The notes under the pieces: generated by a model
Databases searched by the model: none
What the model saw: only the letters and a program-made list of their open reading frames with translations
Told to the model about the DNA's origin: nothing
Position numbers and translations under genes: made by a program
Assembly: GCA_013177855.1 (NCBI GenBank)
Contig: JABLYA010000003.1
Span: forward strand, 1 to 64,000
Source of the DNA: Ignavibacteria bacterium
GTDB taxonomy: Bacteria; Bacteroidota; Ignavibacteria; Ch128b
Direction: 5' to 3'
DNA length: 64,000 nt
Part shown: piece by piece, positions 1 through 64,000 of the stretch
How positions within the stretch are numbered: the first letter of the stretch is position 1
How the letters are laid out: each line of letters starts with the position of its first letter

Positions 1-28
1 TTAAAAAAAAAGAAGTATTAAAAATATA

Positions 29-431
29 ACCGCCTGGCACACGGCGGTATATAAATAGTGTGCTTAAGTTATTCATGTTATTCATAGCTGACCCCCTCTT
101 GTAGGGATTACACGAGGGTGGTCTTAAAAATATAACTCCTAACCTGCGGAGTATAAACAAAAAGGTTGCTACTGCTGACCTTCGGCGTAGCGTAAAAAAA
201 GAAGGGATGGTTGCAAGACACACAACCTAAAAGAAAAGGTGTCCAGTGGTGCTATATAGAAATATATAGCCATAACCGTGAGGATTCTAGATTACTCACC
301 ACTGAAATTGAGGGAAAGACTTGCTTTCTAGGCACGTTATAATCCAGCCAAGTGTGACCCGCACCGTCAAAGAGCTGGTACGTTATGGGGTGAAGCTACA
401 CAGGGAGGTAGCAGGGTTTTTATTTTGACGG
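29..431 (+). ncRNA. Candidate large structured RNA, possibly intron-like
   Basis: This stretch has no start-bearing reading frame and is a chain of hairpins. Stems seen directly: 29-34/43-48; 90-98 and 100-103 with 109-112 and 114-123 (13 bp with small bulges); 135-139/148-152; 168-172/187-191 enclosing a C(TTCG)G tetraloop; 209-213/223-227; a three-way junction with closing stem 244-248/300-304 and arms 251-258/263-270 (GAAA loop) and 278-282/295-299; 314-318/324-328; 395-399/408-412. Two longer pairings, 344-348/374-378 and 364-371/424-431, cross and would make a pseudoknot. AATTGAGGGAAA (308-319) resembles the group I intron P element, and AATCCAGCC nearby resembles Q, but I find no convincing S element (P7 3' strand). 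It could be a degenerate or divergent self-splicing intron, another structured phage RNA, or several separate small RNAs. Confidence 0.5.
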
Positions 432-639
432 AACACAACCGTTCAAGAGGTTTGCAGATACATACTACAATCCAGTTACAAAAAAACTGGAGAAAAAGAA
501 GGAAATTAAAAAATACTTCAAAAAAGTAAAGAAAGTACCAATGGATATAAAATTGACATTGGTACACCCAACACCCGAAATAAAGGAGTTGTTTGGGGAA
601 AAAATATTAAAAAGATTTATAGAAGAAGTTATAATATAA
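412..639 (+). CDS. Reading frame without a start codon (75 codons)
   Basis: The frame is open from just after a TAG at 409-411 to the TAA at 637-639. It has no ATG, GTG or TTG until an internal Met at 541, which would leave only 32 residues. The translation is lysine-rich and looks protein-like, with the stretch FADTYYNPVTKKLEKKKEI. It begins where the structured RNA (29-431) ends, so it could be a 3' exon joined to an upstream exon outside the window. It could also be a decayed gene, a gene broken by an indel, or a short gene starting at 541. No function is recognised. Confidence 0.35.
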   Translation, partial: QGFYFDGTQPFKRFADTYYNPVTKKLEKKKEIKKYFKKVKKVPMDIKLTLVHPTPEIKELFGEKILKRFIEEVII

Positions 640-640
640 A

Positions 641-673
641 CCCTACACAGTTTAGAGGAGTTCTCGTGTAGGG
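641..673 (+). terminator. 8-bp hairpin after the start-less frame
   Basis: CCCTACAC (641-648) pairs with GTGTAGGG (666-673) directly after the stop codon at 639. A T-run follows only about 20 bases later, so it could be a weak terminator or an RNA-end stabiliser. Its 3' arm carries TGTAGGGAT, which recurs in hairpins at about 100 and 28230. Confidence 0.4.
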
Positions 674-739
674 ATGTAACATAACCTCTATTTTTTAATA
701 ATATAAAATATCAATGTAAAATCTTTAAAAACAAAATAA

Positions 740-967
740 ATGACAGAAAAAAGAATCATTGAATGTCTTGAAGAACGCATGATATTCCACATTTACAGGT
801 ACCAGGAGGACGGGTACCCTACATATGTTATCTCCCCGAAAGGGGAGAATATGTATGAGCTCTGGACTTACCCAGATCTCTTCACTGAATACATAGGCGT
901 AAGCCAGGATTTCATTAGGATATTAGAAAAATTTAAAAAAGAAGGCTTCTTAATTAAGGCCTTCTAA
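740..967 (+). CDS. Small protein of unknown function (75 aa)
   Basis: A 75-residue acidic and aromatic protein with no recognised domain. The ATG at 740 follows an A-rich leader without a Shine-Dalgarno sequence. The mRNA itself forms hairpins inside the reading frame: TCTCCCC (831-837) pairs with GGGGAGA (842-848) across a GAAA tetraloop, and AGAAGGC (940-946) pairs with GCCTTCT (959-965) across the stop codon. GC content is visibly higher than in the replication genes downstream, so it may be a recent arrival or a first-expressed host-takeover gene. That role is a guess from position only. Confidence 0.6.
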   Translation: MTEKRIIECLEERMIFHIYRYQEDGYPTYVISPKGENMYELWTYPDLFTEYIGVSQDFIRILEKFKKEGFLIKAF

Positions 968-974
968 ATGCATA

Positions 975-1025
975 CCCCCATAAGGGCAGGGGGGAAATCC
1001 ATGAGGGTGCGCCCAAGAACCTCAT
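975..1025 (+). promoter_or_regulatory. Two consecutive hairpins between small early genes
   Basis: CCCCC (975-979) pairs with GGGGG (989-993), followed by ATGAGG (1001-1006) with CCTCAT (1020-1025). GGG/CCC pairing inside the second loop is also possible. No T-run follows directly, so RNA processing, stability or 5'-leader control of the next gene is as likely as termination. Confidence 0.4.
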
Positions 1026-1066
1026 AATAAAAAACTTAATAAAAACCTTTAAAAAACTTAATAAAT

Positions 1067-1852
1067 ATGAATAACACTAACACTATTTTAAAGGTTAAGC
1101 GTATTGTAGACGCTTTAACCTTAGAATTATACACTCCATTGAAAAAGGGAGTGTATATAGTAGAACCTTTCTCTACTGAGGCTGTAGTAGAGGAAGATGG
1201 AGGACTTCTAAGTAGAAAATTCTTAGAGGTCTATGATAATAAATACGGCCTAGATCTAAACACAAAAACTCAGATTAGATTAGATCTATCTAAGATAATA
1301 CTGGAAAATGAAGACAAGATTCTCACAAAATGGATGAGAATTTTTGTTGACGGAAAATGGACGGTAAAAAACCTCCGTGTACTAAAAGTACACAATGAAG
1401 GTAGCTTGCTATGGGATAATCCTTTTTATGGGGCAATATCCTCATATGAGGATATCCATGAATGGATTGAGTTAGAAGACGGAAAATTCCTCAGAAAATC
1501 CTGGGGAAAATATGAGCCCAACCTATTAGTCATTTCTCCTATCCCATATATGGATTGGGAGAGTGTTGAAGGGGTAACCTTTAACCTGCCATTAAAGAAG
1601 GTTGAAATTCTTAGAGGGAGATTCTTTACCTCTAAGAAAGGAAGTAAAGTATTTGAAATTTTATCAGGGGATGCTCCTCACCTCCTGATAAAGGATTCGT
1701 GGGGGGGAGCATTTGAGAAGTCCAGAGGTGGAGTACTCCCTACCGATGGACTATACTACAGACAAGCCTCTTCCAATGGAGGGGGCCAAGGGAATGACTA
1801 TGCAGTTGTTCCCAAAGAATGGAAGAAAAAAGTATCTCTAGATGAATTCTAG
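1067..1852 (+). CDS. Protein of unknown function (261 aa) with a hairpin-packed mRNA
   Basis: A 261-residue protein rich in Trp, Gly and charged residues, without a motif I can name. The C-terminal part has a Gly-rich stretch (SSNGGGQGNDY) followed by VVPKEW. The coding DNA contains many perfect or near-perfect hairpins: 1091-1102/1110-1122 (12 bp, one bulge), 1129-1137/1148-1156, 1171-1177/1186-1192, 1251-1259/1280-1288, 1319-1325/1335-1341, 1377-1383/1387-1393, 1436-1443/1448-1455, 1610-1617/1629-1636 and 1661-1668/1684-1691. That is far denser than in later genes. The ATG at 1067 has an A-rich leader (AATAAATATG). Confidence 0.65.
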   Translation: MNNTNTILKVKRIVDALTLELYTPLKKGVYIVEPFSTEAVVEEDGGLLSRKFLEVYDNKYGLDLNTKTQIRLDLSKIILENEDKILTKWMRIFVDGKWTVKNLRVLKVHNEGSLLWDNPFYGAISSYEDIHEWIELEDGKFLRKSWGKYEPNLLVISPIPYMDWESVEGVTFNLPLKKVEILRGRFFTSKKGSKVFEILSGDAPHLLIKDSWGGAFEKSRGGVLPTDGLYYRQASSNGGGQGNDYAVVPKEWKKKVSLDEF

Positions 1853-1863
1853 GGACACTGTAT

Positions 1864-1906
1864 AGAAGAGGAGCTGTACTAAAATGAGTGCAGCTTCTTC
1901 TTTTCT
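1864..1906 (+). terminator. Terminator-like hairpin after the 261-aa gene
   Basis: AGAAGAGGAGCTGTACT (1864-1880) folds on the complementary strand 1887-1906 (stem interrupted by small bulges) around an AAAATG loop. The 3' arm is T-rich and runs into CTTCTTCTTTTC. It starts 12 bases after the stop codon. Confidence 0.6.
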
Positions 1907-1990
1907 ACTACTCTATTTTTACAAACACACACACATTTTTTAAAATTAAAATTTAAAAAATAAAAATAATAACCATATTAAGTAATTACC

Positions 1991-2208
1991 ATGAATTTAA
2001 CTGCTCTTATAAATTCTTAACAACAGAAGATAATATAGAAGTGTTAAAAATATTTAAAAACAAAAAATCTATACATACCTGTGTAATTAGAATAGGTAGT
2101 GGAAAAAATACTGACTATGATTGGTGGAATATACTCCACTTACCTACAATATTTGGTGAAACAACTTTTAATGAAAATGGTTGGATGGAGATTGTAATAC
2201 TGGAATAA
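1991..2208 (+). pseudogene. Small gene whose start is out of frame by one base (about 72 aa)
   Basis: From 1993 to the TAA at 2206-2208 there is an open, protein-like frame (including TDYDWWNILHLPTIFGE). Its only good ATG, at 1991, lies in another frame that stops after nine codons. Inserting one base just after that ATG would give an intact 72-residue protein. Either the gene is decayed or the assembly lost one base. The surrounding gap 1853-2293 otherwise holds the terminator at 1864-1906 and a hairpin TAAGGT/ACCTTA (2239-2244/2257-2262). No function is recognised. Confidence 0.45.
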
Positions 2209-2293
2209 GATTATTACTTATCTCTAAAAAATAAAAAATAAGGTGGAAGCGAGCATACCTTAATCACTTGCAAACACAAAAACACAAAAAACC

Positions 2294-2680
2294 ATGTATA
2301 CTAGAACTGTAAACTACAACGGAGTAATCCGTAAAGAAGTAGTCTTTGAAGCCAAAGTGCTTTCAATCAATCCAAATCCCAGAGAAAACACAAATGGGAA
2401 GTTGTATTATGTTTGTACCCTTGAGTTTGAGGATGTAAACGGAAACCTCCAAAAAACTTTTGGGATAATTTATGACTCCAACATACAATACGGAGTAGAA
2501 CCTGGAGAATTTAAGATGTGTACAGCCAGGCTGGACGAAAATGAGAATGTATACATACAGGTAAGTCATTTGCCTTATGTAGAAGCAAATCTCATCACTC
2601 CTGAAGCATTTGGAGATTTGCTGGAAGCTCCTCAACCTGTGGTACAAAAGAAAGCTCCTACCACAAGGGTTAAAAAGTAA
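2294..2680 (+). CDS. Small beta-rich protein of unknown function (128 aa)
   Basis: A 128-residue protein with alternating hydrophobic and polar residues suggesting a beta barrel, and a lysine-rich tail (VVQKKAPTTRVKK). Length and composition would suit an OB-fold nucleic-acid binding protein, but I see no decisive motif. It starts at ATG 2294 after an AC-rich leader without a Shine-Dalgarno sequence and is followed by a structured RNA element at 2690. Confidence 0.6.
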   Translation: MYTRTVNYNGVIRKEVVFEAKVLSINPNPRENTNGKLYYVCTLEFEDVNGNLQKTFGIIYDSNIQYGVEPGEFKMCTARLDENENVYIQVSHLPYVEANLITPEAFGDLLEAPQPVVQKKAPTTRVKK

Positions 2681-2689
2681 TTAATCAAA

Positions 2690-2768
2690 GAAATACCTTC
2701 ATTTTTAAGTGAACAGCCACTTATGGAATAATTCCCGCAAGGTAAAACTTACGGAATGAAGGTATTTC
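2690..2768 (+). ncRNA. Intergenic structured RNA with 14-bp closing stem
   Basis: GAAATACCTTCATT (2690-2703) pairs perfectly with AATGAAGGTATTTC (2755-2768). Inside, TAAGTG (2706-2711) pairs with CACTTA (2718-2723), and a second arm forms around 2735-2754 (CCG/CGG and GTAA/TTAC). The result is a three-way junction. It lies between two same-strand genes and has no T-run, so it looks more like a cis-acting or processed RNA than a simple terminator. Confidence 0.55.
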
Positions 2769-2812
2769 ATATTTAAAGCAAAACACAAAAAACAACCAAA
2801 AACCCAAACATT

Positions 2813-3049
2813 ATGCAAATTATCATAGAAATGGTAGATGGTTCTACCAAAGTTATCAATAATAAATTAAAAAAATTAAAAGATGCTTTAGATTTAATTC
2901 CTGAGACAGGGGTAAAAAAGAGCATCATAAAGACAGATAAATGGGAATCTATTAAAGAATATCCCGTAAAGAAAATAATCACCACACGCAAAATGTCCAA
3001 GCAAGAAAGGCTTGACATGATAAAACTACATAAAAGGGGACTACTATAG
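2813..3049 (+). CDS. Small basic protein of unknown function (78 aa)
   Basis: A 78-residue lysine-rich protein (KKLKDAL and RKMSKQERLDMIKLHKRG), possibly nucleic-acid binding from its charge. Its mRNA has a hairpin GGTAGA/TCTACC near the start, and its stop codon lies inside the terminator hairpin at 3034-3056. No family is recognised. Confidence 0.55.
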   Translation: MQIIIEMVDGSTKVINNKLKKLKDALDLIPETGVKKSIIKTDKWESIKEYPVKKIITTRKMSKQERLDMIKLHKRGLL

Positions 3050-3056
3050 TCCCCTT
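3034..3056 (+). terminator. 10-bp hairpin spanning the stop codon
   Basis: AAGGGGACTA (3034-3043) pairs with TAGTCCCCTT (3047-3056) across a three-base loop. The stop codon TAG (3047-3049) lies in the 3' arm. The following sequence is AT-rich but has no strong T-run. Confidence 0.55.
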
Positions 3057-3098
3057 ATATTAAATTTAGGTTTTAAACAAACTTAAAAAAGGGAAACA

Positions 3099-4538
3099 AT
3101 GGAAGCAAAAATTAATTTACAAGAAAGAGCAAAAGAAGCATTAATACAAAATAACCTAATAGGTACAGTAGTATTACCCACAGGTTCTGGAAAAAGCAAG
3201 ATTGTATTAGACTTGATAAAACAATTTGACATCAAAGATGTTTTAGTTGTAGTACCAAGAAAGTTATTAGTAAAAAACTGGGAAAAAGAGATTGAGAAAT
3301 TTTATCCAGAATTAAAAGAAAGAATAGAAATAGACACAATTCAAAGCAAGTACAAATTAGAAATAAAGAAAGACTTGCTAATATTAGATGAAATACACAA
3401 AATAGGGGAGAAATACAGTTTAATTCTATCCAACAATTGTAAGAAGATAGGATTAACTGGAACTCCAGATGAAGAGAATGAATTTAAAAAAGAAGTGTTG
3501 TATAAAGAAGTACCTATAATTTTCAGGGAAGAGACAAAAAACATAGAGAAGAAAGTTATAAATAAAACAAATGTAATTGTTTTAAAGTACGATTTAACAG
3601 ATACACCTTTTAAGATAAAAAACATAAACACTACAGAAAAAAAACAATATCAATATTTAGAAAATTATATTGAAGAGATAAAGAAGGAGATCAAAAACAA
3701 TTACAAAAACGAAGTCTATAGTAGAATAGATAAGACTATAGAAACGTTTAGTAATGGTATACTAAAATTACCTGATGAAGAGATAAACTACATAAAGAAT
3801 TTAAAGGCATTAGATTTAGATACTCTATTAGCAGTAATAAACAATGCTTTAAACGATCAAACCATAAGTAAATCTCTTCAATACAGATTAAGAGCTATAA
3901 AAGGGGTAAATATAAGCTCTTTAGGGATAAAAGCTATAAATTTGCTAAAAAATCCAACAATAGACACAAACACCAAAATATTATTAGGAAAATACATTTG
4001 GGCAATAAAGAAAAGAAAGGAAATGTTGTGGATGTTAACAAGTTCAAAAGTTATAGCCAATTACCTAAAGAGAAAGTTATTAGAATCCCAAAACAATAGA
4101 GTTTTATTATTCAGCGAGTTAACGTCAAAAGCTAACGAACTATCTCCATACAGAGTACATTCAAAAGTAGGAGATAATATTAAAAAATCAAAAGAGATAA
4201 ACAATGAGTTGATAGAAAAATTCAATAATGGCGAAATAAGAGAAATAGCTTCATGTTTAAGCATGACTTTAGGCTTAAACTTAGTAGGAGCTAACAATGC
4301 CATTATAGAATCATATTCCAGCAGTAACGTAAACTTTGTGCAAAAGAAAGGAAGATTACATAGATTGTTAGTAAATGAAGAAGCCACAATTTATGTAATA
4401 GTACCTAAAAACACACAAGCTGAGGTATGGTTTGAAAAGATGATAGCAGGCATTCCATATAAAGAGATATACATCAACAATGAAAATTATAAAGAAAAGA
4501 TTGATGAATTAGTGGGTATAGCACCCACAGTTCTGTAG
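3099..4538 (+). CDS. Superfamily 2 DNA/RNA helicase (DEAD/DEAH-like)
   Basis: An ATP-dependent helicase or translocase of 479 aa, probably for genome replication or recombination in the host cytoplasm. Helicase motifs appear in order: motif I (Walker A) PTGSGKS at residues 27-33, motif II DEIH at 97-100, motif III TGTP at 120-123, and motif VI QKKGRLHR near 415-422. The N-terminal Q-motif region is short, as in compact phage SF2 enzymes. It opens the replication block and is followed by a strong terminator at 4553. SF2 helicases are a standard part of crAss-like replication modules. The motifs are clear; the exact substrate is inferred. Confidence 0.93.
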   Translation: MEAKINLQERAKEALIQNNLIGTVVLPTGSGKSKIVLDLIKQFDIKDVLVVVPRKLLVKNWEKEIEKFYPELKERIEIDTIQSKYKLEIKKDLLILDEIHKIGEKYSLILSNNCKKIGLTGTPDEENEFKKEVLYKEVPIIFREETKNIEKKVINKTNVIVLKYDLTDTPFKIKNINTTEKKQYQYLENYIEEIKKEIKNNYKNEVYSRIDKTIETFSNGILKLPDEEINYIKNLKALDLDTLLAVINNALNDQTISKSLQYRLRAIKGVNISSLGIKAINLLKNPTIDTNTKILLGKYIWAIKKRKEMLWMLTSSKVIANYLKRKLLESQNNRVLLFSELTSKANELSPYRVHSKVGDNIKKSKEINNELIEKFNNGEIREIASCLSMTLGLNLVGANNAIIESYSSSNVNFVQKKGRLHRLLVNEEATIYVIVPKNTQAEVWFEKMIAGIPYKEIYINNENYKEKIDELVGIAPTVL

Positions 4539-4552
4539 TAAGTTTTAAGACC

Positions 4553-4586
4553 AAAGGTAGAGAGGGTAAAAGCTCTCTACCTTTTT
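4553..4586 (+). terminator. Rho-independent terminator
   Basis: AAAGGTAGAGAG (4553-4564) pairs perfectly over 12 bp with CTCTCTACCTTT (4573-4584) and runs into T's. It sits between the helicase and the gene starting at 4600. Confidence 0.85.
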
Positions 4587-4599
4587 AAAATTGAGCATT

Positions 4600-4875
4600 A
4601 TGGACTTTTTAAGGTTAAAGATAGATACATTAAAAAGAAAAAGAGCTTTAGAGCGATTAAATGATATGTATAAAAAAGGGTATAGAGATGCTTTAAATGA
4701 TTTAGAAGAAGAATTAAAATATTTAGAACAAGACATATTAAACATATCAATATTAAGATATAGATTATTTGAGATAGATGGAGATTTATATAGATTTGGT
4801 GAGACTATAGATGACAAAAGAATATTAGTAATAAAATTAGGAGAGCCAATGGTATATAAAATAGTAGAGATATGA
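4600..4875 (+). CDS. Small protein of unknown function upstream of PolA (91 aa)
   Basis: I take ATG 4600 as start rather than the TTG nine bases upstream. The N-terminal half is strongly charged and helical, likely coiled coil (LNDMYKKGYRDALNDLEEEL); the C-terminal half looks beta-rich. The stop overlaps the polymerase start by ATGA (4872-4875), so the two are translationally coupled and may work together. No family is recognised. Confidence 0.65.
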   Translation: MDFLRLKIDTLKRKRALERLNDMYKKGYRDALNDLEEELKYLEQDILNISILRYRLFEIDGDLYRFGETIDDKRILVIKLGEPMVYKIVEI

Positions 4876-6716
4876 TAAAAACCTACAAAGTAAATTTAAA
4901 ACACTTTAAAGAGACCACATTAGATGAGATACATGAAAAAATAAGCAAGATGTCATTTGTATCAATAGATACTGAGACAGAAGGATTTTTCGATTTTAAG
5001 AATAAGATAATTTTATTACAGATAGGTAATAAAGATTATCAATTTGTAATAAACTATAAGAATTTAGATTTTTCAGAGATAAACATTATAAAAGATATAT
5101 TAAAAGAAAAAGTTTTAATTTTTCATAATTCAAAATTTGATTTAAAGTTTTTGTATAATGAAAAATTTGATATAAGATATAACAACATAATAGACACTTT
5201 CATATTAGAATCTTTATTAATAGCTGGTGATGAGAATAAGTATAAATTAAGTTTAAAGGAGGTAGCAAAAAAATATTTAGATATAGATTTAGACAAGACA
5301 ATAAGGGGTAAAATTCACAAAGGAATAGACAAAAGTGTAATAGAATATGCTGCTAATGACATAAAACATTTAGAAGACATAGCTAAAGCTCAATTAAAAA
5401 TCATAAGAAAGTACAACATGCATGAATTAAGCAAATTAGAATGTAAGTTATCAGGAGTTTTAGCTAAAATGGAATTAAATGGTATAAAACTAGACACAAA
5501 CAAATGGTTATCTATTTATGATGAAACTTCAAAAAAAGTAAAAGAATTAGAAGATAAGTTAGATGAAGTATTATTAAAGCAAAAATTAAAAGAATTAGAT
5601 ATTTATAAAGCAGTTCAATTAGATTTATTTGATAATAATAGAAATACAATAGTCAACTGGTCATCGAATCCAATAAAATTAGACATATTAAATAAATTAG
5701 GATTAAAAGTATCAAATGTAAGCAATAGTACATTAGTAAAGATAAAAAACGAACATGAAATAATTCCATTATTATTAGAGTACAATAAACAAAAGAAAAT
5801 AGCGACAACATACGGTTTAAATTTCATAAGTTACATTAATCCTATAACAAATAGAGTACATACAAATTTTTGGCAAATATTATCAACAGGTAGGATGAGT
5901 AGTAGTGATCCATCTTTATTAAATATACCTACACATGGTGAATTAGCTACTAAAATAAAAAACAGTTTTATAGCTGAGGAAGGGTATACATTAATAGACA
6001 CGGACTATTCTTCAATGGAATTAAGGATATTAGCTGATTTATCAAAAGATCCACTATGGTTAGATATTTATAAAAAAGATTTAGATTTACATTCCATTTT
6101 ATGTAGTGAAACCTTTGGTATACCAATAGAAAATGTAAAGGATCCATATCCAAACAAACCAGAATTTAATTATAGACATATTCAAAAAACATTAAATTTT
6201 GGGTTAGCTTATGGAATGTCAAAGTACAAACTATCTGAGATATTAGATATAAGTGTAGAAGAAGCTGAAGAGATTATAAATAAGTTTTTCAGTAAAGTAC
6301 CAAAAGTAAAAGAATTCATAGAAAAATCTGGTGAATTTGGTAAGATACATGGATATTCAAAAACACCTCCACCATATAATAGGAGAAGGTTTTTTGATAA
6401 TTTTTATAATCAGATAGAAGATGTTTCAAAGTTATCAGAGATTGAGAGAGCATCTAAGAATCATCCAATTCAAGGAGCTAATGCTGATATAACAAAGACA
6501 GCATTAATAATGATACAAGAAGAGATAGATAAGAAAGATTTACCAATGAAACTATTATTATCTATTCATGATGCTACATTAGTAGAAGCAAAAGACGAAT
6601 ATTTAGATGAATGTATAGAGATAGTACAAAGAAATATGATAGTTTCTGCTAAGATGGTATTAAAAAATGTAGAGCCAAAAGTAGAAACAGTTACTGGAAA
6701 ATACTGGAAACATTAA
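4872..6716 (+). CDS. polA: Family A DNA polymerase with 3'-5' exonuclease
   Basis: The replicative DNA polymerase (614 aa). The N-terminal DnaQ-like proofreading domain shows ExoI D33-x-E35, a HNSKFD motif II, and ExoIII Y-x3-D in YAANDIKHL. The polymerase domain carries motif A DTDYSSMELR (376-385, catalytic D378), motif B RHIQKTLNFGLAYG (R435, K439, F443) and motif C IHDA (H566-D567). Length fits phage PolA enzymes without a 5'-3' exonuclease domain. It is coupled to the upstream small gene by a 4-base overlap and followed 15 bases later by the next gene. Crassvirales use either family A or family B polymerases; this lineage uses A. Confidence 0.97.
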   Translation: MIKTYKVNLKHFKETTLDEIHEKISKMSFVSIDTETEGFFDFKNKIILLQIGNKDYQFVINYKNLDFSEINIIKDILKEKVLIFHNSKFDLKFLYNEKFDIRYNNIIDTFILESLLIAGDENKYKLSLKEVAKKYLDIDLDKTIRGKIHKGIDKSVIEYAANDIKHLEDIAKAQLKIIRKYNMHELSKLECKLSGVLAKMELNGIKLDTNKWLSIYDETSKKVKELEDKLDEVLLKQKLKELDIYKAVQLDLFDNNRNTIVNWSSNPIKLDILNKLGLKVSNVSNSTLVKIKNEHEIIPLLLEYNKQKKIATTYGLNFISYINPITNRVHTNFWQILSTGRMSSSDPSLLNIPTHGELATKIKNSFIAEEGYTLIDTDYSSMELRILADLSKDPLWLDIYKKDLDLHSILCSETFGIPIENVKDPYPNKPEFNYRHIQKTLNFGLAYGMSKYKLSEILDISVEEAEEIINKFFSKVPKVKEFIEKSGEFGKIHGYSKTPPPYNRRRFFDNFYNQIEDVSKLSEIERASKNHPIQGANADITKTALIMIQEEIDKKDLPMKLLLSIHDATLVEAKDEYLDECIEIVQRNMIVSAKMVLKNVEPKVETVTGKYWKH

Positions 6717-6731
6717 CTAAAATAAACTACT

Positions 6732-7349
6732 ATGGAAATAACAATTCCTTTAGAAAAAAAATTAAAGTATAATTTAGATTTAGAGCACTTAGTATTGTTA
6801 TCTATATTAGTAGATAATAATAAACTAAATTTAAAATTGTTTGACAATTATTTAACTTACCATTATAATAGGGCAAAATACATAAATTTAGTAATGGATT
6901 TAGAAAGTTTAAATTTAGTGAAGATTATAGGAGACTTATATGATGATGATTTAAATCCATTATTAAGCTCGATCTTAGTAAGAGCAGAAGGTTTAAAAAT
7001 ATTTCAAGATCAATTAGAAGCTACAAAGATTGAAGAATTAGCTAAAGAGTTAAGAGATTTATTTCCAAGTGGAATAAAATCTGGAGGTTATTATGTTAAA
7101 GGAAATTTAAAAGATATAAAATATAAGTTAGTTAAATTTATAAAGAAATATCCAAAGTACGATAAAGATATAATAATAAAGGCCACAAAAAATTATATAG
7201 ATAGGAAAAGAGCTGAAAATTGGAATATGATAAAAACCATAGAAAATTTCATATTAAAAGATAATACGTCTGTTTTAGCTTCAGAATGTGAAAATTTATT
7301 AGAAAACGGGGATGAACCTGATGATTTATGGATGAGAAACATAGTTTAA
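6732..7349 (+). CDS. Unknown replication-module protein, helicase-loader candidate (205 aa)
   Basis: A helical protein of 205 aa between the polymerase and the DnaB-like ATPase, whose start it overlaps by 22 bases. The N-terminal part resembles a winged helix-turn-helix (leucine-rich, VMDLESLNLVKI). The C-terminal part (YPKYDKDIIIKATKNYI, then WNMIKTIENFI) has the style of phage replisome organiser or helicase loader tails. That role is inferred from position and general appearance, without a diagnostic motif. Confidence 0.7.
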   Translation: MEITIPLEKKLKYNLDLEHLVLLSILVDNNKLNLKLFDNYLTYHYNRAKYINLVMDLESLNLVKIIGDLYDDDLNPLLSSILVRAEGLKIFQDQLEATKIEELAKELRDLFPSGIKSGGYYVKGNLKDIKYKLVKFIKKYPKYDKDIIIKATKNYIDRKRAENWNMIKTIENFILKDNTSVLASECENLLENGDEPDDLWMRNIV

Positions 7350-8446
7350 TCTTTGACAGTGTTTATAGAAATTTAGTTACAAACAAAAAACTAAAAGAGG
7401 AAGGCAAAGATTTAGTAATACCATGTCCATTCAGTAGATTAAGTAAAGAATGGCCAGGTATTCAACAGGGCAAATATTACTTAATAAGTAGTACACAAAA
7501 AGTAGGTAAAACACAAATAACAGATTTTGTATTTGTGTTTAATCCTATAAATTTTGTACTAGATAATGAAACCAACATAAAGTTAAAAATATTTGACTTC
7601 AATTTAGAAATGAATAAAGAAGCCAAATATAAACAATTGATGGTACATAGGTATTATTTAAAAACGGGAAACATTTTAAATGTAAGACAATTAGAAAGTA
7701 TTTACAAAGATTACATTTTACCTGATAAAGTATTAAGATTTATAGAAAAAGAAAGAGATTGGTTTGAAAAATTTGAAAACATAGTAGAGTATATTGATGA
7801 CATAAGAAATGTTTTTGGTATTTACAAAAGAATAAAAAACTTTTTTGAATCCAATGGTAGATATGAATATAAGACTATTACAATAACAGAAGACAATAAA
7901 ACTAAAGAAATAAAAGTAATAGATAGATATATACCTAATGATCCAAATTTATTTGTGATCATCAAAGTAGATAATATTAATTTAATAACACCAGAAAGGG
8001 GGAGTACGTTATATGAAGACATAGGCAAATTCAGTAGTGAATACATGGTACATGCAAGAAACAGATGGAATGCTATTCCAGTAATAATCCAACAACAAGC
8101 CTTACAAAAAGAAGGTAATGATTCAATAAGAATGGGAAGAACTAGACCTTCAGCAGATGGATTAGCTGATAATAAATCCACATCAAAAGATTGTGATGTA
8201 TTTATGGGAATTTATTCTCCATATAGAGTTGGAGAAAGGTCTTATTTAAATTATGATATAACAAAGTTAAAGGATCACTATAGGAATTTTTATATTGATT
8301 TTGATAGAAATGGTAATTCATGTGAAACAAGTTTGTATTTTCATGGAGCTGTTAATTATTTTAGAGAGCTTCCAAGTGCAAGTAAGTTAACTCCAGAAAT
8401 GTATAATAATATTCACAATTTAGCAAAACCCAAACAAAACTTTTAA
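7328..8446 (+). CDS. DnaB-like replicative helicase ATPase
   Basis: A RecA-fold ATPase of 372 aa that probably unwinds the replication fork. It has a P-loop STQKVGKTQ near residue 55, a Walker B-like strand VIIKVDNINLI, and the downstream polar strand IPVIIQQQALQKE typical of DnaB helicases before the DNA-binding loops (GLADNKSTSKDCD). The first glycine of the canonical P-loop is replaced, which is unusual. The DnaB N-terminal domain is missing, as in many crAss-like homologues. It overlaps the preceding gene and follows PolA, consistent with a fork helicase. Confidence 0.85.
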   Translation: MDEKHSLIFDSVYRNLVTNKKLKEEGKDLVIPCPFSRLSKEWPGIQQGKYYLISSTQKVGKTQITDFVFVFNPINFVLDNETNIKLKIFDFNLEMNKEAKYKQLMVHRYYLKTGNILNVRQLESIYKDYILPDKVLRFIEKERDWFEKFENIVEYIDDIRNVFGIYKRIKNFFESNGRYEYKTITITEDNKTKEIKVIDRYIPNDPNLFVIIKVDNINLITPERGSTLYEDIGKFSSEYMVHARNRWNAIPVIIQQQALQKEGNDSIRMGRTRPSADGLADNKSTSKDCDVFMGIYSPYRVGERSYLNYDITKLKDHYRNFYIDFDRNGNSCETSLYFHGAVNYFRELPSASKLTPEMYNNIHNLAKPKQNF

Positions 8447-8457
8447 AAACAAAAACT

Positions 8458-9045
8458 ATGAGAACTATTAAAGTTAAAACTCAAGAAGTAAGACAAGTGC
8501 TTACAGTTAACACAACAGCTATGACTGTTGAAGAATTAAAGAAAGAGTTAGAAAGTCAGTTCAATTTAAATTTAAACAATGCAGGATTTATAGATTACGA
8601 AACAGAGACGATGTTTGTAACTAATAACAGTAGATTGCCAAACAAAGATTGTATTTTATTGGTAGTACCTTTGAAGACAAGTTTAGGAGCGAAGAGTTTT
8701 AAACTAAAATGTGTAGAAAATAAGAATGGTGTACAAATCAAATACAGTATAGAAGAAGACACTTTAGATGATGCTTATGCCAAACTAAAATCAACAATGT
8801 ATGAATCATCACAAATAAAAGAAAACACAAATGATTATGTAATGACTGTGACTGTAAAAGACTTAGAAGATAAAGTGAATAAAATAATGGATGAATTAAA
8901 AAATAACGTCACTACTACAGTAAACACATATTCAGATTGTGATAGTAATCAACCTAATGAACCTAGTTACAGCAAAGCTGATTATAATGAGGATGTTGAT
9001 GATCTTGAAGATGATATTGATGATGATGATGATTCTTATTTATGA
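8458..9045 (+). CDS. Ubiquitin-like (beta-grasp) protein precursor
   Basis: Residues 1-77 read as a ubiquitin-like fold: two opening strands (RTIKVKTQEVRQVLTV), a helix after MTVEELKKEL, then later strands ending in DCILLVVPLKTSLG. That end matches the VP/TPKK-x-x-G C-terminus of prokaryotic ubiquitin-like proteins found next to JAB and E1 genes. G77 is therefore the likely mature C-terminus, with residues 78-195 as a pro-extension or second domain. The extension ends in a very acidic tail (DVDDLEDDIDDDDDSYL). The E2-like, JAB and E1 genes follow in order. The fold call rests on pattern and context, not on a search. Confidence 0.6.
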   Translation: MRTIKVKTQEVRQVLTVNTTAMTVEELKKELESQFNLNLNNAGFIDYETETMFVTNNSRLPNKDCILLVVPLKTSLGAKSFKLKCVENKNGVQIKYSIEEDTLDDAYAKLKSTMYESSQIKENTNDYVMTVTVKDLEDKVNKIMDELKNNVTTTVNTYSDCDSNQPNEPSYSKADYNEDVDDLEDDIDDDDDSYL

Positions 9046-9078
9046 TCGTGATGATTATGAATATAATCCAGACCATAA

Positions 9079-9111
9079 ATTAAATATAGATTAAATATAG
9101 GTTAAATAGTA
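9079..9111 (+). repeat. 11-bp direct repeats before a terminator
   Basis: ATTAAATATAG occurs at 9079-9089 and 9090-9100, followed by a degenerate third unit (9101-9111). The spacing is one helical turn, as for a protein-binding site. The repeats lie between the ubiquitin-like gene and its terminator. Confidence 0.5.
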
Positions 9112-9142
9112 AAGGAGGGATGTAATTAATCCCTCCTTTTTT
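9111..9142 (+). terminator. Rho-independent terminator
   Basis: AAAGGAGGGAT (9111-9121) pairs perfectly with ATCCCTCCTTT (9129-9139), and the arm extends into six T's. It separates the ubiquitin-like gene from the E2-like gene, so the latter needs its own promoter or read-through. Confidence 0.85.
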
Positions 9143-9166
9143 GTTTATTTTAAAAAATAATTAGCT

Positions 9167-11269
9167 ATGAACATTAAAATATTAAAAGAAAACAAAGAGG
9201 ATCTTTATGTAAAAACTATATTTTTTAAAACTGACGATATAATAAGAGGATTAGTTGATAAAAGTTTATTTAAAGATGCAGATTCAGATGAATACATAAA
9301 TAATTTCATTAATAATAATGAATTTACTACTACATTAAAAAATATTATTAGTGATTTATTTATGGATGAATTTGATAAAACTATATCCAATATAAATAGA
9401 GATACTAAATCTATACAATTTCTAAAATTAATAACAACATTAAATGCGTTTAAAAAGATTATGTATTTATGCATTAAAAATGTAGTAGATTATGACTTTA
9501 ATATAATAATAAATTTAGAAGAATATTTAATTAAACAAAATAGTGATGAAGATATTACATTATATGATGAAGAATTTAAAGAATTAGAATCAAGGTATAA
9601 TACTTTATTTCCTATCCCTATATTAGGGGGTAACTTATGGTTAAGTTTATTGGATGATATTTCACATTATATAAGACACAAGAATTTAATATTTAATTCA
9701 TTAATTAAAAGCGATAAATTAGTAATACAAGAATTAAAAAAAGTTTTAGATTCTAAATTAGGAAAAGAAGCTTTAGTTTTTGCATCTGAAGATGAAAAAG
9801 TTTTAATTTATAAAATAGATACTTTAACTATAGTAGATGTAGATTCAAATAGTATAGATTTAAATAAATTCAATGATTTTAAAGATTTAAATTCTATAAA
9901 AGAAGGTAATTTTATTAGAATAAAGGATATATATATATTAGTATACACAGATATATTTAGCAATTTATATTATGACATTAAAGCGAGAGAAACAAATAAA
10001 TTTAGTTCAGTAGAAATTGTATTCTTTAAAAATAATAAAGGTATTGAATTATTTACTGGTTTAGAGTCACATACCTATATACACCCTCACATGTCTAATT
10101 GTGTTTATAAAGTATTTAATAATCTAAGTGGATTTTGTTTAAATAAGTATAACTATATAAAAAATTTAAATATCTTCATAAATAACATAGATGAATTAAA
10201 ACGAAGGATGCATACTATACTAAACTTTTTACATGTAGAAAGTTATTCAGGAGGACAATATATAAAAACAGAAAATCAGATAAATGAATATAAAAATTCA
10301 ATCAAAAAGAAAATTGAAGAGAATTTAAATCAGATCTTAAATGATGGTAATTTCAGTTCTATACAAGATATCTATTCAAATAATGAAACACTTATAATAG
10401 ATTATCTTTTAAATAACATATCTGAAATTGATGAAAATTTGCTTAATATTTTAAATGACAAGTATAACCTTATTTTAAAATCTATAGCAAATTATACAAA
10501 TGAACTAATATCTATATCAACTTATATAGATATTAATAAAAATGTAAATGAATTAAAATCTAATTTAAATTTATTATACTATTTTTTAATATATATTTTA
10601 TATAAGCATAAATTAATACCGTTAAATTTAAAATGGATTCCAAATAAAGATGATAACCCAGATAATTTAACTTATTTTAATGAAACAGTTTTAATAAATA
10701 ATGTATATGATGCACATAATGATAAGTATATAGATTTAGAACAATTAATTAATACAGCAAATGCTATTATAGAAGAGGAATCCAATAAAATGGGTCAAGA
10801 TTTTATAAATACGGTAAAAAATGAAGTACTTAATGAAATTATTACTCCAGTAATTACCAGTATGAACACATTTATATATAATTTAATATGGAGGTATATA
10901 ATAAATAATTCAATAAAAAGTATAGATAATGAGATAGAGGTTGATTTTGACAGTTATAAAAGTAAGTTTTGGGCTAAACCAGTAAATTGGTCAAAAGCTA
11001 TAGATGTATTAAACTCTATAATGGATGAAAGCTATATTACTTCTTTAAGTGACTTTCTAAGTTACAATGATTACATATGTAATAAATCTAATGCTGAAAA
11101 CGTAAGCTTATTTTTATTAGAATCATTACATTCTTATGCTTACAAAAATAGATATTTTATAAGTTTAAAAAAGCAAAATATTTCTAACAAAGAATTTATT
11201 AAATTTAATCCAAAAGAACAATTATTAAAAGCTATTTTACAAGAAAAATTATTAAACATTAAAATTTAA
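9167..11269 (+). CDS. Large protein with an E2-like core (700 aa)
   Basis: A long, helical, Asn/Ile-rich protein. The one recognisable element is YIHPHM at residues 304-309 (H306-P-H308) followed by GFCLN with C324. This resembles the HPH...G-x-C-L signature of prokaryotic E2-like (ubiquitin-conjugating) proteins, where the Cys is the thioester site. It lies between a ubiquitin-like gene and a JAB peptidase, where E2-like genes sit in such operons. The protein is much larger than usual E2s, with helical arms on both sides that might bind substrate. It starts 25 bases after a terminator and is followed 4 bases later by JAB. Without the context the call would be weak. Confidence 0.5.
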   Translation: MNIKILKENKEDLYVKTIFFKTDDIIRGLVDKSLFKDADSDEYINNFINNNEFTTTLKNIISDLFMDEFDKTISNINRDTKSIQFLKLITTLNAFKKIMYLCIKNVVDYDFNIIINLEEYLIKQNSDEDITLYDEEFKELESRYNTLFPIPILGGNLWLSLLDDISHYIRHKNLIFNSLIKSDKLVIQELKKVLDSKLGKEALVFASEDEKVLIYKIDTLTIVDVDSNSIDLNKFNDFKDLNSIKEGNFIRIKDIYILVYTDIFSNLYYDIKARETNKFSSVEIVFFKNNKGIELFTGLESHTYIHPHMSNCVYKVFNNLSGFCLNKYNYIKNLNIFINNIDELKRRMHTILNFLHVESYSGGQYIKTENQINEYKNSIKKKIEENLNQILNDGNFSSIQDIYSNNETLIIDYLLNNISEIDENLLNILNDKYNLILKSIANYTNELISISTYIDINKNVNELKSNLNLLYYFLIYILYKHKLIPLNLKWIPNKDDNPDNLTYFNETVLINNVYDAHNDKYIDLEQLINTANAIIEEESNKMGQDFINTVKNEVLNEIITPVITSMNTFIYNLIWRYIINNSIKSIDNEIEVDFDSYKSKFWAKPVNWSKAIDVLNSIMDESYITSLSDFLSYNDYICNKSNAENVSLFLLESLHSYAYKNRYFISLKKQNISNKEFIKFNPKEQLLKAILQEKLLNIKI

Positions 11270-11273
11270 AACT

Positions 11274-12044
11274 ATGAAAAAGCCAGTAATTAAACTAAAC
11301 AAAAAAGTAGTAAATAAAATTTACATGTTAAACACCGAGTTTCATAATGTAGAATGGTGTGGGATTGTGATTTATAAAATAACAAATGAAAAAAGTATAA
11401 ATCCATTTAATAACATTACAATAGACGTAATTGACATATATCCAACAAGTAAAGGAACATCAGTTACAGTAAATAGAGATGATACTGTATTACCAAAAGT
11501 GTATAAAATTTTTGGTATGGAATGCCTTATAGGTACTATTCATAGTCATAATAATATGGATAGTTTCTTTTCAGAAACTGATGTAAATGATATAAAAACA
11601 AATGTTGGTTTATATAGTCAATACTTAAGTATTGTAGTAAATAATAAAATGGATATAAAAGCTAAAATAGCTTTCAATACTATAAAAAGAATAAAAATTA
11701 AAGAGTTTATAAAGGATTTAAACGGTAAAATACATAAACAATACAAAAATGAATTAAAAAAGGATGCACATATTATTGATTTAGAAGTAAAAATGGAAAC
11801 TACACCCGTAGAAGATTGGTTTATCAATGCTATAAATGAAATCAAAACTAAAAGCAATAAAAAAGAAAAAGCATATAAATATAATTATAAAGACTTTTAT
11901 GATAGAACACAAAAAGAAGAAGATAAGGTAAATCCTGCAAATGATTCAACATTTTCAGAGTATTTTAAAACTATAGATCCATATTTTGATAATAACAGTT
12001 ATGATTATCCATATCACAATTATGATTTTGATAATGATTTGTGA
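11274..12044 (+). CDS. JAB/JAMM metallopeptidase (deubiquitinase-like)
   Basis: A zinc-dependent isopeptidase/peptidase of the MPN family (256 aa). The full JAMM signature is present: upstream Glu (E27 in VEWCG), then H90-S-H92, seven residues, S100-x-x-D103 (HSHNNMDSFFSETD). Such enzymes trim ubiquitin-like precursors or remove them from targets. The partner genes for a ubiquitin-like protein, an E2-like protein and an E1-like enzyme are in the same operon. The C-terminal third is charged and ends in a Tyr/Asp-rich tail. The stop codon TGA (12042-12044) touches the boundary of the inserted TnpB element, so the last residues may have been altered by the insertion. Confidence 0.9.
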   Translation: MKKPVIKLNKKVVNKIYMLNTEFHNVEWCGIVIYKITNEKSINPFNNITIDVIDIYPTSKGTSVTVNRDDTVLPKVYKIFGMECLIGTIHSHNNMDSFFSETDVNDIKTNVGLYSQYLSIVVNNKMDIKAKIAFNTIKRIKIKEFIKDLNGKIHKQYKNELKKDAHIIDLEVKMETTPVEDWFINAINEIKTKSNKKEKAYKYNYKDFYDRTQKEEDKVNPANDSTFSEYFKTIDPYFDNNSYDYPYHNYDFDNDL

Positions 12045-12125
12045 ACTACCCACCCACGCCAGAGGCGATGGGTTGGGCTTCAGGAGTCATCACTCCAACT
12101 AATGTTGGCAGTTCGTCCTGATTTT
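12045..12125 (-). ncRNA. Candidate omega RNA (TnpB guide RNA scaffold)
   Basis: TnpB nucleases of this family use an RNA made from the 3' end of tnpB across the right end of the element. Here the tnpB 3' end folds into a strong hairpin, CCC-CCC-A-CGCC paired with GGCG-T-GGG-T-GGG, directly before the element boundary. The guide would be the flanking phage sequence (the JAB gene 3' end, below 12045). The 5' limit is not visible. Confidence 0.4.
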
Positions 12126-13212
12126 TTAGTCTGTGTTCCCCAGACAAATTAAGAGCAAATGATTTTATGTTACAAGCAGCTAAAATTTCTCTATCGTGTG
12201 TAGTTCCACAAGACTTACAAGTCCACTTTCTGTCGGATAGTTTTAAGCCCTTGTTGATTACTCCACAAGAGCAAGTCTTGGAAGATGGTGCAAATTGTCC
12301 TATACGTAGGATGTTTTTACCATACCATTCGGCTTTATATTCTAACATAGAGACAAAAGTTGACCAACTTACATCACTAATAGATTGTGCTAAGTTGTGG
12401 TTTTTAACCATATTTTTAACTGCTAAAGTTTCAAGTGCTATCGTTTGGTTCTCACGAATTAGTTTAGTTGAAACTTTGTGTAAAAAATCCTTACGTTGGT
12501 TAGTCACTTTTTCGTGTAGTAATGCTAACTTTTGTTTAGTACGCTTACCTTTGTGTTTTGAATATTTACGTTGTATATATTTTAATTTACTTTGTGCTTT
12601 ACGAAGGAATTTAGGATTTTCAAAAACCTCACCTTCTGATGTAACTGCGAAGTCTTTAATTCCTAAGTCGATGCCAATAGTCGTACTTTCGGTTATTGGT
12701 GCTTTAGTTGGTATTTCTTCTTTAGTGTCACAAAGTATAGAAACAAAGTATTTACCAGTAGGTGTAACACTTATGGTTGCACTCTTAATTGTACCCTTAA
12801 TAGGTCGATGTAAAGACATCTTAATACCCTCTTTGAACTTAGGTATTATTAATAAGTTATTCTCAACTTTTACATTCTGTGGAATTGAAAAAGATTGCTT
12901 ACCTTTATGTTTTGATTTGAACTTAGGAAAACCAGCACCCTTAAAAAACTTCTTAAAGGCAATGTCCATATTATGTATAGCTTGCTGTAAACTTTGTGAG
13001 TTTACTTCTTTGAGCCAAGGAAGTTCTTTTTTAAGTTCTGGTAATTGTTTAATTAAATCAAAAGCAGAATAGTTATGTTTAGAACCTAAATATGCAGTTG
13101 TTTTTGTTTCTAAGGCTAAATTATACACAAAACGACTACTACCAATATGTTTGGCAATAAGTTCTTTTTGTGGCTCTGTTGGATACAGACGATATTTAAA
13201 CGCTCGAAACAT
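12046..13212 (-). CDS. tnpB: TnpB RNA-guided nuclease (IS200/IS605 OrfB)
   Basis: A TnpB protein of 388 aa. I choose the ATG at 13212 (MFRAFKYRLYPT, the usual TnpB opening) because the -7 promoter box lies just upstream, at 13218-13225. The RuvC catalytic triad is intact: D182 in GIDLG, E261 in ALETL and D340 in HDREILAACNIK. The zinc finger CSCG...CKSCG lies between E261 and D340. TnpB cuts DNA under omega RNA guidance and helps keep the element at its site. Its orientation is opposite to the flanking phage genes, and it has a complete Bacteroidetes promoter, so it is expressed independently. It appears functional. Confidence 0.93.
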   Translation of the reverse strand: MFRAFKYRLYPTEPQKELIAKHIGSSRFVYNLALETKTTAYLGSKHNYSAFDLIKQLPELKKELPWLKEVNSQSLQQAIHNMDIAFKKFFKGAGFPKFKSKHKGKQSFSIPQNVKVENNLLIIPKFKEGIKMSLHRPIKGTIKSATISVTPTGKYFVSILCDTKEEIPTKAPITESTTIGIDLGIKDFAVTSEGEVFENPKFLRKAQSKLKYIQRKYSKHKGKRTKQKLALLHEKVTNQRKDFLHKVSTKLIRENQTIALETLAVKNMVKNHNLAQSISDVSWSTFVSMLEYKAEWYGKNILRIGQFAPSSKTCSCGVINKGLKLSDRKWTCKSCGTTHDREILAACNIKSFALNLSGEHRLKNQDELPTLVGVMTPEAQPIASGVGG

Positions 13213-13217
13213 TAATG

Positions 13218-13248
13218 CAAATTTATACAAATTTATTGAATTGTCAAA
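13218..13248 (-). promoter_or_regulatory. Bacteroidetes sigma-70-type promoter of tnpB
   Basis: On the - strand a -33 TTTG (13245-13248) is followed after exactly 19 bases by TAAATTTG (13218-13225), matching the TTTG-N19-TAnnTTTG consensus of Bacteroidetes. The -7 box ends five bases before the chosen ATG, so the transcript would be leaderless or nearly so. Confidence 0.75.
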
Positions 13249-13268
13249 ATATTATTTAACATTTCAAA

Positions 13269-13297
13269 ATGTAAGCGTAAAGGAGTGTCGCTTACAT
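13269..13297 (-). terminator. 9-bp hairpin at the HNH gene end
   Basis: ATGTAAGCG (13269-13277) pairs with CGCTTACAT (13289-13297). It contains the stop codon of the HNH gene and precedes tnpB on the - strand. It may be a terminator or a structural end of the tnpB unit. Confidence 0.5.
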
Positions 13298-13837
13298 CCC
13301 ATCCACGTAACTTTGTTTTAATGTGTTCACTATTTTAGTACAAATTTCTAATAATTCTTCTTGTGTACACGCTCTTTTAAACCAATTTGCTCTACTTGTT
13401 ACCCATTGCACATTAGACAACTCATCTTTACCTTTTCTATATTTAGGCAAAATATGGTCAAGTTCTATATCATCATTGAAAGAAATATTATCACCTGTTA
13501 AAGCACATTTATAATTTTGTTTTTCAATTAATGATTTTAACTCTTTCCAATATTTAGAAGAACCTAATCGTGTATGAGATATTTTCATTAGATAATGTTT
13601 CTCGCAGTAGTTTTTGTTGTTTAGTGTTTCTTTTCCACATTGACAACACAAACTTTTTTCTTTCCATTCGTTGTATTTTTTCTTTCTGTTTTCTGCACGT
13701 CTTCTATTACAAGAATTACATCTTAATCCAGTTGCAGGATTAGAACACTCAATACAAAGCCCTTTTGATTTTTGTTCTTCTTGCCACTTACGAACACGCT
13801 CTATGTTTTTTACATCTTTTATACTGCAAATATACAA
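13292..13837 (-). CDS. HNH endonuclease with zinc ribbons
   Basis: A DNA nuclease of 181 aa, probably a homing-type or mobile-element passenger. The N-terminal half carries two treble-clef/zinc-ribbon Cys sets (CIECSNPATGLRCNSC and CCQCGKETLNNKNYC). The C-terminal half has a beta-beta-alpha-metal core with CALTGD, ELDHILPKYRKGKDELSN and a final NWFKRA, where Asn replaces the usual His. The start is unresolved: the only candidate is a TTG at 13837 that overlaps the promoter -7 box, and no in-frame ATG follows before residue 83. It may be 5'-truncated or use an unusual start. It has no homology to the flanking operon. Confidence 0.8.
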   Translation of the reverse strand: MYICSIKDVKNIERVRKWQEEQKSKGLCIECSNPATGLRCNSCNRRRAENRKKKYNEWKEKSLCCQCGKETLNNKNYCEKHYLMKISHTRLGSSKYWKELKSLIEKQNYKCALTGDNISFNDDIELDHILPKYRKGKDELSNVQWVTSRANWFKRACTQEELLEICTKIVNTLKQSYVDGM

Positions 13838-13857
13838 TAAAATAATTAAACCACAAA
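13827..13857 (-). promoter_or_regulatory. Bacteroidetes-type promoter of the HNH gene
   Basis: A -33 TTTG (13854-13857) and -7 TATATTTG (13827-13834) are separated by exactly 19 bases on the - strand, the same layout as the tnpB promoter. A transcript starting about 7 bases downstream would begin inside the annotated reading frame. Confidence 0.7.
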
Positions 13858-13927
13858 ATATATTTTTATAGATGTACGCTAAAACGATGGATGGGTTTTG
13901 TGCTCCATATTATAAAAATAATAAACT

Positions 13928-14623
13928 ATGGAATTAAAATTAGAAGATATAAACAAAAATTTCAGAGGTTTAGCTTATTATAACAGTAATAAAATGGAAA
14001 ATATCCTAATAGGTGGATGTGGTGGTATAGGTAGTAATACAGCATTTAATATTTCAAGAAGTATTAACTGTAATTTATTTTTGGTAGATTTTGATACAGT
14101 AGAACCACATAACATAGGATCACAATTTTATACATTAAATAGTGTAGGTAAAACTAAAACTGAAGAACTAAGTTCAATATTAAAAGATTTTACCTTATCA
14201 CAAATAATTCCTATCACTACTGATATTAAATTTCTACTTACAGTACCACCAATAGTTATAGCTGCTTTTGATAATATTAAAGCTAGAAGAATATTATTTA
14301 AAAAGTGGAGGGAAGTAAAAGATAGAGAAATATTTATAGATGGAAGATTACAAGCTACTTATTATGAAATGTACTGTGTAATGCCAGAACAGGAAGATTT
14401 CTATGAAGAAACACTATATGATGATTCAAAAGATGCAAAAATAGCTTGTACAGTAAAACAAACAAGTCATTTTGGACAATTATTAGGAGCTAGAATTACA
14501 CAAGCTTTAACTAATTACCTAACCAATAAAAATTTAGGTATTGATATTAATAAAATTCCTTTTTGTGTAAAAGAATATGGAGATTTATTTAAAATTGATG
14601 TTACATGGAAACCTACCAAATAG
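13928..14623 (+). CDS. ThiF/E1-like adenylyltransferase
   Basis: An E1-like enzyme of 231 aa that would adenylate the C-terminus of a ubiquitin-like protein. The N-terminal Rossmann ATP site is GGCGGIGS (29-36), followed by the acidic strand LFLVDFDTVEPHNIGSQ (D54, D56, N62, Q66) and the AAFDNIKARR loop. A conserved-looking cysteine in IACTVKQTSHFG (C174) is a candidate thioester site. It lacks the usual Arg after the Asn (NIGSQ instead of NLxRQ). It belongs to the operon of the ubiquitin-like, E2-like and JAB genes but is now separated from JAB by the TnpB unit. The next gene overlaps its end by 19 bases. Confidence 0.88.
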   Translation: MELKLEDINKNFRGLAYYNSNKMENILIGGCGGIGSNTAFNISRSINCNLFLVDFDTVEPHNIGSQFYTLNSVGKTKTEELSSILKDFTLSQIIPITTDIKFLLTVPPIVIAAFDNIKARRILFKKWREVKDREIFIDGRLQATYYEMYCVMPEQEDFYEETLYDDSKDAKIACTVKQTSHFGQLLGARITQALTNYLTNKNLGIDINKIPFCVKEYGDLFKIDVTWKPTK

Positions 14624-15498
14624 TAAATTACAAATTAGAAAACTTAAATAAGTATAAAGAACTGCATTCAGAATTTATGAATAATTTACATTTATCACTT
14701 GATAAACATTTTATATTTTCACACAATAAGGTATATTTTCTTATGTCTTTATTAATTACAGTATTACACTTAAAAATAAAAAAAGATGATTACATAAAAA
14801 AACTTTTGGTAAGAATTAATCTTCAAGAAGATATATCATATAAAAGTATACCATCAAATTTAATTAATCAAGTATTAAGAGTAAACTTTAAAGATAAAAA
14901 TGATATTGTAATAGCTATAAACGATGTAATAGTTTGTAATATTTTCAGTCCGATAATACCAATTTACTCAATTATTAATGCATATTTATATAATGTTAAA
15001 AATAAAAATATAGATATGAATACTAATTTAAATAATTTAGTATTTGGTATAAAGTATATATTAAACTATTACAATGACAGATACAACAATGAAGTAAAAG
15101 AACTAAAAACACAGTCATCTGTAGAAATAGCTATAAATAGTCTTAATAAAGAGATTATTAGTAATAGACCATTAATATCTATGTTTTATGCAATTAAAAA
15201 ATATGTAAATAATAACACAAGTAAAAATATAATAGTAAATGCTACACTTTATGATGTAATAGGTATATTTAATTATATACCAGATAAAGGCACCAATGTT
15301 ATTTACATAGATATTGATGATAAAATATTAATAAATGAACCTATTTTTAAACAATACATAGCTTACAATAATTTACATATAGATGATGACACAATTGAAC
15401 TAATGAAAACTTTATTAGTAAAACTTTCACCTAAAAAGCTTACCTTTGTGAACAAAATAAACAAAGCCCAATTTATTAAAGTTAAACCAAAAAACTAA
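14605..15498 (+). CDS. Unknown protein coupled to the E1-like gene (297 aa)
   Basis: A helical, Asn/Ile-rich protein without a motif I recognise. It overlaps the E1-like gene by 19 bases, so it is translated with it and is a candidate accessory factor or target of the ubiquitin-like pathway. The C-terminal region has a possible alpha/beta element (NVIYIDIDDKILINEP). The following gene starts 5 bases after its stop. Confidence 0.65.
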   Translation: METYQIVNYKLENLNKYKELHSEFMNNLHLSLDKHFIFSHNKVYFLMSLLITVLHLKIKKDDYIKKLLVRINLQEDISYKSIPSNLINQVLRVNFKDKNDIVIAINDVIVCNIFSPIIPIYSIINAYLYNVKNKNIDMNTNLNNLVFGIKYILNYYNDRYNNEVKELKTQSSVEIAINSLNKEIISNRPLISMFYAIKKYVNNNTSKNIIVNATLYDVIGIFNYIPDKGTNVIYIDIDDKILINEPIFKQYIAYNNLHIDDDTIELMKTLLVKLSPKKLTFVNKINKAQFIKVKPKN

Positions 15499-15503
15499 AA
15501 CTT

Positions 15504-16238
15504 ATGATTTTACCAACAACAAAAGTCCCTCCTAAAATGAAAAGCCCAAGGAGGTTATTTATTTATGCTGCTCCAAAAGTAGGTAAAACTACTGCTGTAT
15601 CTTTATTAGAAAATAATCTAATATTAGATTTTGAAGGAGGTACAAACTTTATTGAAGCTTTAAAGGTAGAGATTGAATCTCTAAACGACCTTAAAAAAGT
15701 ATTAGAGGAAGTAAAAAAACAAAAAATAAACTATAAATATGTAACAGTAGACACAGTAACTAAGCTTGAGGAACTATTGATTCCAATGGCAACAAAACTT
15801 TACAAAGAATCTCCAGTTGGAATAAATTATACAGGAGATAATGTATTGACTTTACCAAGAGGAGCTGGTTATCTTTATCTAAGAAAAGCTTTTGATATTA
15901 TTACATCAGCTATAGAATCTACATTTGAAAGAATTATATATGTAGGACATATAAAAGATAAATTCTTAGAAAAAGATGATAAAGAGATAGCTGCTGTAGA
16001 TATTAACTTAACAGGAAAGTTAAAAGCAAAAGCTTGTGCTGATAGTGATGCTATAGGATTTCTCTATAGAGAAGATAAAAAAGTTATGATCAGCTTTATA
16101 CCTTCTAACGATCTATCTTATAATAGTGTTATATGTGGAGCAAGACAACCACATTTAGCTAATAAAAGTTTTCCATTAGTAGAAATGGATGAAACTGGGA
16201 ATTTAATAAGTCATTGGGATAAAATTTTTATTGATTAA
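15504..16238 (+). CDS. Sak4-like RecA-fold recombination ATPase
   Basis: A P-loop ATPase (244 aa) of the phage AAA_24/Sak4 type, which supports single-strand annealing recombination. Walker A is AAPKVGKTT (residues 22-30). ILDFEGG follows, and a Walker B-like strand KYVTVDTVTKLEELL comes next, then VGHIKDKFLE near the middle. A candidate ssDNA-binding protein follows after 17 bases, the usual partner of Sak4 proteins. Context and motifs agree. Confidence 0.85.
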   Translation: MILPTTKVPPKMKSPRRLFIYAAPKVGKTTAVSLLENNLILDFEGGTNFIEALKVEIESLNDLKKVLEEVKKQKINYKYVTVDTVTKLEELLIPMATKLYKESPVGINYTGDNVLTLPRGAGYLYLRKAFDIITSAIESTFERIIYVGHIKDKFLEKDDKEIAAVDINLTGKLKAKACADSDAIGFLYREDKKVMISFIPSNDLSYNSVICGARQPHLANKSFPLVEMDETGNLISHWDKIFID

Positions 16239-16255
16239 CTTAAAAATTAAAATTT

Positions 16256-17005
16256 ATGATTACAATTGGAAATGAAAGTTCAAAAATTTACACAGGTTTA
16301 GCAGAGTGCAAAGTTGTAACTATTAACCCAACTAAACAAGAATTAAAAGAATTAGGAATTAATTACACTAATGACCCAGAATATCTATCTGCATCTCCAG
16401 ATGGTAATAAACTCCTTAGATTAGATATTTGGTTGAAAATCTTAAAAACTGGAACACTTACCAAATTATCTATATTTTTGGAAGATGTTACTGCAACATC
16501 AAGTAATGAAAAGATTCAATTTATTGATAAAAGGGGAAATGCTATCTATGTAAGTAAAAGAGAAGAATTATCTAATTATGAATGGATAGATTTAAAATCA
16601 GCTAGGCCTGCTATTAAGGGTGAAACTAAATTGATTAATTTCCTAAAATCTTGGCTTAAAGTGCCAAAAGATGGAGTAGCTACTATAGATAATATGGATA
16701 GTCTTCTAAGAGGTAATGTTAGTGAATTGAAAAAATATGTGGAATTAGCTAAAGACTATAAGATTGTAGTATTGTTAACAGTTAAAAACGGATATCAATC
16801 TGTATGGACAGACATGTTTGGTAAATCTGTAGCTAGTGCTCCATTGTTTATTAAAGCTTTGGAAAAATCTGTTAATAAACCAGAATTCCAAAATTCATTT
16901 GAATTCAAAGAATTTACTGGTGTACAATATGAAACTAATATGAATGAATCAGAAGCTTCTGAAGATGATGCTAATGAAGAAGATAGCTTAGAAAACATCT
17001 GGTAA
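16256..17005 (+). CDS. Candidate single-stranded DNA-binding protein
   Basis: A 249-residue beta-rich protein with a strongly acidic C-terminal tail ending in an aromatic residue (EASEDDANEEDSLENIW). This is the arrangement used by bacterial SSB and T7 gp2.5-type proteins to contact replication partners. It lies between the Sak4-like ATPase and the primase. The OB fold itself cannot be confirmed by eye. Confidence 0.65.
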   Translation: MITIGNESSKIYTGLAECKVVTINPTKQELKELGINYTNDPEYLSASPDGNKLLRLDIWLKILKTGTLTKLSIFLEDVTATSSNEKIQFIDKRGNAIYVSKREELSNYEWIDLKSARPAIKGETKLINFLKSWLKVPKDGVATIDNMDSLLRGNVSELKKYVELAKDYKIVVLLTVKNGYQSVWTDMFGKSVASAPLFIKALEKSVNKPEFQNSFEFKEFTGVQYETNMNESEASEDDANEEDSLENIW

Positions 17006-17006
17006 T

Positions 17007-17957
17007 ATGTTTAATACAAAAGCTTTAGAAAGTTATATACTTTCTTTAACAGATGAAGAAACATTGTTTAGAAAGTATATTCCACAATTTAAAGCAATAA
17101 ATAAGAAGTTTAAAGCAGTTGGGAGAGAGGAATCTCTCCCTTCTGCTGTTATAACTTCATATAACAACAGATTATACTATAAAGATTTTGGAAGTAGTTT
17201 AAAAGCTATGGATGTATTTTCTTTTTTAAAATTTTTCTTCAATTTAGATTATGTAGATATATTAAATGAAGTAAATGATTATGAGCCAAAATATGTGCAA
17301 AGTAAAAATAAAATAAGTATATATGAAGAAACAAAATCTAATATAGTATTTAAATTACGTCCATTTAAAATTAAAGATAAACACTATTGGGAAGAATATA
17401 AAGTAATAACAAAAGAAGTATTAAGAAAATATAATGTATATCCAGTAGAATATGCAGATATAATAAAAGAGAGAGAAACATTTAGAATAATGCCAAAATT
17501 ATTGTATGTATATGTATTGAATGATTTAAGATTAAAGTTTTATAACCCATTAAATAAAAGATATAAGTTTTTTGGCAATTCTAATAAGTATAGTATTCAA
17601 GGATATGATAATATTCCTACTATTGGAGAGTTATTAATAATTACAAAAAGTTTAAAGGATGTAATGGTATTAAATCAATTAGGCTATAATAGTATAGCTC
17701 CTAATTCAGAAACAGTTTTATTACCAGAAATGGTAATGAAAGATTTAAATATAAGATTTAAAAACATATTAGTATTATTCGATAATGATCAAACAGGAGT
17801 AAAAAATGCAGAACTGTATAAATGTATATATAACATAAAATATTTTACAATACCAGACTATAAATATAAAGATATATCAGACTATATAAAATTTAATACG
17901 GTAGATAGTACAAAAAGATTATTAGAAGACCTAATAAAAACTACTCTATATGCCTAA
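17007..17957 (+). CDS. DnaG-like primase with TOPRIM domain
   Basis: A primase of 316 aa. The C-terminal half is a TOPRIM domain: strand LLIITKSLKDVMVL (residues 208-222), then ILVLFDNDQTGVKNA with D259 and D261. The catalytic Glu normally found in the first TOPRIM motif (EG...D) is replaced by T213-K214-S215, with D218 retained. The N-terminal part has no zinc-ribbon cysteines and a KDFGSSLKAMDVFSFL segment like the N-terminal fold of phage DnaG relatives. It overlaps the RusA-like gene by 8 bases. Confidence 0.8.
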   Translation: MFNTKALESYILSLTDEETLFRKYIPQFKAINKKFKAVGREESLPSAVITSYNNRLYYKDFGSSLKAMDVFSFLKFFFNLDYVDILNEVNDYEPKYVQSKNKISIYEETKSNIVFKLRPFKIKDKHYWEEYKVITKEVLRKYNVYPVEYADIIKERETFRIMPKLLYVYVLNDLRLKFYNPLNKRYKFFGNSNKYSIQGYDNIPTIGELLIITKSLKDVMVLNQLGYNSIAPNSETVLLPEMVMKDLNIRFKNILVLFDNDQTGVKNAELYKCIYNIKYFTIPDYKYKDISDYIKFNTVDSTKRLLEDLIKTTLYA

Positions 17958-18435
17958 TAGAGAGCTAATAACAGAAGCAATTAATATTACTAATAAAAAC
18001 AATCTTATATTTTTACCGTATAATGTACCATCATTAAAGAACAGTAAGATTGTTACTAATAATGGAGTATTTCCATCAAGGACTGTATCAAAATATTTAA
18101 AAAGTTTAAATATACAAAGCTATTCTTCTAAAAATAAATATGTCAAAATAAAAAATAATTCTGAAGACATATTTTATAACACTATAAAACCATTTTTTAA
18201 ATTACAACATTTAACAGAACCTCCTTACATATATGGGTTTCACTTTGTAAGGAATTCTAAACATAAGTTTGACTTTATTAATGCTTGTCAAATATTAGCA
18301 GATTTATTTGTTGCTTACGATTTAATAAAAGATGATGATATGGATAATTTTATTCCAATACCATTAATTATAAATGGTAATTACTACTCTTACTCAAAAA
18401 CTAAACCAGGTGTTTACATATACTTGTTTGTATGA
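17950..18435 (+). CDS. RusA-like Holliday junction resolvase
   Basis: A 161-residue endonuclease candidate. The RusA pattern is visible in KHKFDFINACQIL (D108, N111) followed by a hydrophobic helix and GL/LIKDDDMDNF (D128-D130), the acidic metal-binding set. Length is close to typical RusA (about 120-160 aa). It overlaps both neighbours by a few bases. It would resolve recombination and replication junctions before packaging. Confidence 0.75.
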   Translation: MPNRELITEAINITNKNNLIFLPYNVPSLKNSKIVTNNGVFPSRTVSKYLKSLNIQSYSSKNKYVKIKNNSEDIFYNTIKPFFKLQHLTEPPYIYGFHFVRNSKHKFDFINACQILADLFVAYDLIKDDDMDNFIPIPLIINGNYYSYSKTKPGVYIYLFV

Positions 18436-19241
18436 GTTACTGTTCAATAGCAACAATAATAGACATTTTAAATGGAGAAATAGTAATAACTCCATTAAAT
18501 GCAAGAGATCTAAGACTGACTATTGTTAACCCTTATATAGATGAAATTTATGTAGATGATGAATTAGTTAAAGTAATAACTAATTCTTTCACTATAGAAA
18601 AAAATTCTATATTAAATGTTTGGTTAACAGATTCTATACAATCAAAATATGTAGTAAAATATATACATAAACAAAGTGTTCTATCTAATCAAAATAGAAC
18701 GTATTTAATTAACACTGTTGATGTTAATGAAAGTGTTATATTCATATTGCCTAATATGAATTTGAATATAAAAAAATTAAAATTAAGTAGTTTGTTCTAT
18801 AATATGTATATAGTTAATGATGACTACATTGGTTTAATGTATAGAGTTATAAATAATGAAGAGTATTTAGAATTAGAAAATTATTTAAAAAGTTGTGATA
18901 ATTTTTATAATATCTATAACTACAATAAGTTTTTCGATTTATTTCTATTTAAAGCTACAGATGAATTAAAAGTATGTATAGATTTTTACTTAAATGGTAA
19001 ATATTCTAAATTGTATGACATTTGGAAAAATAATATAGTTGAAATTTATTACTATATACAAAATATATTCAAATTTGAGTATGACATAGATTATATACAT
19101 AGAGTATTAGAAAAAGATATTGGATTAAAAAAAGCATTAGAAAACTTTTTCAATATAAAACTTAACGAGAATATAGATTTGCATAAGATACCAGATACAA
19201 ATAAAGAAGTTATTAACTTAAACTTAATTAAAAATGAATGA
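18432..19241 (+). CDS. Unknown protein in recombination block (269 aa)
   Basis: A protein with a beta-rich N-terminal half and a Tyr/Asn/Ile-rich helical C-terminal half. No catalytic motif is apparent. It overlaps the RusA-like gene (ATGA) and the nuclease gene (8 bases), so it is translated with DNA-processing enzymes. Confidence 0.6.
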   Translation: MSYCSIATIIDILNGEIVITPLNARDLRLTIVNPYIDEIYVDDELVKVITNSFTIEKNSILNVWLTDSIQSKYVVKYIHKQSVLSNQNRTYLINTVDVNESVIFILPNMNLNIKKLKLSSLFYNMYIVNDDYIGLMYRVINNEEYLELENYLKSCDNFYNIYNYNKFFDLFLFKATDELKVCIDFYLNGKYSKLYDIWKNNIVEIYYYIQNIFKFEYDIDYIHRVLEKDIGLKKALENFFNIKLNENIDLHKIPDTNKEVINLNLIKNE

Positions 19242-20310
19242 TCTATTATTAAATAAACATATTATAACAAAAGAAGAGTATGACAATTTAGTAGTACCTT
19301 CATATAGTTTATTAAAAGAATTGGAGAAACATCCTATAAATCTTAGATTAGCATTAGAAGGGCATGCAAAACCAGAAACTGATTCAATGCTATTGGGAAA
19401 TGTGTTTGATGCTATAATAAGTTACAACATGGATAAATACCTTGTATATGAAGGTACACTCCCAAAAAACAAAATGCTGGATGTAGCTAATAAATATATA
19501 GAAATGAAAAAAACAGACTTTACAACTGGTGAATCAGATGATGAATTATGTTTATTAGCAAGAAGTGTTGTAGGTTATAATGAAAATTTAAAACCAGAAA
19601 CTTTTATAAGAAAATTTAATGAGGAATGTAAAGCCTATGTAGATACAGCATTAAGGAATAAAAATAAAGTAATTATACATAAAAACTTATATGAAACAGC
19701 TAATAATTTAGTTAAATTATTACATTTAGATTATTCTTATCGTCAACTTGAATATAATGCTACAAGAATTTTAAGACAAATTCATCTTGTAGCTAATATA
19801 AAAATTGCATCTGAAGTAAAATCTATGAGTAAAAACAAAACTAATAATTATAAAGAGAATTATAAGGAAAGTTACAAAGAATATACTGTTAAAGGAACTC
19901 CAGATGTTGTATTTATTGATGACATAAGAAAGACTGTTACTATTATAGACTATAAAACAACTCAAGGAAGACAATTTGAAAGCAATTACATCAATTATAG
20001 ATATTTTATACAAGAAGTTTTGTATATAGAAATTCTAAAAAGTATCTTCCCTGATTATGAAGTTACCTTCTTTTTTATTGTTTTAGATACTAACTTTGTT
20101 TATCCAATAGAATGGTTTGCTAGTTCTTTAAGTGTTAAATACATAGCAATGTATGGTGGAACCTCCTCAATTATTTCTTTAGGAACTCATATCTATGATT
20201 TAAATACTAAAGGTATTTATAGGTTAATTGAGGATTTCTATTGGCATGTTAATAACTCAATGTTTGATCATCCCACTGATTATTATTTAAGAAATTTTAA
20301 CCTAATTTAA
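19234..20310 (+). CDS. PD-(D/E)XK exonuclease (RecB/Cas4-like)
   Basis: A nuclease of 358 aa. The early segment DSMLLGNVFDAII matches the first conserved helix of RecB-type phage nucleases. The catalytic core is KGTPDVVFIDD (D224), then TIIDYKTTQGR (D239-x-K241), followed by the helix with Q in YFIQEVLYIEIL. It probably makes single-stranded ends for Sak4-dependent recombination or degrades host DNA. The middle has a Lys/Asn-rich insertion (residues 190-210). Confidence 0.85.
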   Translation: MNDLLLNKHIITKEEYDNLVVPSYSLLKELEKHPINLRLALEGHAKPETDSMLLGNVFDAIISYNMDKYLVYEGTLPKNKMLDVANKYIEMKKTDFTTGESDDELCLLARSVVGYNENLKPETFIRKFNEECKAYVDTALRNKNKVIIHKNLYETANNLVKLLHLDYSYRQLEYNATRILRQIHLVANIKIASEVKSMSKNKTNNYKENYKESYKEYTVKGTPDVVFIDDIRKTVTIIDYKTTQGRQFESNYINYRYFIQEVLYIEILKSIFPDYEVTFFFIVLDTNFVYPIEWFASSLSVKYIAMYGGTSSIISLGTHIYDLNTKGIYRLIEDFYWHVNNSMFDHPTDYYLRNFNLI

Positions 20311-20321
20311 ATTAAATAGTT

Positions 20322-20614
20322 ATGAAAAATTTAGATTTATTAAACAAAATAAATAATGAAATAAAAGATACTTTTGATTTAGATCTAAAGAAAATTAAGA
20401 AAGTATCTTATACTAAAAATGATTACTACTACTATTGTTGTTTAAAAAGCTTTATAATTTTAGCTAAAAAAACAACATACCTACAAGAGAAATATCCAAA
20501 TTTTTAAATTTGGCTAATAATACTGTTAATTATCACTATAATACTAGAACTCTATTACCAAGAGAAGTTAAAAACTATCTAAAATTGATTAAACCTTTTA
20601 GATATGAAAAATAA
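20322..20614 (+). pseudogene. Helix-turn-helix-like small protein split by a frameshift in A7
   Basis: The ATG frame from 20322 stops at 20507 after 61 codons. A -1 shift on the run of seven A's at 20466-20472 continues the protein to the TAA at 20612-20614, giving 97 residues. The continuation (REISKFLNLANNTVNYHYN) looks like a DNA-binding helix-turn-helix and is more protein-like than the zero-frame end. It could be programmed or transcriptional slippage, an inactive gene, or a missing A in the assembly. Confidence 0.5.
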
Positions 20615-20636
20615 TATTTAACAAAATTTAAATGAT

Positions 20637-20858
20637 ATGCATATTAATAATCCAAATTATGAAAATAAAAACACAGATGTAACAATAAAATCAATTTTAT
20701 TATTTAAAAATGGAGATGAAGAATTAGAGCTAATCAATGTTCTTCATATTGAAAAAAAGATGAAATTAGAAAATGTTAACAACTTTCAGGAAAAATTACA
20801 AAAGTTTTATACAAAGAAATTTAAAATTCCTGTATTAGTACTGTTAATTTATATATAA
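20637..20858 (+). CDS. Small protein of unknown function (73 aa)
   Basis: A 73-residue charged protein ending in a hydrophobic stretch (IPVLVLLIYI). The start ATG 20637 lacks the AACTATG context of its neighbours. No family is recognised; it could be a weakly supported frame. Confidence 0.45.
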   Translation: MHINNPNYENKNTDVTIKSILLFKNGDEELELINVLHIEKKMKLENVNNFQEKLQKFYTKKFKIPVLVLLIYI

Positions 20859-20866
20859 TCTTTGTT

Positions 20867-20931
20867 GGGGATACTACTATTTAGTGGGTTGTGAATTGAT
20901 TACATTTTGTATTCTTGTGCGTGGTATCCCC
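20867..20931 (+). promoter_or_regulatory. Long-range hairpin enclosing a CRISPR-repeat-like unit
   Basis: GGGGATAC (20867-20874) pairs with GTATCCCC (20924-20931). Between them lies the first copy of the repeat also found at 26640. The structure occupies the leader of the uracil-DNA glycosylase gene. Confidence 0.5.
20888..20925 (+). repeat. Solitary repeat copy A (resembles a type II-C CRISPR repeat)
   Basis: The first 26 bases (20888-20913, beginning GTTGTGAATTG) are identical to 26640-26665, and similarity continues for about 12 more bases with three mismatches. The beginning and the internal GTATTCTTG resemble Bacteroidetes type II-C CRISPR repeats, which start GTTGTG and contain GTATCTTTG. 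There is one unit only, with no array and no cas genes. Confidence 0.6.
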
Positions 20932-20948
20932 ATTTAATAATAATCGTA

Positions 20949-21623
20949 ATGACAATGATACAAAATTATATTCAGCAAGATTGGAGTTATGTTTTATCTC
21001 CTGTAATGAATTCTAATTACTTTATAACTTTAGGAAAAACAATAAAACAGGAAAGAACTAAAAAAGTTATATATCCAGAAACTAACGATAAAGTATTTAG
21101 ATGCTTTAAAGAAACATCTTTTAATGGTTTAAAAGTTGTAATATTAGGACAAGATCCCTATCATGATGGAAGTGCTACAGGTTTAGCATTTGCTAATGAA
21201 ACTAAACCATTAAGTCCTTCATTAAGAACTATACTTAATGAAGTATACGATGATATTTATGGTAATGTTGGGCCTTATCCAGATAGTTCATTAATTCATT
21301 GGGCTAATCAAGGAGTGTTATTGTTGAATTCTGCTTTAACTGTAGAGAAAGGAAATCCATTAAGTCATGTAAATTTATGGTCAAAATTTACAGAAGAAGT
21401 TTTAAGTATTATAAATAATAATACCACTGGAATAGTATTTCTTTGTTGGGGAGCTTATGCTAAAAATATAATTAATAAAACAATTAATCCATCTTTGCAT
21501 TATATTTTATATGCTGGACACCCTTCTCCACTAAACAGAGCTAATCCATTTAAAGGATGTAAGCATTTTAGTAAAACAAATAATATACTTTATGGAATGA
21601 ATGGAGTAACTATAAAATGGTAA
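20949..21623 (+). CDS. ung: Uracil-DNA glycosylase, family 1
   Basis: A DNA repair enzyme (224 aa) that removes uracil from DNA. I choose ATG 20949 over the TTG 14 codons upstream, which lies in the repeat. The catalytic motif GQDPYH spans residues 67-72 (catalytic D69), and the second motif HPSPLNRANPF begins at H191. Both are intact, and length matches bacterial Ung (about 220-230 aa). UDGs are common in crAss-like phages. The ORF is in the early arm, where it would keep replicated phage DNA free of uracil. Confidence 0.96.
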   Translation: MTMIQNYIQQDWSYVLSPVMNSNYFITLGKTIKQERTKKVIYPETNDKVFRCFKETSFNGLKVVILGQDPYHDGSATGLAFANETKPLSPSLRTILNEVYDDIYGNVGPYPDSSLIHWANQGVLLLNSALTVEKGNPLSHVNLWSKFTEEVLSIINNNTTGIVFLCWGAYAKNIINKTINPSLHYILYAGHPSPLNRANPFKGCKHFSKTNNILYGMNGVTIKW

Positions 21624-21639
21624 TTAAAAACATAAAACT

Positions 21640-21783
21640 ATGGAAAGATTTGGTGAATTTGTAGACATGATGATAAAAGGATTTTTGCTGGTAACAGCAT
21701 TGTATTCATTAGGATTTATTACAGTGGTTATCTTTAGTGGAATAGTAAAGTTTTTAAATTATTTTAAAATCAAAAAATATTAA
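21640..21783 (+). CDS. Small single-span membrane protein (47 aa)
   Basis: The start context AACTATG fits its neighbours. One transmembrane helix spans about residues 13-38 (GFLLVTALYSLGFITVVIF), followed by a short basic tail (KIKKY). It lies between ung and the next small gene with 4-16 base gaps. Function unknown. Confidence 0.6.
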   Translation: MERFGEFVDMMIKGFLLVTALYSLGFITVVIFSGIVKFLNYFKIKKY

Positions 21784-21787
21784 AACT

Positions 21788-22012
21788 ATGACTATGTTTT
21801 TAGAAGATACAGATAATATATATGTATTAGTAAGATGGCCAGATGTACAAGATTACATGGATTATGATTGGTTTGTTGAAGAAGCTGTATTACATCCAGA
21901 AATTTCATCTGTTTATTTTATTCCTATAAATAGAATTCATAATACAACTAAATTATTTGATAATCCATTTTTTACTAAAGAATCTTTTAACGATAATTTT
22001 GATGACATATGA
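21788..22012 (+). CDS. Small acidic protein of unknown function (74 aa)
   Basis: A 74-residue acidic, aromatic protein (WPDVQDYMDYDWFVEEAV). Its stop overlaps the start of the glucosaminidase gene by ATGA, so they are translated together. No family is recognised. Confidence 0.6.
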   Translation: MTMFLEDTDNIYVLVRWPDVQDYMDYDWFVEEAVLHPEISSVYFIPINRIHNTTKLFDNPFFTKESFNDNFDDI

Positions 22013-22566
22013 AAGGAAAAATGATTATTGATGAAAATGATTTATCCATAAAAATAGTAGAAAACAACTATATAAAATTGAAATATTTAATGATTTTACT
22101 TTTTGGATTATTTATTTTAAATCTAACTATATTATTTATTATTCAAAGCAAGAGTATAATATATATAGAATCGGAAAAACAAGTGATAGTAACATCAAGA
22201 ATAGACTTTTCTGAAGAAAAGCTTATAAAATACATTAATAAATTAAAGATAAGATTTCCAAATATAGTCTATGCTCAAGCTATTTTAGAAACTAATGGAT
22301 TTAAAAGTAAAATATTTAACGAAAATCATAATCTTTTTGGAATGAAGATGCCTATTAGCAGACCTACCCTAGTGGTAGGTACTGCTAATGGACATAATGT
22401 TTATAATAATTGGAGAGAATCAGTTATAGATTATGCTTTATTCCAAACTACTTATGCTAAAAATATTCAAACAGAAGAAGAATATCTGCAATTCTTAGAA
22501 GCATATGCTGAAAATACTTTATATGTTACTAAAGTTAGTAAAATACTTAAAGACATAAAACAATGA
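22009..22566 (+). CDS. Membrane-anchored glucosaminidase (Bax/GH73-like), copy 1
   Basis: A peptidoglycan hydrolase candidate (185 aa). It has a short cytoplasmic N-terminus, one transmembrane anchor at about residues 26-46, and a periplasmic domain. The catalytic region IVYAQAILETNGFKSKIF (Glu94) followed by NHNLFGMK is the glucosaminidase/Bax signature, with a later WRESVIDYALFQ helix. There is no cleavable signal peptide, so it should stay in the inner membrane. A paralogue at 27585-28133 shares the same layout and motifs. Being in the early arm, it is unlikely to be the main lysis enzyme. Confidence 0.85.
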   Translation: MKGKMIIDENDLSIKIVENNYIKLKYLMILLFGLFILNLTILFIIQSKSIIYIESEKQVIVTSRIDFSEEKLIKYINKLKIRFPNIVYAQAILETNGFKSKIFNENHNLFGMKMPISRPTLVVGTANGHNVYNNWRESVIDYALFQTTYAKNIQTEEEYLQFLEAYAENTLYVTKVSKILKDIKQ

Positions 22567-22636
22567 TAATATTTAGTAATATTGCACAAAGATATATTTT
22601 TATTTGATTAATTTAATAAATTAAAAACTGTTAACT

Positions 22637-23065
22637 ATGAAAATAATATTAGAAGATATTGTTTATACCGATGAAAAAGATTTCGCTTTTAACTACTTAA
22701 AAGATGTAATAGTTTTATCTGAATTTATGCCTACAATTTATTCTGGTTATCCTAAGAATAAAGCTATTAGACAAGATATTATAAAGAACATTGGTTTAGA
22801 TCATGTATATGTAAAAAAGCTATGGGCGTCAATACCAAATTTAACAAGATTTAAGCTTACTAGTGAATATAATCAAGCTTATCCACTAATAGAAAGATTA
22901 TTAGTAAAATATAGATTAAACTTTTCAAATCTGTTTGAACCATTTTATTATGATAAAATTAATGAAGTTAGGAAAAAAGTAGCTAGTATCCTTAATGAAT
23001 ACTATAAAAAACATGTACATAAAGTAAGTACATATAATAGGAGTAAACTTGAAAAAGAAATTTAA
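22637..23065 (+). CDS. Unknown protein (142 aa)
   Basis: A basic helical protein starting in the TAACTATG context after a 70-base AT-rich gap. The segment NKAIRQDIIKNIGLDHVYVKKLW looks like a helical DNA-binding or protein-contact region, but no motif is decisive. Confidence 0.55.
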   Translation: MKIILEDIVYTDEKDFAFNYLKDVIVLSEFMPTIYSGYPKNKAIRQDIIKNIGLDHVYVKKLWASIPNLTRFKLTSEYNQAYPLIERLLVKYRLNFSNLFEPFYYDKINEVRKKVASILNEYYKKHVHKVSTYNRSKLEKEI

Positions 23066-23085
23066 ATATTAAAATCCATATCAAA

Positions 23086-23406
23086 ATGGAAAATTACATA
23101 GAATATATCCAAATAATTGGATTAATCATTATTATAGTATTTTTAACGATCCCCATAATAAAACTAATTAAATTTGATGATGATGCTAAATACTTAGAAA
23201 TGATTAAAGATTATAAGAAAATTAGTCAATCTATAAATAATTGTACTTCATTAAAAGAATTGGAATCTATAATAACTTCAGTACAATCCTTCAATATTAA
23301 GTATAGTTTAAATCCTACACTTAATTTTTACTGTGAAGTTTTAACAATGTTGTATTTTAGTAAAGCAAAAGAATTAGTAAATAGTGATAAAAAGAATAGA
23401 TCTTGA
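23086..23406 (+). CDS. Small membrane protein (106 aa)
   Basis: An N-terminal transmembrane helix (about residues 7-29, IIGLIIIIVFLTIPIIKLI) is followed by a cytoplasmic helical domain. The next small frame overlaps its end. Function unknown. Confidence 0.55.
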   Translation: MENYIEYIQIIGLIIIIVFLTIPIIKLIKFDDDAKYLEMIKDYKKISQSINNCTSLKELESIITSVQSFNIKYSLNPTLNFYCEVLTMLYFSKAKELVNSDKKNRS

Positions 23407-23524
23407 TATCAACAAAAAAGAATTTGCAAATATGCAAAAATGTTGTCAACAACACAATGCTTTATGGGATGCAATGGTAATGAAAAATGTTATGAATTAT
23501 TATCAAAGCCTTAACATGTCATAA
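23384..23524 (+). CDS. Very small protein, GTG start overlapping previous gene (46 aa)
   Basis: A frame from GTG 23384, overlapping the preceding gene by 23 bases, to TAA 23522-23524, with an alternative ATG at 23432 (30 aa). The translation (MQKCCQQHNALWDAMVM and MNYYQSLNMS) is protein-like. Support is weak and there is no known family. Confidence 0.35.
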   Translation: MIKRIDLDINKKEFANMQKCCQQHNALWDAMVMKNVMNYYQSLNMS

Positions 23525-23551
23525 ATAAACAAATAATAATATTTGAAAAAT

Positions 23552-23875
23552 ATGAAACCAATTGTTCATAAATTATGTGAGTTTTTAATAACAAAAAAAA
23601 TTTATCCAGATAGATTTTCCTTTAAAAGGACAAGAGCTGGAAAAATACAAAAACAACATGGGGCTTTTAGTTGGACTATGAATTGTCTTGAACCTGCATT
23701 TTTTGAAATAAAATCACCCCATACTGTAAAAGAAATATTAGAAAACAAAGATAAAGTTTATTTTGTTGAGACAGCCGTAACTATACAAGTACTTATAAAT
23801 TATACGGATGAAGATATAGTTGAAAATTATAAACCTTATAAAGCAGTTTATAAAGATAGAAACCACAAATCTTAA
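23552..23875 (+). CDS. Unknown protein (107 aa)
   Basis: The start is taken at ATG 23552 rather than TTG 23543. A basic N-terminal half (RFSFKRTRAGKIQKQHG) precedes a beta-rich part and an acidic end. No motif is recognised. Confidence 0.5.
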   Translation: MKPIVHKLCEFLITKKIYPDRFSFKRTRAGKIQKQHGAFSWTMNCLEPAFFEIKSPHTVKEILENKDKVYFVETAVTIQVLINYTDEDIVENYKPYKAVYKDRNHKS

Positions 23876-23926
23876 ACTTTAAATTAAATTATGAAACTTA
23901 ATTAATAAACTTTAAAATTTAAAACT

Positions 23927-24910
23927 ATGCACAATATTAACATAGAAGATGGTAAAGAAGCTTTCTTTTCATTAAAAGTACCAGCATGGCATAAATTAGG
24001 TACTGTAGTTAATGAAGCTAAAACTAGCGATGAAGTTATAGAAATCGCTAATATGAATTATAAAGTAATTTTAATCCCTAATTATGTTAAATTACCTAAT
24101 GATTTTTATATAAAATCTGGTAGCTATTCAACTGTTAGACTTGAACCAAGAGCAGTAGTACTTGGAAATTCATTATCTAATAAATATACCGTATTAGAAA
24201 ACAAAGAAGCTTTTAACTTTTTGGATTCTTTAGTTAATCAAAGAAATGATATTATTTATGAAACTGCTGGAGTTTTAGGAGATGGACAAATTTCATTTAT
24301 AACAGTTAAACTACCTTCATATATTAGAATTAATAACAGTGATGATATTATAGAAGATTACCTAATTTTTATAAATAGTTTTGATGGTAGCATGCCTGTA
24401 ACTATGTTTTTTAGCCCAATAAGAGTTGTATGTAACAATACTTTGAATCTAGCTTTGAGTTCATTTAAAAGAAATTATATTACTATAAGACATACCAAAA
24501 ATATAAAAGATAAATTAAGTGAAGGTAGAAATTTACTAAATTTGTCTTTAGCTTATTCAAAAACACTTCAAGAAATATTAGATAAATTTGCTAAAACTCC
24601 ATTAAGTGACACTAAGGCTAATGAAATTATAACTAAAGTGTTTATTAAAAATGATGCTTTAGATGATAATATCGAAGAATTACCTACTAGAACACAAAAT
24701 ATTTTAAATCAAATTAATGAAGCTATCTATGTTGGCCCTGGTCAAGATAAATGGAGAGGTACAGCTCTTCATTTATATAATGGTATTACTACATACTTTC
24801 AAAATACTAAAAAGTATAAAAGTTATGATAGAAAAATGAAAGGTATATTATGGGGAGATGAATATAAAAAATCCCAAAAAGTTGTAAATGAATTATTAAA
24901 ACTTGTATAA
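23927..24910 (+). CDS. DUF932 phage/plasmid-like protein
   Basis: A 327-residue member of the DUF932 family, common on phages and plasmids but with unknown biochemical role. The hallmark AWHKLGTVV opens the domain (residues 20-28), and the later FSPIRVVCNNTLNLAL and RHTKNIKDKL are typical. Length is near the family norm. It starts in AACTATG and ends 17 bases before a strong terminator. Confidence 0.88.
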   Translation: MHNINIEDGKEAFFSLKVPAWHKLGTVVNEAKTSDEVIEIANMNYKVILIPNYVKLPNDFYIKSGSYSTVRLEPRAVVLGNSLSNKYTVLENKEAFNFLDSLVNQRNDIIYETAGVLGDGQISFITVKLPSYIRINNSDDIIEDYLIFINSFDGSMPVTMFFSPIRVVCNNTLNLALSSFKRNYITIRHTKNIKDKLSEGRNLLNLSLAYSKTLQEILDKFAKTPLSDTKANEIITKVFIKNDALDDNIEELPTRTQNILNQINEAIYVGPGQDKWRGTALHLYNGITTYFQNTKKYKSYDRKMKGILWGDEYKKSQKVVNELLKLV

Positions 24911-24927
24911 ATAACAAATAATGTTTT

Positions 24928-24957
24928 GGGTAAGCATAATATTTTTTATGCTTACCC
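24928..24957 (+). terminator. Rho-independent terminator
   Basis: GGGTAAGCATAA (24928-24939) pairs over 12 bp with TTATGCTTACCC (24946-24957), followed by TATTTTATTT. Confidence 0.85.
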
Positions 24958-24981
24958 TATTTTATTTAAAATTTAAAAACT

Positions 24982-25995
24982 ATGATCACAATAAATATAC
25001 CTGCAAACTGGACAGAAACTGAGCAAATCTTAAATCAGTTAACAGGAGTAAGATTAGGAATACCTACTACAGTGTTAGCACCTAAAGGATGGTTATTTAG
25101 AGTACCAAGTCCTACTGGATCAGCACTTGATATAAGTAATAAGGAAAAATTTATTGAAAGGTTTAGACATAAAATTGAAGGTAAGCATACTATGACAGGA
25201 AAAAACGCTTCTGCTGATGCAACAATACGTGTAATTGAAGATTTCACAACAGCAGATGGAAAACTAAATGTAACTAAAGAAAAAGTAGACAAGATAGTTG
25301 ATGAACTAAATTCTATTAGCAAATCAAAAGTAAAGGGTGTTAATATTTATTCTAAATCGAATGATATTTTAGGTAGAAGATTAACAAATCCTAATTGGGG
25401 TGCTAAAGATTTGATGGATGTTGAAAGACCATATAAAGCTAATCAAGCAAAAGTAACGGCCCCGCATCTTTCTCCAGAAGAAGCTTTAAGATATGATATG
25501 AATTTAATGTATAAATTACAAGTTAAAAAGTTTAGACGTAATCCAGAATTAATCGATGAAATAAATGAAAGAGGTGGATTACAATTTATACTAAATAGTG
25601 AGCATATCGTAGGTGTTAAAGGTAGTAGATGGGAAGGTAAAGGATTAAATAGTAATTTTATCAAAGTACTTGCCGCATCTTATACTACTGTAGCAAAAGA
25701 ATTAAATAAGTTTGTAGAATCACCTCAATCAAATACTATCACTTTGAAAATATCTGGTAATGATATACAAACATTAAAAAACCGTGGTTATACTCAAGAA
25801 CAAATAAATGAGTTTGTATATAATTTATTAAAAGCAATAATGTCATCACCTAAACTTCAAGTTAAAATAGGTTTAATAATATATGATGAAGGAACAGGTG
25901 TTGATGAAGCTGTAACCAAAGCTGCTACTAGATTAGGAATACCCGTTACTAAAGAAATTAAAAACAAAAAATTAAATATGTTGGAAGGAGGATAA
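24982..25995 (+). CDS. Unknown protein with two partial Rossmann-like segments (337 aa)
   Basis: The N-terminus contains LTGVRLGIPTTVLAPKGWLF. The C-terminus contains GTGVDEAVTKAATRLGIPVT. Each resembles half of one nucleotide-binding fold of the kind T/GGVDEAA...LGIPTTVLAPKGW. The middle has NPNWGAKDLMDVERPYKA and a conserved-looking GGLQFILNSEHIVGVKGSRW. The end overlaps, in another frame, a TnpB remnant, so the C-terminus may be changed by an insertion. The start is AACTATG and lies 24 bases after a terminator. No activity can be assigned. Confidence 0.65.
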   Translation: MITINIPANWTETEQILNQLTGVRLGIPTTVLAPKGWLFRVPSPTGSALDISNKEKFIERFRHKIEGKHTMTGKNASADATIRVIEDFTTADGKLNVTKEKVDKIVDELNSISKSKVKGVNIYSKSNDILGRRLTNPNWGAKDLMDVERPYKANQAKVTAPHLSPEEALRYDMNLMYKLQVKKFRRNPELIDEINERGGLQFILNSEHIVGVKGSRWEGKGLNSNFIKVLAASYTTVAKELNKFVESPQSNTITLKISGNDIQTLKNRGYTQEQINEFVYNLLKAIMSSPKLQVKIGLIIYDEGTGVDEAVTKAATRLGIPVTKEIKNKKLNMLEGG

Positions 25996-26174
25996 GTCGT
26001 GGCTTGTTTAAGAGCAAGGATGGAATAATCATCAATGCAGATATTAATGGTAGTGGAAACATAATGCGAAAGGCAATCCCAAACTGCTTTGATGCAAATG
26101 GGATAGAGGGCTTTGTAGTAAGTCCAGTAAGATTAAATCCAAAAGGATTTAATCCTTACAAACAAGTTTCATAG
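25962..26174 (+). pseudogene. 3' remnant of a second TnpB gene
   Basis: The frame from 25962 to TAG 26172-26174 reads KYVGRRISRGLFKSKDG, then INADINGSGNIMRKAIPN and GIEGFVVSPVRL. This is the conserved C-terminus of IS200/IS605 OrfB (RuvC-III Asp in NADINGSGNI). Only about 70 residues remain, with no start. It overlaps the preceding gene's last 34 bases in a different frame. It belongs to a different TnpB subgroup from the intact copy at 12046-13212. Confidence 0.7.
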
Positions 26175-26193
26175 TGCTATAAAATACTATGAA
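26167..26193 (+). terminator. 9-bp hairpin after the TnpB remnant
   Basis: TTTCATAGT (26167-26175) pairs with ACTATGAAA (26185-26193) across the TnpB stop codon. It is likely the right-end hairpin of the vanished element, or a terminator. Confidence 0.45.
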
Positions 26194-26256
26194 ATTTGAT
26201 ACTATAAAGATAATTTAGGTAATGAATACATAAGAAAAATATCACAAGGCAAAAAT

Positions 26257-26610
26257 ATGTCAAGTACCGCTAATCACAGCACCGACAATGACGACAATAT
26301 GTTATTATTTGTTGGGGTTTCTCGAATCAAAGCGGAAGGAACGAGAAACTCCTATTGGGTGAAAAACATAAACTATAACAAAAATTGGACTTTAGAAAAA
26401 AGGGAATTCGGCGAGCCTATAAAAATATATGGCTGGTTTGAAGAAGTTTCATTTGGGGAAAAGAAAGGTAAGTTAAAAGTAGTAGTTCCACAGTTATCCG
26501 ATGAAGATGGTAATGATTGTCGAATTATTGGTTATTTTGACGATGAAGTTACTTGTATGAGTATCATTCTACAAGAAAATCATCCTGATTATGGAGGGAT
26601 ATTTATTTAG
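26257..26610 (+). CDS. Unknown protein (117 aa)
   Basis: A 117-residue acidic, beta-rich protein. GC content is higher than its neighbours. The frame stays open upstream of ATG 26257 for about 20 codons without another start. It lies between a transposon remnant and repeat copy B, so horizontal arrival is plausible. No motif is recognised. Confidence 0.5.
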   Translation: MSSTANHSTDNDDNMLLFVGVSRIKAEGTRNSYWVKNINYNKNWTLEKREFGEPIKIYGWFEEVSFGEKKGKLKVVVPQLSDEDGNDCRIIGYFDDEVTCMSIILQENHPDYGGIFI

Positions 26611-26639
26611 CTCTACTAATAACTAAAAAACAAAAATGC

Positions 26640-26685
26640 GTTGTGAATTGATTACATTTTGTATTTTTATGCCTGGCTTTACAGC
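26640..26685 (+). repeat. Solitary repeat copy B (resembles a type II-C CRISPR repeat)
   Basis: A 46-base unit beginning GTTGTGAATTGATT and ending GGCTTTACAGC. The length and both ends match Bacteroidetes type II-C repeats (about 46-47 bases, GTTGTG... to ...ACAGC). Its first 26 bases equal copy A at 20888. The gap 26611-26767 holds nothing else I can name beyond a second ACAGC at 26676-26700. Confidence 0.6.
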
Positions 26686-26767
26686 TATATATTGCTACAG
26701 CAAAAAAGATATATGGGAAAAATATTTAAAATAAAACAAATACAAACACATTAAAAATAATTAAACT

Positions 26768-27058
26768 ATGCCAACATTTAATAATGTAAAAATAGAAATA
26801 ATTCAAAACATAGATGTTGATTTTGAAGTATACTGCAATACTTGTGGAAAAGGACTTTGTAGTGAAAGCTATACAAAGGTAAATAATAATAATGGATACT
26901 TACAATTATTTGTGAATGCTTGTCCATATTGTATAGAAGAAATAAATATGGAGATTAAAAAACTTTTACAAGAAAAAAATGAAGAGATTGAAATACTTCA
27001 AACTGAAATAGATAAGTTACAAAATGAAATTTATGAATTAAGACAACAAATAAAATAA
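26768..27058 (+). CDS. Zinc-ribbon plus coiled-coil small protein (96 aa)
   Basis: The N-terminal half has CNTCGKGLC and a later CPYC, a two-pair Cys zinc ribbon. Residues 58-96 form a regular coiled coil (EEIEILQTEIDKLQNEIYEL). It could be an adaptor or nucleic-acid binding protein. The next gene starts 2 bases after its stop. Confidence 0.6.
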   Translation: MPTFNNVKIEIIQNIDVDFEVYCNTCGKGLCSESYTKVNNNNGYLQLFVNACPYCIEEINMEIKKLLQEKNEEIEILQTEIDKLQNEIYELRQQIK

Positions 27059-27060
27059 CC

Positions 27061-27333
27061 ATGAACACAACAGTTATAATTATAATATTTATCTTTGCTT
27101 TTATGTCTATAATATTATTTATTATGTTATGGACATTGATTAAAAGTTTACATCGTTTAAATAAAAAAGATAAATCTAATTATTTTAATACTATTTATAA
27201 ATGCCCCGTATGTATGGGAAGTGGATTAGTTCCTAATGGATTTTATTTAAACGCTTTCAATAATACCACATCACAAGTTACTTCAGAAAAATGTAGAACT
27301 TGTAATGGTAGTGGAATAATTAGTAAATATTAA
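27061..27333 (+). CDS. Membrane-anchored DnaJ-type zinc-finger protein (90 aa)
   Basis: An N-terminal transmembrane helix (about residues 4-29) is followed by CPVCMGSG and CRTCNGSG, the two CxxCxGxG halves of a DnaJ-like zinc finger. Such fingers bind unfolded protein or partners. Function in the phage is unknown. Confidence 0.6.
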   Translation: MNTTVIIIIFIFAFMSIILFIMLWTLIKSLHRLNKKDKSNYFNTIYKCPVCMGSGLVPNGFYLNAFNNTTSQVTSEKCRTCNGSGIISKY

Positions 27334-27350
27334 TTTTTAACATTAAAGTT

Positions 27351-27572
27351 ATGAAAGAACAAACAAATAAACTTAATGAGCATTATCTTCCTTTACTTGA
27401 TTATTTTTATCTTGAATATGGTTTAAAACTGACCCAAGAAGAAATGGATAGAATAATTAAGTTAGCTATTAAAGTTCAAAATAGTATTGATTTAATTACA
27501 CATAAAAATAAAAACATGATTAATTGGAATTATTCTTCAAAACTACCTCCATTATATGGAGAAAACATTTAA
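27351..27572 (+). CDS. Small helical protein of unknown function (73 aa)
   Basis: An acidic to neutral helical protein (LTQEEMDRIIKLAIKVQNSI) with an AGTTATG start. It lies 12 bases before the second glucosaminidase. No family is recognised. Confidence 0.55.
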   Translation: MKEQTNKLNEHYLPLLDYFYLEYGLKLTQEEMDRIIKLAIKVQNSIDLITHKNKNMINWNYSSKLPPLYGENI

Positions 27573-27584
27573 ATCGAATTAAAT

Positions 27585-28133
27585 ATGATAGGCAAAAAGT
27601 ATTTAATCATTGATGAAAGTACACTAGAAGCCGTAGAAAAACGGTTAATTAGTATTAAATCTATAATAGTATTGTTTGTGTCAATATTTATAATTAATCT
27701 TACTTTACTATTTATAGTATCTTCAAGAGAAGTAATATACGTAAGTGGTGAAAAATCTATTACAATAGTATCCCATGATAGATTTTCAAAAGAAGAGTTA
27801 AAAGCTTATATTGATAAACTTAATATTATATTTCCTGATATTGTCTATAAGCAAGCTATATTAGAAACTAACAATTTTCAAAGTAGTATATTCATTGAAA
27901 ATAATAACTTGTTTGGAATGAAGATAGCTATAAATAGACCTACTACAAGTATTGGAGTAAATAAAGATCATGCTGTTTATGAGAATTGGAGACAGTCTGT
28001 TATAGATTATGCTTTGTTTCAAACAAGTTATGCAAGGAATATTACTAACGAAGAAGATTATTATAACTTTTTGAAAAATTATGCTGAAGACAGTTTATAC
28101 GTTTACAAACTAAAACAAATAAAATCTAAATAA
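27585..28133 (+). CDS. Membrane-anchored glucosaminidase (Bax/GH73-like), copy 2
   Basis: A paralogue of 22009-22566 (182 aa). It has a single transmembrane segment near residues 24-46, then IVYKQAILETNNFQSSIF and NNNLFGMKIAI carrying the catalytic Glu, and WRQSVIDYALFQTSYARNI. The two proteins share the same length, topology and motifs but have diverged in the linker. A Bacteroidetes-type -7 box and a new leader begin just after its stop. Confidence 0.85.
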   Translation: MIGKKYLIIDESTLEAVEKRLISIKSIIVLFVSIFIINLTLLFIVSSREVIYVSGEKSITIVSHDRFSKEELKAYIDKLNIIFPDIVYKQAILETNNFQSSIFIENNNLFGMKIAINRPTTSIGVNKDHAVYENWRQSVIDYALFQTSYARNITNEEDYYNFLKNYAEDSLYVYKLKQIKSK

Positions 28134-28155
28134 AGTTACAGAGTAAAAATTTTAC

Positions 28156-28163
28156 TATATTTG
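28156..28163 (+). promoter_or_regulatory. Bacteroidetes-type -7 box (TATATTTG)
   Basis: TATATTTG matches TAnnTTTG exactly. The -33 region lacks a clear TTTG at 19 bases. It would drive a 120-base leader and the 74-aa gene at 28286. Confidence 0.5.
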
Positions 28164-28220
28164 TAGCCATAATTTATTTTATAGTGTGGGCTATAACTGT
28201 GGGTTTTTGGTCACGATTTT

Positions 28221-28250
28221 AAATAGGCCTGTAGGGATACACGCCTATTT
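28221..28250 (+). promoter_or_regulatory. 5'-leader hairpin
   Basis: AAATAGGC (28221-28228) pairs with GCCTATTT (28243-28250); inside, TGT/ACA closes the loop AGGGAT. The inner sequence TGTAGGGATACAC is almost the same as in the hairpin at 100-113. Confidence 0.5.
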
Positions 28251-28285
28251 TATCTTTATTATTAACCTTTTAAAACTTATATACA

Positions 28286-28510
28286 ATGTACAAAAAACCA
28301 TCTGATATTAAAAAAACAATAGTAATAGAAGAAACAGATTTAACTAAAACACAAATTAATTATTCATTTTATGAAGATTTTAACGTACTTGTAATTACAA
28401 AACAATTTGTAGTTAAAGATTCTGATATTATTATGGGAAGTGAAAGTATGAGTTTACCTTTAAATGTGATTAAAGAAATTTATAGCGATTTCTTTGTATT
28501 TCTTGAATAA
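28286..28510 (+). CDS. Small protein of unknown function (74 aa)
   Basis: The last gene of the + arm: a 74-residue acidic beta-rich protein with its own promoter and structured leader. It is followed after 1 base by the convergent terminator. No family is recognised. Confidence 0.6.
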   Translation: MYKKPSDIKKTIVIEETDLTKTQINYSFYEDFNVLVITKQFVVKDSDIIMGSESMSLPLNVIKEIYSDFFVFLE

Positions 28511-28511
28511 T

Positions 28512-28544
28512 AAAAAGCTGCCTCAAAAATTGGGGCAGCTTTTT
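28512..28544. terminator. Bidirectional terminator where the two arms meet
   Basis: AAAAAGCTGCC (28512-28522) pairs with GGCAGCTTTTT (28534-28544), giving an 11-bp stem with A/T tracts on both sides. It serves the + early arm and may also stop - strand transcripts from the late arm. Confidence 0.85.
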
Positions 28545-28615
28545 CTTTAATGAAAAAAAATTTGTGGCTTCGTTCAGATTGTATTGTTAAAACATAATCT
28601 TATATTATTTATTCT

Positions 28616-31600
28616 TCATTCTTCATCATCATCTTCTTCTTTTTCTATAAAAGCTTTCCAATCATCATCAAAATCTCTAACTAAAGCTTCTAAACTTCTT
28701 AAAGGAGCTACAAGTTGTATCCAATATTTTCTAGGTCTTGCAGCTTCTTTTAATTTATCATTATCAAAAGTTTCTCCAATTAACTCTTTAGCTGAATGAG
28801 TTATAGCTTGATATAAAGTAATAACAGGAGCTAAAGTAGCTGTAGGACTTTTTAAAATATTATATAATTCAAATGGGTTAACAAACATCATTAATTCAGC
28901 ATAAGCCCTATTAACAACTCTTAAAGCAAATTTATTGTTATATTTATCTTCGTCATCTCCACCACCTAATTTTAACATTAACAACAATGCTATTACTCCT
29001 AATGTAATAGATAACCCACTTTTTGTAGCATTAATGTTTTCTCTATATAAATCTATAAATTCATCTAAACTTATCTTTTGAGCTAACTCTGGATCTCTAG
29101 ATACTAACTCAATATATTTCATTTTAGCTGAATCTTCTATACCCATAAATAATACAAATCTTAACTTATTACTTTCATCTCTCATAAATCCAAATAATTT
29201 ATGAAAGAAAGTTCTATATCTACCCAATTCAAATTTTTCAAGATTAGGATTGTATCTTAAATTTCCATAACGTTCATCAACTAAACGTGGTATAAAGTTT
29301 CTAAATAAGAACAAAGCTCGAATAAAAGCATTATTTCTATATTTTATAAAATCATTCTGATCATAGTTACCAATTATATTTTTAGTTATTTGCTTAACCA
29401 ATTCTCTAAAAGCTATAATAGTGTCTTCACTAAGTTCTTCATGTCCTTCTATTACAAATTTTCCATTTTTGATAGTACCTAAATCGTAAACACTTTTAAT
29501 ACTTTTTCTCTTCTCTTCAAGTTCTTTATCTATTTTTTTACGTTCTTCTTTAGATAAAGAATAATAATTTTTAGGTCTAAGAGATTTTAAATATGTAGAT
29601 ATTAAAACTATTTTACCAGATTCATCAAACATGCTATTTTGTAATACAGCTAATAATATATTATCTTGCATTAATTCATCTGGTTTTCTCAACATAAAAT
29701 ATAGCGGATCAAGACTTAAATTTCTAGTAAGTATAGTTGATTTTATCTTTCTATTTTTCTTTTCTATTCTTTGGTCTAATCTACTATTAAATAATGTTAT
29801 AAATCCTCTAGCTTTTAAACCTTCTGTATTATGTGTTAAGGATCCACCTGTTAATGCCCAAAATCCCTTTTTTAATTGTTTTCTTGTGAAAAAGATATTT
29901 CTACTAGCTTGTACATTTAATCCAACAACATTGGATACTGTAGCAGCTATAGCAGGGAATATATTTAATCCTAATAACATAACAGATGCAGCTTTATTCA
30001 TAGTATTTATAACACCAGCTGCTCTAGGTACTTCTTCTTTAATATTATAGACATAGTAATTTATCATATCTTCCAATAAATCTGTAATCTGCCTATTAGC
30101 TTTTTCACTTTCAATAGGTTGACCAGTCATTGGATTTATTTTAACTTTTCCAGTAAATTTAGATACTTCGATTGTTGGTTGATTCTTTGCTATATCTAAT
30201 AAAGCTAAAGCATTACTCTCAATAGCAGCCATTTCTCTATGATAAAATGAAGTTTCACCAAAAAGTTGTAGTACAAATCCTAAATCATAAGATTTCAATT
30301 TTGGATCTAGTTGCCTTACAAAAAAGATAGGAATTTGTTTTTTAGTTCCATTTTGTGAATCTGTAATATCAGATATTAACATATCATTTTCATTAAATAA
30401 TAGGCTTTTAGCTCTATCTCCAGCTATTTCAATATACGATTTATTAGGAGTACCTAATTTCTCAATTATATTTTTTTCAACATTAGGGATAAAGTTTTCT
30501 TTATATCCAAAATCAGGTAACCAACTAGATAATTCTTTAGTAGTTTTAGTAAAAAACTCATAAAATCTTAACAACCCTTCATTACCAGGTTTATTTAATT
30601 CAATCCATTCTTGAGAATGCCATTGTTTTTCTACTTCTGGTTTTATCTTTAAGTGAAATGTAGTTAATGGATTTCTTTGTTTTTCCTCATATTCTTTTAT
30701 TTTTTGAGCTTTAATCTTTTCATTTAATATTGGATCTTTGTGATATAAAACTTTTTCTATATTTTTTTTAAATCTATTTATATCGTCTTCAACAGCTTTT
30801 TGGTCTATATACATATTAGCATTTATCCACTTAATATCACCTGTCTCTTTAGCTTTTTTTAAGCTATTCCAAAAATCTTTTGAATACTTACTAATTAACG
30901 TACCTGTATTTTTATTTATTATCATATCATAGGCTTGTTGTAAAGATAATCCTTTAGATCCAGCCCATACTTTTAATGCATTTACTTCATTTAAAATACT
31001 TTCTCTTAATTTATTAGAGTCTGTTTCTACTTTGTATAATGCTTTTTTTACTAGTTCATGAAATATTCTTATAACAGGGACGTTCATTTGGCTAATAGAC
31101 CTAAAAGTTCTTTCTAAAAATCCCAATGCTTTTTGAGGTTTATTAAAATCGGTTATGTTTAATTCTTCAGCTTGTTGTTCTATTCTTTGCTTTTTTATAT
31201 TTTTTATTCTATCAGATAATTGAGAAGCTTCAGATAAAACCTCATTTATAATTAATCTATCATCTTCAGATAGTTCTTTACTATTATTGGATATAAATAT
31301 AAATACATCTTTATAAATATCTATAATTTCTTCAATCTCATTTAATGTGTCAAATGTTAATTCTTTATTAGAATTTAATGTATCATATATATTTTGTATA
31401 TCCTTAATTGCCAGATTTGCAGTTATAGTTACATTTCTTCTTATATATAATTGAATAATAGCATCTTTTAAAGCTTTTAAACGTTCATAATATTTTTCTC
31501 TTTCTGCTACATCGGTTGGTTTTTTCCTATTTATAAGGTCAAAAAATTTAAGGTTAAGTTCTTCAATTTTTCTATCTATAATTTCACTACCAGTTTTTTC

Positions 31601-33394
31601 TCCAGCTACAGGTAGTTGTCCTACAACATGGAGATCTGTTACAGTTCCTGATTTTTCAGTAGAGACATTTATTCTTACAAGTCTAGTTCTTTTTATACCT
31701 CTAACAGGTGGAATGTTATATAAAGCGTTACCTTTAGTTAAAATATTTTTATATAATGCTACTTGTACAGAATTTTTATAAAAAGCATTTAATCCTATAC
31801 TAGACAAATCTGCTCCAGAGCTAATAGTCTTAAAGTCATATATACTAGCAGTTCCATCACTATGAATAACTAACATATCAATAGTACCAGCTAACCCTTT
31901 TTTATTATTACCTTTATCATCTTTATAAACAAAATTCGGATCATATACAGATACTTCACTTAATATAACAGCTCCTGGATCTTCCTCTTTTATTTTATTT
32001 ATCATAGCTGTTAAATAATTTTTTAACTTAAGGTACTGTTGAGCTTCTTCTTTACTTAAACTTTTGTATAAAGCTGTTTCTGATGTATCATTATTAACAA
32101 TAGATTTAATAATATCATTAGCCCAACTATGTACTTTATTTCCCCTTTTTTGAGCTTGTTCTATTAATTCTTTTTCTTTAATAGATAAATTATCTTGGTA
32201 TTTTCTTGATTTATCTAGTACACTACTTGGAGTACCAGTAACTTTTATTTCTGAATTACCTTTTCTAATCTTATAAAAATGTTCACCATTTTCATTTACA
32301 CTTTCTATATTATTTTGAAATTTATTAATACCATCTACAATAGAACTCTGTGTAGACATATTTTCTTTTTGGAGCATTTCATAGGTATCTTCTGGAAAGA
32401 CTAAATTATATTTTTTTGTCTTATTAGATAATATATCATTTGCAAGAGATTTATATAAATTATCTTTTACAAATTTATTATGGCTATATATTAAATTAGA
32501 AAATCCAGATAATCCTATAACATCCAAAGCTTTGTTTATTAAAGATTTTATATATGTTAAAACATTGTGTAATATAGAATTATTTTTAGATTCTTTATTA
32601 GTTTTTTGTTCTACAAAAACTTCTACTATATTCTTAGCTAAGAATTTAGCAACAGCTTCTTCTTGTATTCTTTCTATATCTGGAGAACCATCTTCTTTTA
32701 CGTAAACATTTTTATATTCTTCATATACAGATTCATATACACCATTTTTTAATACTATAGAAACTAATTTATCATATAAGATTGGATTATTAGGTTTTAA
32801 CATTCTAATAAAAAAGTGAGAAGCTTCTTCAGGTAGAGTAGTTAAATCAGCTCTTCCTTTAACAACTTCTATAACTTTATTAATAAAATTAGCTTTTGCT
32901 ATAAAATCTCCACCTGGGATCTCTTCTATAGATACTCCTATATTCAATAAAAACTCAGTGATTTTAGCATCTAATTCTTGTATTGGAGCTGTAGCATTTT
33001 TAGCATTTTCTTGTTGCTTCATTTCTTGCTTAAATGGATTAAACATTTTTCCATTTTTAGTAAGATAATATCCACTACCATTAGATGTTTGTTTTACATC
33101 ATAATTTAATCCAGCTTTTTTTATATCATTTTTTAAATTTTCTACTATAATATATTTACTAAAAAATCCAGTTTCAGACATATTATATCTTATAGCTATG
33201 TCTTTTATTGAAGGTTTATTAGCTTCCTTAAATCTATTTGCTGCATTTATAATATAATCCATTGGAGGAAATTCAAAAGTATTATTATTTTCCATCCATG
33301 CTCCAATTATAGATTTAAGTACTGGTACAGGTAATCCTGTAGCTTTTTGAAATTCCATAAATTCTGGTGAGTTTATATTTACACAAAAGCTCAT
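28616..33394 (-). CDS. Large virion (cargo) protein with PD-(D/E)XK-like domain (1592 aa)
   Basis: The last gene of the late operon, read after the RNA polymerase polyprotein. Residues about 390-525 resemble a PD-(D/E)XK nuclease: ILSEVSVYDPN, LAGTIDMLVI (D506) and SIYDFKTIS (D520-x-K522). Near residue 189 EEASHFF has the layout of a zincin helix, but the first His of HExxH is missing. Later parts are coiled and helical with hydrophobic stretches (SVMLLGLNIFPAIAATVSNVV and ITLGVIALLLMLKL), and the tail is acidic. In crAss-like phages, giant proteins at this locus are packaged in the capsid and ejected with the DNA; that role is inferred here. Confidence 0.75.
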   Translation of the reverse strand: MSFCVNINSPEFMEFQKATGLPVPVLKSIIGAWMENNNTFEFPPMDYIINAANRFKEANKPSIKDIAIRYNMSETGFFSKYIIVENLKNDIKKAGLNYDVKQTSNGSGYYLTKNGKMFNPFKQEMKQQENAKNATAPIQELDAKITEFLLNIGVSIEEIPGGDFIAKANFINKVIEVVKGRADLTTLPEEASHFFIRMLKPNNPILYDKLVSIVLKNGVYESVYEEYKNVYVKEDGSPDIERIQEEAVAKFLAKNIVEVFVEQKTNKESKNNSILHNVLTYIKSLINKALDVIGLSGFSNLIYSHNKFVKDNLYKSLANDILSNKTKKYNLVFPEDTYEMLQKENMSTQSSIVDGINKFQNNIESVNENGEHFYKIRKGNSEIKVTGTPSSVLDKSRKYQDNLSIKEKELIEQAQKRGNKVHSWANDIIKSIVNNDTSETALYKSLSKEEAQQYLKLKNYLTAMINKIKEEDPGAVILSEVSVYDPNFVYKDDKGNNKKGLAGTIDMLVIHSDGTASIYDFKTISSGADLSSIGLNAFYKNSVQVALYKNILTKGNALYNIPPVRGIKRTRLVRINVSTEKSGTVTDLHVVGQLPVAGEKTGSEIIDRKIEELNLKFFDLINRKKPTDVAEREKYYERLKALKDAIIQLYIRRNVTITANLAIKDIQNIYDTLNSNKELTFDTLNEIEEIIDIYKDVFIFISNNSKELSEDDRLIINEVLSEASQLSDRIKNIKKQRIEQQAEELNITDFNKPQKALGFLERTFRSISQMNVPVIRIFHELVKKALYKVETDSNKLRESILNEVNALKVWAGSKGLSLQQAYDMIINKNTGTLISKYSKDFWNSLKKAKETGDIKWINANMYIDQKAVEDDINRFKKNIEKVLYHKDPILNEKIKAQKIKEYEEKQRNPLTTFHLKIKPEVEKQWHSQEWIELNKPGNEGLLRFYEFFTKTTKELSSWLPDFGYKENFIPNVEKNIIEKLGTPNKSYIEIAGDRAKSLLFNENDMLISDITDSQNGTKKQIPIFFVRQLDPKLKSYDLGFVLQLFGETSFYHREMAAIESNALALLDIAKNQPTIEVSKFTGKVKINPMTGQPIESEKANRQITDLLEDMINYYVYNIKEEVPRAAGVINTMNKAASVMLLGLNIFPAIAATVSNVVGLNVQASRNIFFTRKQLKKGFWALTGGSLTHNTEGLKARGFITLFNSRLDQRIEKKNRKIKSTILTRNLSLDPLYFMLRKPDELMQDNILLAVLQNSMFDESGKIVLISTYLKSLRPKNYYSLSKEERKKIDKELEEKRKSIKSVYDLGTIKNGKFVIEGHEELSEDTIIAFRELVKQITKNIIGNYDQNDFIKYRNNAFIRALFLFRNFIPRLVDERYGNLRYNPNLEKFELGRYRTFFHKLFGFMRDESNKLRFVLFMGIEDSAKMKYIELVSRDPELAQKISLDEFIDLYRENINATKSGLSITLGVIALLLMLKLGGGDDEDKYNNKFALRVVNRAYAELMMFVNPFELYNILKSPTATLAPVITLYQAITHSAKELIGETFDNDKLKEAARPRKYWIQLVAPLRSLEALVRDFDDDWKAFIEKEEDDDEE

Positions 33395-33406
33395 AATTAG
33401 ATAATT

Positions 33407-36400
33407 TTAACAGTTATTAAAGTTTTTTCTCTCACTTAAAGTCATTTTACTCCAATACTTAGCTATTGTTTCATCAACTAAAGTATCTAATCTTGTTGTA
33501 TCTGTCATTTCAGATATAGGTGTAGTATCCATTAATATATCTCTCATTTGATCAATAAATTGCATAGCACGTTTTGGATTTAACATAGAAAGAACTGTAG
33601 GTACTACTATAGTTAAACCCTTATTTGGATTATTAATTATTGTCTTTGCTATTTCCTCCTTAGAAGGATTAATTAATAATATACCAGTAGTTTTCTCATC
33701 GTTAGCTTTGTCTAATACTTTACCAGATTTAAGAAATGATTCTTTTTCTATAAATACTACACAAATATTTCCTTCTTCTAAAGCTTGTATTAATACTTTA
33801 TTTGAATTAGGTAAAAGTTTAGTTTTAAATGCTGCATCTAAATCTTTACTTATAAATCTTCTATATAAAACATTATCAGTAATTAAGTTAATTCTACCAG
33901 GAGCAAAATTATTTAATATTTCAAGTGTATTATCTTGTTCTAATACAGGCATATTTATAGTTACACTTCTAGGAGCTTCTAATATAGAACCTTTTCTAAC
34001 CCTTTCTATATCACTAATAAGTTCTTTAATAAATGGGTCTTCAAGCATTTTCTTTTTATAATTATTAAAAGCTTCTTCCTCATTATAAGGTTTATCTACT
34101 CTAGTAATATAAGTGTTTTCTGTTACTGGAATATTATTTGGGTTATGTATAAATGTATTATTATCATTTGAAGACATCTTTCTAGATTGTTTTGCTCTTC
34201 CTATATCTTCATTTAAATTAGTAGCTTTAATTTCATTTATATTATTACTAGACAAATTTAAAAGTTTAAACATTTGTATTGGTAATATATCTCTAATATA
34301 ATCTAATGCCGTTGATTCAGGCATATTTTCATTAAAACGCATTAACATTTTTTCTGTAGATTTGTCAATAGTTTTAAAATTATCATCTATTTTAGGTTTG
34401 TCACTATCAATTTTCTCAAGTATTCTAGATGGTTTATCATGAAATTCAAGAGCATTTTGAACACCAGAACTATTTACTAATAAATATAAAGATTCACCCT
34501 TATTATTTCTATCTACTTTTATATACAAATCATTTACATAATATGTTTTATCGTCAGTTTCAATTCTTCTTACAACTTTAAAACTATGTAGTTTTGCTTT
34601 GTTTCCACTTAATACAATAAGTTTTCCATCTTCATAAACTCCTTCTACATTATAATCATTTAAATTTAGTTTAGGAACTATATTATTATTATATTGTGCA
34701 TATTTAAATATAGCACTTTGTAAAGAACTTATTATAAACGATTCTATGTTTTTAAATTCTTGTGATACTCCATATCTGGAATCAATACCATATAATAATT
34801 TACTCATATCTTCTGAATAAACTTCAGGGTTTATCAACCTCAATAAGTTATTACTTCTATTACTATATCCAGTAGTAGCAGCAATAACTTTTAATAATTC
34901 ATTATACACATTTGGATAATAAACACGTAATTCTTCAAAAGCTTGATATAACAGTTTTATAGTATATTCATCAAACTGCTTTTGTCTTAATGCTATACTA
35001 TCTACACCATTTTTATCTATACTGAATACTAAATTATTGTTAAATATTGGATTATCCAATGCTTCAAAAAACCTTTTAAGTTTACGAACGGTATTATTTT
35101 GATTTTCTGATGAAATCAGCTTATATATTTCATCTTTTGTAAATACCCTATAAACACCAGTACTTTTATGTACTATAGACATTTGGAAAATTAATGATAA
35201 TGCGCCTTCCCTAATTTTATCTAAATCCTTTGGTTTAGGATAAACTCCAGCATTTTTTAAAGAGTGTACTAAATATTTCTGTATATCAATACAATAAAAG
35301 GTTATTGTTGAAAACAGCTGATTAAATAATTTTGATGATTGAAAAGTTATTTCATCAAATGGTTCCAATAAATCTATTGAAAACCCACTTAAAGATTGAT
35401 TAGTTGAAAATTCGTAAGAACTACTTAAAGAATAAATATTAGCTTTATCACTTGATGAATACTTATTTAATGTTATTAACTCACTTCCTAATTTTCTGTA
35501 TGCAATAAAATCTGCTAATATTTGAATTTGCATTTTATTCCATTTATCAGGATCCATTTGTTTAGTTAATCCTAAATTTAAATCTTCTACAGTTAAAGTT
35601 CTTCCATTAGCATTTACTTTCTTTAAGTATTTATAAGGATCTTCATTATTTTTTAGCTCAACTCCAAATTCCTTAAGAATTTGAATCAAAATTTCACGTT
35701 CTGATTTATATAATCCAGTATCTTTTTTTCTACTATGATAATATTCATAATAAAAATCATAATCAAAATAATCATCTGGATTATTAGTTCTTCTAGGCGT
35801 TAAATTAGATTTATCTGTATATTTAATTATTAAAGAGCTTGAAGACATTTTTAAATAAGTAAATCTTTCTATAATATCTTGTGTAAAAAACCTTGATACG
35901 AAATCTCTTGGTGCTCCAACCAATATTAACCCTAATCTAGATGTGTTTGTAATTTCATTGCTATTTAATTTAAAAATAAATGGATCTTTTGCTATATCAA
36001 CGTTAGCACTAATATACATACCGATATGAGTAGATATTACATGACCAGAAGCATCAAATTTTTTCCCAAATCTTATCACAGATTCTATAGTATCGTCATA
36101 GTCTTTATGTTTAGTTACAGTACTTTTACCATGAAATGGACAATTTATAACTACATCTTTTATTACTATATTAACAGGTTTAAACGATAATCCAGTGTGT
36201 AATACTGAATATGAAGCAGATATACTTACATTTCTTTTACCTGATTTAAAAGTTAACCCTTGTTGAAGTTCTTCTATAAATGATAATAGTTTAACAGGGT
36301 CATTTTCACTACTTAATCTATAATTTTCAAGATCTTTATCTGTCATATCTGAAGGAGGCATTTTACCTTCTTTCTTCATGTAATATTGAATATTAGCTTC

Positions 36401-39400
36401 CTTTTTAAGATAAGCAGCAGACAGAGGTAGTATCATAGAAGGTGTGTTATGGTCTAACAATATACTATGTTGTATTTCAAGTAGTTTGTTCTCCATTTCT
36501 TTTAAATTACCATCAACTTTACCTTCTATATATTCTACTTTTACTATATTTATATTATTTAAATAATGTCTAATTATATCATAAGCTAGTAATTCACCTT
36601 TACTCAAATATTCATTATTTTCTTTTTTAGTTTCTACAAGTTCTACAAAATTCTGTAATTGTTCCAAAATTTCTTCAGGATCTTTACTATTTATATTTAA
36701 CCTAAAGTCATATATATTAGCTAAACTTAATTGATTATTAACATCAGTTTCAATCGTTTTAACATTGTTTAAAGCTTTTGAATCATACTTATATTTTACA
36801 TTTGGTCTAAATACATATAATTTATCAATATCAAAGTCTGAGTCATTTTGTGCAATTACTTCATAAGGTATTACTACAGTATCTCCAAATTCTGCTGGTA
36901 AAAATCCTTTGATTTTAATTGGTAACATAGAATTTAGCCCTTGTGTAGGAATACGATATCCAATTATATTTAATAATCTTGGATCTATCTTATCTAAGTC
37001 ATCAGCAGTAGTAATTCCAAGTTTTTTAGCCATGTAATTAGGCAAATAAACTTCAGCAGCTAAAATTTTACCATTTTCATTACGTATAAAATTTAGATTT
37101 TTGCTAATTTCATTTAAAGTTTTTACATCTTTATCATTTAATTTTTCTTTTGAAAATATTTGAGACCTATTTTGGTTTATATCTGGATTACTTATATAAG
37201 CATTTGGAACTTGTACATAAGCTGTACCTTGTTTTTCTATTCTTAAACTAGATTTTCTAAATTTAGAATATAATATATTTTCAATTAATGAAACTACAGG
37301 TAATGAATCTATAGATAATTTAAGCCTATTTATAGTAATTTTATTACCATTTTTATCTAATCTTTCTATAGTTTCAACTTGAATTTGGTCTAATACCGTA
37401 GATGGTACATTCATTTCAAACAACGACTTCTTTAATTCATTTATAAATTTATTGTAATCTGATACAACAAATTCAACATCAGAATAAAGATTATCTGATA
37501 TAATTACTCCAGAACCATCATCATCTAATTCATGACTAAAATATTTTTTTAAATCTGTTATAGGTTCATTAGTTCTTGCATCTATTGCAGTTAAACCTAT
37601 AGAATTTAAAAATGAATTAAAATTTTTATAAATTATATTAGAGTACGTATTTTTATAATCTAAATAATGATTGAAAATTTTAGATCTTTTTCTTAATTCT
37701 TGAATACCATTTTCTGATGTTAATAATTGTTTAAATTCTTCTTCTGTACCATCAAAATCAGTAGGAATACCTCCATCAAAAAGATTATCAAATATTTTTA
37801 CACGTATTTGTCTTCCATCTACAACTTTATCTTCTGCAAAGTTATGTGTATCTACTTGAATTTTAAATGTATTTAATCTAGCGGAAAATCCATCCATATG
37901 TATTATTGGAACGTTATAATGTTCTACCCCATTTTCATCTGTATACACATTAGGAGTATCATCAAATATATTAATTTCAAGTTCATCTGTTATTTTACTT
38001 TTAATACTAGTTTCATCAAATACTAAATGGATACCACTTTCTTCCATTGATTTAGCTAAAACAGTTAATGCAGAATTTTCTCCTATAGTTGGTATTATAG
38101 GAAATAGTGCATGTTTTGCAAAATAAACAGTGTTCTTTGTTATAGGTGTAACAGTTACAAATCTTTCATTTGATTCACTGTCGTATGTTTGTTCTATATT
38201 ATTAACTTTTGAACCATAACCTTGAGTTTTTAAAACTGGAAATACTTTAAGTATTTCTCTTGGATCTATTTTTTCTCCAGCTTTTACCTTATTATACAAA
38301 CTTTCTTGACTATCAAAATCCCATTCTCCAGCTCTAATAAGTAATTCTCTATACATGTCTAATGTAATATATCCAATACCGTCTGTAGTTTGTATATCTT
38401 TATATTTAGATAACAAATAATTTATTTCTTCATCTATTTCTTTTTTACTTAGATTAGATCCTTTATAAAGTTCTCTAGCTATTGCAGCAAATTGTTGTAT
38501 AGTATCATCTTCTACACTATACATTTTAGTTTTTATAATACCTATGTTAAGGTCTGTATTTGTAACTTGTACACTATTTACAACATTATATAATTCAGTA
38601 AGAATTTTTTTTGTATTATCATTATTAACAACTTTTATACTGTCTTGAATTTTATTAAGGAGAATAATTTTATTTTTCTCACTTAACCTAAATATTAAAT
38701 CAAATCTAGCTCTTGGATTATTAGATTTTATAGAATCTCTTATAATTGTGTCAATATGATTATTTGTATTGTTTTCTGAAGATTGAATAAAATCGTCTAC
38801 TTCAGTTGATTGTATAAAAGCTTTACCTGTTGCTACTGGGCCACTAGTACGTTTAAACAATTGTGAGAATTGTGAAAAGTCTCCCAAAAACAACATGTGC
38901 ATTTCAAGTCTTGTATGGAAAAAATCATATATAAAACTTTTTAAAAAGTCATCATCAAAATTATCTATATGCTCTTTTAAAATATTATATTTAGAATTTG
39001 TAAGATTTAAATAATCTAGATACTCTTTTAATTCTTCTAATTCTTTATTTATAAAGTTCTTGTCAAATGAATCTTTTAATTCTGTACTTAATGTCATTAA
39101 TTCATTTTCTATATTTTTTAGATCAGATTCATTTAACTCTTTTTTAGATCCTTTATGTTTAGAAATAATTTGTTTTACAACTTGGAATAATGTAGGATCT
39201 AATATATTAGGTGTAATTTTGAAATTATTATTTGAGGCTTCAAATAAAATTAATTGTACAATAGTATAGCTTCTAGAGTCAAAAGAACTATAAGGTAAAT
39301 TTATTAAAATAGGTTCTAATGATTTGTCAGAAGGCCTTCTTAATACTATATAAGACGTCTTAGATCCGGCTTTTTTAGATTCATGATATAACAATAAATA

Positions 39401-42400
39401 TTTAAACACTAAATCTTGAGGACTTAAATCAAACGTTTTTATTCCTTCAGGAGTAGTAATGTTTAATACCACTCCTTCTGAAAAACCAATATCTATATCA
39501 GAAGCCATTCCATCTAATATGATTTGTGCCCAACTTGAATATGGAGCAGCTTTTACAATAGCTGGAAAGTGTTTTTCTAAAAACATCCTTCTTTCTGTAG
39601 CATCAGCAATTTTAGAAGCTTGTTTTGCTACATTAACAAATGTAGAATAATAGTTATTTGAACTAACTTCAAAAACTGGTTTTCCTTCAGGATTTAAATG
39701 CATGTATTCGACAAAATCCAAAGTATCATCTGCAACATAATTTATTAATCTTGACAATCTTGAATTAATAATATTTGCTGAGAATGGATCACTCATAATA
39801 CGCTTTTGTTCAACATTGTATTTTAATATTGCTTCTATTACAGCAATTAATTCACGCATTCTATCTTTATCTTTTAAGATAGAATCTCTTATAAATATAT
39901 GTAATCCTAATTTTCTTAGTTTATTTTCTACACTTTCCCTAATTTTTGGGTCATTTATATTGTTAACATCAGAAAATGCAATTTTTAATCCTTCAGGATG
40001 GTCTTTAGTATCAAAATGATTATATTTTTCAGCTTTTTTCTTATTCTCACTTATTTCAGCATGATATTCTGAAGTGATATATCCATTTATTAAATCATTT
40101 CTTAGTTTTCTAGCTATTGTAAATTGGTCTGAATTTATAACTCTACTACCATTATTATTTATAATAATTCGTACAAATCTGAATTTTTTACTACTAAAAG
40201 TTTGTGCAAATAAAGATATGAACTGAACTTTATCTTTATCATTTAAAGATTCTATATAATCTAATAATTGCTTGTATTTAGGACTTTTAGCAGCTAACAT
40301 TTGTAACTTATGTTTTATTCCATAAACTCCTTCCCATGTAGTAGTACCATTTAGTTCATTAACTAAAGTTTTATATACTTCAGCAAATGGTATATATCTT
40401 TCAGTACCTATACTAGTATGCATATCAGATTTTTCTAATAATCCTGATAATATTAGTTTAATACCTTTGTTAATTTTACTAAGGTGGGACTTAGACAAGC
40501 TATCATCAAATTTATCAATTTCTCCTATTTCATCATATGTAAAAGTTTCTATGAGTTCTTCCTGAGAATTATCTCTATTAATTTCATTACCAAATTCATC
40601 TACTTCTATAGCTTGTACTTCTATTATATCATCTACTTTTTCAGTATCATCATATTTAATAGAAGTACTAAATTGGGACAATTTAGCTTTACCACTAGTT
40701 TTAGCTGTATTTACTGCATATATAGTATCTAAAACTAATTTATTTGTAAACTCTACAGAAAATCCACTTTGCTGTAATGATAATGCGACTTCATTCATGA
40801 AGTCTTCAATATTATTTAAAACTTTTTCTCTTATAGAAAAATCTATAGTTCTATCGTTTAAAACCGAGAATAAAGCAATTATTAATCTTTTATTTATAGT
40901 TTTTGGATCTATAAAACTACCGTCTTTTATAAATGAATGAATAAAACGACCTTGAACAGTTTGTACAAGTTCATACACTTGAACAGTATTTAAATCTGCT
41001 ATTCTTGTTTTAACATTTACAGATTTACTAAGATTAATATGTTTAAATTTTCCAGAATCTATAGCTTCATATAAGTCTTTAATTTTGTTAGCATTATTAA
41101 TATTAGTAAAGAAATCAACAATTTTTTTGATGAAATCAAGTATTTTTTCAAATAAGGACTTCTTTACATTATTATTATCTGTATATAAATCTGATTTACC
41201 AGTAAGTTTCCACAATCTAAAATCTTCAGCTAATATTTCTTCAGCTGTATCATCATCTATATCTTTCCCAAATTTTTCTCTTACTGTATTTAATAACGTC
41301 TTTTTTTCATTAGTATTTAAAGCAGAATTAAATACTACATGGAAAGCTTCATGAAAAGCTGTACCTATTTCTGCATCTTCCCAAATTTTAACTATACCAT
41401 TTACATATACACCAAAAGCTTTTCCTTTTGATGTTTCTATCAATCTATTCACAACTTCTAATGGTACATTAGGTAAATTTTGCTTAAACCATTCTCTAAC
41501 TTTTTCTATATTTTCTCTTTCATAATTAGTATCTTGTTTAGTATTTAATCTATTTTTACCATTAGGTTCTCCAGGATTTGGATATTCTCCTGTTTCTTCA
41601 AAACCTAATGTAGTTTCATTATATAAGTCAATAAATAAATCATTTGGATCTTTTACATCCTCTTCAGATGTATTTTTTTTAGGCGATTGACTAAAAGGTC
41701 TAAATCCAGTTGGAGTATTACTTGAATTACTAGAAGTATTAGCTAAACCAGTTCCTAACCTTCTAAATCCAGTAGGTAAACCTGAATTTTTATCACCAGA
41801 TTCAGTATTTGATTTTTTAGTAGATTCTTCAGCAGATTCTTTAGTTTTACTATCTTTAAAATCTGATTTTTTATACTTAGTATCTTGATGTAATATATTT
41901 CCTTCGTTATCTATTACATCACCTACTATTAAGTTTATTTGTCCAAAAGTTGGCCCCTTCTTACCACCATATAATGCGATATCAGTAGTTATTATTGGGT
42001 TTTCTACTGATTTAGATGATTTAGCAAGTAAATACTTTGCATAACTATTGTAAATATTAAATTTTAAGTTTCCTTTTTCATCTAATGTATATTCTGTAAA
42101 TTTACCAGATAATGCAATAAGGTCTTTGTTTACATTAAACGTTTTAGTAGTTTCTAACCATCTTACTAATGTAGTAAATCCTTCTTCAGTATTGAATTCA
42201 TTAAAAGTCATAGTGTTTTTCCCATACACTATAACCTTTTTTTTACTATCTACATAAAATTGTGTATGTTTATAAGAGTTACCATTTCCTATACCATAAT
42301 GTATAATTCTTGTAATTAAGCTAGTTTTTTCAGTACCTTCAGTAGATTCTTTTGGTAAGATAGGAATATCATTTAATTCATTTTTATTTTCAAGTGTAAC

Positions 42401-45400
42401 TTTTCTTAATAATCTTGCTACAGTTAAAGCTTCATTATGGGTTATTTTTCTTGTGATCAAAGGTATAACTTTGTATTTACCATTAGGAGCTTTTACCACA
42501 GTTACTACATGTCCTAATATTGCAAAGTCACAAGATACTGTTACTACTTTACCGTCTATATTAAATATAGCTACAGGTAATTTATCTGATAAAGTTACTA
42601 CACTTAAAGGTATATCTAAAATATTACCTTCAAAAGCATCTTCTAATGGAACACCTCTACGTCTAAATCCACCAGATTCGCTATATTCAGGTTTAACAAA
42701 TAATATATGTCCACTCGAGGAATTAGTAATACTAGAATATATAGGCTTAGATGGATCTTGAGTTAAACTTTTTATTATAGCTGCTCTTTTCTTTTTATGT
42801 TCATTCATTACAGCTTCTTTAAACTCTTCACTTCCAGCTAATCCTTGATTAGCATAACTTGGAGTATGTAAACTAGTATATACTGGCTTTCCTACTATAC
42901 TTACATTACCTGCATCATCTACTAAAACATCATTACCATTTTCATCTACTATAACAACTCTTATAGTAACAGTATCTTCATCAATTACATTTAAGTTTTC
43001 ATCTAAACCACTTTTTGCAATTTCATCTGAATCACCTTCAAAATACTTTACATTATCTTTATTATATATTACATATTTAACTTTAAATCTTTTTGTAAAT
43101 TCCTCTAATCCTAATAATTCTAATTGTTTATTTATAAAATTATAATATCTTCTTTGGCTAGGTTCAGAGTTAAATATAGGAAGACCATTTGCATCTACAT
43201 CATCTACTATAACTTTTTTATTATTTTTTTCAATTACTTTATATAAAATATCTACACCAGCTAAACTAGATAATGTATCTATTTTATCCTCATATTCATG
43301 ATGTTCTCTAGTAGTTTCTGTTGGATCTAAAGTATTTGGATCTTTTTCATATAAATCATTTAATCCTTTGTTTAAAAATTTAAACCTATCCCAATTTACT
43401 CCAATTGGTTTATTTTCAGAATTATATAACATCGGAGGTACAAATCCATTACCTATAGCTCCACTATCTTCATAAATAATATAAGCTTTAGGTAATTTTT
43501 TAACAGCATAATATTCGCCATTTAATTTAATAATTTCATAATGATTTTCTCCAAAAGCATTTGCAGTTTTTCCATAGAAATCAGATTGTGCTATTTCTAC
43601 AGAAGTAAAATTACTTATAGTAGATTTAGATGAAGTAGACAAAGATTCTACATCATCAGCTGTTAAAGTACCTTCTTTTATTTTTTTCTCAAATTCATTT
43701 TTATCTATTACAGGAGTTAATTTTATAGCATTAATAGGTTTTGCATCTTTATATACGAAGATTACTTTTTCTTTTTCTTCGTATTTTCCTGTTTTTTTAT
43801 TTTTTACTTTATACTTTACTTTTACAGGTTTCTTCAAAGAATATTTTACATAAGCTTGTCTTCCATTTATTTCTATTATTGGATAAGTATGGGAATTACC
43901 TTTAGAATCAACTTCTTTGTAAGCTTTACTTCCTGTAGAATTATTTAATTTATCTAATATATATTTAATTTGATTTTTATCTTTTTCTATATGTACTATA
44001 TTCTTAGGCTCATCCATAAAATGAATTTCAATTTCTTTTGGATGAGTTTTTAGATAATCTGCTCTATCTTCAGGTAAAAGCTCAGATTGAAAACTAACAA
44101 GAGTTAAAAATTCACGTCCATCTTCTGTAGTGTATATAGCTAAGTCTCCATCAAATTTTACTTCTACATTAGTTTTTTCTACAACTGTTACAGTTTTATC
44201 ATCTAAGCCATCTATTTCATTATAATACAATTTTATAGGTATAGCTAACCCATCATTGTTTATTTCAAAATAAACGTTATAATCTTCATTATTTTGGTTA
44301 CGATAAGTTACTACTAAATATCTTGTATTAGTTTTTCTGTTTAAAATAATATCTCCAATTGCAAAATATTCTCCAGTTTCTCTATCTATTCTTCCAACTT
44401 GTGGGATTGGTAAATCAACTGCTTGTTCAACTTTTGAGTATTTTCCATCTGAAAAATCACCTATACTTTCTCTATATAATATCGCTTTTAAAGTTTGTAC
44501 TTTTATTTTGTATTTTGATAAAAATTCTTCAGTTTCTTTTTCAGCTTCTTCCTCTGCTTTTTCTTTTTGCTTAGTTTCTTCTAAGCTTAATTCTTTTAAT
44601 TTATCATCTCTTAAAGCCTTTATAGTAGTTTCTACTTTATTTACATTTCGTTCAATATATTCTATTTTTGGGTCATTAAAAGATTTTTCTAAGAAGATTC
44701 TTGTATTTTCTACTTCATCATTTATTCTTTTAATAGCTTCTTCATTAGCTTTTTCTAAAGCATTTAAATGTTTTTCATATAAATCAGGATCTTTATCACT
44801 TAGTTTTTCTATACCTTCTAAAGCTTTATTATAATGAGTTTCCTGTGCAGTAGTTAAATCCTCATTAATTTGATTTACAATACCACCTATAATTTCTGTA
44901 ACAAATACATTTCTATTAAAATCATAATTATCTACATAATCATTAGTGAGAGCTACTATTTTTTGTTTTATTTTATTTATGCTATTTTTAGTAGCCTCTA
45001 TAATGACATCTATAGCTTTTAATTCAGCTTCTTTTAATTTCTTTAATCTATCAATTTCTTTATAAGAACTAGCATTTTTTATTTTTAGATCGTATGATTT
45101 TTCAATATCTGATCTAACACTTTTTAAATGTTTAAGCTTATTTTCATATAGATTTTGAACAATTTTTGATAGTTTATCAGGAAATTTAAAATATAGAGAT
45201 TTTATTTCTTTTAATAAACTCTTACGTTTATCTTCTAATTCCTTATCTAATTCTTTCTTTTTCTGCTCTATATTTTCTTCAATAGCTTTATGCTTTTCTG
45301 ATAATACTTCTTTTAAGTGTTTAGCTTTTATATCAGAAACTTGATCATTATCTTTAAATGTATCTGTAGTTAAATCTATTTCTTCTACTGCATTACTATT

Positions 45401-48400
45401 TTCATTAGCTACAAATACTAATTCATTATTATCTGTTTTATATACTTTACCTTCTACTAAATCTCCATTAGCATTTTTAAATTCATATTTTAAATATACA
45501 GATCTTTTTATAGTAGCTCTTACAGGTTCGTATTCTGGAGTATTAGGTACATTAGCTAAAGCTTCTTCTATAGCTTTATCTAAAGCTTCATCAATTTCTT
45601 TATATTTTTGATCAGCTACATCTCTAGCTAAAATATGTTTATGGAAAACCTCATATCTTGCTTTTCTAGAAGCTAGTACTGCAAAGTCTCTACCCTTTCT
45701 AGTAGCAAAAAACTTTAACATATCTATAGCGTAAAGCCTAGAATTTTCAAGTCTTTGTAAATCTTTTATTAAAGAATTTACTCTTTCTACATTTATTTTA
45801 TCTTTTTGAACATTAGCTTTTTGTATTTGACCATATATATCTTCATATATATTTAAAATATCTCTTACCTCTTTTTCAAAGGCATCAAAATCTTCTTCTG
45901 TACCTATAGTAAACTGTCTATTAAATTCAAATAAATGTTTATCATCCGATTTAGTCTTTTCATCTAATTCTTTTTCTGTATATCTTTCACCTCTTTTTTC
46001 TTCTATTTTCTTTTTAGTATTATAATAAGCTCTCATTTCATCTTTAAAATCTTCTTCTAAAGATGTTTTGATAGCTTTTAAACTATTTAAAGAATTAATA
46101 GCTCTTTGTTTAGCTTCTTCTTTAGAAGAGCTTACTACTTTTAAACTAGATACAGTAGAAGATATATTATTAGTTAAAGTATTAACCTCATTTTCAATAT
46201 TTTTTTCTTTAGTTTTTAAATGTGCATCAACAGTATTTAGTTTTAAAGTATCTATTTTTTCTAGTACATTACTAAATTTTTCTGTAAATGCCTTTGAATC
46301 TAAATTATCAGAATTTAAACTTTCTAATTCATTTTGTATTTCTTGTAAAGATTTTTCAAATTCATCTATAACTTCTATTAAATCTTCTGGTAACTCATCT
46401 CTGGAAATATCTAAGATGAATGATATAGTTTTAAATTTATCTAAAGCTTCTTGTACTTTAGCTTTTTGTGCATTTACAGGATTAGAGTCAAACTCATCTC
46501 CCAAAAACAAACTAAGTTGTTGTGGTTCTTTTTCATCTTTGCTTTTAGAATCAAATTCTTTATTTACTTCACTTAATTTATCTAATTCAGTGATTACACC
46601 ATCATATGCATTCTTTAAACTATTCTTTAATTCTACAATGGATGTATTTAATTCTGAGATAAGTTGCTGCTTTTTAACTTTAAATTCTTCTAATTCTTTT
46701 CTTCTATTATCTAATTCTTTTAATAATTTATTACGTTTTTCTATAACATTAGCAGAAAGTTCTTCTTCTACAGAACTTAATTCTTTTCTTAATTCTTTTA
46801 GTTTAGTATTATTATTAATAACAGCGTTAACATCTTTTTTACCTGTTAACCTTTTATTTTCTAACTCTAATTCAAGTATTTGCCTTTTTAAAGTTAATTT
46901 TTTTATGTTTAATTCATTGTTAAGAGCTACAACTTCAGGGGATACTTCTCCTTTATCTCTTTCTATTAAATCTATTTGAGCTTTAACATCCTCTATAGTT
47001 TTATCTATTTCTTTTATTTGTTCTTCCATCAATTTTTTCTTAGCACTTAATCTACGAATCCTTTCTTTATCTACAGGATGCATAGATCTTTTTAGTAAGA
47101 ACAATAAAGAAGCTCCATCTATAATTTTATTAGAATGCTCATCTATAGCTTGTAATATCTCATCTTGTCTTTGGTCTATAATATCTCCATACGACAATAA
47201 GAAAGCTAACTGCTCTTTATAATCTTCTACATCAGGGTCATAGTATTCAAATTGATTTGTATCTTCAATTTTATTTACAGTTCTTATAGCTTTTCTAATA
47301 GCTTTAATTCTATTTTCAAGTCTATTTATACTTTCTTGTTTAGCCTTCTCTTTTTCTTCAGTACTTAAATTATTATCTTGAATATCAAATAATTTAAAGT
47401 ATGAATCAGCATCCATTTCTTTTAATGACTCTACATAATCATCTACAGTTTGTCCTAATCCAGCTAATTCCCTAGCACGTACAAAAGAAAACAAATCTTG
47501 ATCTTGAGCATCTAAGAATGCTTTTTTATCATTTTCTATTAAACCATCTAAAGCTTTTTGATTAGTATGTAAAGATTCTACTGTATTTTGAATTAGTAAC
47601 CTTGTGCTAAGTGGAAAACTATTACCCTTTTCATTAAAGTAATTTACAAATCTTTCTACGTTTGAATATAGTTCTTTTCTTTCTTTAAAAGCACCATAAG
47701 ATCCACCTACCCACAAGTCTGCTCTTTTACCTGTTTGAGCATCTATACCTAATTTACCAGGTAAAAGTCCTTTACCTGGCATACCTATTAATCCCATAAA
47801 AAATCCCATCCATGCTTCAGTAGAAGCATTTGGATCTGTTAAATTATATAAAATACTCTTTGACATTGAATCTACTAAACTAGCAGATCTAGTTACATTG
47901 TCAGGATCGTATTTTTTAAGATAATAATCTTTAAGAGCTTCATCATAAAATCCCTGTAAAAATTCTTCTGTTCCTTCACTTAATGGATTTTTTATAAAGG
48001 TCTTAATATTATCTAAATGTTTAAATACACCTTTTGGAGGGGTGAATTTTAATTTAACAGTTTCATCTAAAGCAGCTCCTCTTATTTCTTTACCTAAAAC
48101 TTTTCTTTTAAAAAATCCAGGTAAATTTAAAGTTTTTGTAGATTCTTCAATAGCTTCTTCTTTAACTTTATTTTCTGCAAGTGTTTCTCCAGTTTCTAAA
48201 GCTTCATCTACTCCTTTTTTTATTTTTTCTTTATTAGTTTTTGATAAAAATTTACCTGCTGTAGACTTTTCTAATTTTACTAAACTTTTAGGTAATAAAC
48301 TATTAGCAAATCTTAACCCAAAAATAGATGGAAATTGTATAAGGTTAGAAATTCCAACAGTAGCCATATTTAAAGCAAATATGCCATAGCCAGCTGTTAA

Positions 48401-49651
48401 AGCTTTATCTTCAAAATTTAAAACATCTTTTAATACTGCTGCATTTTCCCTTTTTTGTAAAGCTTGTTTAGCTTTTAAATATTCTGCCATTTCTACATCA
48501 GTAGTTTTTGGCATGTTTTCTACAGCTTCGTAATCAGTCCTAAATTTGTTTCTAAATTCTTCTCTTCTATTGTTAGCATAAGTTTGTTTTAAATCTGTAT
48601 AAAAATGATTAGCTTGTAATATAGATTCAAAACCAGCACCTGTTGCTAATTTTCTAGCATTACCTAATGCTCTATCTATAGTTCTAGTACTTGCTAATTT
48701 ATCAGCATATTTACTTATGGATAATACATCATCTGCTTTAGTAGCAGCTTTTCTAGTTTTATCAATAACCCTCACTAATTTTGAAGTTTTGTTAATAGCT
48801 TCAGCTGCAACTTCAGCTTTTTTAAAAGCACTTAAAAATCTTGACCCTTGAGCTAATATTCTAGCACTATTAGCTGCTAAAGCTGTTACTCCAATACCTG
48901 TTGATGCAGTTAAAGCTGCCGCAGCTGCTTCAGTAATAACTGCTCCTGCTATAAAAGCTGCTGCATCTGTTGATAAATCAAAAAGCATTAAAGGATGACT
49001 AAGAGCTTTACCAAAAAACCCCTTTTCTTTAAAATCTAAAGATTTATATACAGGTAGTGTTTTATCTATATATTTGTTTGCATTATCTAAAGCTTGCATT
49101 AATGAGTTATCCAAAAATTTACTAGCATCCCAATTATATAAAGCTGAACCAACTCCATAAATCAAACCTGTAAGACCACCTACTACATTTGTTCCTGTTT
49201 TAAGTGTAAGTTTAGTCATAGATGATCCATATGCTGATAATGCATCTTGTTTTTCTGAACGTCTATGCTCTAACATTTCTGGACTTTGTAATCCAGACAT
49301 TAATTCAGCGCTAGACATTTTTGAATCAAATCTAGATGGTCTATATACATCTGGGTATATACCTGAAAATGATCTATCATCTATATAATCTGCATTTAAT
49401 TGAGATATAATTCTACTTGTTTTATATGCATCAGAAAATGCATTATATGGAACTAGTTCATAAGTTCTAGCAGTTTTTTGTATTAATTTTTTTTGTTCAT
49501 TAGTATATGGATCTACTATAATATTGTTATCTGGTGTTAAATTGCTTGTATTTACTGTAGTTTCATCTATTGTTGGAGTGTTAGGAGTATTACCAGAAAC
49601 AATAGCATTGTTTTGTTCTTGCAATAAAGTTCTTAATTTGTTAATATCCAT
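33407..49651 (-). CDS. Giant virion polyprotein with zincin and RNA polymerase domains (5414 aa)
   Basis: It fills a quarter of the window. Visible regions: N-terminal Ala-rich hydrophobic part (about 225-265); long coiled coils (about 870-1020 and further); a Ser/Lys/Thr linker with two TGFR repeats (about 2590-2675); a zincin metallopeptidase motif HEAFH at 2767-2771; and, at 4272-4276, D-F-D-I-D inside NDSDFDIDKLYVF, the metal-binding loop of the YonO/crAss virion RNA polymerases. The polymerase is expected to enter the cell with the DNA and transcribe early genes. The zincin might cut the polyprotein or a host target. The fusion into one chain is notable. It starts at AGCTATG and lies 12 bases upstream of the 1592-aa gene. 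Confidence 0.88.
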   Translation of the reverse strand: MDINKLRTLLQEQNNAIVSGNTPNTPTIDETTVNTSNLTPDNNIIVDPYTNEQKKLIQKTARTYELVPYNAFSDAYKTSRIISQLNADYIDDRSFSGIYPDVYRPSRFDSKMSSAELMSGLQSPEMLEHRRSEKQDALSAYGSSMTKLTLKTGTNVVGGLTGLIYGVGSALYNWDASKFLDNSLMQALDNANKYIDKTLPVYKSLDFKEKGFFGKALSHPLMLFDLSTDAAAFIAGAVITEAAAAALTASTGIGVTALAANSARILAQGSRFLSAFKKAEVAAEAINKTSKLVRVIDKTRKAATKADDVLSISKYADKLASTRTIDRALGNARKLATGAGFESILQANHFYTDLKQTYANNRREEFRNKFRTDYEAVENMPKTTDVEMAEYLKAKQALQKRENAAVLKDVLNFEDKALTAGYGIFALNMATVGISNLIQFPSIFGLRFANSLLPKSLVKLEKSTAGKFLSKTNKEKIKKGVDEALETGETLAENKVKEEAIEESTKTLNLPGFFKRKVLGKEIRGAALDETVKLKFTPPKGVFKHLDNIKTFIKNPLSEGTEEFLQGFYDEALKDYYLKKYDPDNVTRSASLVDSMSKSILYNLTDPNASTEAWMGFFMGLIGMPGKGLLPGKLGIDAQTGKRADLWVGGSYGAFKERKELYSNVERFVNYFNEKGNSFPLSTRLLIQNTVESLHTNQKALDGLIENDKKAFLDAQDQDLFSFVRARELAGLGQTVDDYVESLKEMDADSYFKLFDIQDNNLSTEEKEKAKQESINRLENRIKAIRKAIRTVNKIEDTNQFEYYDPDVEDYKEQLAFLLSYGDIIDQRQDEILQAIDEHSNKIIDGASLLFLLKRSMHPVDKERIRRLSAKKKLMEEQIKEIDKTIEDVKAQIDLIERDKGEVSPEVVALNNELNIKKLTLKRQILELELENKRLTGKKDVNAVINNNTKLKELRKELSSVEEELSANVIEKRNKLLKELDNRRKELEEFKVKKQQLISELNTSIVELKNSLKNAYDGVITELDKLSEVNKEFDSKSKDEKEPQQLSLFLGDEFDSNPVNAQKAKVQEALDKFKTISFILDISRDELPEDLIEVIDEFEKSLQEIQNELESLNSDNLDSKAFTEKFSNVLEKIDTLKLNTVDAHLKTKEKNIENEVNTLTNNISSTVSSLKVVSSSKEEAKQRAINSLNSLKAIKTSLEEDFKDEMRAYYNTKKKIEEKRGERYTEKELDEKTKSDDKHLFEFNRQFTIGTEEDFDAFEKEVRDILNIYEDIYGQIQKANVQKDKINVERVNSLIKDLQRLENSRLYAIDMLKFFATRKGRDFAVLASRKARYEVFHKHILARDVADQKYKEIDEALDKAIEEALANVPNTPEYEPVRATIKRSVYLKYEFKNANGDLVEGKVYKTDNNELVFVANENSNAVEEIDLTTDTFKDNDQVSDIKAKHLKEVLSEKHKAIEENIEQKKKELDKELEDKRKSLLKEIKSLYFKFPDKLSKIVQNLYENKLKHLKSVRSDIEKSYDLKIKNASSYKEIDRLKKLKEAELKAIDVIIEATKNSINKIKQKIVALTNDYVDNYDFNRNVFVTEIIGGIVNQINEDLTTAQETHYNKALEGIEKLSDKDPDLYEKHLNALEKANEEAIKRINDEVENTRIFLEKSFNDPKIEYIERNVNKVETTIKALRDDKLKELSLEETKQKEKAEEEAEKETEEFLSKYKIKVQTLKAILYRESIGDFSDGKYSKVEQAVDLPIPQVGRIDRETGEYFAIGDIILNRKTNTRYLVVTYRNQNNEDYNVYFEINNDGLAIPIKLYYNEIDGLDDKTVTVVEKTNVEVKFDGDLAIYTTEDGREFLTLVSFQSELLPEDRADYLKTHPKEIEIHFMDEPKNIVHIEKDKNQIKYILDKLNNSTGSKAYKEVDSKGNSHTYPIIEINGRQAYVKYSLKKPVKVKYKVKNKKTGKYEEKEKVIFVYKDAKPINAIKLTPVIDKNEFEKKIKEGTLTADDVESLSTSSKSTISNFTSVEIAQSDFYGKTANAFGENHYEIIKLNGEYYAVKKLPKAYIIYEDSGAIGNGFVPPMLYNSENKPIGVNWDRFKFLNKGLNDLYEKDPNTLDPTETTREHHEYEDKIDTLSSLAGVDILYKVIEKNNKKVIVDDVDANGLPIFNSEPSQRRYYNFINKQLELLGLEEFTKRFKVKYVIYNKDNVKYFEGDSDEIAKSGLDENLNVIDEDTVTIRVVIVDENGNDVLVDDAGNVSIVGKPVYTSLHTPSYANQGLAGSEEFKEAVMNEHKKKRAAIIKSLTQDPSKPIYSSITNSSSGHILFVKPEYSESGGFRRRGVPLEDAFEGNILDIPLSVVTLSDKLPVAIFNIDGKVVTVSCDFAILGHVVTVVKAPNGKYKVIPLITRKITHNEALTVARLLRKVTLENKNELNDIPILPKESTEGTEKTSLITRIIHYGIGNGNSYKHTQFYVDSKKKVIVYGKNTMTFNEFNTEEGFTTLVRWLETTKTFNVNKDLIALSGKFTEYTLDEKGNLKFNIYNSYAKYLLAKSSKSVENPIITTDIALYGGKKGPTFGQINLIVGDVIDNEGNILHQDTKYKKSDFKDSKTKESAEESTKKSNTESGDKNSGLPTGFRRLGTGLANTSSNSSNTPTGFRPFSQSPKKNTSEEDVKDPNDLFIDLYNETTLGFEETGEYPNPGEPNGKNRLNTKQDTNYERENIEKVREWFKQNLPNVPLEVVNRLIETSKGKAFGVYVNGIVKIWEDAEIGTAFHEAFHVVFNSALNTNEKKTLLNTVREKFGKDIDDDTAEEILAEDFRLWKLTGKSDLYTDNNNVKKSLFEKILDFIKKIVDFFTNINNANKIKDLYEAIDSGKFKHINLSKSVNVKTRIADLNTVQVYELVQTVQGRFIHSFIKDGSFIDPKTINKRLIIALFSVLNDRTIDFSIREKVLNNIEDFMNEVALSLQQSGFSVEFTNKLVLDTIYAVNTAKTSGKAKLSQFSTSIKYDDTEKVDDIIEVQAIEVDEFGNEINRDNSQEELIETFTYDEIGEIDKFDDSLSKSHLSKINKGIKLILSGLLEKSDMHTSIGTERYIPFAEVYKTLVNELNGTTTWEGVYGIKHKLQMLAAKSPKYKQLLDYIESLNDKDKVQFISLFAQTFSSKKFRFVRIIINNNGSRVINSDQFTIARKLRNDLINGYITSEYHAEISENKKKAEKYNHFDTKDHPEGLKIAFSDVNNINDPKIRESVENKLRKLGLHIFIRDSILKDKDRMRELIAVIEAILKYNVEQKRIMSDPFSANIINSRLSRLINYVADDTLDFVEYMHLNPEGKPVFEVSSNNYYSTFVNVAKQASKIADATERRMFLEKHFPAIVKAAPYSSWAQIILDGMASDIDIGFSEGVVLNITTPEGIKTFDLSPQDLVFKYLLLYHESKKAGSKTSYIVLRRPSDKSLEPILINLPYSSFDSRSYTIVQLILFEASNNNFKITPNILDPTLFQVVKQIISKHKGSKKELNESDLKNIENELMTLSTELKDSFDKNFINKELEELKEYLDYLNLTNSKYNILKEHIDNFDDDFLKSFIYDFFHTRLEMHMLFLGDFSQFSQLFKRTSGPVATGKAFIQSTEVDDFIQSSENNTNNHIDTIIRDSIKSNNPRARFDLIFRLSEKNKIILLNKIQDSIKVVNNDNTKKILTELYNVVNSVQVTNTDLNIGIIKTKMYSVEDDTIQQFAAIARELYKGSNLSKKEIDEEINYLLSKYKDIQTTDGIGYITLDMYRELLIRAGEWDFDSQESLYNKVKAGEKIDPREILKVFPVLKTQGYGSKVNNIEQTYDSESNERFVTVTPITKNTVYFAKHALFPIIPTIGENSALTVLAKSMEESGIHLVFDETSIKSKITDELEINIFDDTPNVYTDENGVEHYNVPIIHMDGFSARLNTFKIQVDTHNFAEDKVVDGRQIRVKIFDNLFDGGIPTDFDGTEEEFKQLLTSENGIQELRKRSKIFNHYLDYKNTYSNIIYKNFNSFLNSIGLTAIDARTNEPITDLKKYFSHELDDDGSGVIISDNLYSDVEFVVSDYNKFINELKKSLFEMNVPSTVLDQIQVETIERLDKNGNKITINRLKLSIDSLPVVSLIENILYSKFRKSSLRIEKQGTAYVQVPNAYISNPDINQNRSQIFSKEKLNDKDVKTLNEISKNLNFIRNENGKILAAEVYLPNYMAKKLGITTADDLDKIDPRLLNIIGYRIPTQGLNSMLPIKIKGFLPAEFGDTVVIPYEVIAQNDSDFDIDKLYVFRPNVKYKYDSKALNNVKTIETDVNNQLSLANIYDFRLNINSKDPEEILEQLQNFVELVETKKENNEYLSKGELLAYDIIRHYLNNINIVKVEYIEGKVDGNLKEMENKLLEIQHSILLDHNTPSMILPLSAAYLKKEANIQYYMKKEGKMPPSDMTDKDLENYRLSSENDPVKLLSFIEELQQGLTFKSGKRNVSISASYSVLHTGLSFKPVNIVIKDVVINCPFHGKSTVTKHKDYDDTIESVIRFGKKFDASGHVISTHIGMYISANVDIAKDPFIFKLNSNEITNTSRLGLILVGAPRDFVSRFFTQDIIERFTYLKMSSSSLIIKYTDKSNLTPRRTNNPDDYFDYDFYYEYYHSRKKDTGLYKSEREILIQILKEFGVELKNNEDPYKYLKKVNANGRTLTVEDLNLGLTKQMDPDKWNKMQIQILADFIAYRKLGSELITLNKYSSSDKANIYSLSSSYEFSTNQSLSGFSIDLLEPFDEITFQSSKLFNQLFSTITFYCIDIQKYLVHSLKNAGVYPKPKDLDKIREGALSLIFQMSIVHKSTGVYRVFTKDEIYKLISSENQNNTVRKLKRFFEALDNPIFNNNLVFSIDKNGVDSIALRQKQFDEYTIKLLYQAFEELRVYYPNVYNELLKVIAATTGYSNRSNNLLRLINPEVYSEDMSKLLYGIDSRYGVSQEFKNIESFIISSLQSAIFKYAQYNNNIVPKLNLNDYNVEGVYEDGKLIVLSGNKAKLHSFKVVRRIETDDKTYYVNDLYIKVDRNNKGESLYLLVNSSGVQNALEFHDKPSRILEKIDSDKPKIDDNFKTIDKSTEKMLMRFNENMPESTALDYIRDILPIQMFKLLNLSSNNINEIKATNLNEDIGRAKQSRKMSSNDNNTFIHNPNNIPVTENTYITRVDKPYNEEEAFNNYKKKMLEDPFIKELISDIERVRKGSILEAPRSVTINMPVLEQDNTLEILNNFAPGRINLITDNVLYRRFISKDLDAAFKTKLLPNSNKVLIQALEEGNICVVFIEKESFLKSGKVLDKANDEKTTGILLINPSKEEIAKTIINNPNKGLTIVVPTVLSMLNPKRAMQFIDQMRDILMDTTPISEMTDTTRLDTLVDETIAKYWSKMTLSERKNFNNC

Positions 49652-49665
49652 AGCTAATTAAATTA

Positions 49666-51423
49666 TCATTTATTTAAATTATGAGCTTTTGAAATTTCAC
49701 CTATACCTAATATTAAATCATGTTGTACTTGTTCCAAAGGTTTAGAATATGAATTTACTACATTACCATCTCCATCTACATATTCTACTAAACCAAAATA
49801 TCTACCTCTATCTGAATAAATAGAATATTTTGCATTAAGTAGTATATCCTTATAAACGTTATTATCCTTATCAATGTATGGTATATTACTAACAGTTCCT
49901 ATTAAAGTAGGATCTTTTTTATCTGCTACTTTATACTTTTCTGTATGTATTTTATATAACATTTTTGCTAGAGGTAATGTTTCATTATCATAAGCACCAG
50001 TTGGATTACCATATTCATCAAAAGCATTTATTTCTATTACATCTGAAAGCTCTGAACCAGTGCTATTTTTTTTATCATATGTAATCAATAAATTACCATT
50101 AGTAGAAATAGATACTCCTTTTATATTGGATGCATTTAACTTACTTGTAACATTACTAGAAATTCCATTTATATTAAATCCAATTAATCTAGGTAAATTA
50201 TTATTATTTAATACCATATTAACCATACCAGTGCTAGCTTCTTTATCTTTAAAATCTACTTGTGTAGAAAATTTACCAAGAGCTGCATCAAAAGTTTCTT
50301 TTGCTGCTTGTTTTAATCCATCAATATCTAATACAGGTCTTTTATTTTTATCAAGATACATGTATTGTGAATACAATTTTTTAAATTCAGGATAAGCCAT
50401 TAATTTTTTACCAGCATCTTTATCAGTATTATTAATCCAATTTTCTACTAAGTTATATATTGTATTATATTTTCCAGCAGTATTTTTATCTAATCCAGCT
50501 ATATCTTCTTTACCGTATGGTTTATGTTCCCTAGTAGATAATAAAGCATCCTTAGGTATAATTGTAAGGCCTGATCCACTAGACCATCCTGGATTAGCTA
50601 AATAATTTTCTCTAAGTTCTTCTCCACGTACAAGATTTGTTGTAGTCCATTGAGATAATTCTTTATGTAAATAATTATATAATGGCCCTTGTTTTAAATC
50701 TTCTTTTGTAGGATTAGTTATACCAAGAGAAGCTGCTACAGCTCTTACATAAGGATCAGCTGGACTTAGTAATGTTGAAAATCCTTCATTAGCCATTTTA
50801 TCTGCTTCTGCTTGAGCTTCTTCTAGAGTTAAACCTTTTAAAGTCTTAGTACCATATTTATAAAATTTACCACCTTCTACTGGTGTTAATCCCAAACTTT
50901 TTTCTCTAATTCTATTTAATTGTTCTTTATATTGTTCTTGTAATAATTTAAAGTAAGTATCTGCATTAGCAGCTATTAGATCTAATTCTTCAGGAGCTAC
51001 AAATTCTCCATTATCTTTCATTAATTTTTTATCAGCTACAGAATTTCCTCTATAATAAGCTCCCCATTGTCTTTTTAAATTCTCTTCTTCTTTAACTCCT
51101 TCTACATGTTTTTTATTTAATAATTTCCATTTATTAACATATCTATTAGCATTTACCATAGCATTTGCTATATTAGCTAAATCTGGAAATGTTAAATCTA
51201 AAGATTTATTTAATTCTTCTTTAGCTCTATTAATTACTTTATCTCTAGTTTCTTTATCTCTATATTCTTGACCAGTTAAATCATCTACATACATAGCAGC
51301 TGATTGATAACTTTTATCTCTGTTTTCAGCTGCTTTGTTTATTAAGTTTGAGAAAAATTCTACAGGTATCTTAGGAGTTATATCTACTATCTCATTCTCT
51401 GGAGCTTTATAATATCTACCCAT
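49666..51423 (-). CDS. Virion protein of unknown function (585 aa), probable cargo
   Basis: A soluble, helical N-terminal half (charged repeats around KLLQEQYKEQLNRIREK) and a beta-rich C-terminal half. It sits between the Gln-rich protein and the polymerase polyprotein with 11-14 base gaps, so it belongs to the same late operon and is probably packaged. No domain is recognised. Confidence 0.65.
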   Translation of the reverse strand: MGRYYKAPENEIVDITPKIPVEFFSNLINKAAENRDKSYQSAAMYVDDLTGQEYRDKETRDKVINRAKEELNKSLDLTFPDLANIANAMVNANRYVNKWKLLNKKHVEGVKEEENLKRQWGAYYRGNSVADKKLMKDNGEFVAPEELDLIAANADTYFKLLQEQYKEQLNRIREKSLGLTPVEGGKFYKYGTKTLKGLTLEEAQAEADKMANEGFSTLLSPADPYVRAVAASLGITNPTKEDLKQGPLYNYLHKELSQWTTTNLVRGEELRENYLANPGWSSGSGLTIIPKDALLSTREHKPYGKEDIAGLDKNTAGKYNTIYNLVENWINNTDKDAGKKLMAYPEFKKLYSQYMYLDKNKRPVLDIDGLKQAAKETFDAALGKFSTQVDFKDKEASTGMVNMVLNNNNLPRLIGFNINGISSNVTSKLNASNIKGVSISTNGNLLITYDKKNSTGSELSDVIEINAFDEYGNPTGAYDNETLPLAKMLYKIHTEKYKVADKKDPTLIGTVSNIPYIDKDNNVYKDILLNAKYSIYSDRGRYFGLVEYVDGDGNVVNSYSKPLEQVQHDLILGIGEISKAHNLNK

Positions 51424-51434
51424 AGTTGAATGAT

Positions 51435-53120
51435 TTAACGTGATTTTTTAGATTTTTTTAATTTAAAGGATTTTTTTAATTTTCCTCCAAATCTTTTTTT
51501 AGGATTGTCAGATTCATTACTGGAAGTATTAGTTTGATTATCAGTAGTACTTACAGTATTTTCTTCTGGATTAAAACTAAGCTTCCTTAAATTTTCCCAT
51601 GTAATATTACCTTCTTTATCCCAATTTAATTGATAGCCACTTACTAATGCTTGATTAATTAAAGCATTAAATTGTTGTGATAAATCGGTTTTTACAGTAG
51701 AAGCTTTTAATCCAGCTTTTCCTAGATCTGACAATGCTTTATCTCTTATACTACGCATAGCATCTCTTTCCATTGCATTAGCTTCTGCTTCTTTAATTTG
51801 TATCTCAGCATTCTGAGTGTTAGCAGTATTATAAATAGAAGCATTTCTGTTTATTTCATTTTGAAAAGATTGAGCTGTTTTAGATCCTAAATCATTTTGT
51901 AATGATGTAGTAACTCCAGCCATATAATTTAACATAGCACTTGGATTATTAGCTACCATTTGACCAGATTTTATAGCTTGTGCTTTTGCTATATTTGTTT
52001 GATTTTCTAGTAATTTTCTTTCAACAGAATAGTCTTCATATTTAGGAGTTACTCTATCATATTTTACATTTTCTTTTTTATTTAAAACATATGGAATTAA
52101 GGATGTTAGTCCTTGAATACCATATCCTAAATATGCTTCTTTACTTAAAGTATCTAAATAATCTTTATAAGAAGATTTTCCAGCTGTTTCTCCTTTAGAA
52201 GAAGGTGTTTCAGTTGATTCTTCTTTAGTATCAGTTGGAGGATTTCCAGTATAATATTTAGGTAATTTATCTACCTTTTTTTTTAAAAGTGCAGCTCCCA
52301 TAGCAGCTTTTTCTATTGGAGGATTTTGCTGCATTTGTAATAATTGATTTACATCTTGAGGTTGCTCTTGTGGAGCTACAGCACCTTCATCAGATGCTGT
52401 TGGTTGTTCTTGAGTAGGTTCCTCAGGATTACTTGGTTGCTCCTGCATATTTTGATCCTGCATATTTTGCTGTTGCTGCATTTGCTGTTGTTGCATTTGT
52501 TGTTGCTGCTGTTGCTCTAGTTGAGCTTGTTCCTTAGCTTTTTCAACGAATTCAGTTATTTTATCTTTAGCTATATTTGACTTAAGTTCTTCCTGCAACT
52601 GATATAAAGCCTTTAATTCTAAAGTTAAACTTTTTTTAGCTATAGGATCATTTTTATCTAAATCCTTACCTAATCTAACTTTATATTTATTTACTATTCT
52701 TTTAGATTCTTCAGCAAAAGTTCTTTTTTTATTTGGGATTAATATTCTATCTGAGAATACATATCCTCTTTTATTAAAGATAAATGAAGTTTCTCCTTGC
52801 TCTACACTAGCTACAGGATCTACTATATTAGTATTTCCCAAATAATCTACTGGAATCCCACCATAAGGGTTCTCTTCATGAGTACCACCTTTATTATATT
52901 CTTTAAACATACCACCCCCTGCTTTTTTTTCTCTTGCATTTGAAGTATTATTTATAGCAGATTTAGCTGATTCTATCCCATTAGATACTACATTACCTAA
53001 TACATTACCTAATGCAGGCATTGCAATAGAACTGCCAATACTAGCTATAGTACCAATAATATTAAGGAGGTTTGATTTACCTCCTTTAACATTCATGTCA
53101 TTTTCTTCATAATAAGCCAT
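51435..53120 (-). CDS. Gln-rich virion protein (561 aa)
   Basis: I take the ATG at 53120; the longer TTG start two codons upstream lies inside a TATATTTG box. It has a Gly/Ala/Ile-rich N-terminal segment (LLNIIGTIASIGSSIAMPAL), a repetitive Gln/Met tract (about residues 195-230), Pro/Glu-rich linkers and a basic C-terminus (GGKLKKSFKLKKSKKSR). The design suggests a flexible, DNA-contacting or capsid-internal protein. No catalytic motif. Confidence 0.65.
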   Translation of the reverse strand: MAYYEENDMNVKGGKSNLLNIIGTIASIGSSIAMPALGNVLGNVVSNGIESAKSAINNTSNAREKKAGGGMFKEYNKGGTHEENPYGGIPVDYLGNTNIVDPVASVEQGETSFIFNKRGYVFSDRILIPNKKRTFAEESKRIVNKYKVRLGKDLDKNDPIAKKSLTLELKALYQLQEELKSNIAKDKITEFVEKAKEQAQLEQQQQQQMQQQQMQQQQNMQDQNMQEQPSNPEEPTQEQPTASDEGAVAPQEQPQDVNQLLQMQQNPPIEKAAMGAALLKKKVDKLPKYYTGNPPTDTKEESTETPSSKGETAGKSSYKDYLDTLSKEAYLGYGIQGLTSLIPYVLNKKENVKYDRVTPKYEDYSVERKLLENQTNIAKAQAIKSGQMVANNPSAMLNYMAGVTTSLQNDLGSKTAQSFQNEINRNASIYNTANTQNAEIQIKEAEANAMERDAMRSIRDKALSDLGKAGLKASTVKTDLSQQFNALINQALVSGYQLNWDKEGNITWENLRKLSFNPEENTVSTTDNQTNTSSNESDNPKKRFGGKLKKSFKLKKSKKSR

Positions 53121-53123
53121 ATG

Positions 53124-53131
53124 CAAATATA
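53124..53131 (-). promoter_or_regulatory. Candidate -7 box (TATATTTG)
   Basis: The - strand sequence TATATTTG matches TAnnTTTG exactly in a 56-base gap. There is no TTTG at 19 bases upstream, so only the -7 half is supported. It could boost cargo-gene expression. Confidence 0.35.
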
Positions 53132-53182
53132 TTTTAATTTTATTAAATAAATCTTATATAGATAGATACAAATTTTATTAAA

Positions 53183-56100
53183 TTAAACCATAGGAACACT
53201 ATAAATTATTTTTATAGGGTCTAATCTTACTAATTCTTCTTTATTTTGAAATATTATGTTAGCTTTTAAATAATAATCTACAAATCTTTGTCTACTCACA
53301 GTATCTAATCTAGGTATTATAAACCTATATGTTCTAAACCTTCTAATAAAATTAGAATCTGTTAAGATTACATTCTTACTGCTTATCTGAGAATTACTTA
53401 AAACAATGCTATATGGAATAGCATTATTATTAGAATTTATATTAAATTCAATATTAGTATATACCCTCTTTAGATCAGCACTCCCTTCAATTACTTCTAC
53501 ACTAAACGGATATTTAATACCATAATATTCAGTAAATTTACCATTAGATCTTACATACACTTTATTACTGTTATAACTTCCAACTGTAGCTAAATCTAAT
53601 TTATTTGAATTTATATATAAAAATGGAGTAAATGAATGTGTTGATTCAAAAGCGTTTAATAATGTATTAAATGAGATATTAAATATATAATAGGTAAAAT
53701 AAATTCTATTTTCTTTAGATGAGTAATAAGCATGCACTTGTTGGCTTTTATCATTAGGAAAGTTTTTAAAATAACTTCTAACGTTTAAGCTATCAGACAA
53801 TATTCTTAATCCTCCTTGTAAACCAAAAGTATTTACAGTTTTATTTACACCATCATACCAATAAATAGTATTATCTAATAATACAATAGAACTTTTATGA
53901 ATACATCCAGAAATTGTACTTATGTAATCATATCCTAAAAATTTATCAGACATCCCTAAATATAACTCTGATACTTCTCCTTTTAATAATTGTTTTTCAT
54001 TATAATCAACAATTGCTATAGCTTTATCTTGAAAAGCTAATACTTTATTATTTAATAAAATAAGTTTATTTAAATCTCCATATATAGTAGATAATTCTAT
54101 AAAATTATTAGGTAGAAATTTAAGCCAATTGTCTACAATTTCTCCACTATATGATTTTTCACTGGCTAATATTTTTGTAATATGTTCAATGTTTTCAACA
54201 TATATTAAAGGTTTACTAAATCCTTTTATTAAAGTATTTTCTTGGTGATAAACATTATTATATGTATAAGCTTTTTTAAATCCAGATGGATATTCACCAG
54301 CATTATATTCATCAGTGTTATTAAACAAAGCTTTACCTTCATCTGGAGTATTTTGTAATTTCCATATATGCTGTTTATTGTCTGTTTTTGTAAAACAATT
54401 ATCTCCACGAAGCTCTGTATTTATACTAGTATAAACTGGAAAAATTAAACTATTACTATGATATCTAGTATACCCAGATAAATTATATTCTTCTCCATTA
54501 CCACTAATAGTATACCCATCATGATAATCAAACATTTGAACAAAAGTATCTCCTTGTAATGAATTTATATTGGTAACAGTACTATCTATAAATATGGTTT
54601 CACTACATGGATGATATATATTTAATGTCTTTGCTTCATAAGTTACACCACCATATCTTGAATAATCTTTGTTTTTGTATACATAAGCATACTTGTAATC
54701 AAAACTCAAAGTGTGATTATCTTTTAAACTAAAAAAAGCACCAATACCAGATTTAGTATAGGAGTATTTATACGTATCAGGATACATATAAGATTTATTA
54801 GAAAATCCTGTAGTATCATTTTGTAAATAAAAGGTATCTATAGTAGTGTCTTTAGATATATAAACATCTTCTATTTCTTTATTGTAATAATTAGTATTGG
54901 AGACTTCTAATTCAACTACTTTTTTATGATTTGTGTTTATAATTGCCCAACCAGATAAAGATAGATTATTCACTGGATAATAAACAGAATCATTATCTAT
55001 ATATCCAACTAAATTTTTGTTAAAATATGATAGTTTACCAATTAATATTACTCTATCAGTATTATTAATAGTTACATCTTTAAAACATATTTCTGGGGAT
55101 CTAAACTTTAAATACTTTTTATTATTATAATATGCAGATGGTAATGTAGTTTCACTAGTAACAAAATTTGGTAGTGATGCATTTATATTAGTAGTTTCTG
55201 TATATTTATTTTTAACTACATCATAATCAGAATCTGTAACTTTTACTAATTGTGAAACTACTCCAAAAGCTTTAACACTTTTATCTATATCTTTTCTTTG
55301 AACTCTAACTATTCTATAAGAAAATCCTTTTAATTGTTCTGGAACTTTTACTTCAAAAGTGATATAAGGTATTAAAGCTTTAACTATATTATATTGAGAA
55401 TCATATTTAAATAAATATTTTTTACTATTTATTATCATTGGTAACTCATACACATCTGGAAATTTTACATCAGCTATCCACTTTACAAAACTTCTTTTAC
55501 CTTTTTTATTTATAAATTCAATACCAAATCTATAATACTCACCCCACATATATCCTACATTATATGCTGATTCATAGGAAGAAGCATATGTAGAATAATC
55601 TATTGTATTGTTAGGTTTTGTATTTTGTATTACATGATAATATGTGGCTTCATTAGCAGAAGAATCTATTAAAATTTCTTTAGTCTTTATTTCAAAAGAA
55701 ATATTTTTTCCAGTACCTCCAAATAAATTACTATTCTTTTTATATTTACATTGATAATCATAATATATACCATCTGTTACAATACAATCATTATCATAGC
55801 TTATAGTATCAAAATCTGAATCTGTGTTTATAGTATGTAATTCATTTTCATTAATAATGAAATTATTAGTACCACTTATAAATCTATAAGCTCTTGCATC
55901 ATAGTATTCTCCTAAATATTCATCTACATCAAATAATTCATCTTTTATATTACCTACAATTAAAGAATTATCTTTAGTAGTTAATGTTTTTGGCTCAAAT
56001 AAAGACCCTCCATAAGATACAAATTCTTCTGGAGTCATAGTACCTAATGATACATTACCATAGTCAATGAAATAAAAATTATCGTATGTATAAATTGGAG

Positions 56101-57202
56101 CATCTTGTACTAAATGAATATCTGGTACATCTTTTAATTCATAACTAACTCTATAAATCTTAATGTGTGTAAACTTTTTATCTATTTTACTAATCTTTAA
56201 CTCTACACCTTTATTACTTACTTTATCAAAATCTCCACCTTTAAAATTACCTATAAATCCATTAATAGAACTACTTGTTATATTTATAAGTGGTGTTGGT
56301 TTTGATAATAATGTTTCAGCATTACCATAGCTATATAATTGATAAGCATACTGTACCTTACCATTTTTTAATTGACCATCATTTATAATACGTACAAACT
56401 CTATATCATACAAATTAACATTTGGAGATAATTCAGTTAAATCTTCTTCTAATCCAAAAAGATCTGAATCAAATACGTTTATGTGTCTAAATTTATCGGC
56501 TATAAAGTAAATTTTACCAAATTTGGGATTCCAATATTTAGTTGTATATTCTGTTATTGGTACATTTCTTTTAAAATTTAATCTACCTACGTATATTAGG
56601 TGTGTAGTGGTAACTAATTTATTATTTACTAATCCAATAATGTTGTTATTATTATCAAAATCTAGTTTCCATAATTGTCCATATAAATCGTAATTAGGAT
56701 GAGCTGTTAATAATATTAAACTTTTATATATCTCTATAGCTCCTACTATTATAGGAGTAGCCTTCGTTGGGTATAAATAAACTATATTGCAGTTAGAACT
56801 ATTTGTAATTACTAAATCTTCATAATTTATAATTCTTATAGAATCATAAATTTTATATACTTTTAACTTTCCACTTTGTATAATTGATTTTATAGTGGAA
56901 TTATTTATAATATTGTTGTATAAAGTATCTAAAGCTTTATCAGGATCACTACCAGAATATGCAGATACATAGTTAGAGAATAAAATTCCTGCATTAGCTT
57001 TTACATTAGTTATTTCATAACTAATAGCTACTTCTGGTATTTCAAATAATAATTTATTACCATAGTCATTTACAATACTACCAGAAGTAGAAGATTCAGT
57101 AATTACACGAATATTTAATGCATTATTATAACTATTATCATCCCTTAAAGTAGGAGATACATCTGTATTTATACCTTTGTAAAAGTTTAATACTTTTTCC
57201 AT
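53183..57202 (-). CDS. Large tail nozzle/stabilisation-like protein (1339 aa)
   Basis: A beta-rich, Tyr/Asn-rich protein opening with KVLNFYKGINTDVSPTLRD, which resembles the start of crAss and P22 gp10-like tail stabilisation or nozzle proteins. The many short strands with repeated aromatic and Asp residues suggest beta-propeller domains. The adaptor-like gene precedes it by 3 bases. The role is from family resemblance and position; no enzymatic motif. Confidence 0.7.
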   Translation of the reverse strand: MEKVLNFYKGINTDVSPTLRDDNSYNNALNIRVITESSTSGSIVNDYGNKLLFEIPEVAISYEITNVKANAGILFSNYVSAYSGSDPDKALDTLYNNIINNSTIKSIIQSGKLKVYKIYDSIRIINYEDLVITNSSNCNIVYLYPTKATPIIVGAIEIYKSLILLTAHPNYDLYGQLWKLDFDNNNNIIGLVNNKLVTTTHLIYVGRLNFKRNVPITEYTTKYWNPKFGKIYFIADKFRHINVFDSDLFGLEEDLTELSPNVNLYDIEFVRIINDGQLKNGKVQYAYQLYSYGNAETLLSKPTPLINITSSSINGFIGNFKGGDFDKVSNKGVELKISKIDKKFTHIKIYRVSYELKDVPDIHLVQDAPIYTYDNFYFIDYGNVSLGTMTPEEFVSYGGSLFEPKTLTTKDNSLIVGNIKDELFDVDEYLGEYYDARAYRFISGTNNFIINENELHTINTDSDFDTISYDNDCIVTDGIYYDYQCKYKKNSNLFGGTGKNISFEIKTKEILIDSSANEATYYHVIQNTKPNNTIDYSTYASSYESAYNVGYMWGEYYRFGIEFINKKGKRSFVKWIADVKFPDVYELPMIINSKKYLFKYDSQYNIVKALIPYITFEVKVPEQLKGFSYRIVRVQRKDIDKSVKAFGVVSQLVKVTDSDYDVVKNKYTETTNINASLPNFVTSETTLPSAYYNNKKYLKFRSPEICFKDVTINNTDRVILIGKLSYFNKNLVGYIDNDSVYYPVNNLSLSGWAIINTNHKKVVELEVSNTNYYNKEIEDVYISKDTTIDTFYLQNDTTGFSNKSYMYPDTYKYSYTKSGIGAFFSLKDNHTLSFDYKYAYVYKNKDYSRYGGVTYEAKTLNIYHPCSETIFIDSTVTNINSLQGDTFVQMFDYHDGYTISGNGEEYNLSGYTRYHSNSLIFPVYTSINTELRGDNCFTKTDNKQHIWKLQNTPDEGKALFNNTDEYNAGEYPSGFKKAYTYNNVYHQENTLIKGFSKPLIYVENIEHITKILASEKSYSGEIVDNWLKFLPNNFIELSTIYGDLNKLILLNNKVLAFQDKAIAIVDYNEKQLLKGEVSELYLGMSDKFLGYDYISTISGCIHKSSIVLLDNTIYWYDGVNKTVNTFGLQGGLRILSDSLNVRSYFKNFPNDKSQQVHAYYSSKENRIYFTYYIFNISFNTLLNAFESTHSFTPFLYINSNKLDLATVGSYNSNKVYVRSNGKFTEYYGIKYPFSVEVIEGSADLKRVYTNIEFNINSNNNAIPYSIVLSNSQISSKNVILTDSNFIRRFRTYRFIIPRLDTVSRQRFVDYYLKANIIFQNKEELVRLDPIKIIYSVPMV

Positions 57203-57205
57203 AAA

Positions 57206-57934
57206 TTATTGATTAGTAAAATAACCTCTATATATGGTTTTATCTGCTAAATACTTATAATTATAATCCCCATAATTTCCTTTTGATATTAGTTTAGTTG
57301 TAATATTTTTTATAGCTTCAGCAGTTGCATAATCAGGAATAACCATAGATACAAACGCTCCTCCAGCATAAAATGAATATAACCTTGATAAATAATCGTA
57401 TGTTAATTGATCTATTTTTCCTTCTAATAAACTTCTAAAAGCTAATCTTTCAATAATATAATATTGTACAGCTTTTATATAACGATCATTGTCTGGAATT
57501 AAAGGTTTACCTTCACAATCTATTGGATATGCTTTATAAGCTACTTCTATCAATACATCTGTAACAGATAAAAATAGATAAGAATTGTTTACTGTATAAG
57601 TGAGTTCAGTTGGTTCATACTTTGATTTTTTACTTATATGAAAAACATCTGTGGTTTTTCTAAAAGATAAATTACTACCATGAAGCCTAACTCCTTTTAA
57701 TTCATATAAATCTGGAGGTAATTCACATCTATAATCATCTACATATATTGGAGGGTAATTATCATCGCTACCATCTGTAACTTTATCTAAATAAGGTATA
57801 GTAGCTCTTATAAGAGACATAGCTTCATAAGTCCATTCAAGAGCATCAGAGTAACTTAACTGTTCTACGAATGGAGTGTCTCTAAAAATCTTTTCTATTA
57901 TTGTATCTAATTTAACGTATTTACCATTCCACAT
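57206..57934 (-). CDS. Tail adaptor/ring protein (P22 gp4-like, 242 aa)
   Basis: A 242-residue protein with the usual helical opening (YSDALEWTYEAMSLI), DDYRCELPPDLYELKGVRL and a helical end (RYIKAVQYYIIERLAFRSLL). That is the pattern of short-tailed phage head-to-tail connector proteins (T7 gp11/P22 gp4 type). It overlaps the upstream gene's end by 14 bases. Confidence 0.72.
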   Translation of the reverse strand: MWNGKYVKLDTIIEKIFRDTPFVEQLSYSDALEWTYEAMSLIRATIPYLDKVTDGSDDNYPPIYVDDYRCELPPDLYELKGVRLHGSNLSFRKTTDVFHISKKSKYEPTELTYTVNNSYLFLSVTDVLIEVAYKAYPIDCEGKPLIPDNDRYIKAVQYYIIERLAFRSLLEGKIDQLTYDYLSRLYSFYAGGAFVSMVIPDYATAEAIKNITTKLISKGNYGDYNYKYLADKTIYRGYFTNQ

Positions 57935-58484
57935 TTTTTATAATTTTATTTATTTTAAGACTTCTTTCTCTAAAATTTCTTGGATTTAATGGGTTTTTTA
58001 AATATTCGTGTAATAATTTTTTTGCTTTGTATCTAGCAGAAAAATTATAAAAACTTTTATTCTTAATCATATTTCCAACAGTATCCCAATTAAATCTAAA
58101 AACATAACCATCAGTAGATTTATTGTCAAATCTTACTAATGGCTTATTTTTTATCTTTTTATAATCAGATCTTTTTGTTACACCTGGATAAAGCTTTTTC
58201 CAAAGCTCTAATGTACTTTTATAATCTACAGGATACACATTTAAGTTTGACCATACATTATCAATAAAAAATCTGCTTGGTTTAACTTTAGTTATGTATA
58301 TAGAACCTAAACTCTGAGGTAGATAAAAAGATATCCCTTTTTGTATCATTAACAAAGTCATCTCCTCTATAAACTTATTGAAAACATTTATATATTTAGA
58401 ATAAGTTATAGGAGTAGTACTTTTTCTATTATTTAAATAGAATTCATAAAAATTTCTTATTTTTAATATATTCTTGGATCTCAT
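57921..58484 (-). CDS. Conserved-looking structural gene of unknown function (187 aa)
   Basis: A very basic protein (WKKLYPGVTKRSDYKKIKNK, then ARYKAKKLLHEYLKNPLNPRN). It overlaps both neighbours by 4-14 bases within the tail block. Basic charge suits DNA or internal virion contact. No family is recognised by motif. Confidence 0.6.
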   Translation of the reverse strand: MRSKNILKIRNFYEFYLNNRKSTTPITYSKYINVFNKFIEEMTLLMIQKGISFYLPQSLGSIYITKVKPSRFFIDNVWSNLNVYPVDYKSTLELWKKLYPGVTKRSDYKKIKNKPLVRFDNKSTDGYVFRFNWDTVGNMIKNKSFYNFSARYKAKKLLHEYLKNPLNPRNFRERSLKINKIIKNVEW

Positions 58485-59230
58485 ATTTCTTCCTCTTCTT
58501 TAGTTTGTACTTGTGGAGTAGATTTATTATTACCTAATATAGCTAAGTCATCATTAGCATTATTAATAGTATCTGCTACTTTTGGTAGCTTGAAATAGTT
58601 ATGTACTACCATTTCTTTTATATAAGTATACATCCAATGTTTTAATGGATATTTACTGTCCCATGTAAAAGAAGGTTCACCATTAGCTTTTCTAAATTTA
58701 CCTACTAACTCTGGATCCTCAAATACTCCACGAATATTTATATACTTTAAACCTTTCCAATACAAATTATTAGAATTACCTATAACATGCATCCTATCAT
58801 TCATTAAAAAACAAAAAATTTCATTTTTGTTTAATCTACCATTTCCAACATATGGTACTTCTAAATGATCTACTAATTTAAATTTTTTTGTAACTTGATT
58901 TACAGAACCTACATATGTTATAGTAGGCTTCCTATGTCTTTCTATAGTACCTGGAATTGTTTGTTTTGACCTATAAATTTTTTTCTCCAATGGTATATTT
59001 AAATTAGCATATAAATCTAATGTGTTTATTAACTCTACTTCTACTGCACCTAAATCTTGTATTACTTCATCATCAATAGTCTCACCTTTATTAAATTGGT
59101 TTCTTAACCATAAAGCCCTTTGATTTTTTATAGCAAAGGCAATATCTCTAATATCTATATGCTCATCATCTGAATAGTGACTTCTTAAACTATTCAAGAT
59201 ATCATATACCATAAAATTTAAAGTTAACAT
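58481..59230 (-). CDS. Putative tail or ring protein (249 aa)
   Basis: It opens with DIRDIAFAIKNQRALWLRNQ, a helical pattern seen in connector or ring proteins of Bacteroidetes podoviruses, then a beta-rich middle, and ends in an acidic tail (KEEEEI). It lies between lysis genes and tail genes. The role is an inference from position and the opening segment. Confidence 0.55.
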   Translation of the reverse strand: MLTLNFMVYDILNSLRSHYSDDEHIDIRDIAFAIKNQRALWLRNQFNKGETIDDEVIQDLGAVEVELINTLDLYANLNIPLEKKIYRSKQTIPGTIERHRKPTITYVGSVNQVTKKFKLVDHLEVPYVGNGRLNKNEIFCFLMNDRMHVIGNSNNLYWKGLKYINIRGVFEDPELVGKFRKANGEPSFTWDSKYPLKHWMYTYIKEMVVHNYFKLPKVADTINNANDDLAILGNNKSTPQVQTKEEEEI

Positions 59231-59231
59231 A

Positions 59232-59750
59232 TTATTTATATTTTATATAAAAAAATGTAAAAGCAAATAATGCACTTATACAAATCAATCCAATAAAACT
59301 TAATATTTTATGCAATACTGGAATCTTTTCTATTATTTCAATATTGTTTTTTCTTTCTAATAAATAAAGGTTTTTCCAATGGATCACCTCTTTTATAGCA
59401 TTATCTAATTTTATTTTTAAAGTAGTATCTACAAAATAAAGATTGTGATAAAGTTTATTATTTTTTACATAAGCAACACTTTCACAAAATTCATTTGTTA
59501 ATATAGATTTTCCTTTTGTACTAAATTTTGAATTTTCACCAATATAAACTGTATCTATCTTATATAAAGTATCTTTAGGTAATTTTAAATAAATAGTAGT
59601 ATCTTTATAACTTACTATTATAGAATCTTTTATTTTCTCTATAATAGTTGATTCTTGTTTTACTTCTGGACAAAATTTTAAGCATTCTCTTCTTGTATAA
59701 CAAGACGTTAATGTTAAAATTATAACTATATACAATATTACTCGTACCAT
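59232..59750 (-). CDS. Candidate unimolecular spanin (lipoprotein with C-terminal TM)
   Basis: A 172-residue protein with an N-terminal lipoprotein signal ending in LTLTSC (lipidated Cys17), a periplasmic stretch rich in strands and charged residues, and a C-terminal transmembrane helix (about residues 148-170). An outer-membrane lipid anchor plus an inner-membrane anchor is the architecture of u-spanins such as T1 gp11, which fuse the two membranes at lysis. It directly follows the endolysin and overlaps it by 13 bases, where spanins normally lie. Confidence 0.7.
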   Translation of the reverse strand: MVRVILYIVIILTLTSCYTRRECLKFCPEVKQESTIIEKIKDSIIVSYKDTTIYLKLPKDTLYKIDTVYIGENSKFSTKGKSILTNEFCESVAYVKNNKLYHNLYFVDTTLKIKLDNAIKEVIHWKNLYLLERKNNIEIIEKIPVLHKILSFIGLICISALFAFTFFYIKYK

Positions 59751-60244
59751 CTTGCAAATTTATTTATTGTTCTTACTGGTCTTCTTTTTTTATAAACTCC
59801 ATCACCTTCTCTACTACCCATCTCATTTGTATTCCCTTCTATAGTTATAACTACATTACTTTTTATCTTTTCACAAATACCTACATGGGCTATCCTTTTC
59901 TTAGATTGATAATAGATACCAAAAACTTCTCCTCCTACTACTTTATCAGGAGAAATTACTTTAGAACTCTTAAACCAAGAAGGTGCCCAAGCTGGACTAT
60001 TGGGGACTTCATATCCACATTTCTTATGTACAAACGTAACGAAAGCACCACACCACGGATATTGTCCCCTAAGCCCAGCTGAGGCCAAAAACATCTCTAC
60101 TTCATAACCGTCATTATTACCAGTGGCTTCTCTAACTCCTATATATTGCGATGCAGTATATATTATACAAGAGTTTTGAGCGCTAAGATAAATGCTATGA
60201 AATAAAGCGAAAACAAAAATAAAGAGAATTTTACTTTTTCCCAT
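59738..60244 (-). CDS. Secreted CHAP-like endolysin
   Basis: A peptidoglycan hydrolase of 168 aa with a signal peptide (residues 1-23, cut after LSA/Q). The NlpC/P60-CHAP catalytic residues are visible: C65 in YPWCGAFV, H120 in RIAHVGI, and E136-x-N138 in IEGNTN. IGVREATGNNDG is typical of the TIGR02594 group. Export by the Sec pathway means it may not need a holin to cross the membrane. It overlaps a membrane-protein gene by 82 bases and the spanin candidate by 13. Confidence 0.85.
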   Translation of the reverse strand: MGKSKILFIFVFALFHSIYLSAQNSCIIYTASQYIGVREATGNNDGYEVEMFLASAGLRGQYPWCGAFVTFVHKKCGYEVPNSPAWAPSWFKSSKVISPDKVVGGEVFGIYYQSKKRIAHVGICEKIKSNVVITIEGNTNEMGSREGDGVYKKRRPVRTINKFARWYE

Positions 60245-60528
60245 TCTGATAAGTAATAACTATCGTACTTTTTTTCTAAGGTGTTATCTAAATAATCGTA
60301 TACCTTTGGAAAGGTTATCTTTAATAAAATCCATGCTAAACCATGAAATATAAGTACGGCTATAATAGCATATACTATCTGTTGAAGTACACCAGCATCA
60401 TAAAAGGCAGCTGTATTATCAATCAAACGTATAATATAAGGCAGAGTAAACCATAGTATAATAGCTATGGGTATTGTAATTATTTCATTCCAATCTTTTA
60501 TAAATTTAATCAGATTCTTCATGCTCAA
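60163..60528 (-). CDS. Membrane protein, holin candidate (121 aa)
   Basis: Three predicted transmembrane helices (about residues 15-36, 46-70 and 98-120) with a charged loop between the second and third. It overlaps the endolysin start by 82 bases and the next membrane gene by 23. Size, topology and position suit a holin or a lysis regulator. Confidence 0.55.
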   Translation of the reverse strand: MSMKNLIKFIKDWNEIITIPIAIILWFTLPYIIRLIDNTAAFYDAGVLQQIVYAIIAVLIFHGLAWILLKITFPKVYDYLDNTLEKKYDSYYLSEWEKVKFSLFLFSLYFIAFILALKTLV

Positions 60529-60916
60529 ATGAGTTTATTGTTATATGATTTAAAAATGAATAAACTATCCACCATATTATACCAGTTGTACTGTAGATAA
60601 TATGATTTGTCAAACAAAATGCAAAATAACTAATGCTAATAGCAATAAGAAAATGACTTAATGTTGCTAGGAAATGATAAGCATCTGTTATAAATACTAA
60701 CGATGTTGTAGATAGGAAGAATTTAGGCCCTTTAGAAGGATTATTGTCTTTGTATTTATTTTTCCAACTTATTCTTGGATTCCACCAATTATCGTTGATA
60801 TTAGGAAACGTTTCCTTAAAATCATTATATTTAAATTGTATAACTTCTCGAATACCTCTAGCTATTCCAGCTAAAGATATAAATATTATAAGTATAGCTA
60901 AATTTATTATTCCCAT
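60506..60916 (-). CDS. Membrane protein, possible second holin/antiholin (136 aa)
   Basis: An N-terminal transmembrane helix, a charged domain (residues 25-65) and two or three further hydrophobic segments. It is adjacent to the holin candidate. It may be a holin partner or an unrelated inner-membrane protein. Confidence 0.5.
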   Translation of the reverse strand: MGIINLAILIIFISLAGIARGIREVIQFKYNDFKETFPNINDNWWNPRISWKNKYKDNNPSKGPKFFLSTTSLVFITDAYHFLATLSHFLIAISISYFAFCLTNHIIYSTTGIIWWIVYSFLNHITINSFEHEESD

Positions 60917-60927
60917 AATGCTTAATT

Positions 60928-61041
60928 TTATATGTATCCAAGAATTGCTAAAATAATCACAATAATAATAGCTATCCCTAAGGATGTTCTAATAACATCA
61001 AACCAGGAATATTTACCCAGGAAAGTTTTGATCCATTTCAT
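60928..61041 (-). CDS. Very small membrane protein (37 aa)
   Basis: From ATG 61041 to TAA 60928-60930: basic N-terminus (MKWIKTFLGKYSWF) then a strong transmembrane helix (LGIAIIIVIILAILGYI). It overlaps the preceding gene in another frame. The size is that of small lysis-timing or pinholin-like peptides, but no function is shown. Confidence 0.5.
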   Translation of the reverse strand: MKWIKTFLGKYSWFDVIRTSLGIAIIIVIILAILGYI

Positions 61042-61210
61042 TGTCGTTGTTTATTTGAAGATTATTATTAATTACAAAATTATCTAATTCTTCTCTCGTA
61101 TCAAAATTTATAACTTGAATATCATCTTCTGTAAATACAGATGAGTTGGTTACAATATCCCATTTATCTCCGTTTTGCACTAAAGCATGGTTACAAAGTA
61201 CTATTTTCAT
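61013..61210 (-). CDS. Small protein of unknown function (65 aa)
   Basis: A 65-residue acidic protein (TREELDNFVINNNLQINNDNE). It lies between the tail fibre end and the small membrane protein it overlaps. No family is recognised. Confidence 0.5.
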   Translation of the reverse strand: MKIVLCNHALVQNGDKWDIVTNSSVFTEDDIQVINFDTREELDNFVINNNLQINNDNEMDQNFPG

Positions 61211-61227
61211 ATCTATTCAGTTTTTAG

Positions 61228-63362
61228 TTATGCACTTAAAGTAACAATTGTAATATTTTTTGCAACTTTTAACGCATTCACTGCATCAATTACAGATTGC
61301 GGAGGGTTGGCATAATTCAAATAATCACCAATTGTAATGCTTGAGGGTAAGCTTCCTACTCTGTTTTTTAGACTATTTAATATCGTAATCATTTCACCAT
61401 CAGTTATTTTTGAAACCCTCCAATTGTACATACTAAATGCAATAAAATTTGAACTCCCAGAAAAATCATTAGATGTATAATCAATTGCATTACTGTTTAA
61501 AGTTAAACAAGTTAAATTATTTGGCAGCAACCCATTATATGTCCAATATATATTATTGCCGAATAAAAACCAAGTAGTTACCCCACTCGGTGGAGCCCCA
61601 TTATATGTCCAATATATATTATCGCCGCTTAAATACCAATAAGTTACCCCACTCGGAGGTGCTCCGTTGTATGTCCAATATATATTATCGCATCTTAAAT
61701 ACCAATAAATTACCCCACTCGGAGGTGCTCCGTTGATGTCCAATATATATTATTGCCGAATAAAAACCAAGTAGTTACCCCACTAGGTGGAGCCCCAATA
61801 TATGTCCAATATATATTATTGCCCGCTAAAGACCAAGTAGTTACCCCACTCGGTGGAGCCCCAATATATGTCCAATATATATTATTGCCGAATAAATACC
61901 AATAAGTTACCCCACTCGGTGGAGCCCCATTATATGTCCAATATATATTATCGCCGCTTAAATACCAATAAGTTACCCCACTCGGCATATCTCCGTATAC
62001 ATAGATATAACCAACTGGAAAGTTTTCTCTGAATGTAGTAAGATTTTTAAATTCGGCAACATTTACATATACATTAGGCGAATTTTCCGGTATATCTACA
62101 AAAGAAGCCGAAGTTGTGCCTAATTGAGTAACAACATTTTTCTGTATATATATATAACCAGCACCGGAAATACATTTAAAATATAGAGTATTTGCACCAC
62201 TTATTAAATTAGCGGTTGTTGTTTCATTACTTCCATCACTACTGCAAAAACGTACATTACCTTCAGCAGTAATTGTAATAGCTGAATTTGTTGTAACACG
62301 AAAAGTTGCAATTCCACTACCATCACCAGAAGATACACAATAAATACCTGCTAAATAAGTACAATTATCATGACCTTTTATTACTCCTGGTGTAAATACT
62401 TTGGAAGTGCTACTTAAATTTGAACATTCTACAACATCAAAATTAGCAGAAAGACTATTAATCAAACTTATTGATTGTGTTTGATTACTTAAGTTAATGA
62501 ATTGAAAATATGTGGATGAAGTAGTTCTTGTTGATTGTAATGTTGGATAACTTATCTTATCTAAATACTGTGTTGAATTGTTTGTTTCTAATATTATAAC
62601 TCCTACTTTTTGTAAACTACTAACACGTACACTTATTTCTGTATTAACATTATCAATAAATGTAGATGTTACGTTATCGAATTGAATATTATCTTTGGTA
62701 TAATTAAATGTTAACCCTATTGTTTTTATAGTACCTTTAAAATTTAAATATAAAGGATCTGTAATATTAGTTGTAGGATTTAATACATTTATGACATTTG
62801 CTTGTTTATATTGTACTTTTCCATAACTATCGTTCCAAACAGCATTATAAACTAAACCATAAGTTATTTTAGATGGTGTTCCAACAAATGTTACAAATCT
62901 ACTTGTACTTACTAATGTGGTTAATTGAGATAACTCAGATAGATTGATAGTTATCTTAGGGCCACTACCATAATGAAATATACCTACTTCATTTACATCT
63001 CCAATTTTTATAACATTCATTCTACTTGAAACCTGAATATATCCACTAGTTTTACCTAAATCTAATCCAAAATAAACTACAGTACTACCTGTATTTAATG
63101 TAACAGTAGTAGTAGGAGATGATTTGTTAAATCCACTATAAAAGTTACCATCACTAATAGTTAATGTAGTTGTATTACTAACTGTAATATATAATCTACA
63201 AACATCATCAGGACTTTCTGCTTCAAGTGGCCAAATAACAGAATAATCTGTATTTATAGCTGCATTTACTTTATCTTCTAATGTGCTTAATCTATTATTA
63301 AGACTTGAAGATAATTCATCTGATCTTAGTTTACCAAGTATAGTATCAAATACTGTTCCCAT
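61228..63362 (-). pseudogene. Tail-fibre protein with LRR-like repeats, split by a one-base deletion
   Basis: Two adjacent frames (61710-63362, 550 aa, and 61228-61743, 171 aa) become one continuous 711-aa protein if one base is restored at about 61735. The N-terminal part has a beta-rich, Ser/Thr/Asn-rich fibre-like sequence with a possible trimerisation helix (SSLNNRLSTLEDKVNAAI). The C-terminal part holds seven 22-residue repeats of type PSGVTYWYLSGDNIYWTYN, close to leucine-rich repeats, then a non-repeat cap. Repeat residues at the W-x-L-x-G positions vary while the frame is constant, as expected for a receptor-binding surface. The first protein as it stands ends WTSTEHLRVG. Confidence 0.75.
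61530..61995 (-). repeat. Seven tandem 66-bp repeats, one of 65 bp
   Basis: The element ATGTCCAATATATATTA (+ strand) occurs at 61539, 61605, 61671, 61736, 61802, 61868 and 61934. The spacing is 66 bp except 65 between 61671 and 61736. Units differ mainly at a few codons (WYLSGD, WFLFGN, WSLAGN, WYLRCD), which points to recent duplication plus selection or recombination. Confidence 0.9.
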
Positions 63363-63364
63363 AA

Positions 63365-63628
63365 CTATTCCTTAAATTTATAGTTATAATTAGCATAGTT
63401 AGCTGCAATTTTATCATACGCATCTGTTCCTTCAGCATATTCTTTAAAAGTCCAGTTGTCGCTTTTTCTATATCTTATAATTTTATAGGTATTGCTATTA
63501 ATAGAAGTAGTTCCAGGTAAAGCATACATAACATAAGTGTTATCACCATCTTCTACTACTATATCAGGGGATGTATCAGAAAATCCCATGAACTTTACAA
63601 ACATTTTATAGAAATCGTTTGTATTCAT
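63365..63628 (-). CDS. Small protein of unknown function upstream of the tail fibre (87 aa)
   Basis: An 87-residue acidic protein (DIVVEDGDNTYVMYAL, then KYR/Y-rich strands) with an AGCTATG start. It could be a fibre chaperone or connector. It is preceded by a possible promoter. Confidence 0.5.
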   Translation of the reverse strand: MNTNDFYKMFVKFMGFSDTSPDIVVEDGDNTYVMYALPGTTSINSNTYKIIRYRKSDNWTFKEYAEGTDAYDKIAANYANYNYKFKE

Positions 63629-63647
63629 AGCTAAATTTTTTTGTTTT

Positions 63648-63655
63648 CAAATGTA
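63648..63655 (-). promoter_or_regulatory. Candidate -7 box (TACATTTG)
   Basis: TACATTTG on the - strand fits TAnnTTTG in a 54-base gap before the 87-aa gene. A TTTG lies 23 bases upstream instead of 19, so support is partial. Confidence 0.35.
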
Positions 63656-63682
63656 CTAAAAATTTTGTTAAAATGTATCAAA

Positions 63683-64000
63683 TTAAGTAGGTGATACCAT
63701 TGTCAATTGAAAATATGTTATAAAATATATTTCATTGACATCGTCTATACATTGTATTTTTATAGCATTGGGTAAAGTAGTACTAAGTGTTCCACCTAAC
63801 ATGTGTACTGTATTTGCCCAAGACAGAGTTGCACTACCTAAAGGTGGTAATAAAATAATAACAGTTTTATTTCTTATTGGATTTTGTAGTGTGTATAATA
63901 AATGTACATTTCTTAAAGGTGCATTTCCACTTGATATAAAAACATCATATTTACTAAAGTCAATAAACAAATCTTGTGTTTGGTCAAATACTCTTTTAAA
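63683..64000 (-). CDS. C-terminal end of a tail protein, continues past the window
   Basis: The frame is open to the window edge (64000) and stops at 63683; no start is visible. At least 105 residues are present (RVFDQTQDLFIDFSKYD..., strands and hydrophobic turns, ending LTMVSPT). Position suggests a tail fibre or appendage protein. Confidence 0.6.
   Translation of the reverse strand, partial: FKRVFDQTQDLFIDFSKYDVFISSGNAPLRNVHLLYTLQNPIRNKTVIILLPPLGSATLSWANTVHMLGGTLSTTLPNAIKIQCIDDVNEIYFITYFQLTMVSPT

Follow-up and report, generated by a model that had tools for sequence, protein, structure and literature searches.

Does a crAss-like phage carry a complete ubiquitin-like conjugation pathway, and what would a virus do with one? 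The question is raised by four plus-strand genes at 8458-14623 of the stretch of DNA analysed here (the window, the first 64 kb of the 86.8-kb contig JABLYA010000003.1 within the 3.66-Mb bacterial assembly GCA_013177855.1). The first of them codes for the precursor of a ubiquitin-like protein (Ubl), the second for an E2-like protein, the third for a JAB/JAMM peptidase and the last for a ThiF/E1 enzyme of one domain. Bacterial ubiquitin-like systems are known as anti-phage weapons, and a complete set kept by phages would, if true, invert that picture. The set resembles a pared-down version of the ubiquitin system of our own cells, and the phages that keep it include cultured members of the most abundant virus group of the human gut. 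Based on the sequence comparisons and models described below, we consider that the four genes probably constitute a phage-specific ubiquitin-like conjugation pathway and are conserved as a block within the replication module.

The locus and its phage

Judged by the crass-type TerL and portal that it encodes, the 86.8-kb contig is a crAss-like phage, as the original prediction had assumed: the TerL shares 43% identity with Suoliviridae and the portal about 36% with Steigviridae, and in a small TerL tree the window phage stands beside Steigviridae (support 100/98). Terminal repeats of the 86.8-kb contig were looked for and none were found. The window genes are open under code 11; the TerL genes of two Suoliviridae phages, cr124_1 (L143) and cr4_1 (L151), have eight and six in-frame stops under the same code, as expected from the stop-codon reassignment in such phages. 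Elsewhere in the window, an ORF of 5414 codons (33407-49651, minus strand) adjoins one of 1592 codons (28616-33394) with an exonuclease-family match. As to the bacterial assembly, its 16S has only ~80% identity to plasmid-borne copies, and its only ThiF-family match is the phage gene, so that the bacterium seems to be without MoeB/ThiF.

All four ORFs were found at the predicted positions and on the predicted strand (Table 1). A DnaB-like helicase gene flanks the block on one side. On the other side comes an uncharacterised gene and, after it, a Sak4-like AAA gene; genes for a family A polymerase, a primase-like protein and a PDDEXK protein are also nearby. The gp75 profile of crAss001 gave no match to the gene that follows E1.

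Table 1. Features of the four-gene block and the ORFs in and beside it (window coordinates)
Feature	Coordinates	Strand	Length and residues	Basis
Ubl precursor	8458..9045	+	195 aa; beta-grasp residues 1-77 (8458-8688) ending at G77, then 118-aa tail	AlphaFold2, Foldseek, HMM
E2-like protein (candidate)	9167..11269	+	700 aa; core motif Y304-x-H306-P-H308...C324...E358-S359-x-x-G362-x-x-Y365 (10076-10261)	Motif and position
JAB/JAMM metallopeptidase	11274..12044	+	256 aa; E27, H90, H92, S100, D103	Pfam Prok-JAB
TnpB (OrfB), IS605-family; inserted, outside the pathway	12046..13230	-		Pfam OrfB_IS605 1.9e-25, Cas12f1-like_TNB 2.3e-20
HNH-endonuclease-like ORF; inserted, outside the pathway	13292..13837	-		Pfam HNH_4 1.8e-4, slightly below cut-off
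E1/ThiF-like adenylating enzyme	13928..14623	+	231 aa, single domain; putative catalytic C174 (14447-14449)	Pfam ThiF
Gene after E1	14605..15498	+	Overlaps E1 stop	No Pfam match

A ubiquitin-like precursor with an invariant glycine

A beta-grasp fold had been proposed for the product of the first gene, and structure prediction with AlphaFold2, followed by Foldseek, returned that fold. The model, made from a 55-row alignment, has a pLDDT of 96-98 over residues 1-70, which drops shortly before G77, and a strand-strand-helix-strand-strand topology; its Foldseek matches are ubiquitin, NEDD8, SUMO, FAT10 and BfUbb, at a target-normalised TM of up to 0.76, and, among viral models, proteins of cr111, cr126, cr106 and Fpv3. 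The phage Ubls share little pairwise identity, but an HMM from which the window was left out recovers 8458-9045 with E = 6e-11. When the window Ubl and E2 were compared as single sequences with the HMMs of Pfam, PHROGs, NCBIfam and PADLOC, nothing meaningful came up, and the 55 Ubls, scanned individually against Pfam, gave, among the matches listed, only scattered chance ones and no family membership.

The glycine at which the domain had been predicted to end, G77, proved to be the sole invariant column among the 55 Ubl homologues and lies at the domain C-terminus. What follows it varies: the stop comes one residue after the conserved Gly in three relatives (L049, L050 and L097), three residues after it in L100 and five in L053, while the tails of the others are long and unrelated in sequence (median tail length 135 residues in relatives, 118 in the window). 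By analogy with pro-ubiquitins, a fixed Gly followed by tails that differ in length and sequence would be the pattern of a processed precursor. Taken from the predicted structure, the identification of this protein as a Ubl is strongly supported.

The JAB peptidase and the E1 enzyme

The JAB and E1 genes were judged clearly recognizable in the original prediction, and both score above their Pfam cut-offs, the JAB protein with Prok-JAB PF14464 (32.3 bits, cut-off 25) and the E1 with ThiF PF00899 (58.7 bits, cut-off 28.1). HMMs built without the window find the two window proteins with E = 6e-41 and E = 6e-66, respectively. The JAMM residues named in the original prediction (H90, H92, S100 and D103) are invariant in an alignment of the JAB proteins of 11 phages; E27 is conserved and occupies the expected position of the catalytic Glu, and profile comparison links the protein weakly to CSN5 and RPN11-like peptidases.

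The E1 retains GxGGIGS, D54, D56, N62, K77 and D115, and C174 is present in 85/85 E1 sequences. The Arg of the NxxRQ motif of other E1s is replaced, the phage motif being NxxGQ in 83 of 86 phage E1s, with Ser in the window, and this may indicate an altered ATP site. R11, found in 85 E1s, is Asn in the window E1 alone. The PDB profile matches of the enzyme are MccB, UBA5, UBA6, MoeB, ThiF and, weakly, Cap2. In an E1 tree the phage enzymes group in a clade to themselves (96/95), distinct from the E1s of PRTRC and of giant phages, and the window sequence groups with L022 and L023. A second, separate phage E1-like clade (L021 and L001-L006), for which no Ubl, E2 or JAB was detected, includes 228-kb Xanthomonas phages, where the E1-like gene is preceded by an uncharacterised 892-aa gene and followed by a 70-aa gene.

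An E1 of this kind could also serve a sulfur carrier. The ThiF-like enzyme would then thiocarboxylate G77 of the Ubl, as with ThiS and MoaD, and the sulfur would be handed on to a small molecule or to RNA, with the position-2 protein as partner enzyme and the JAB protein only processing the precursor. The nearest NCBIfam models are indeed ThiS adenylyltransferases, and JAB proteins accompany sulfur-carrier Ubls too (PMC1779556). Nonetheless, the scores all fall far under the ThiF cut-offs, the annotated neighbourhoods showed neither rhodanese, ThiG and ThiI nor any other sulfur gene, and an invariant Cys, as in the position-2 protein, speaks for a thioester relay; we regard this alternative as decidedly improbable. 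The E1 carries no fused rhodanese, nor was a CxxC zinc motif seen in its sequence. The GenBank label 'Thiamine biosynthesis ThiF' was likewise rejected, given the same low scores and the absence of adjacent thi genes.

A candidate E2 in the second position

The second protein was reached by another route, since a direct search with the 700-aa sequence in viral contigs and phages gave no matches and its relatives were found only via the neighbouring E1. An H306-x-H308...C324 motif had been singled out in it, and these residues hold up well: Y304, H306, H308, C324, E358, S359, G362 and Y365 are invariant across 11 phages, and H308, C324 (the putative thioester Cys, encoded at 10136-10138), E358, S359 and G362 across 58 diverged homologues of the E2 candidate. 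A scan of 4386 ORFs with the motif found 68 of the 77 family members and, outside the family, only the position-2 genes of the ten named phages and of the window; the motif was derived from the same proteins, so the scan measures its specificity and is no independent proof. The position-2 proteins vary in length, from ~370 up to 700 aa, and carry lineage-specific additions; that of the window is unusually long and diverged. A full-length E2 HMM built without the window misses 9167-11269, and an HMM of the E2 core gives the window protein a best domain E = 4e-4 among 93 ORFs.

The fold itself was modelled with low confidence. The AlphaFold2 model of the 700-aa protein has a mean pLDDT of 57, low around residues 306-324, and Foldseek gave no match with it. 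The 58 E2 candidates, taken individually against Pfam and NCBIfam, gave scattered chance matches only and no family, and hhalign of the phage E2 against PRTRC_B, Prok-E2_B and Prok-E2_E gave no signal in a comparison in which known-family controls likewise failed to find each other. The poor model, together with the wide range of lengths and the lineage-specific additions, would suit a substrate or scaffold to which the E1 joins the Ubl directly, with no E2 involved. This we consider rather improbable, because a gene that always lies between those for the Ubl and the JAB protein, and whose product has an invariant His and Cys, shows the pattern expected of an E2. The designation of the position-2 protein as an E2 candidate is supported by gene position and by the invariant His/Cys motif in the aligned sequences.

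The four genes travel together in phages

Related E1s occur in named phages of the Steigviridae (such as crAss001, DAC15, cr85, cr111, cr126 and cr128), in other gut phages and in Flavobacterium phages such as FpV4. The order Ubl candidate, E2 candidate, JAB, E1 recurs in all ten named phages that were examined, namely these six Steigviridae, 'frurule', Dulem 41, bajarodcaudo 1 and FpV4; the search of other Crassvirales for this arrangement that the original prediction proposed thus found it in crAss001 and other Steigviridae. Searching IMG/VR with the E1 profile gave 181 relatives, of which 80 loci were fetched. The four genes were detected in 73 of the 80, and in 73/73 their order is identical and all lie on one strand; in the other seven the Ubl or E2 was undetected, in some owing to the contig end. 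Because every complete locus shares order and strand, the grouping, as read from these sequences, is beyond chance.

The block also keeps company with replication genes, in the named phages as in the window. In annotated gut-phage records its neighbours are a DNA primase gene on one side and a uracil-DNA glycosylase gene on the other, and in FpV4 a toprim gene and a glycosylase gene are both immediately upstream. Among 84,980 species genomes, matches were found only in two short MAG contigs, and among 395 genomes of the same phylum a full match was found only in the window's own, three others being weak and partial; in view of this near-absence, the system is essentially viral. Within Crassvirales it is patchy, since the E1 and JAB are absent from the tested Suoliviridae and Intestiviridae records and from phi14:2.

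No description of the four-gene set in phages was found in the open-licence literature, crAss papers included. GenBank records label the genes hypothetical, metalloprotease domain or thiamine biosynthesis protein, and in one case 'E1 enzyme family protein'; the pathway, if true, would give four core genes under such labels a function.

Comparison with known systems

The original prediction likened the gene order to that of PRTRC and of CBASS Cap2/Cap3. The order is instead that of BilABCD, where the four components are likewise encoded separately (Ubl A, E2 B, JAB C, E1 D), and the comparison with PRTRC and CBASS stands as an analogy only, as neither the phage E2 nor, among the matches listed, the Ubl could be placed in a Pfam family, and the E1 and JAB score far short of the PRTRC cut-offs. 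In BilABCD, BilA has two Ubl domains, BilB has a CEHH motif (Cys, Glu at +6, His at +8, His at +13) and BilD combines an inactive with an active adenylation domain (PMC11354881). The phage Ubl, in contrast, has one confident beta-grasp domain plus a tail and no tandem; the phage E2 motif is H-x-H...C...ES..G, in which only E358, S359 and G362 are invariant after C324; the phage E1 is one 231-aa domain; and the phage set is encoded by a virus. Membership of BilABCD is excluded by the one-domain E1, the different E2 motif and the single Ubl domain.

The PRTRC system, which we take to be class 6d of Iyer et al. 2006, is found on plasmids and integrative elements and is the closest in its parts: a small Ubl ending in Gly, an E2-like protein, a JAB and a single-domain ThiF-like E1, with, by eye, a similar 'CMG'/'CLG' around the Cys and 'WE' downstream. 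Class 6d is described in PMC1779556. The phage proteins score 17 bits against the PRTRC A model (cut-off 101.8) and 24.7 bits against the PRTRC ThiF model (cut-off 144.75), and those PRTRC E1s that were fetched keep the NxxRQ Arg, whereas the phage E1s do not. No genes annotated as PRTRC E, F or ParB lie nearby. Membership was rejected on the sub-cut-off E1 and JAB, the lack of a Prok-E2_D match among the 58 phage E2 candidates, and the fact that Prok_Ub is not among the 25 of 71 Pfam matches listed for the 55 Ubls, nor among those for the window Ubl.

CBASS type II shares the E1 adenylation fold and the JAB peptidase. Cap2 is a single E1-E2 fusion that joins the cyclase itself, and CBASS is not known to have a Ubl gene; membership was rejected because E1 and E2 are separate genes here, with no fusion. 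The eukaryotic UBA5-UFC1-UFM1 system and MccB are among the best PDB profile matches of the E1, and mature UFM1 ends in a single Gly; these matches span the nucleotide-binding part only, and the phage E1 is without the Arg. Finally, a phage Ubl together with a JAB is known from the lambda-type tail proteins I and K (PMC1779556). These are without E1 or E2 and lie in tail operons, unlike the present genes in a replication module.

The kinship with defence systems raises the possibility that the phage set acts in counter-defence, tagging host anti-phage proteins or, through its E1, Ubl or JAB, disturbing a host Ubl defence such as CBASS Cap2/Cap3 or Bil. Bacterial Ubl systems do serve anti-phage defence (PMC10097602, PMC11354881), and a virus could reverse the same chemistry. 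That the set is missing from many other crAss-like phages is consistent with such a role. We nevertheless hold it to be unlikely: the genes sit in a conserved replication module and remain linked across very wide divergence, and the E1 scores weakly against the PADLOC E1-E2 and BilD models. Counter-defence genes are usually accessory, which we also count against it.

A proposed conjugation pathway

In the conjugation pathway that we favour, the JAB peptidase would trim the Ubl precursor after G77, and the E1, in which ATP-site residues and a Cys are conserved, would adenylate this glycine and take the Ubl onto C174. The Ubl would then pass to the invariant C324 of the position-2 protein, presumed to have an E2 fold, and be joined to amines of a target protein, from which the JAB protein could take it off. 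Speaking for such a pathway would be, in sequences and models, the Ubl with its invariant Gly, the JAMM motif, the E1 site and Cys, the motif of the E2 candidate and the shared order of the 73 loci; against it we count the low pLDDT of the E2 model, the replaced Arg of NxxRQ, the R11 to Asn change in the window, the TnpB/HNH interruption and the absence of an E3. Cumulatively, there is good support for a pathway of the Ubl-conjugation type in this crAss-like phage, and conservation in many phages adds strength to it. Our findings suggest that something inside the infected bacterium is tagged with a small protein by these viruses.

As to what is tagged, with genes for polymerase, helicase, primase and recombination around the block, the likeliest target would be a protein that replicates or handles DNA, whether the phage's or the host's, and the modification would come early in infection; we offer this tentatively, as a guess. 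The replication genes of crAss-like phages are early or middle genes (PMC10136315), which fits early action and argues against a role in tail assembly. More broadly, we see about an even chance that a large and diverse group of crAss-like and related phages carries a complete, virus-specific Ubl machine for DNA replication or host takeover, one in which the Ubl and E2 families are new and the ATP site of the E1 is altered. If true, crAss001 with Bacteroides intestinalis and DAC15 with B. thetaiotaomicron would provide a tractable model for protein tagging by bacterial viruses.

Insertions in the operon

The four genes had been described as lying in order. Their order was confirmed, but they are not contiguous: the JAB and E1 genes are 1883 bp apart in the window, against a median gap of -11 bp in relatives, with the minus-strand TnpB and HNH ORFs between them. 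The GC content of these two ORFs is 34% and 30%, respectively, compared with 22% for 8458-12044. The insertion (12046-13837) is present in a single copy in the assembly, and no TnpA was seen among the ORFs around it. Together with the Asn at position 11 of the E1, the interruption might be taken to mean that the set is a functionless relic or a chance grouping in the window phage. With all four frames open, every catalytic candidate kept and the order conserved across phages, we find this very improbable.

Gene interruption of another form was observed in five relatives (L067, L068, L074, L079 and L099), in which the JAB or E2 gene is split into two ORFs, some ~1 kb apart. In L074, for example, the JAB gene occupies 7200-7523 and 8703-9554, and in L079 the E2 gene occupies 5832-6257 and 7386-8219. 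Such splits suggest that introns, frameshifts or more than one insertion have affected the operon.
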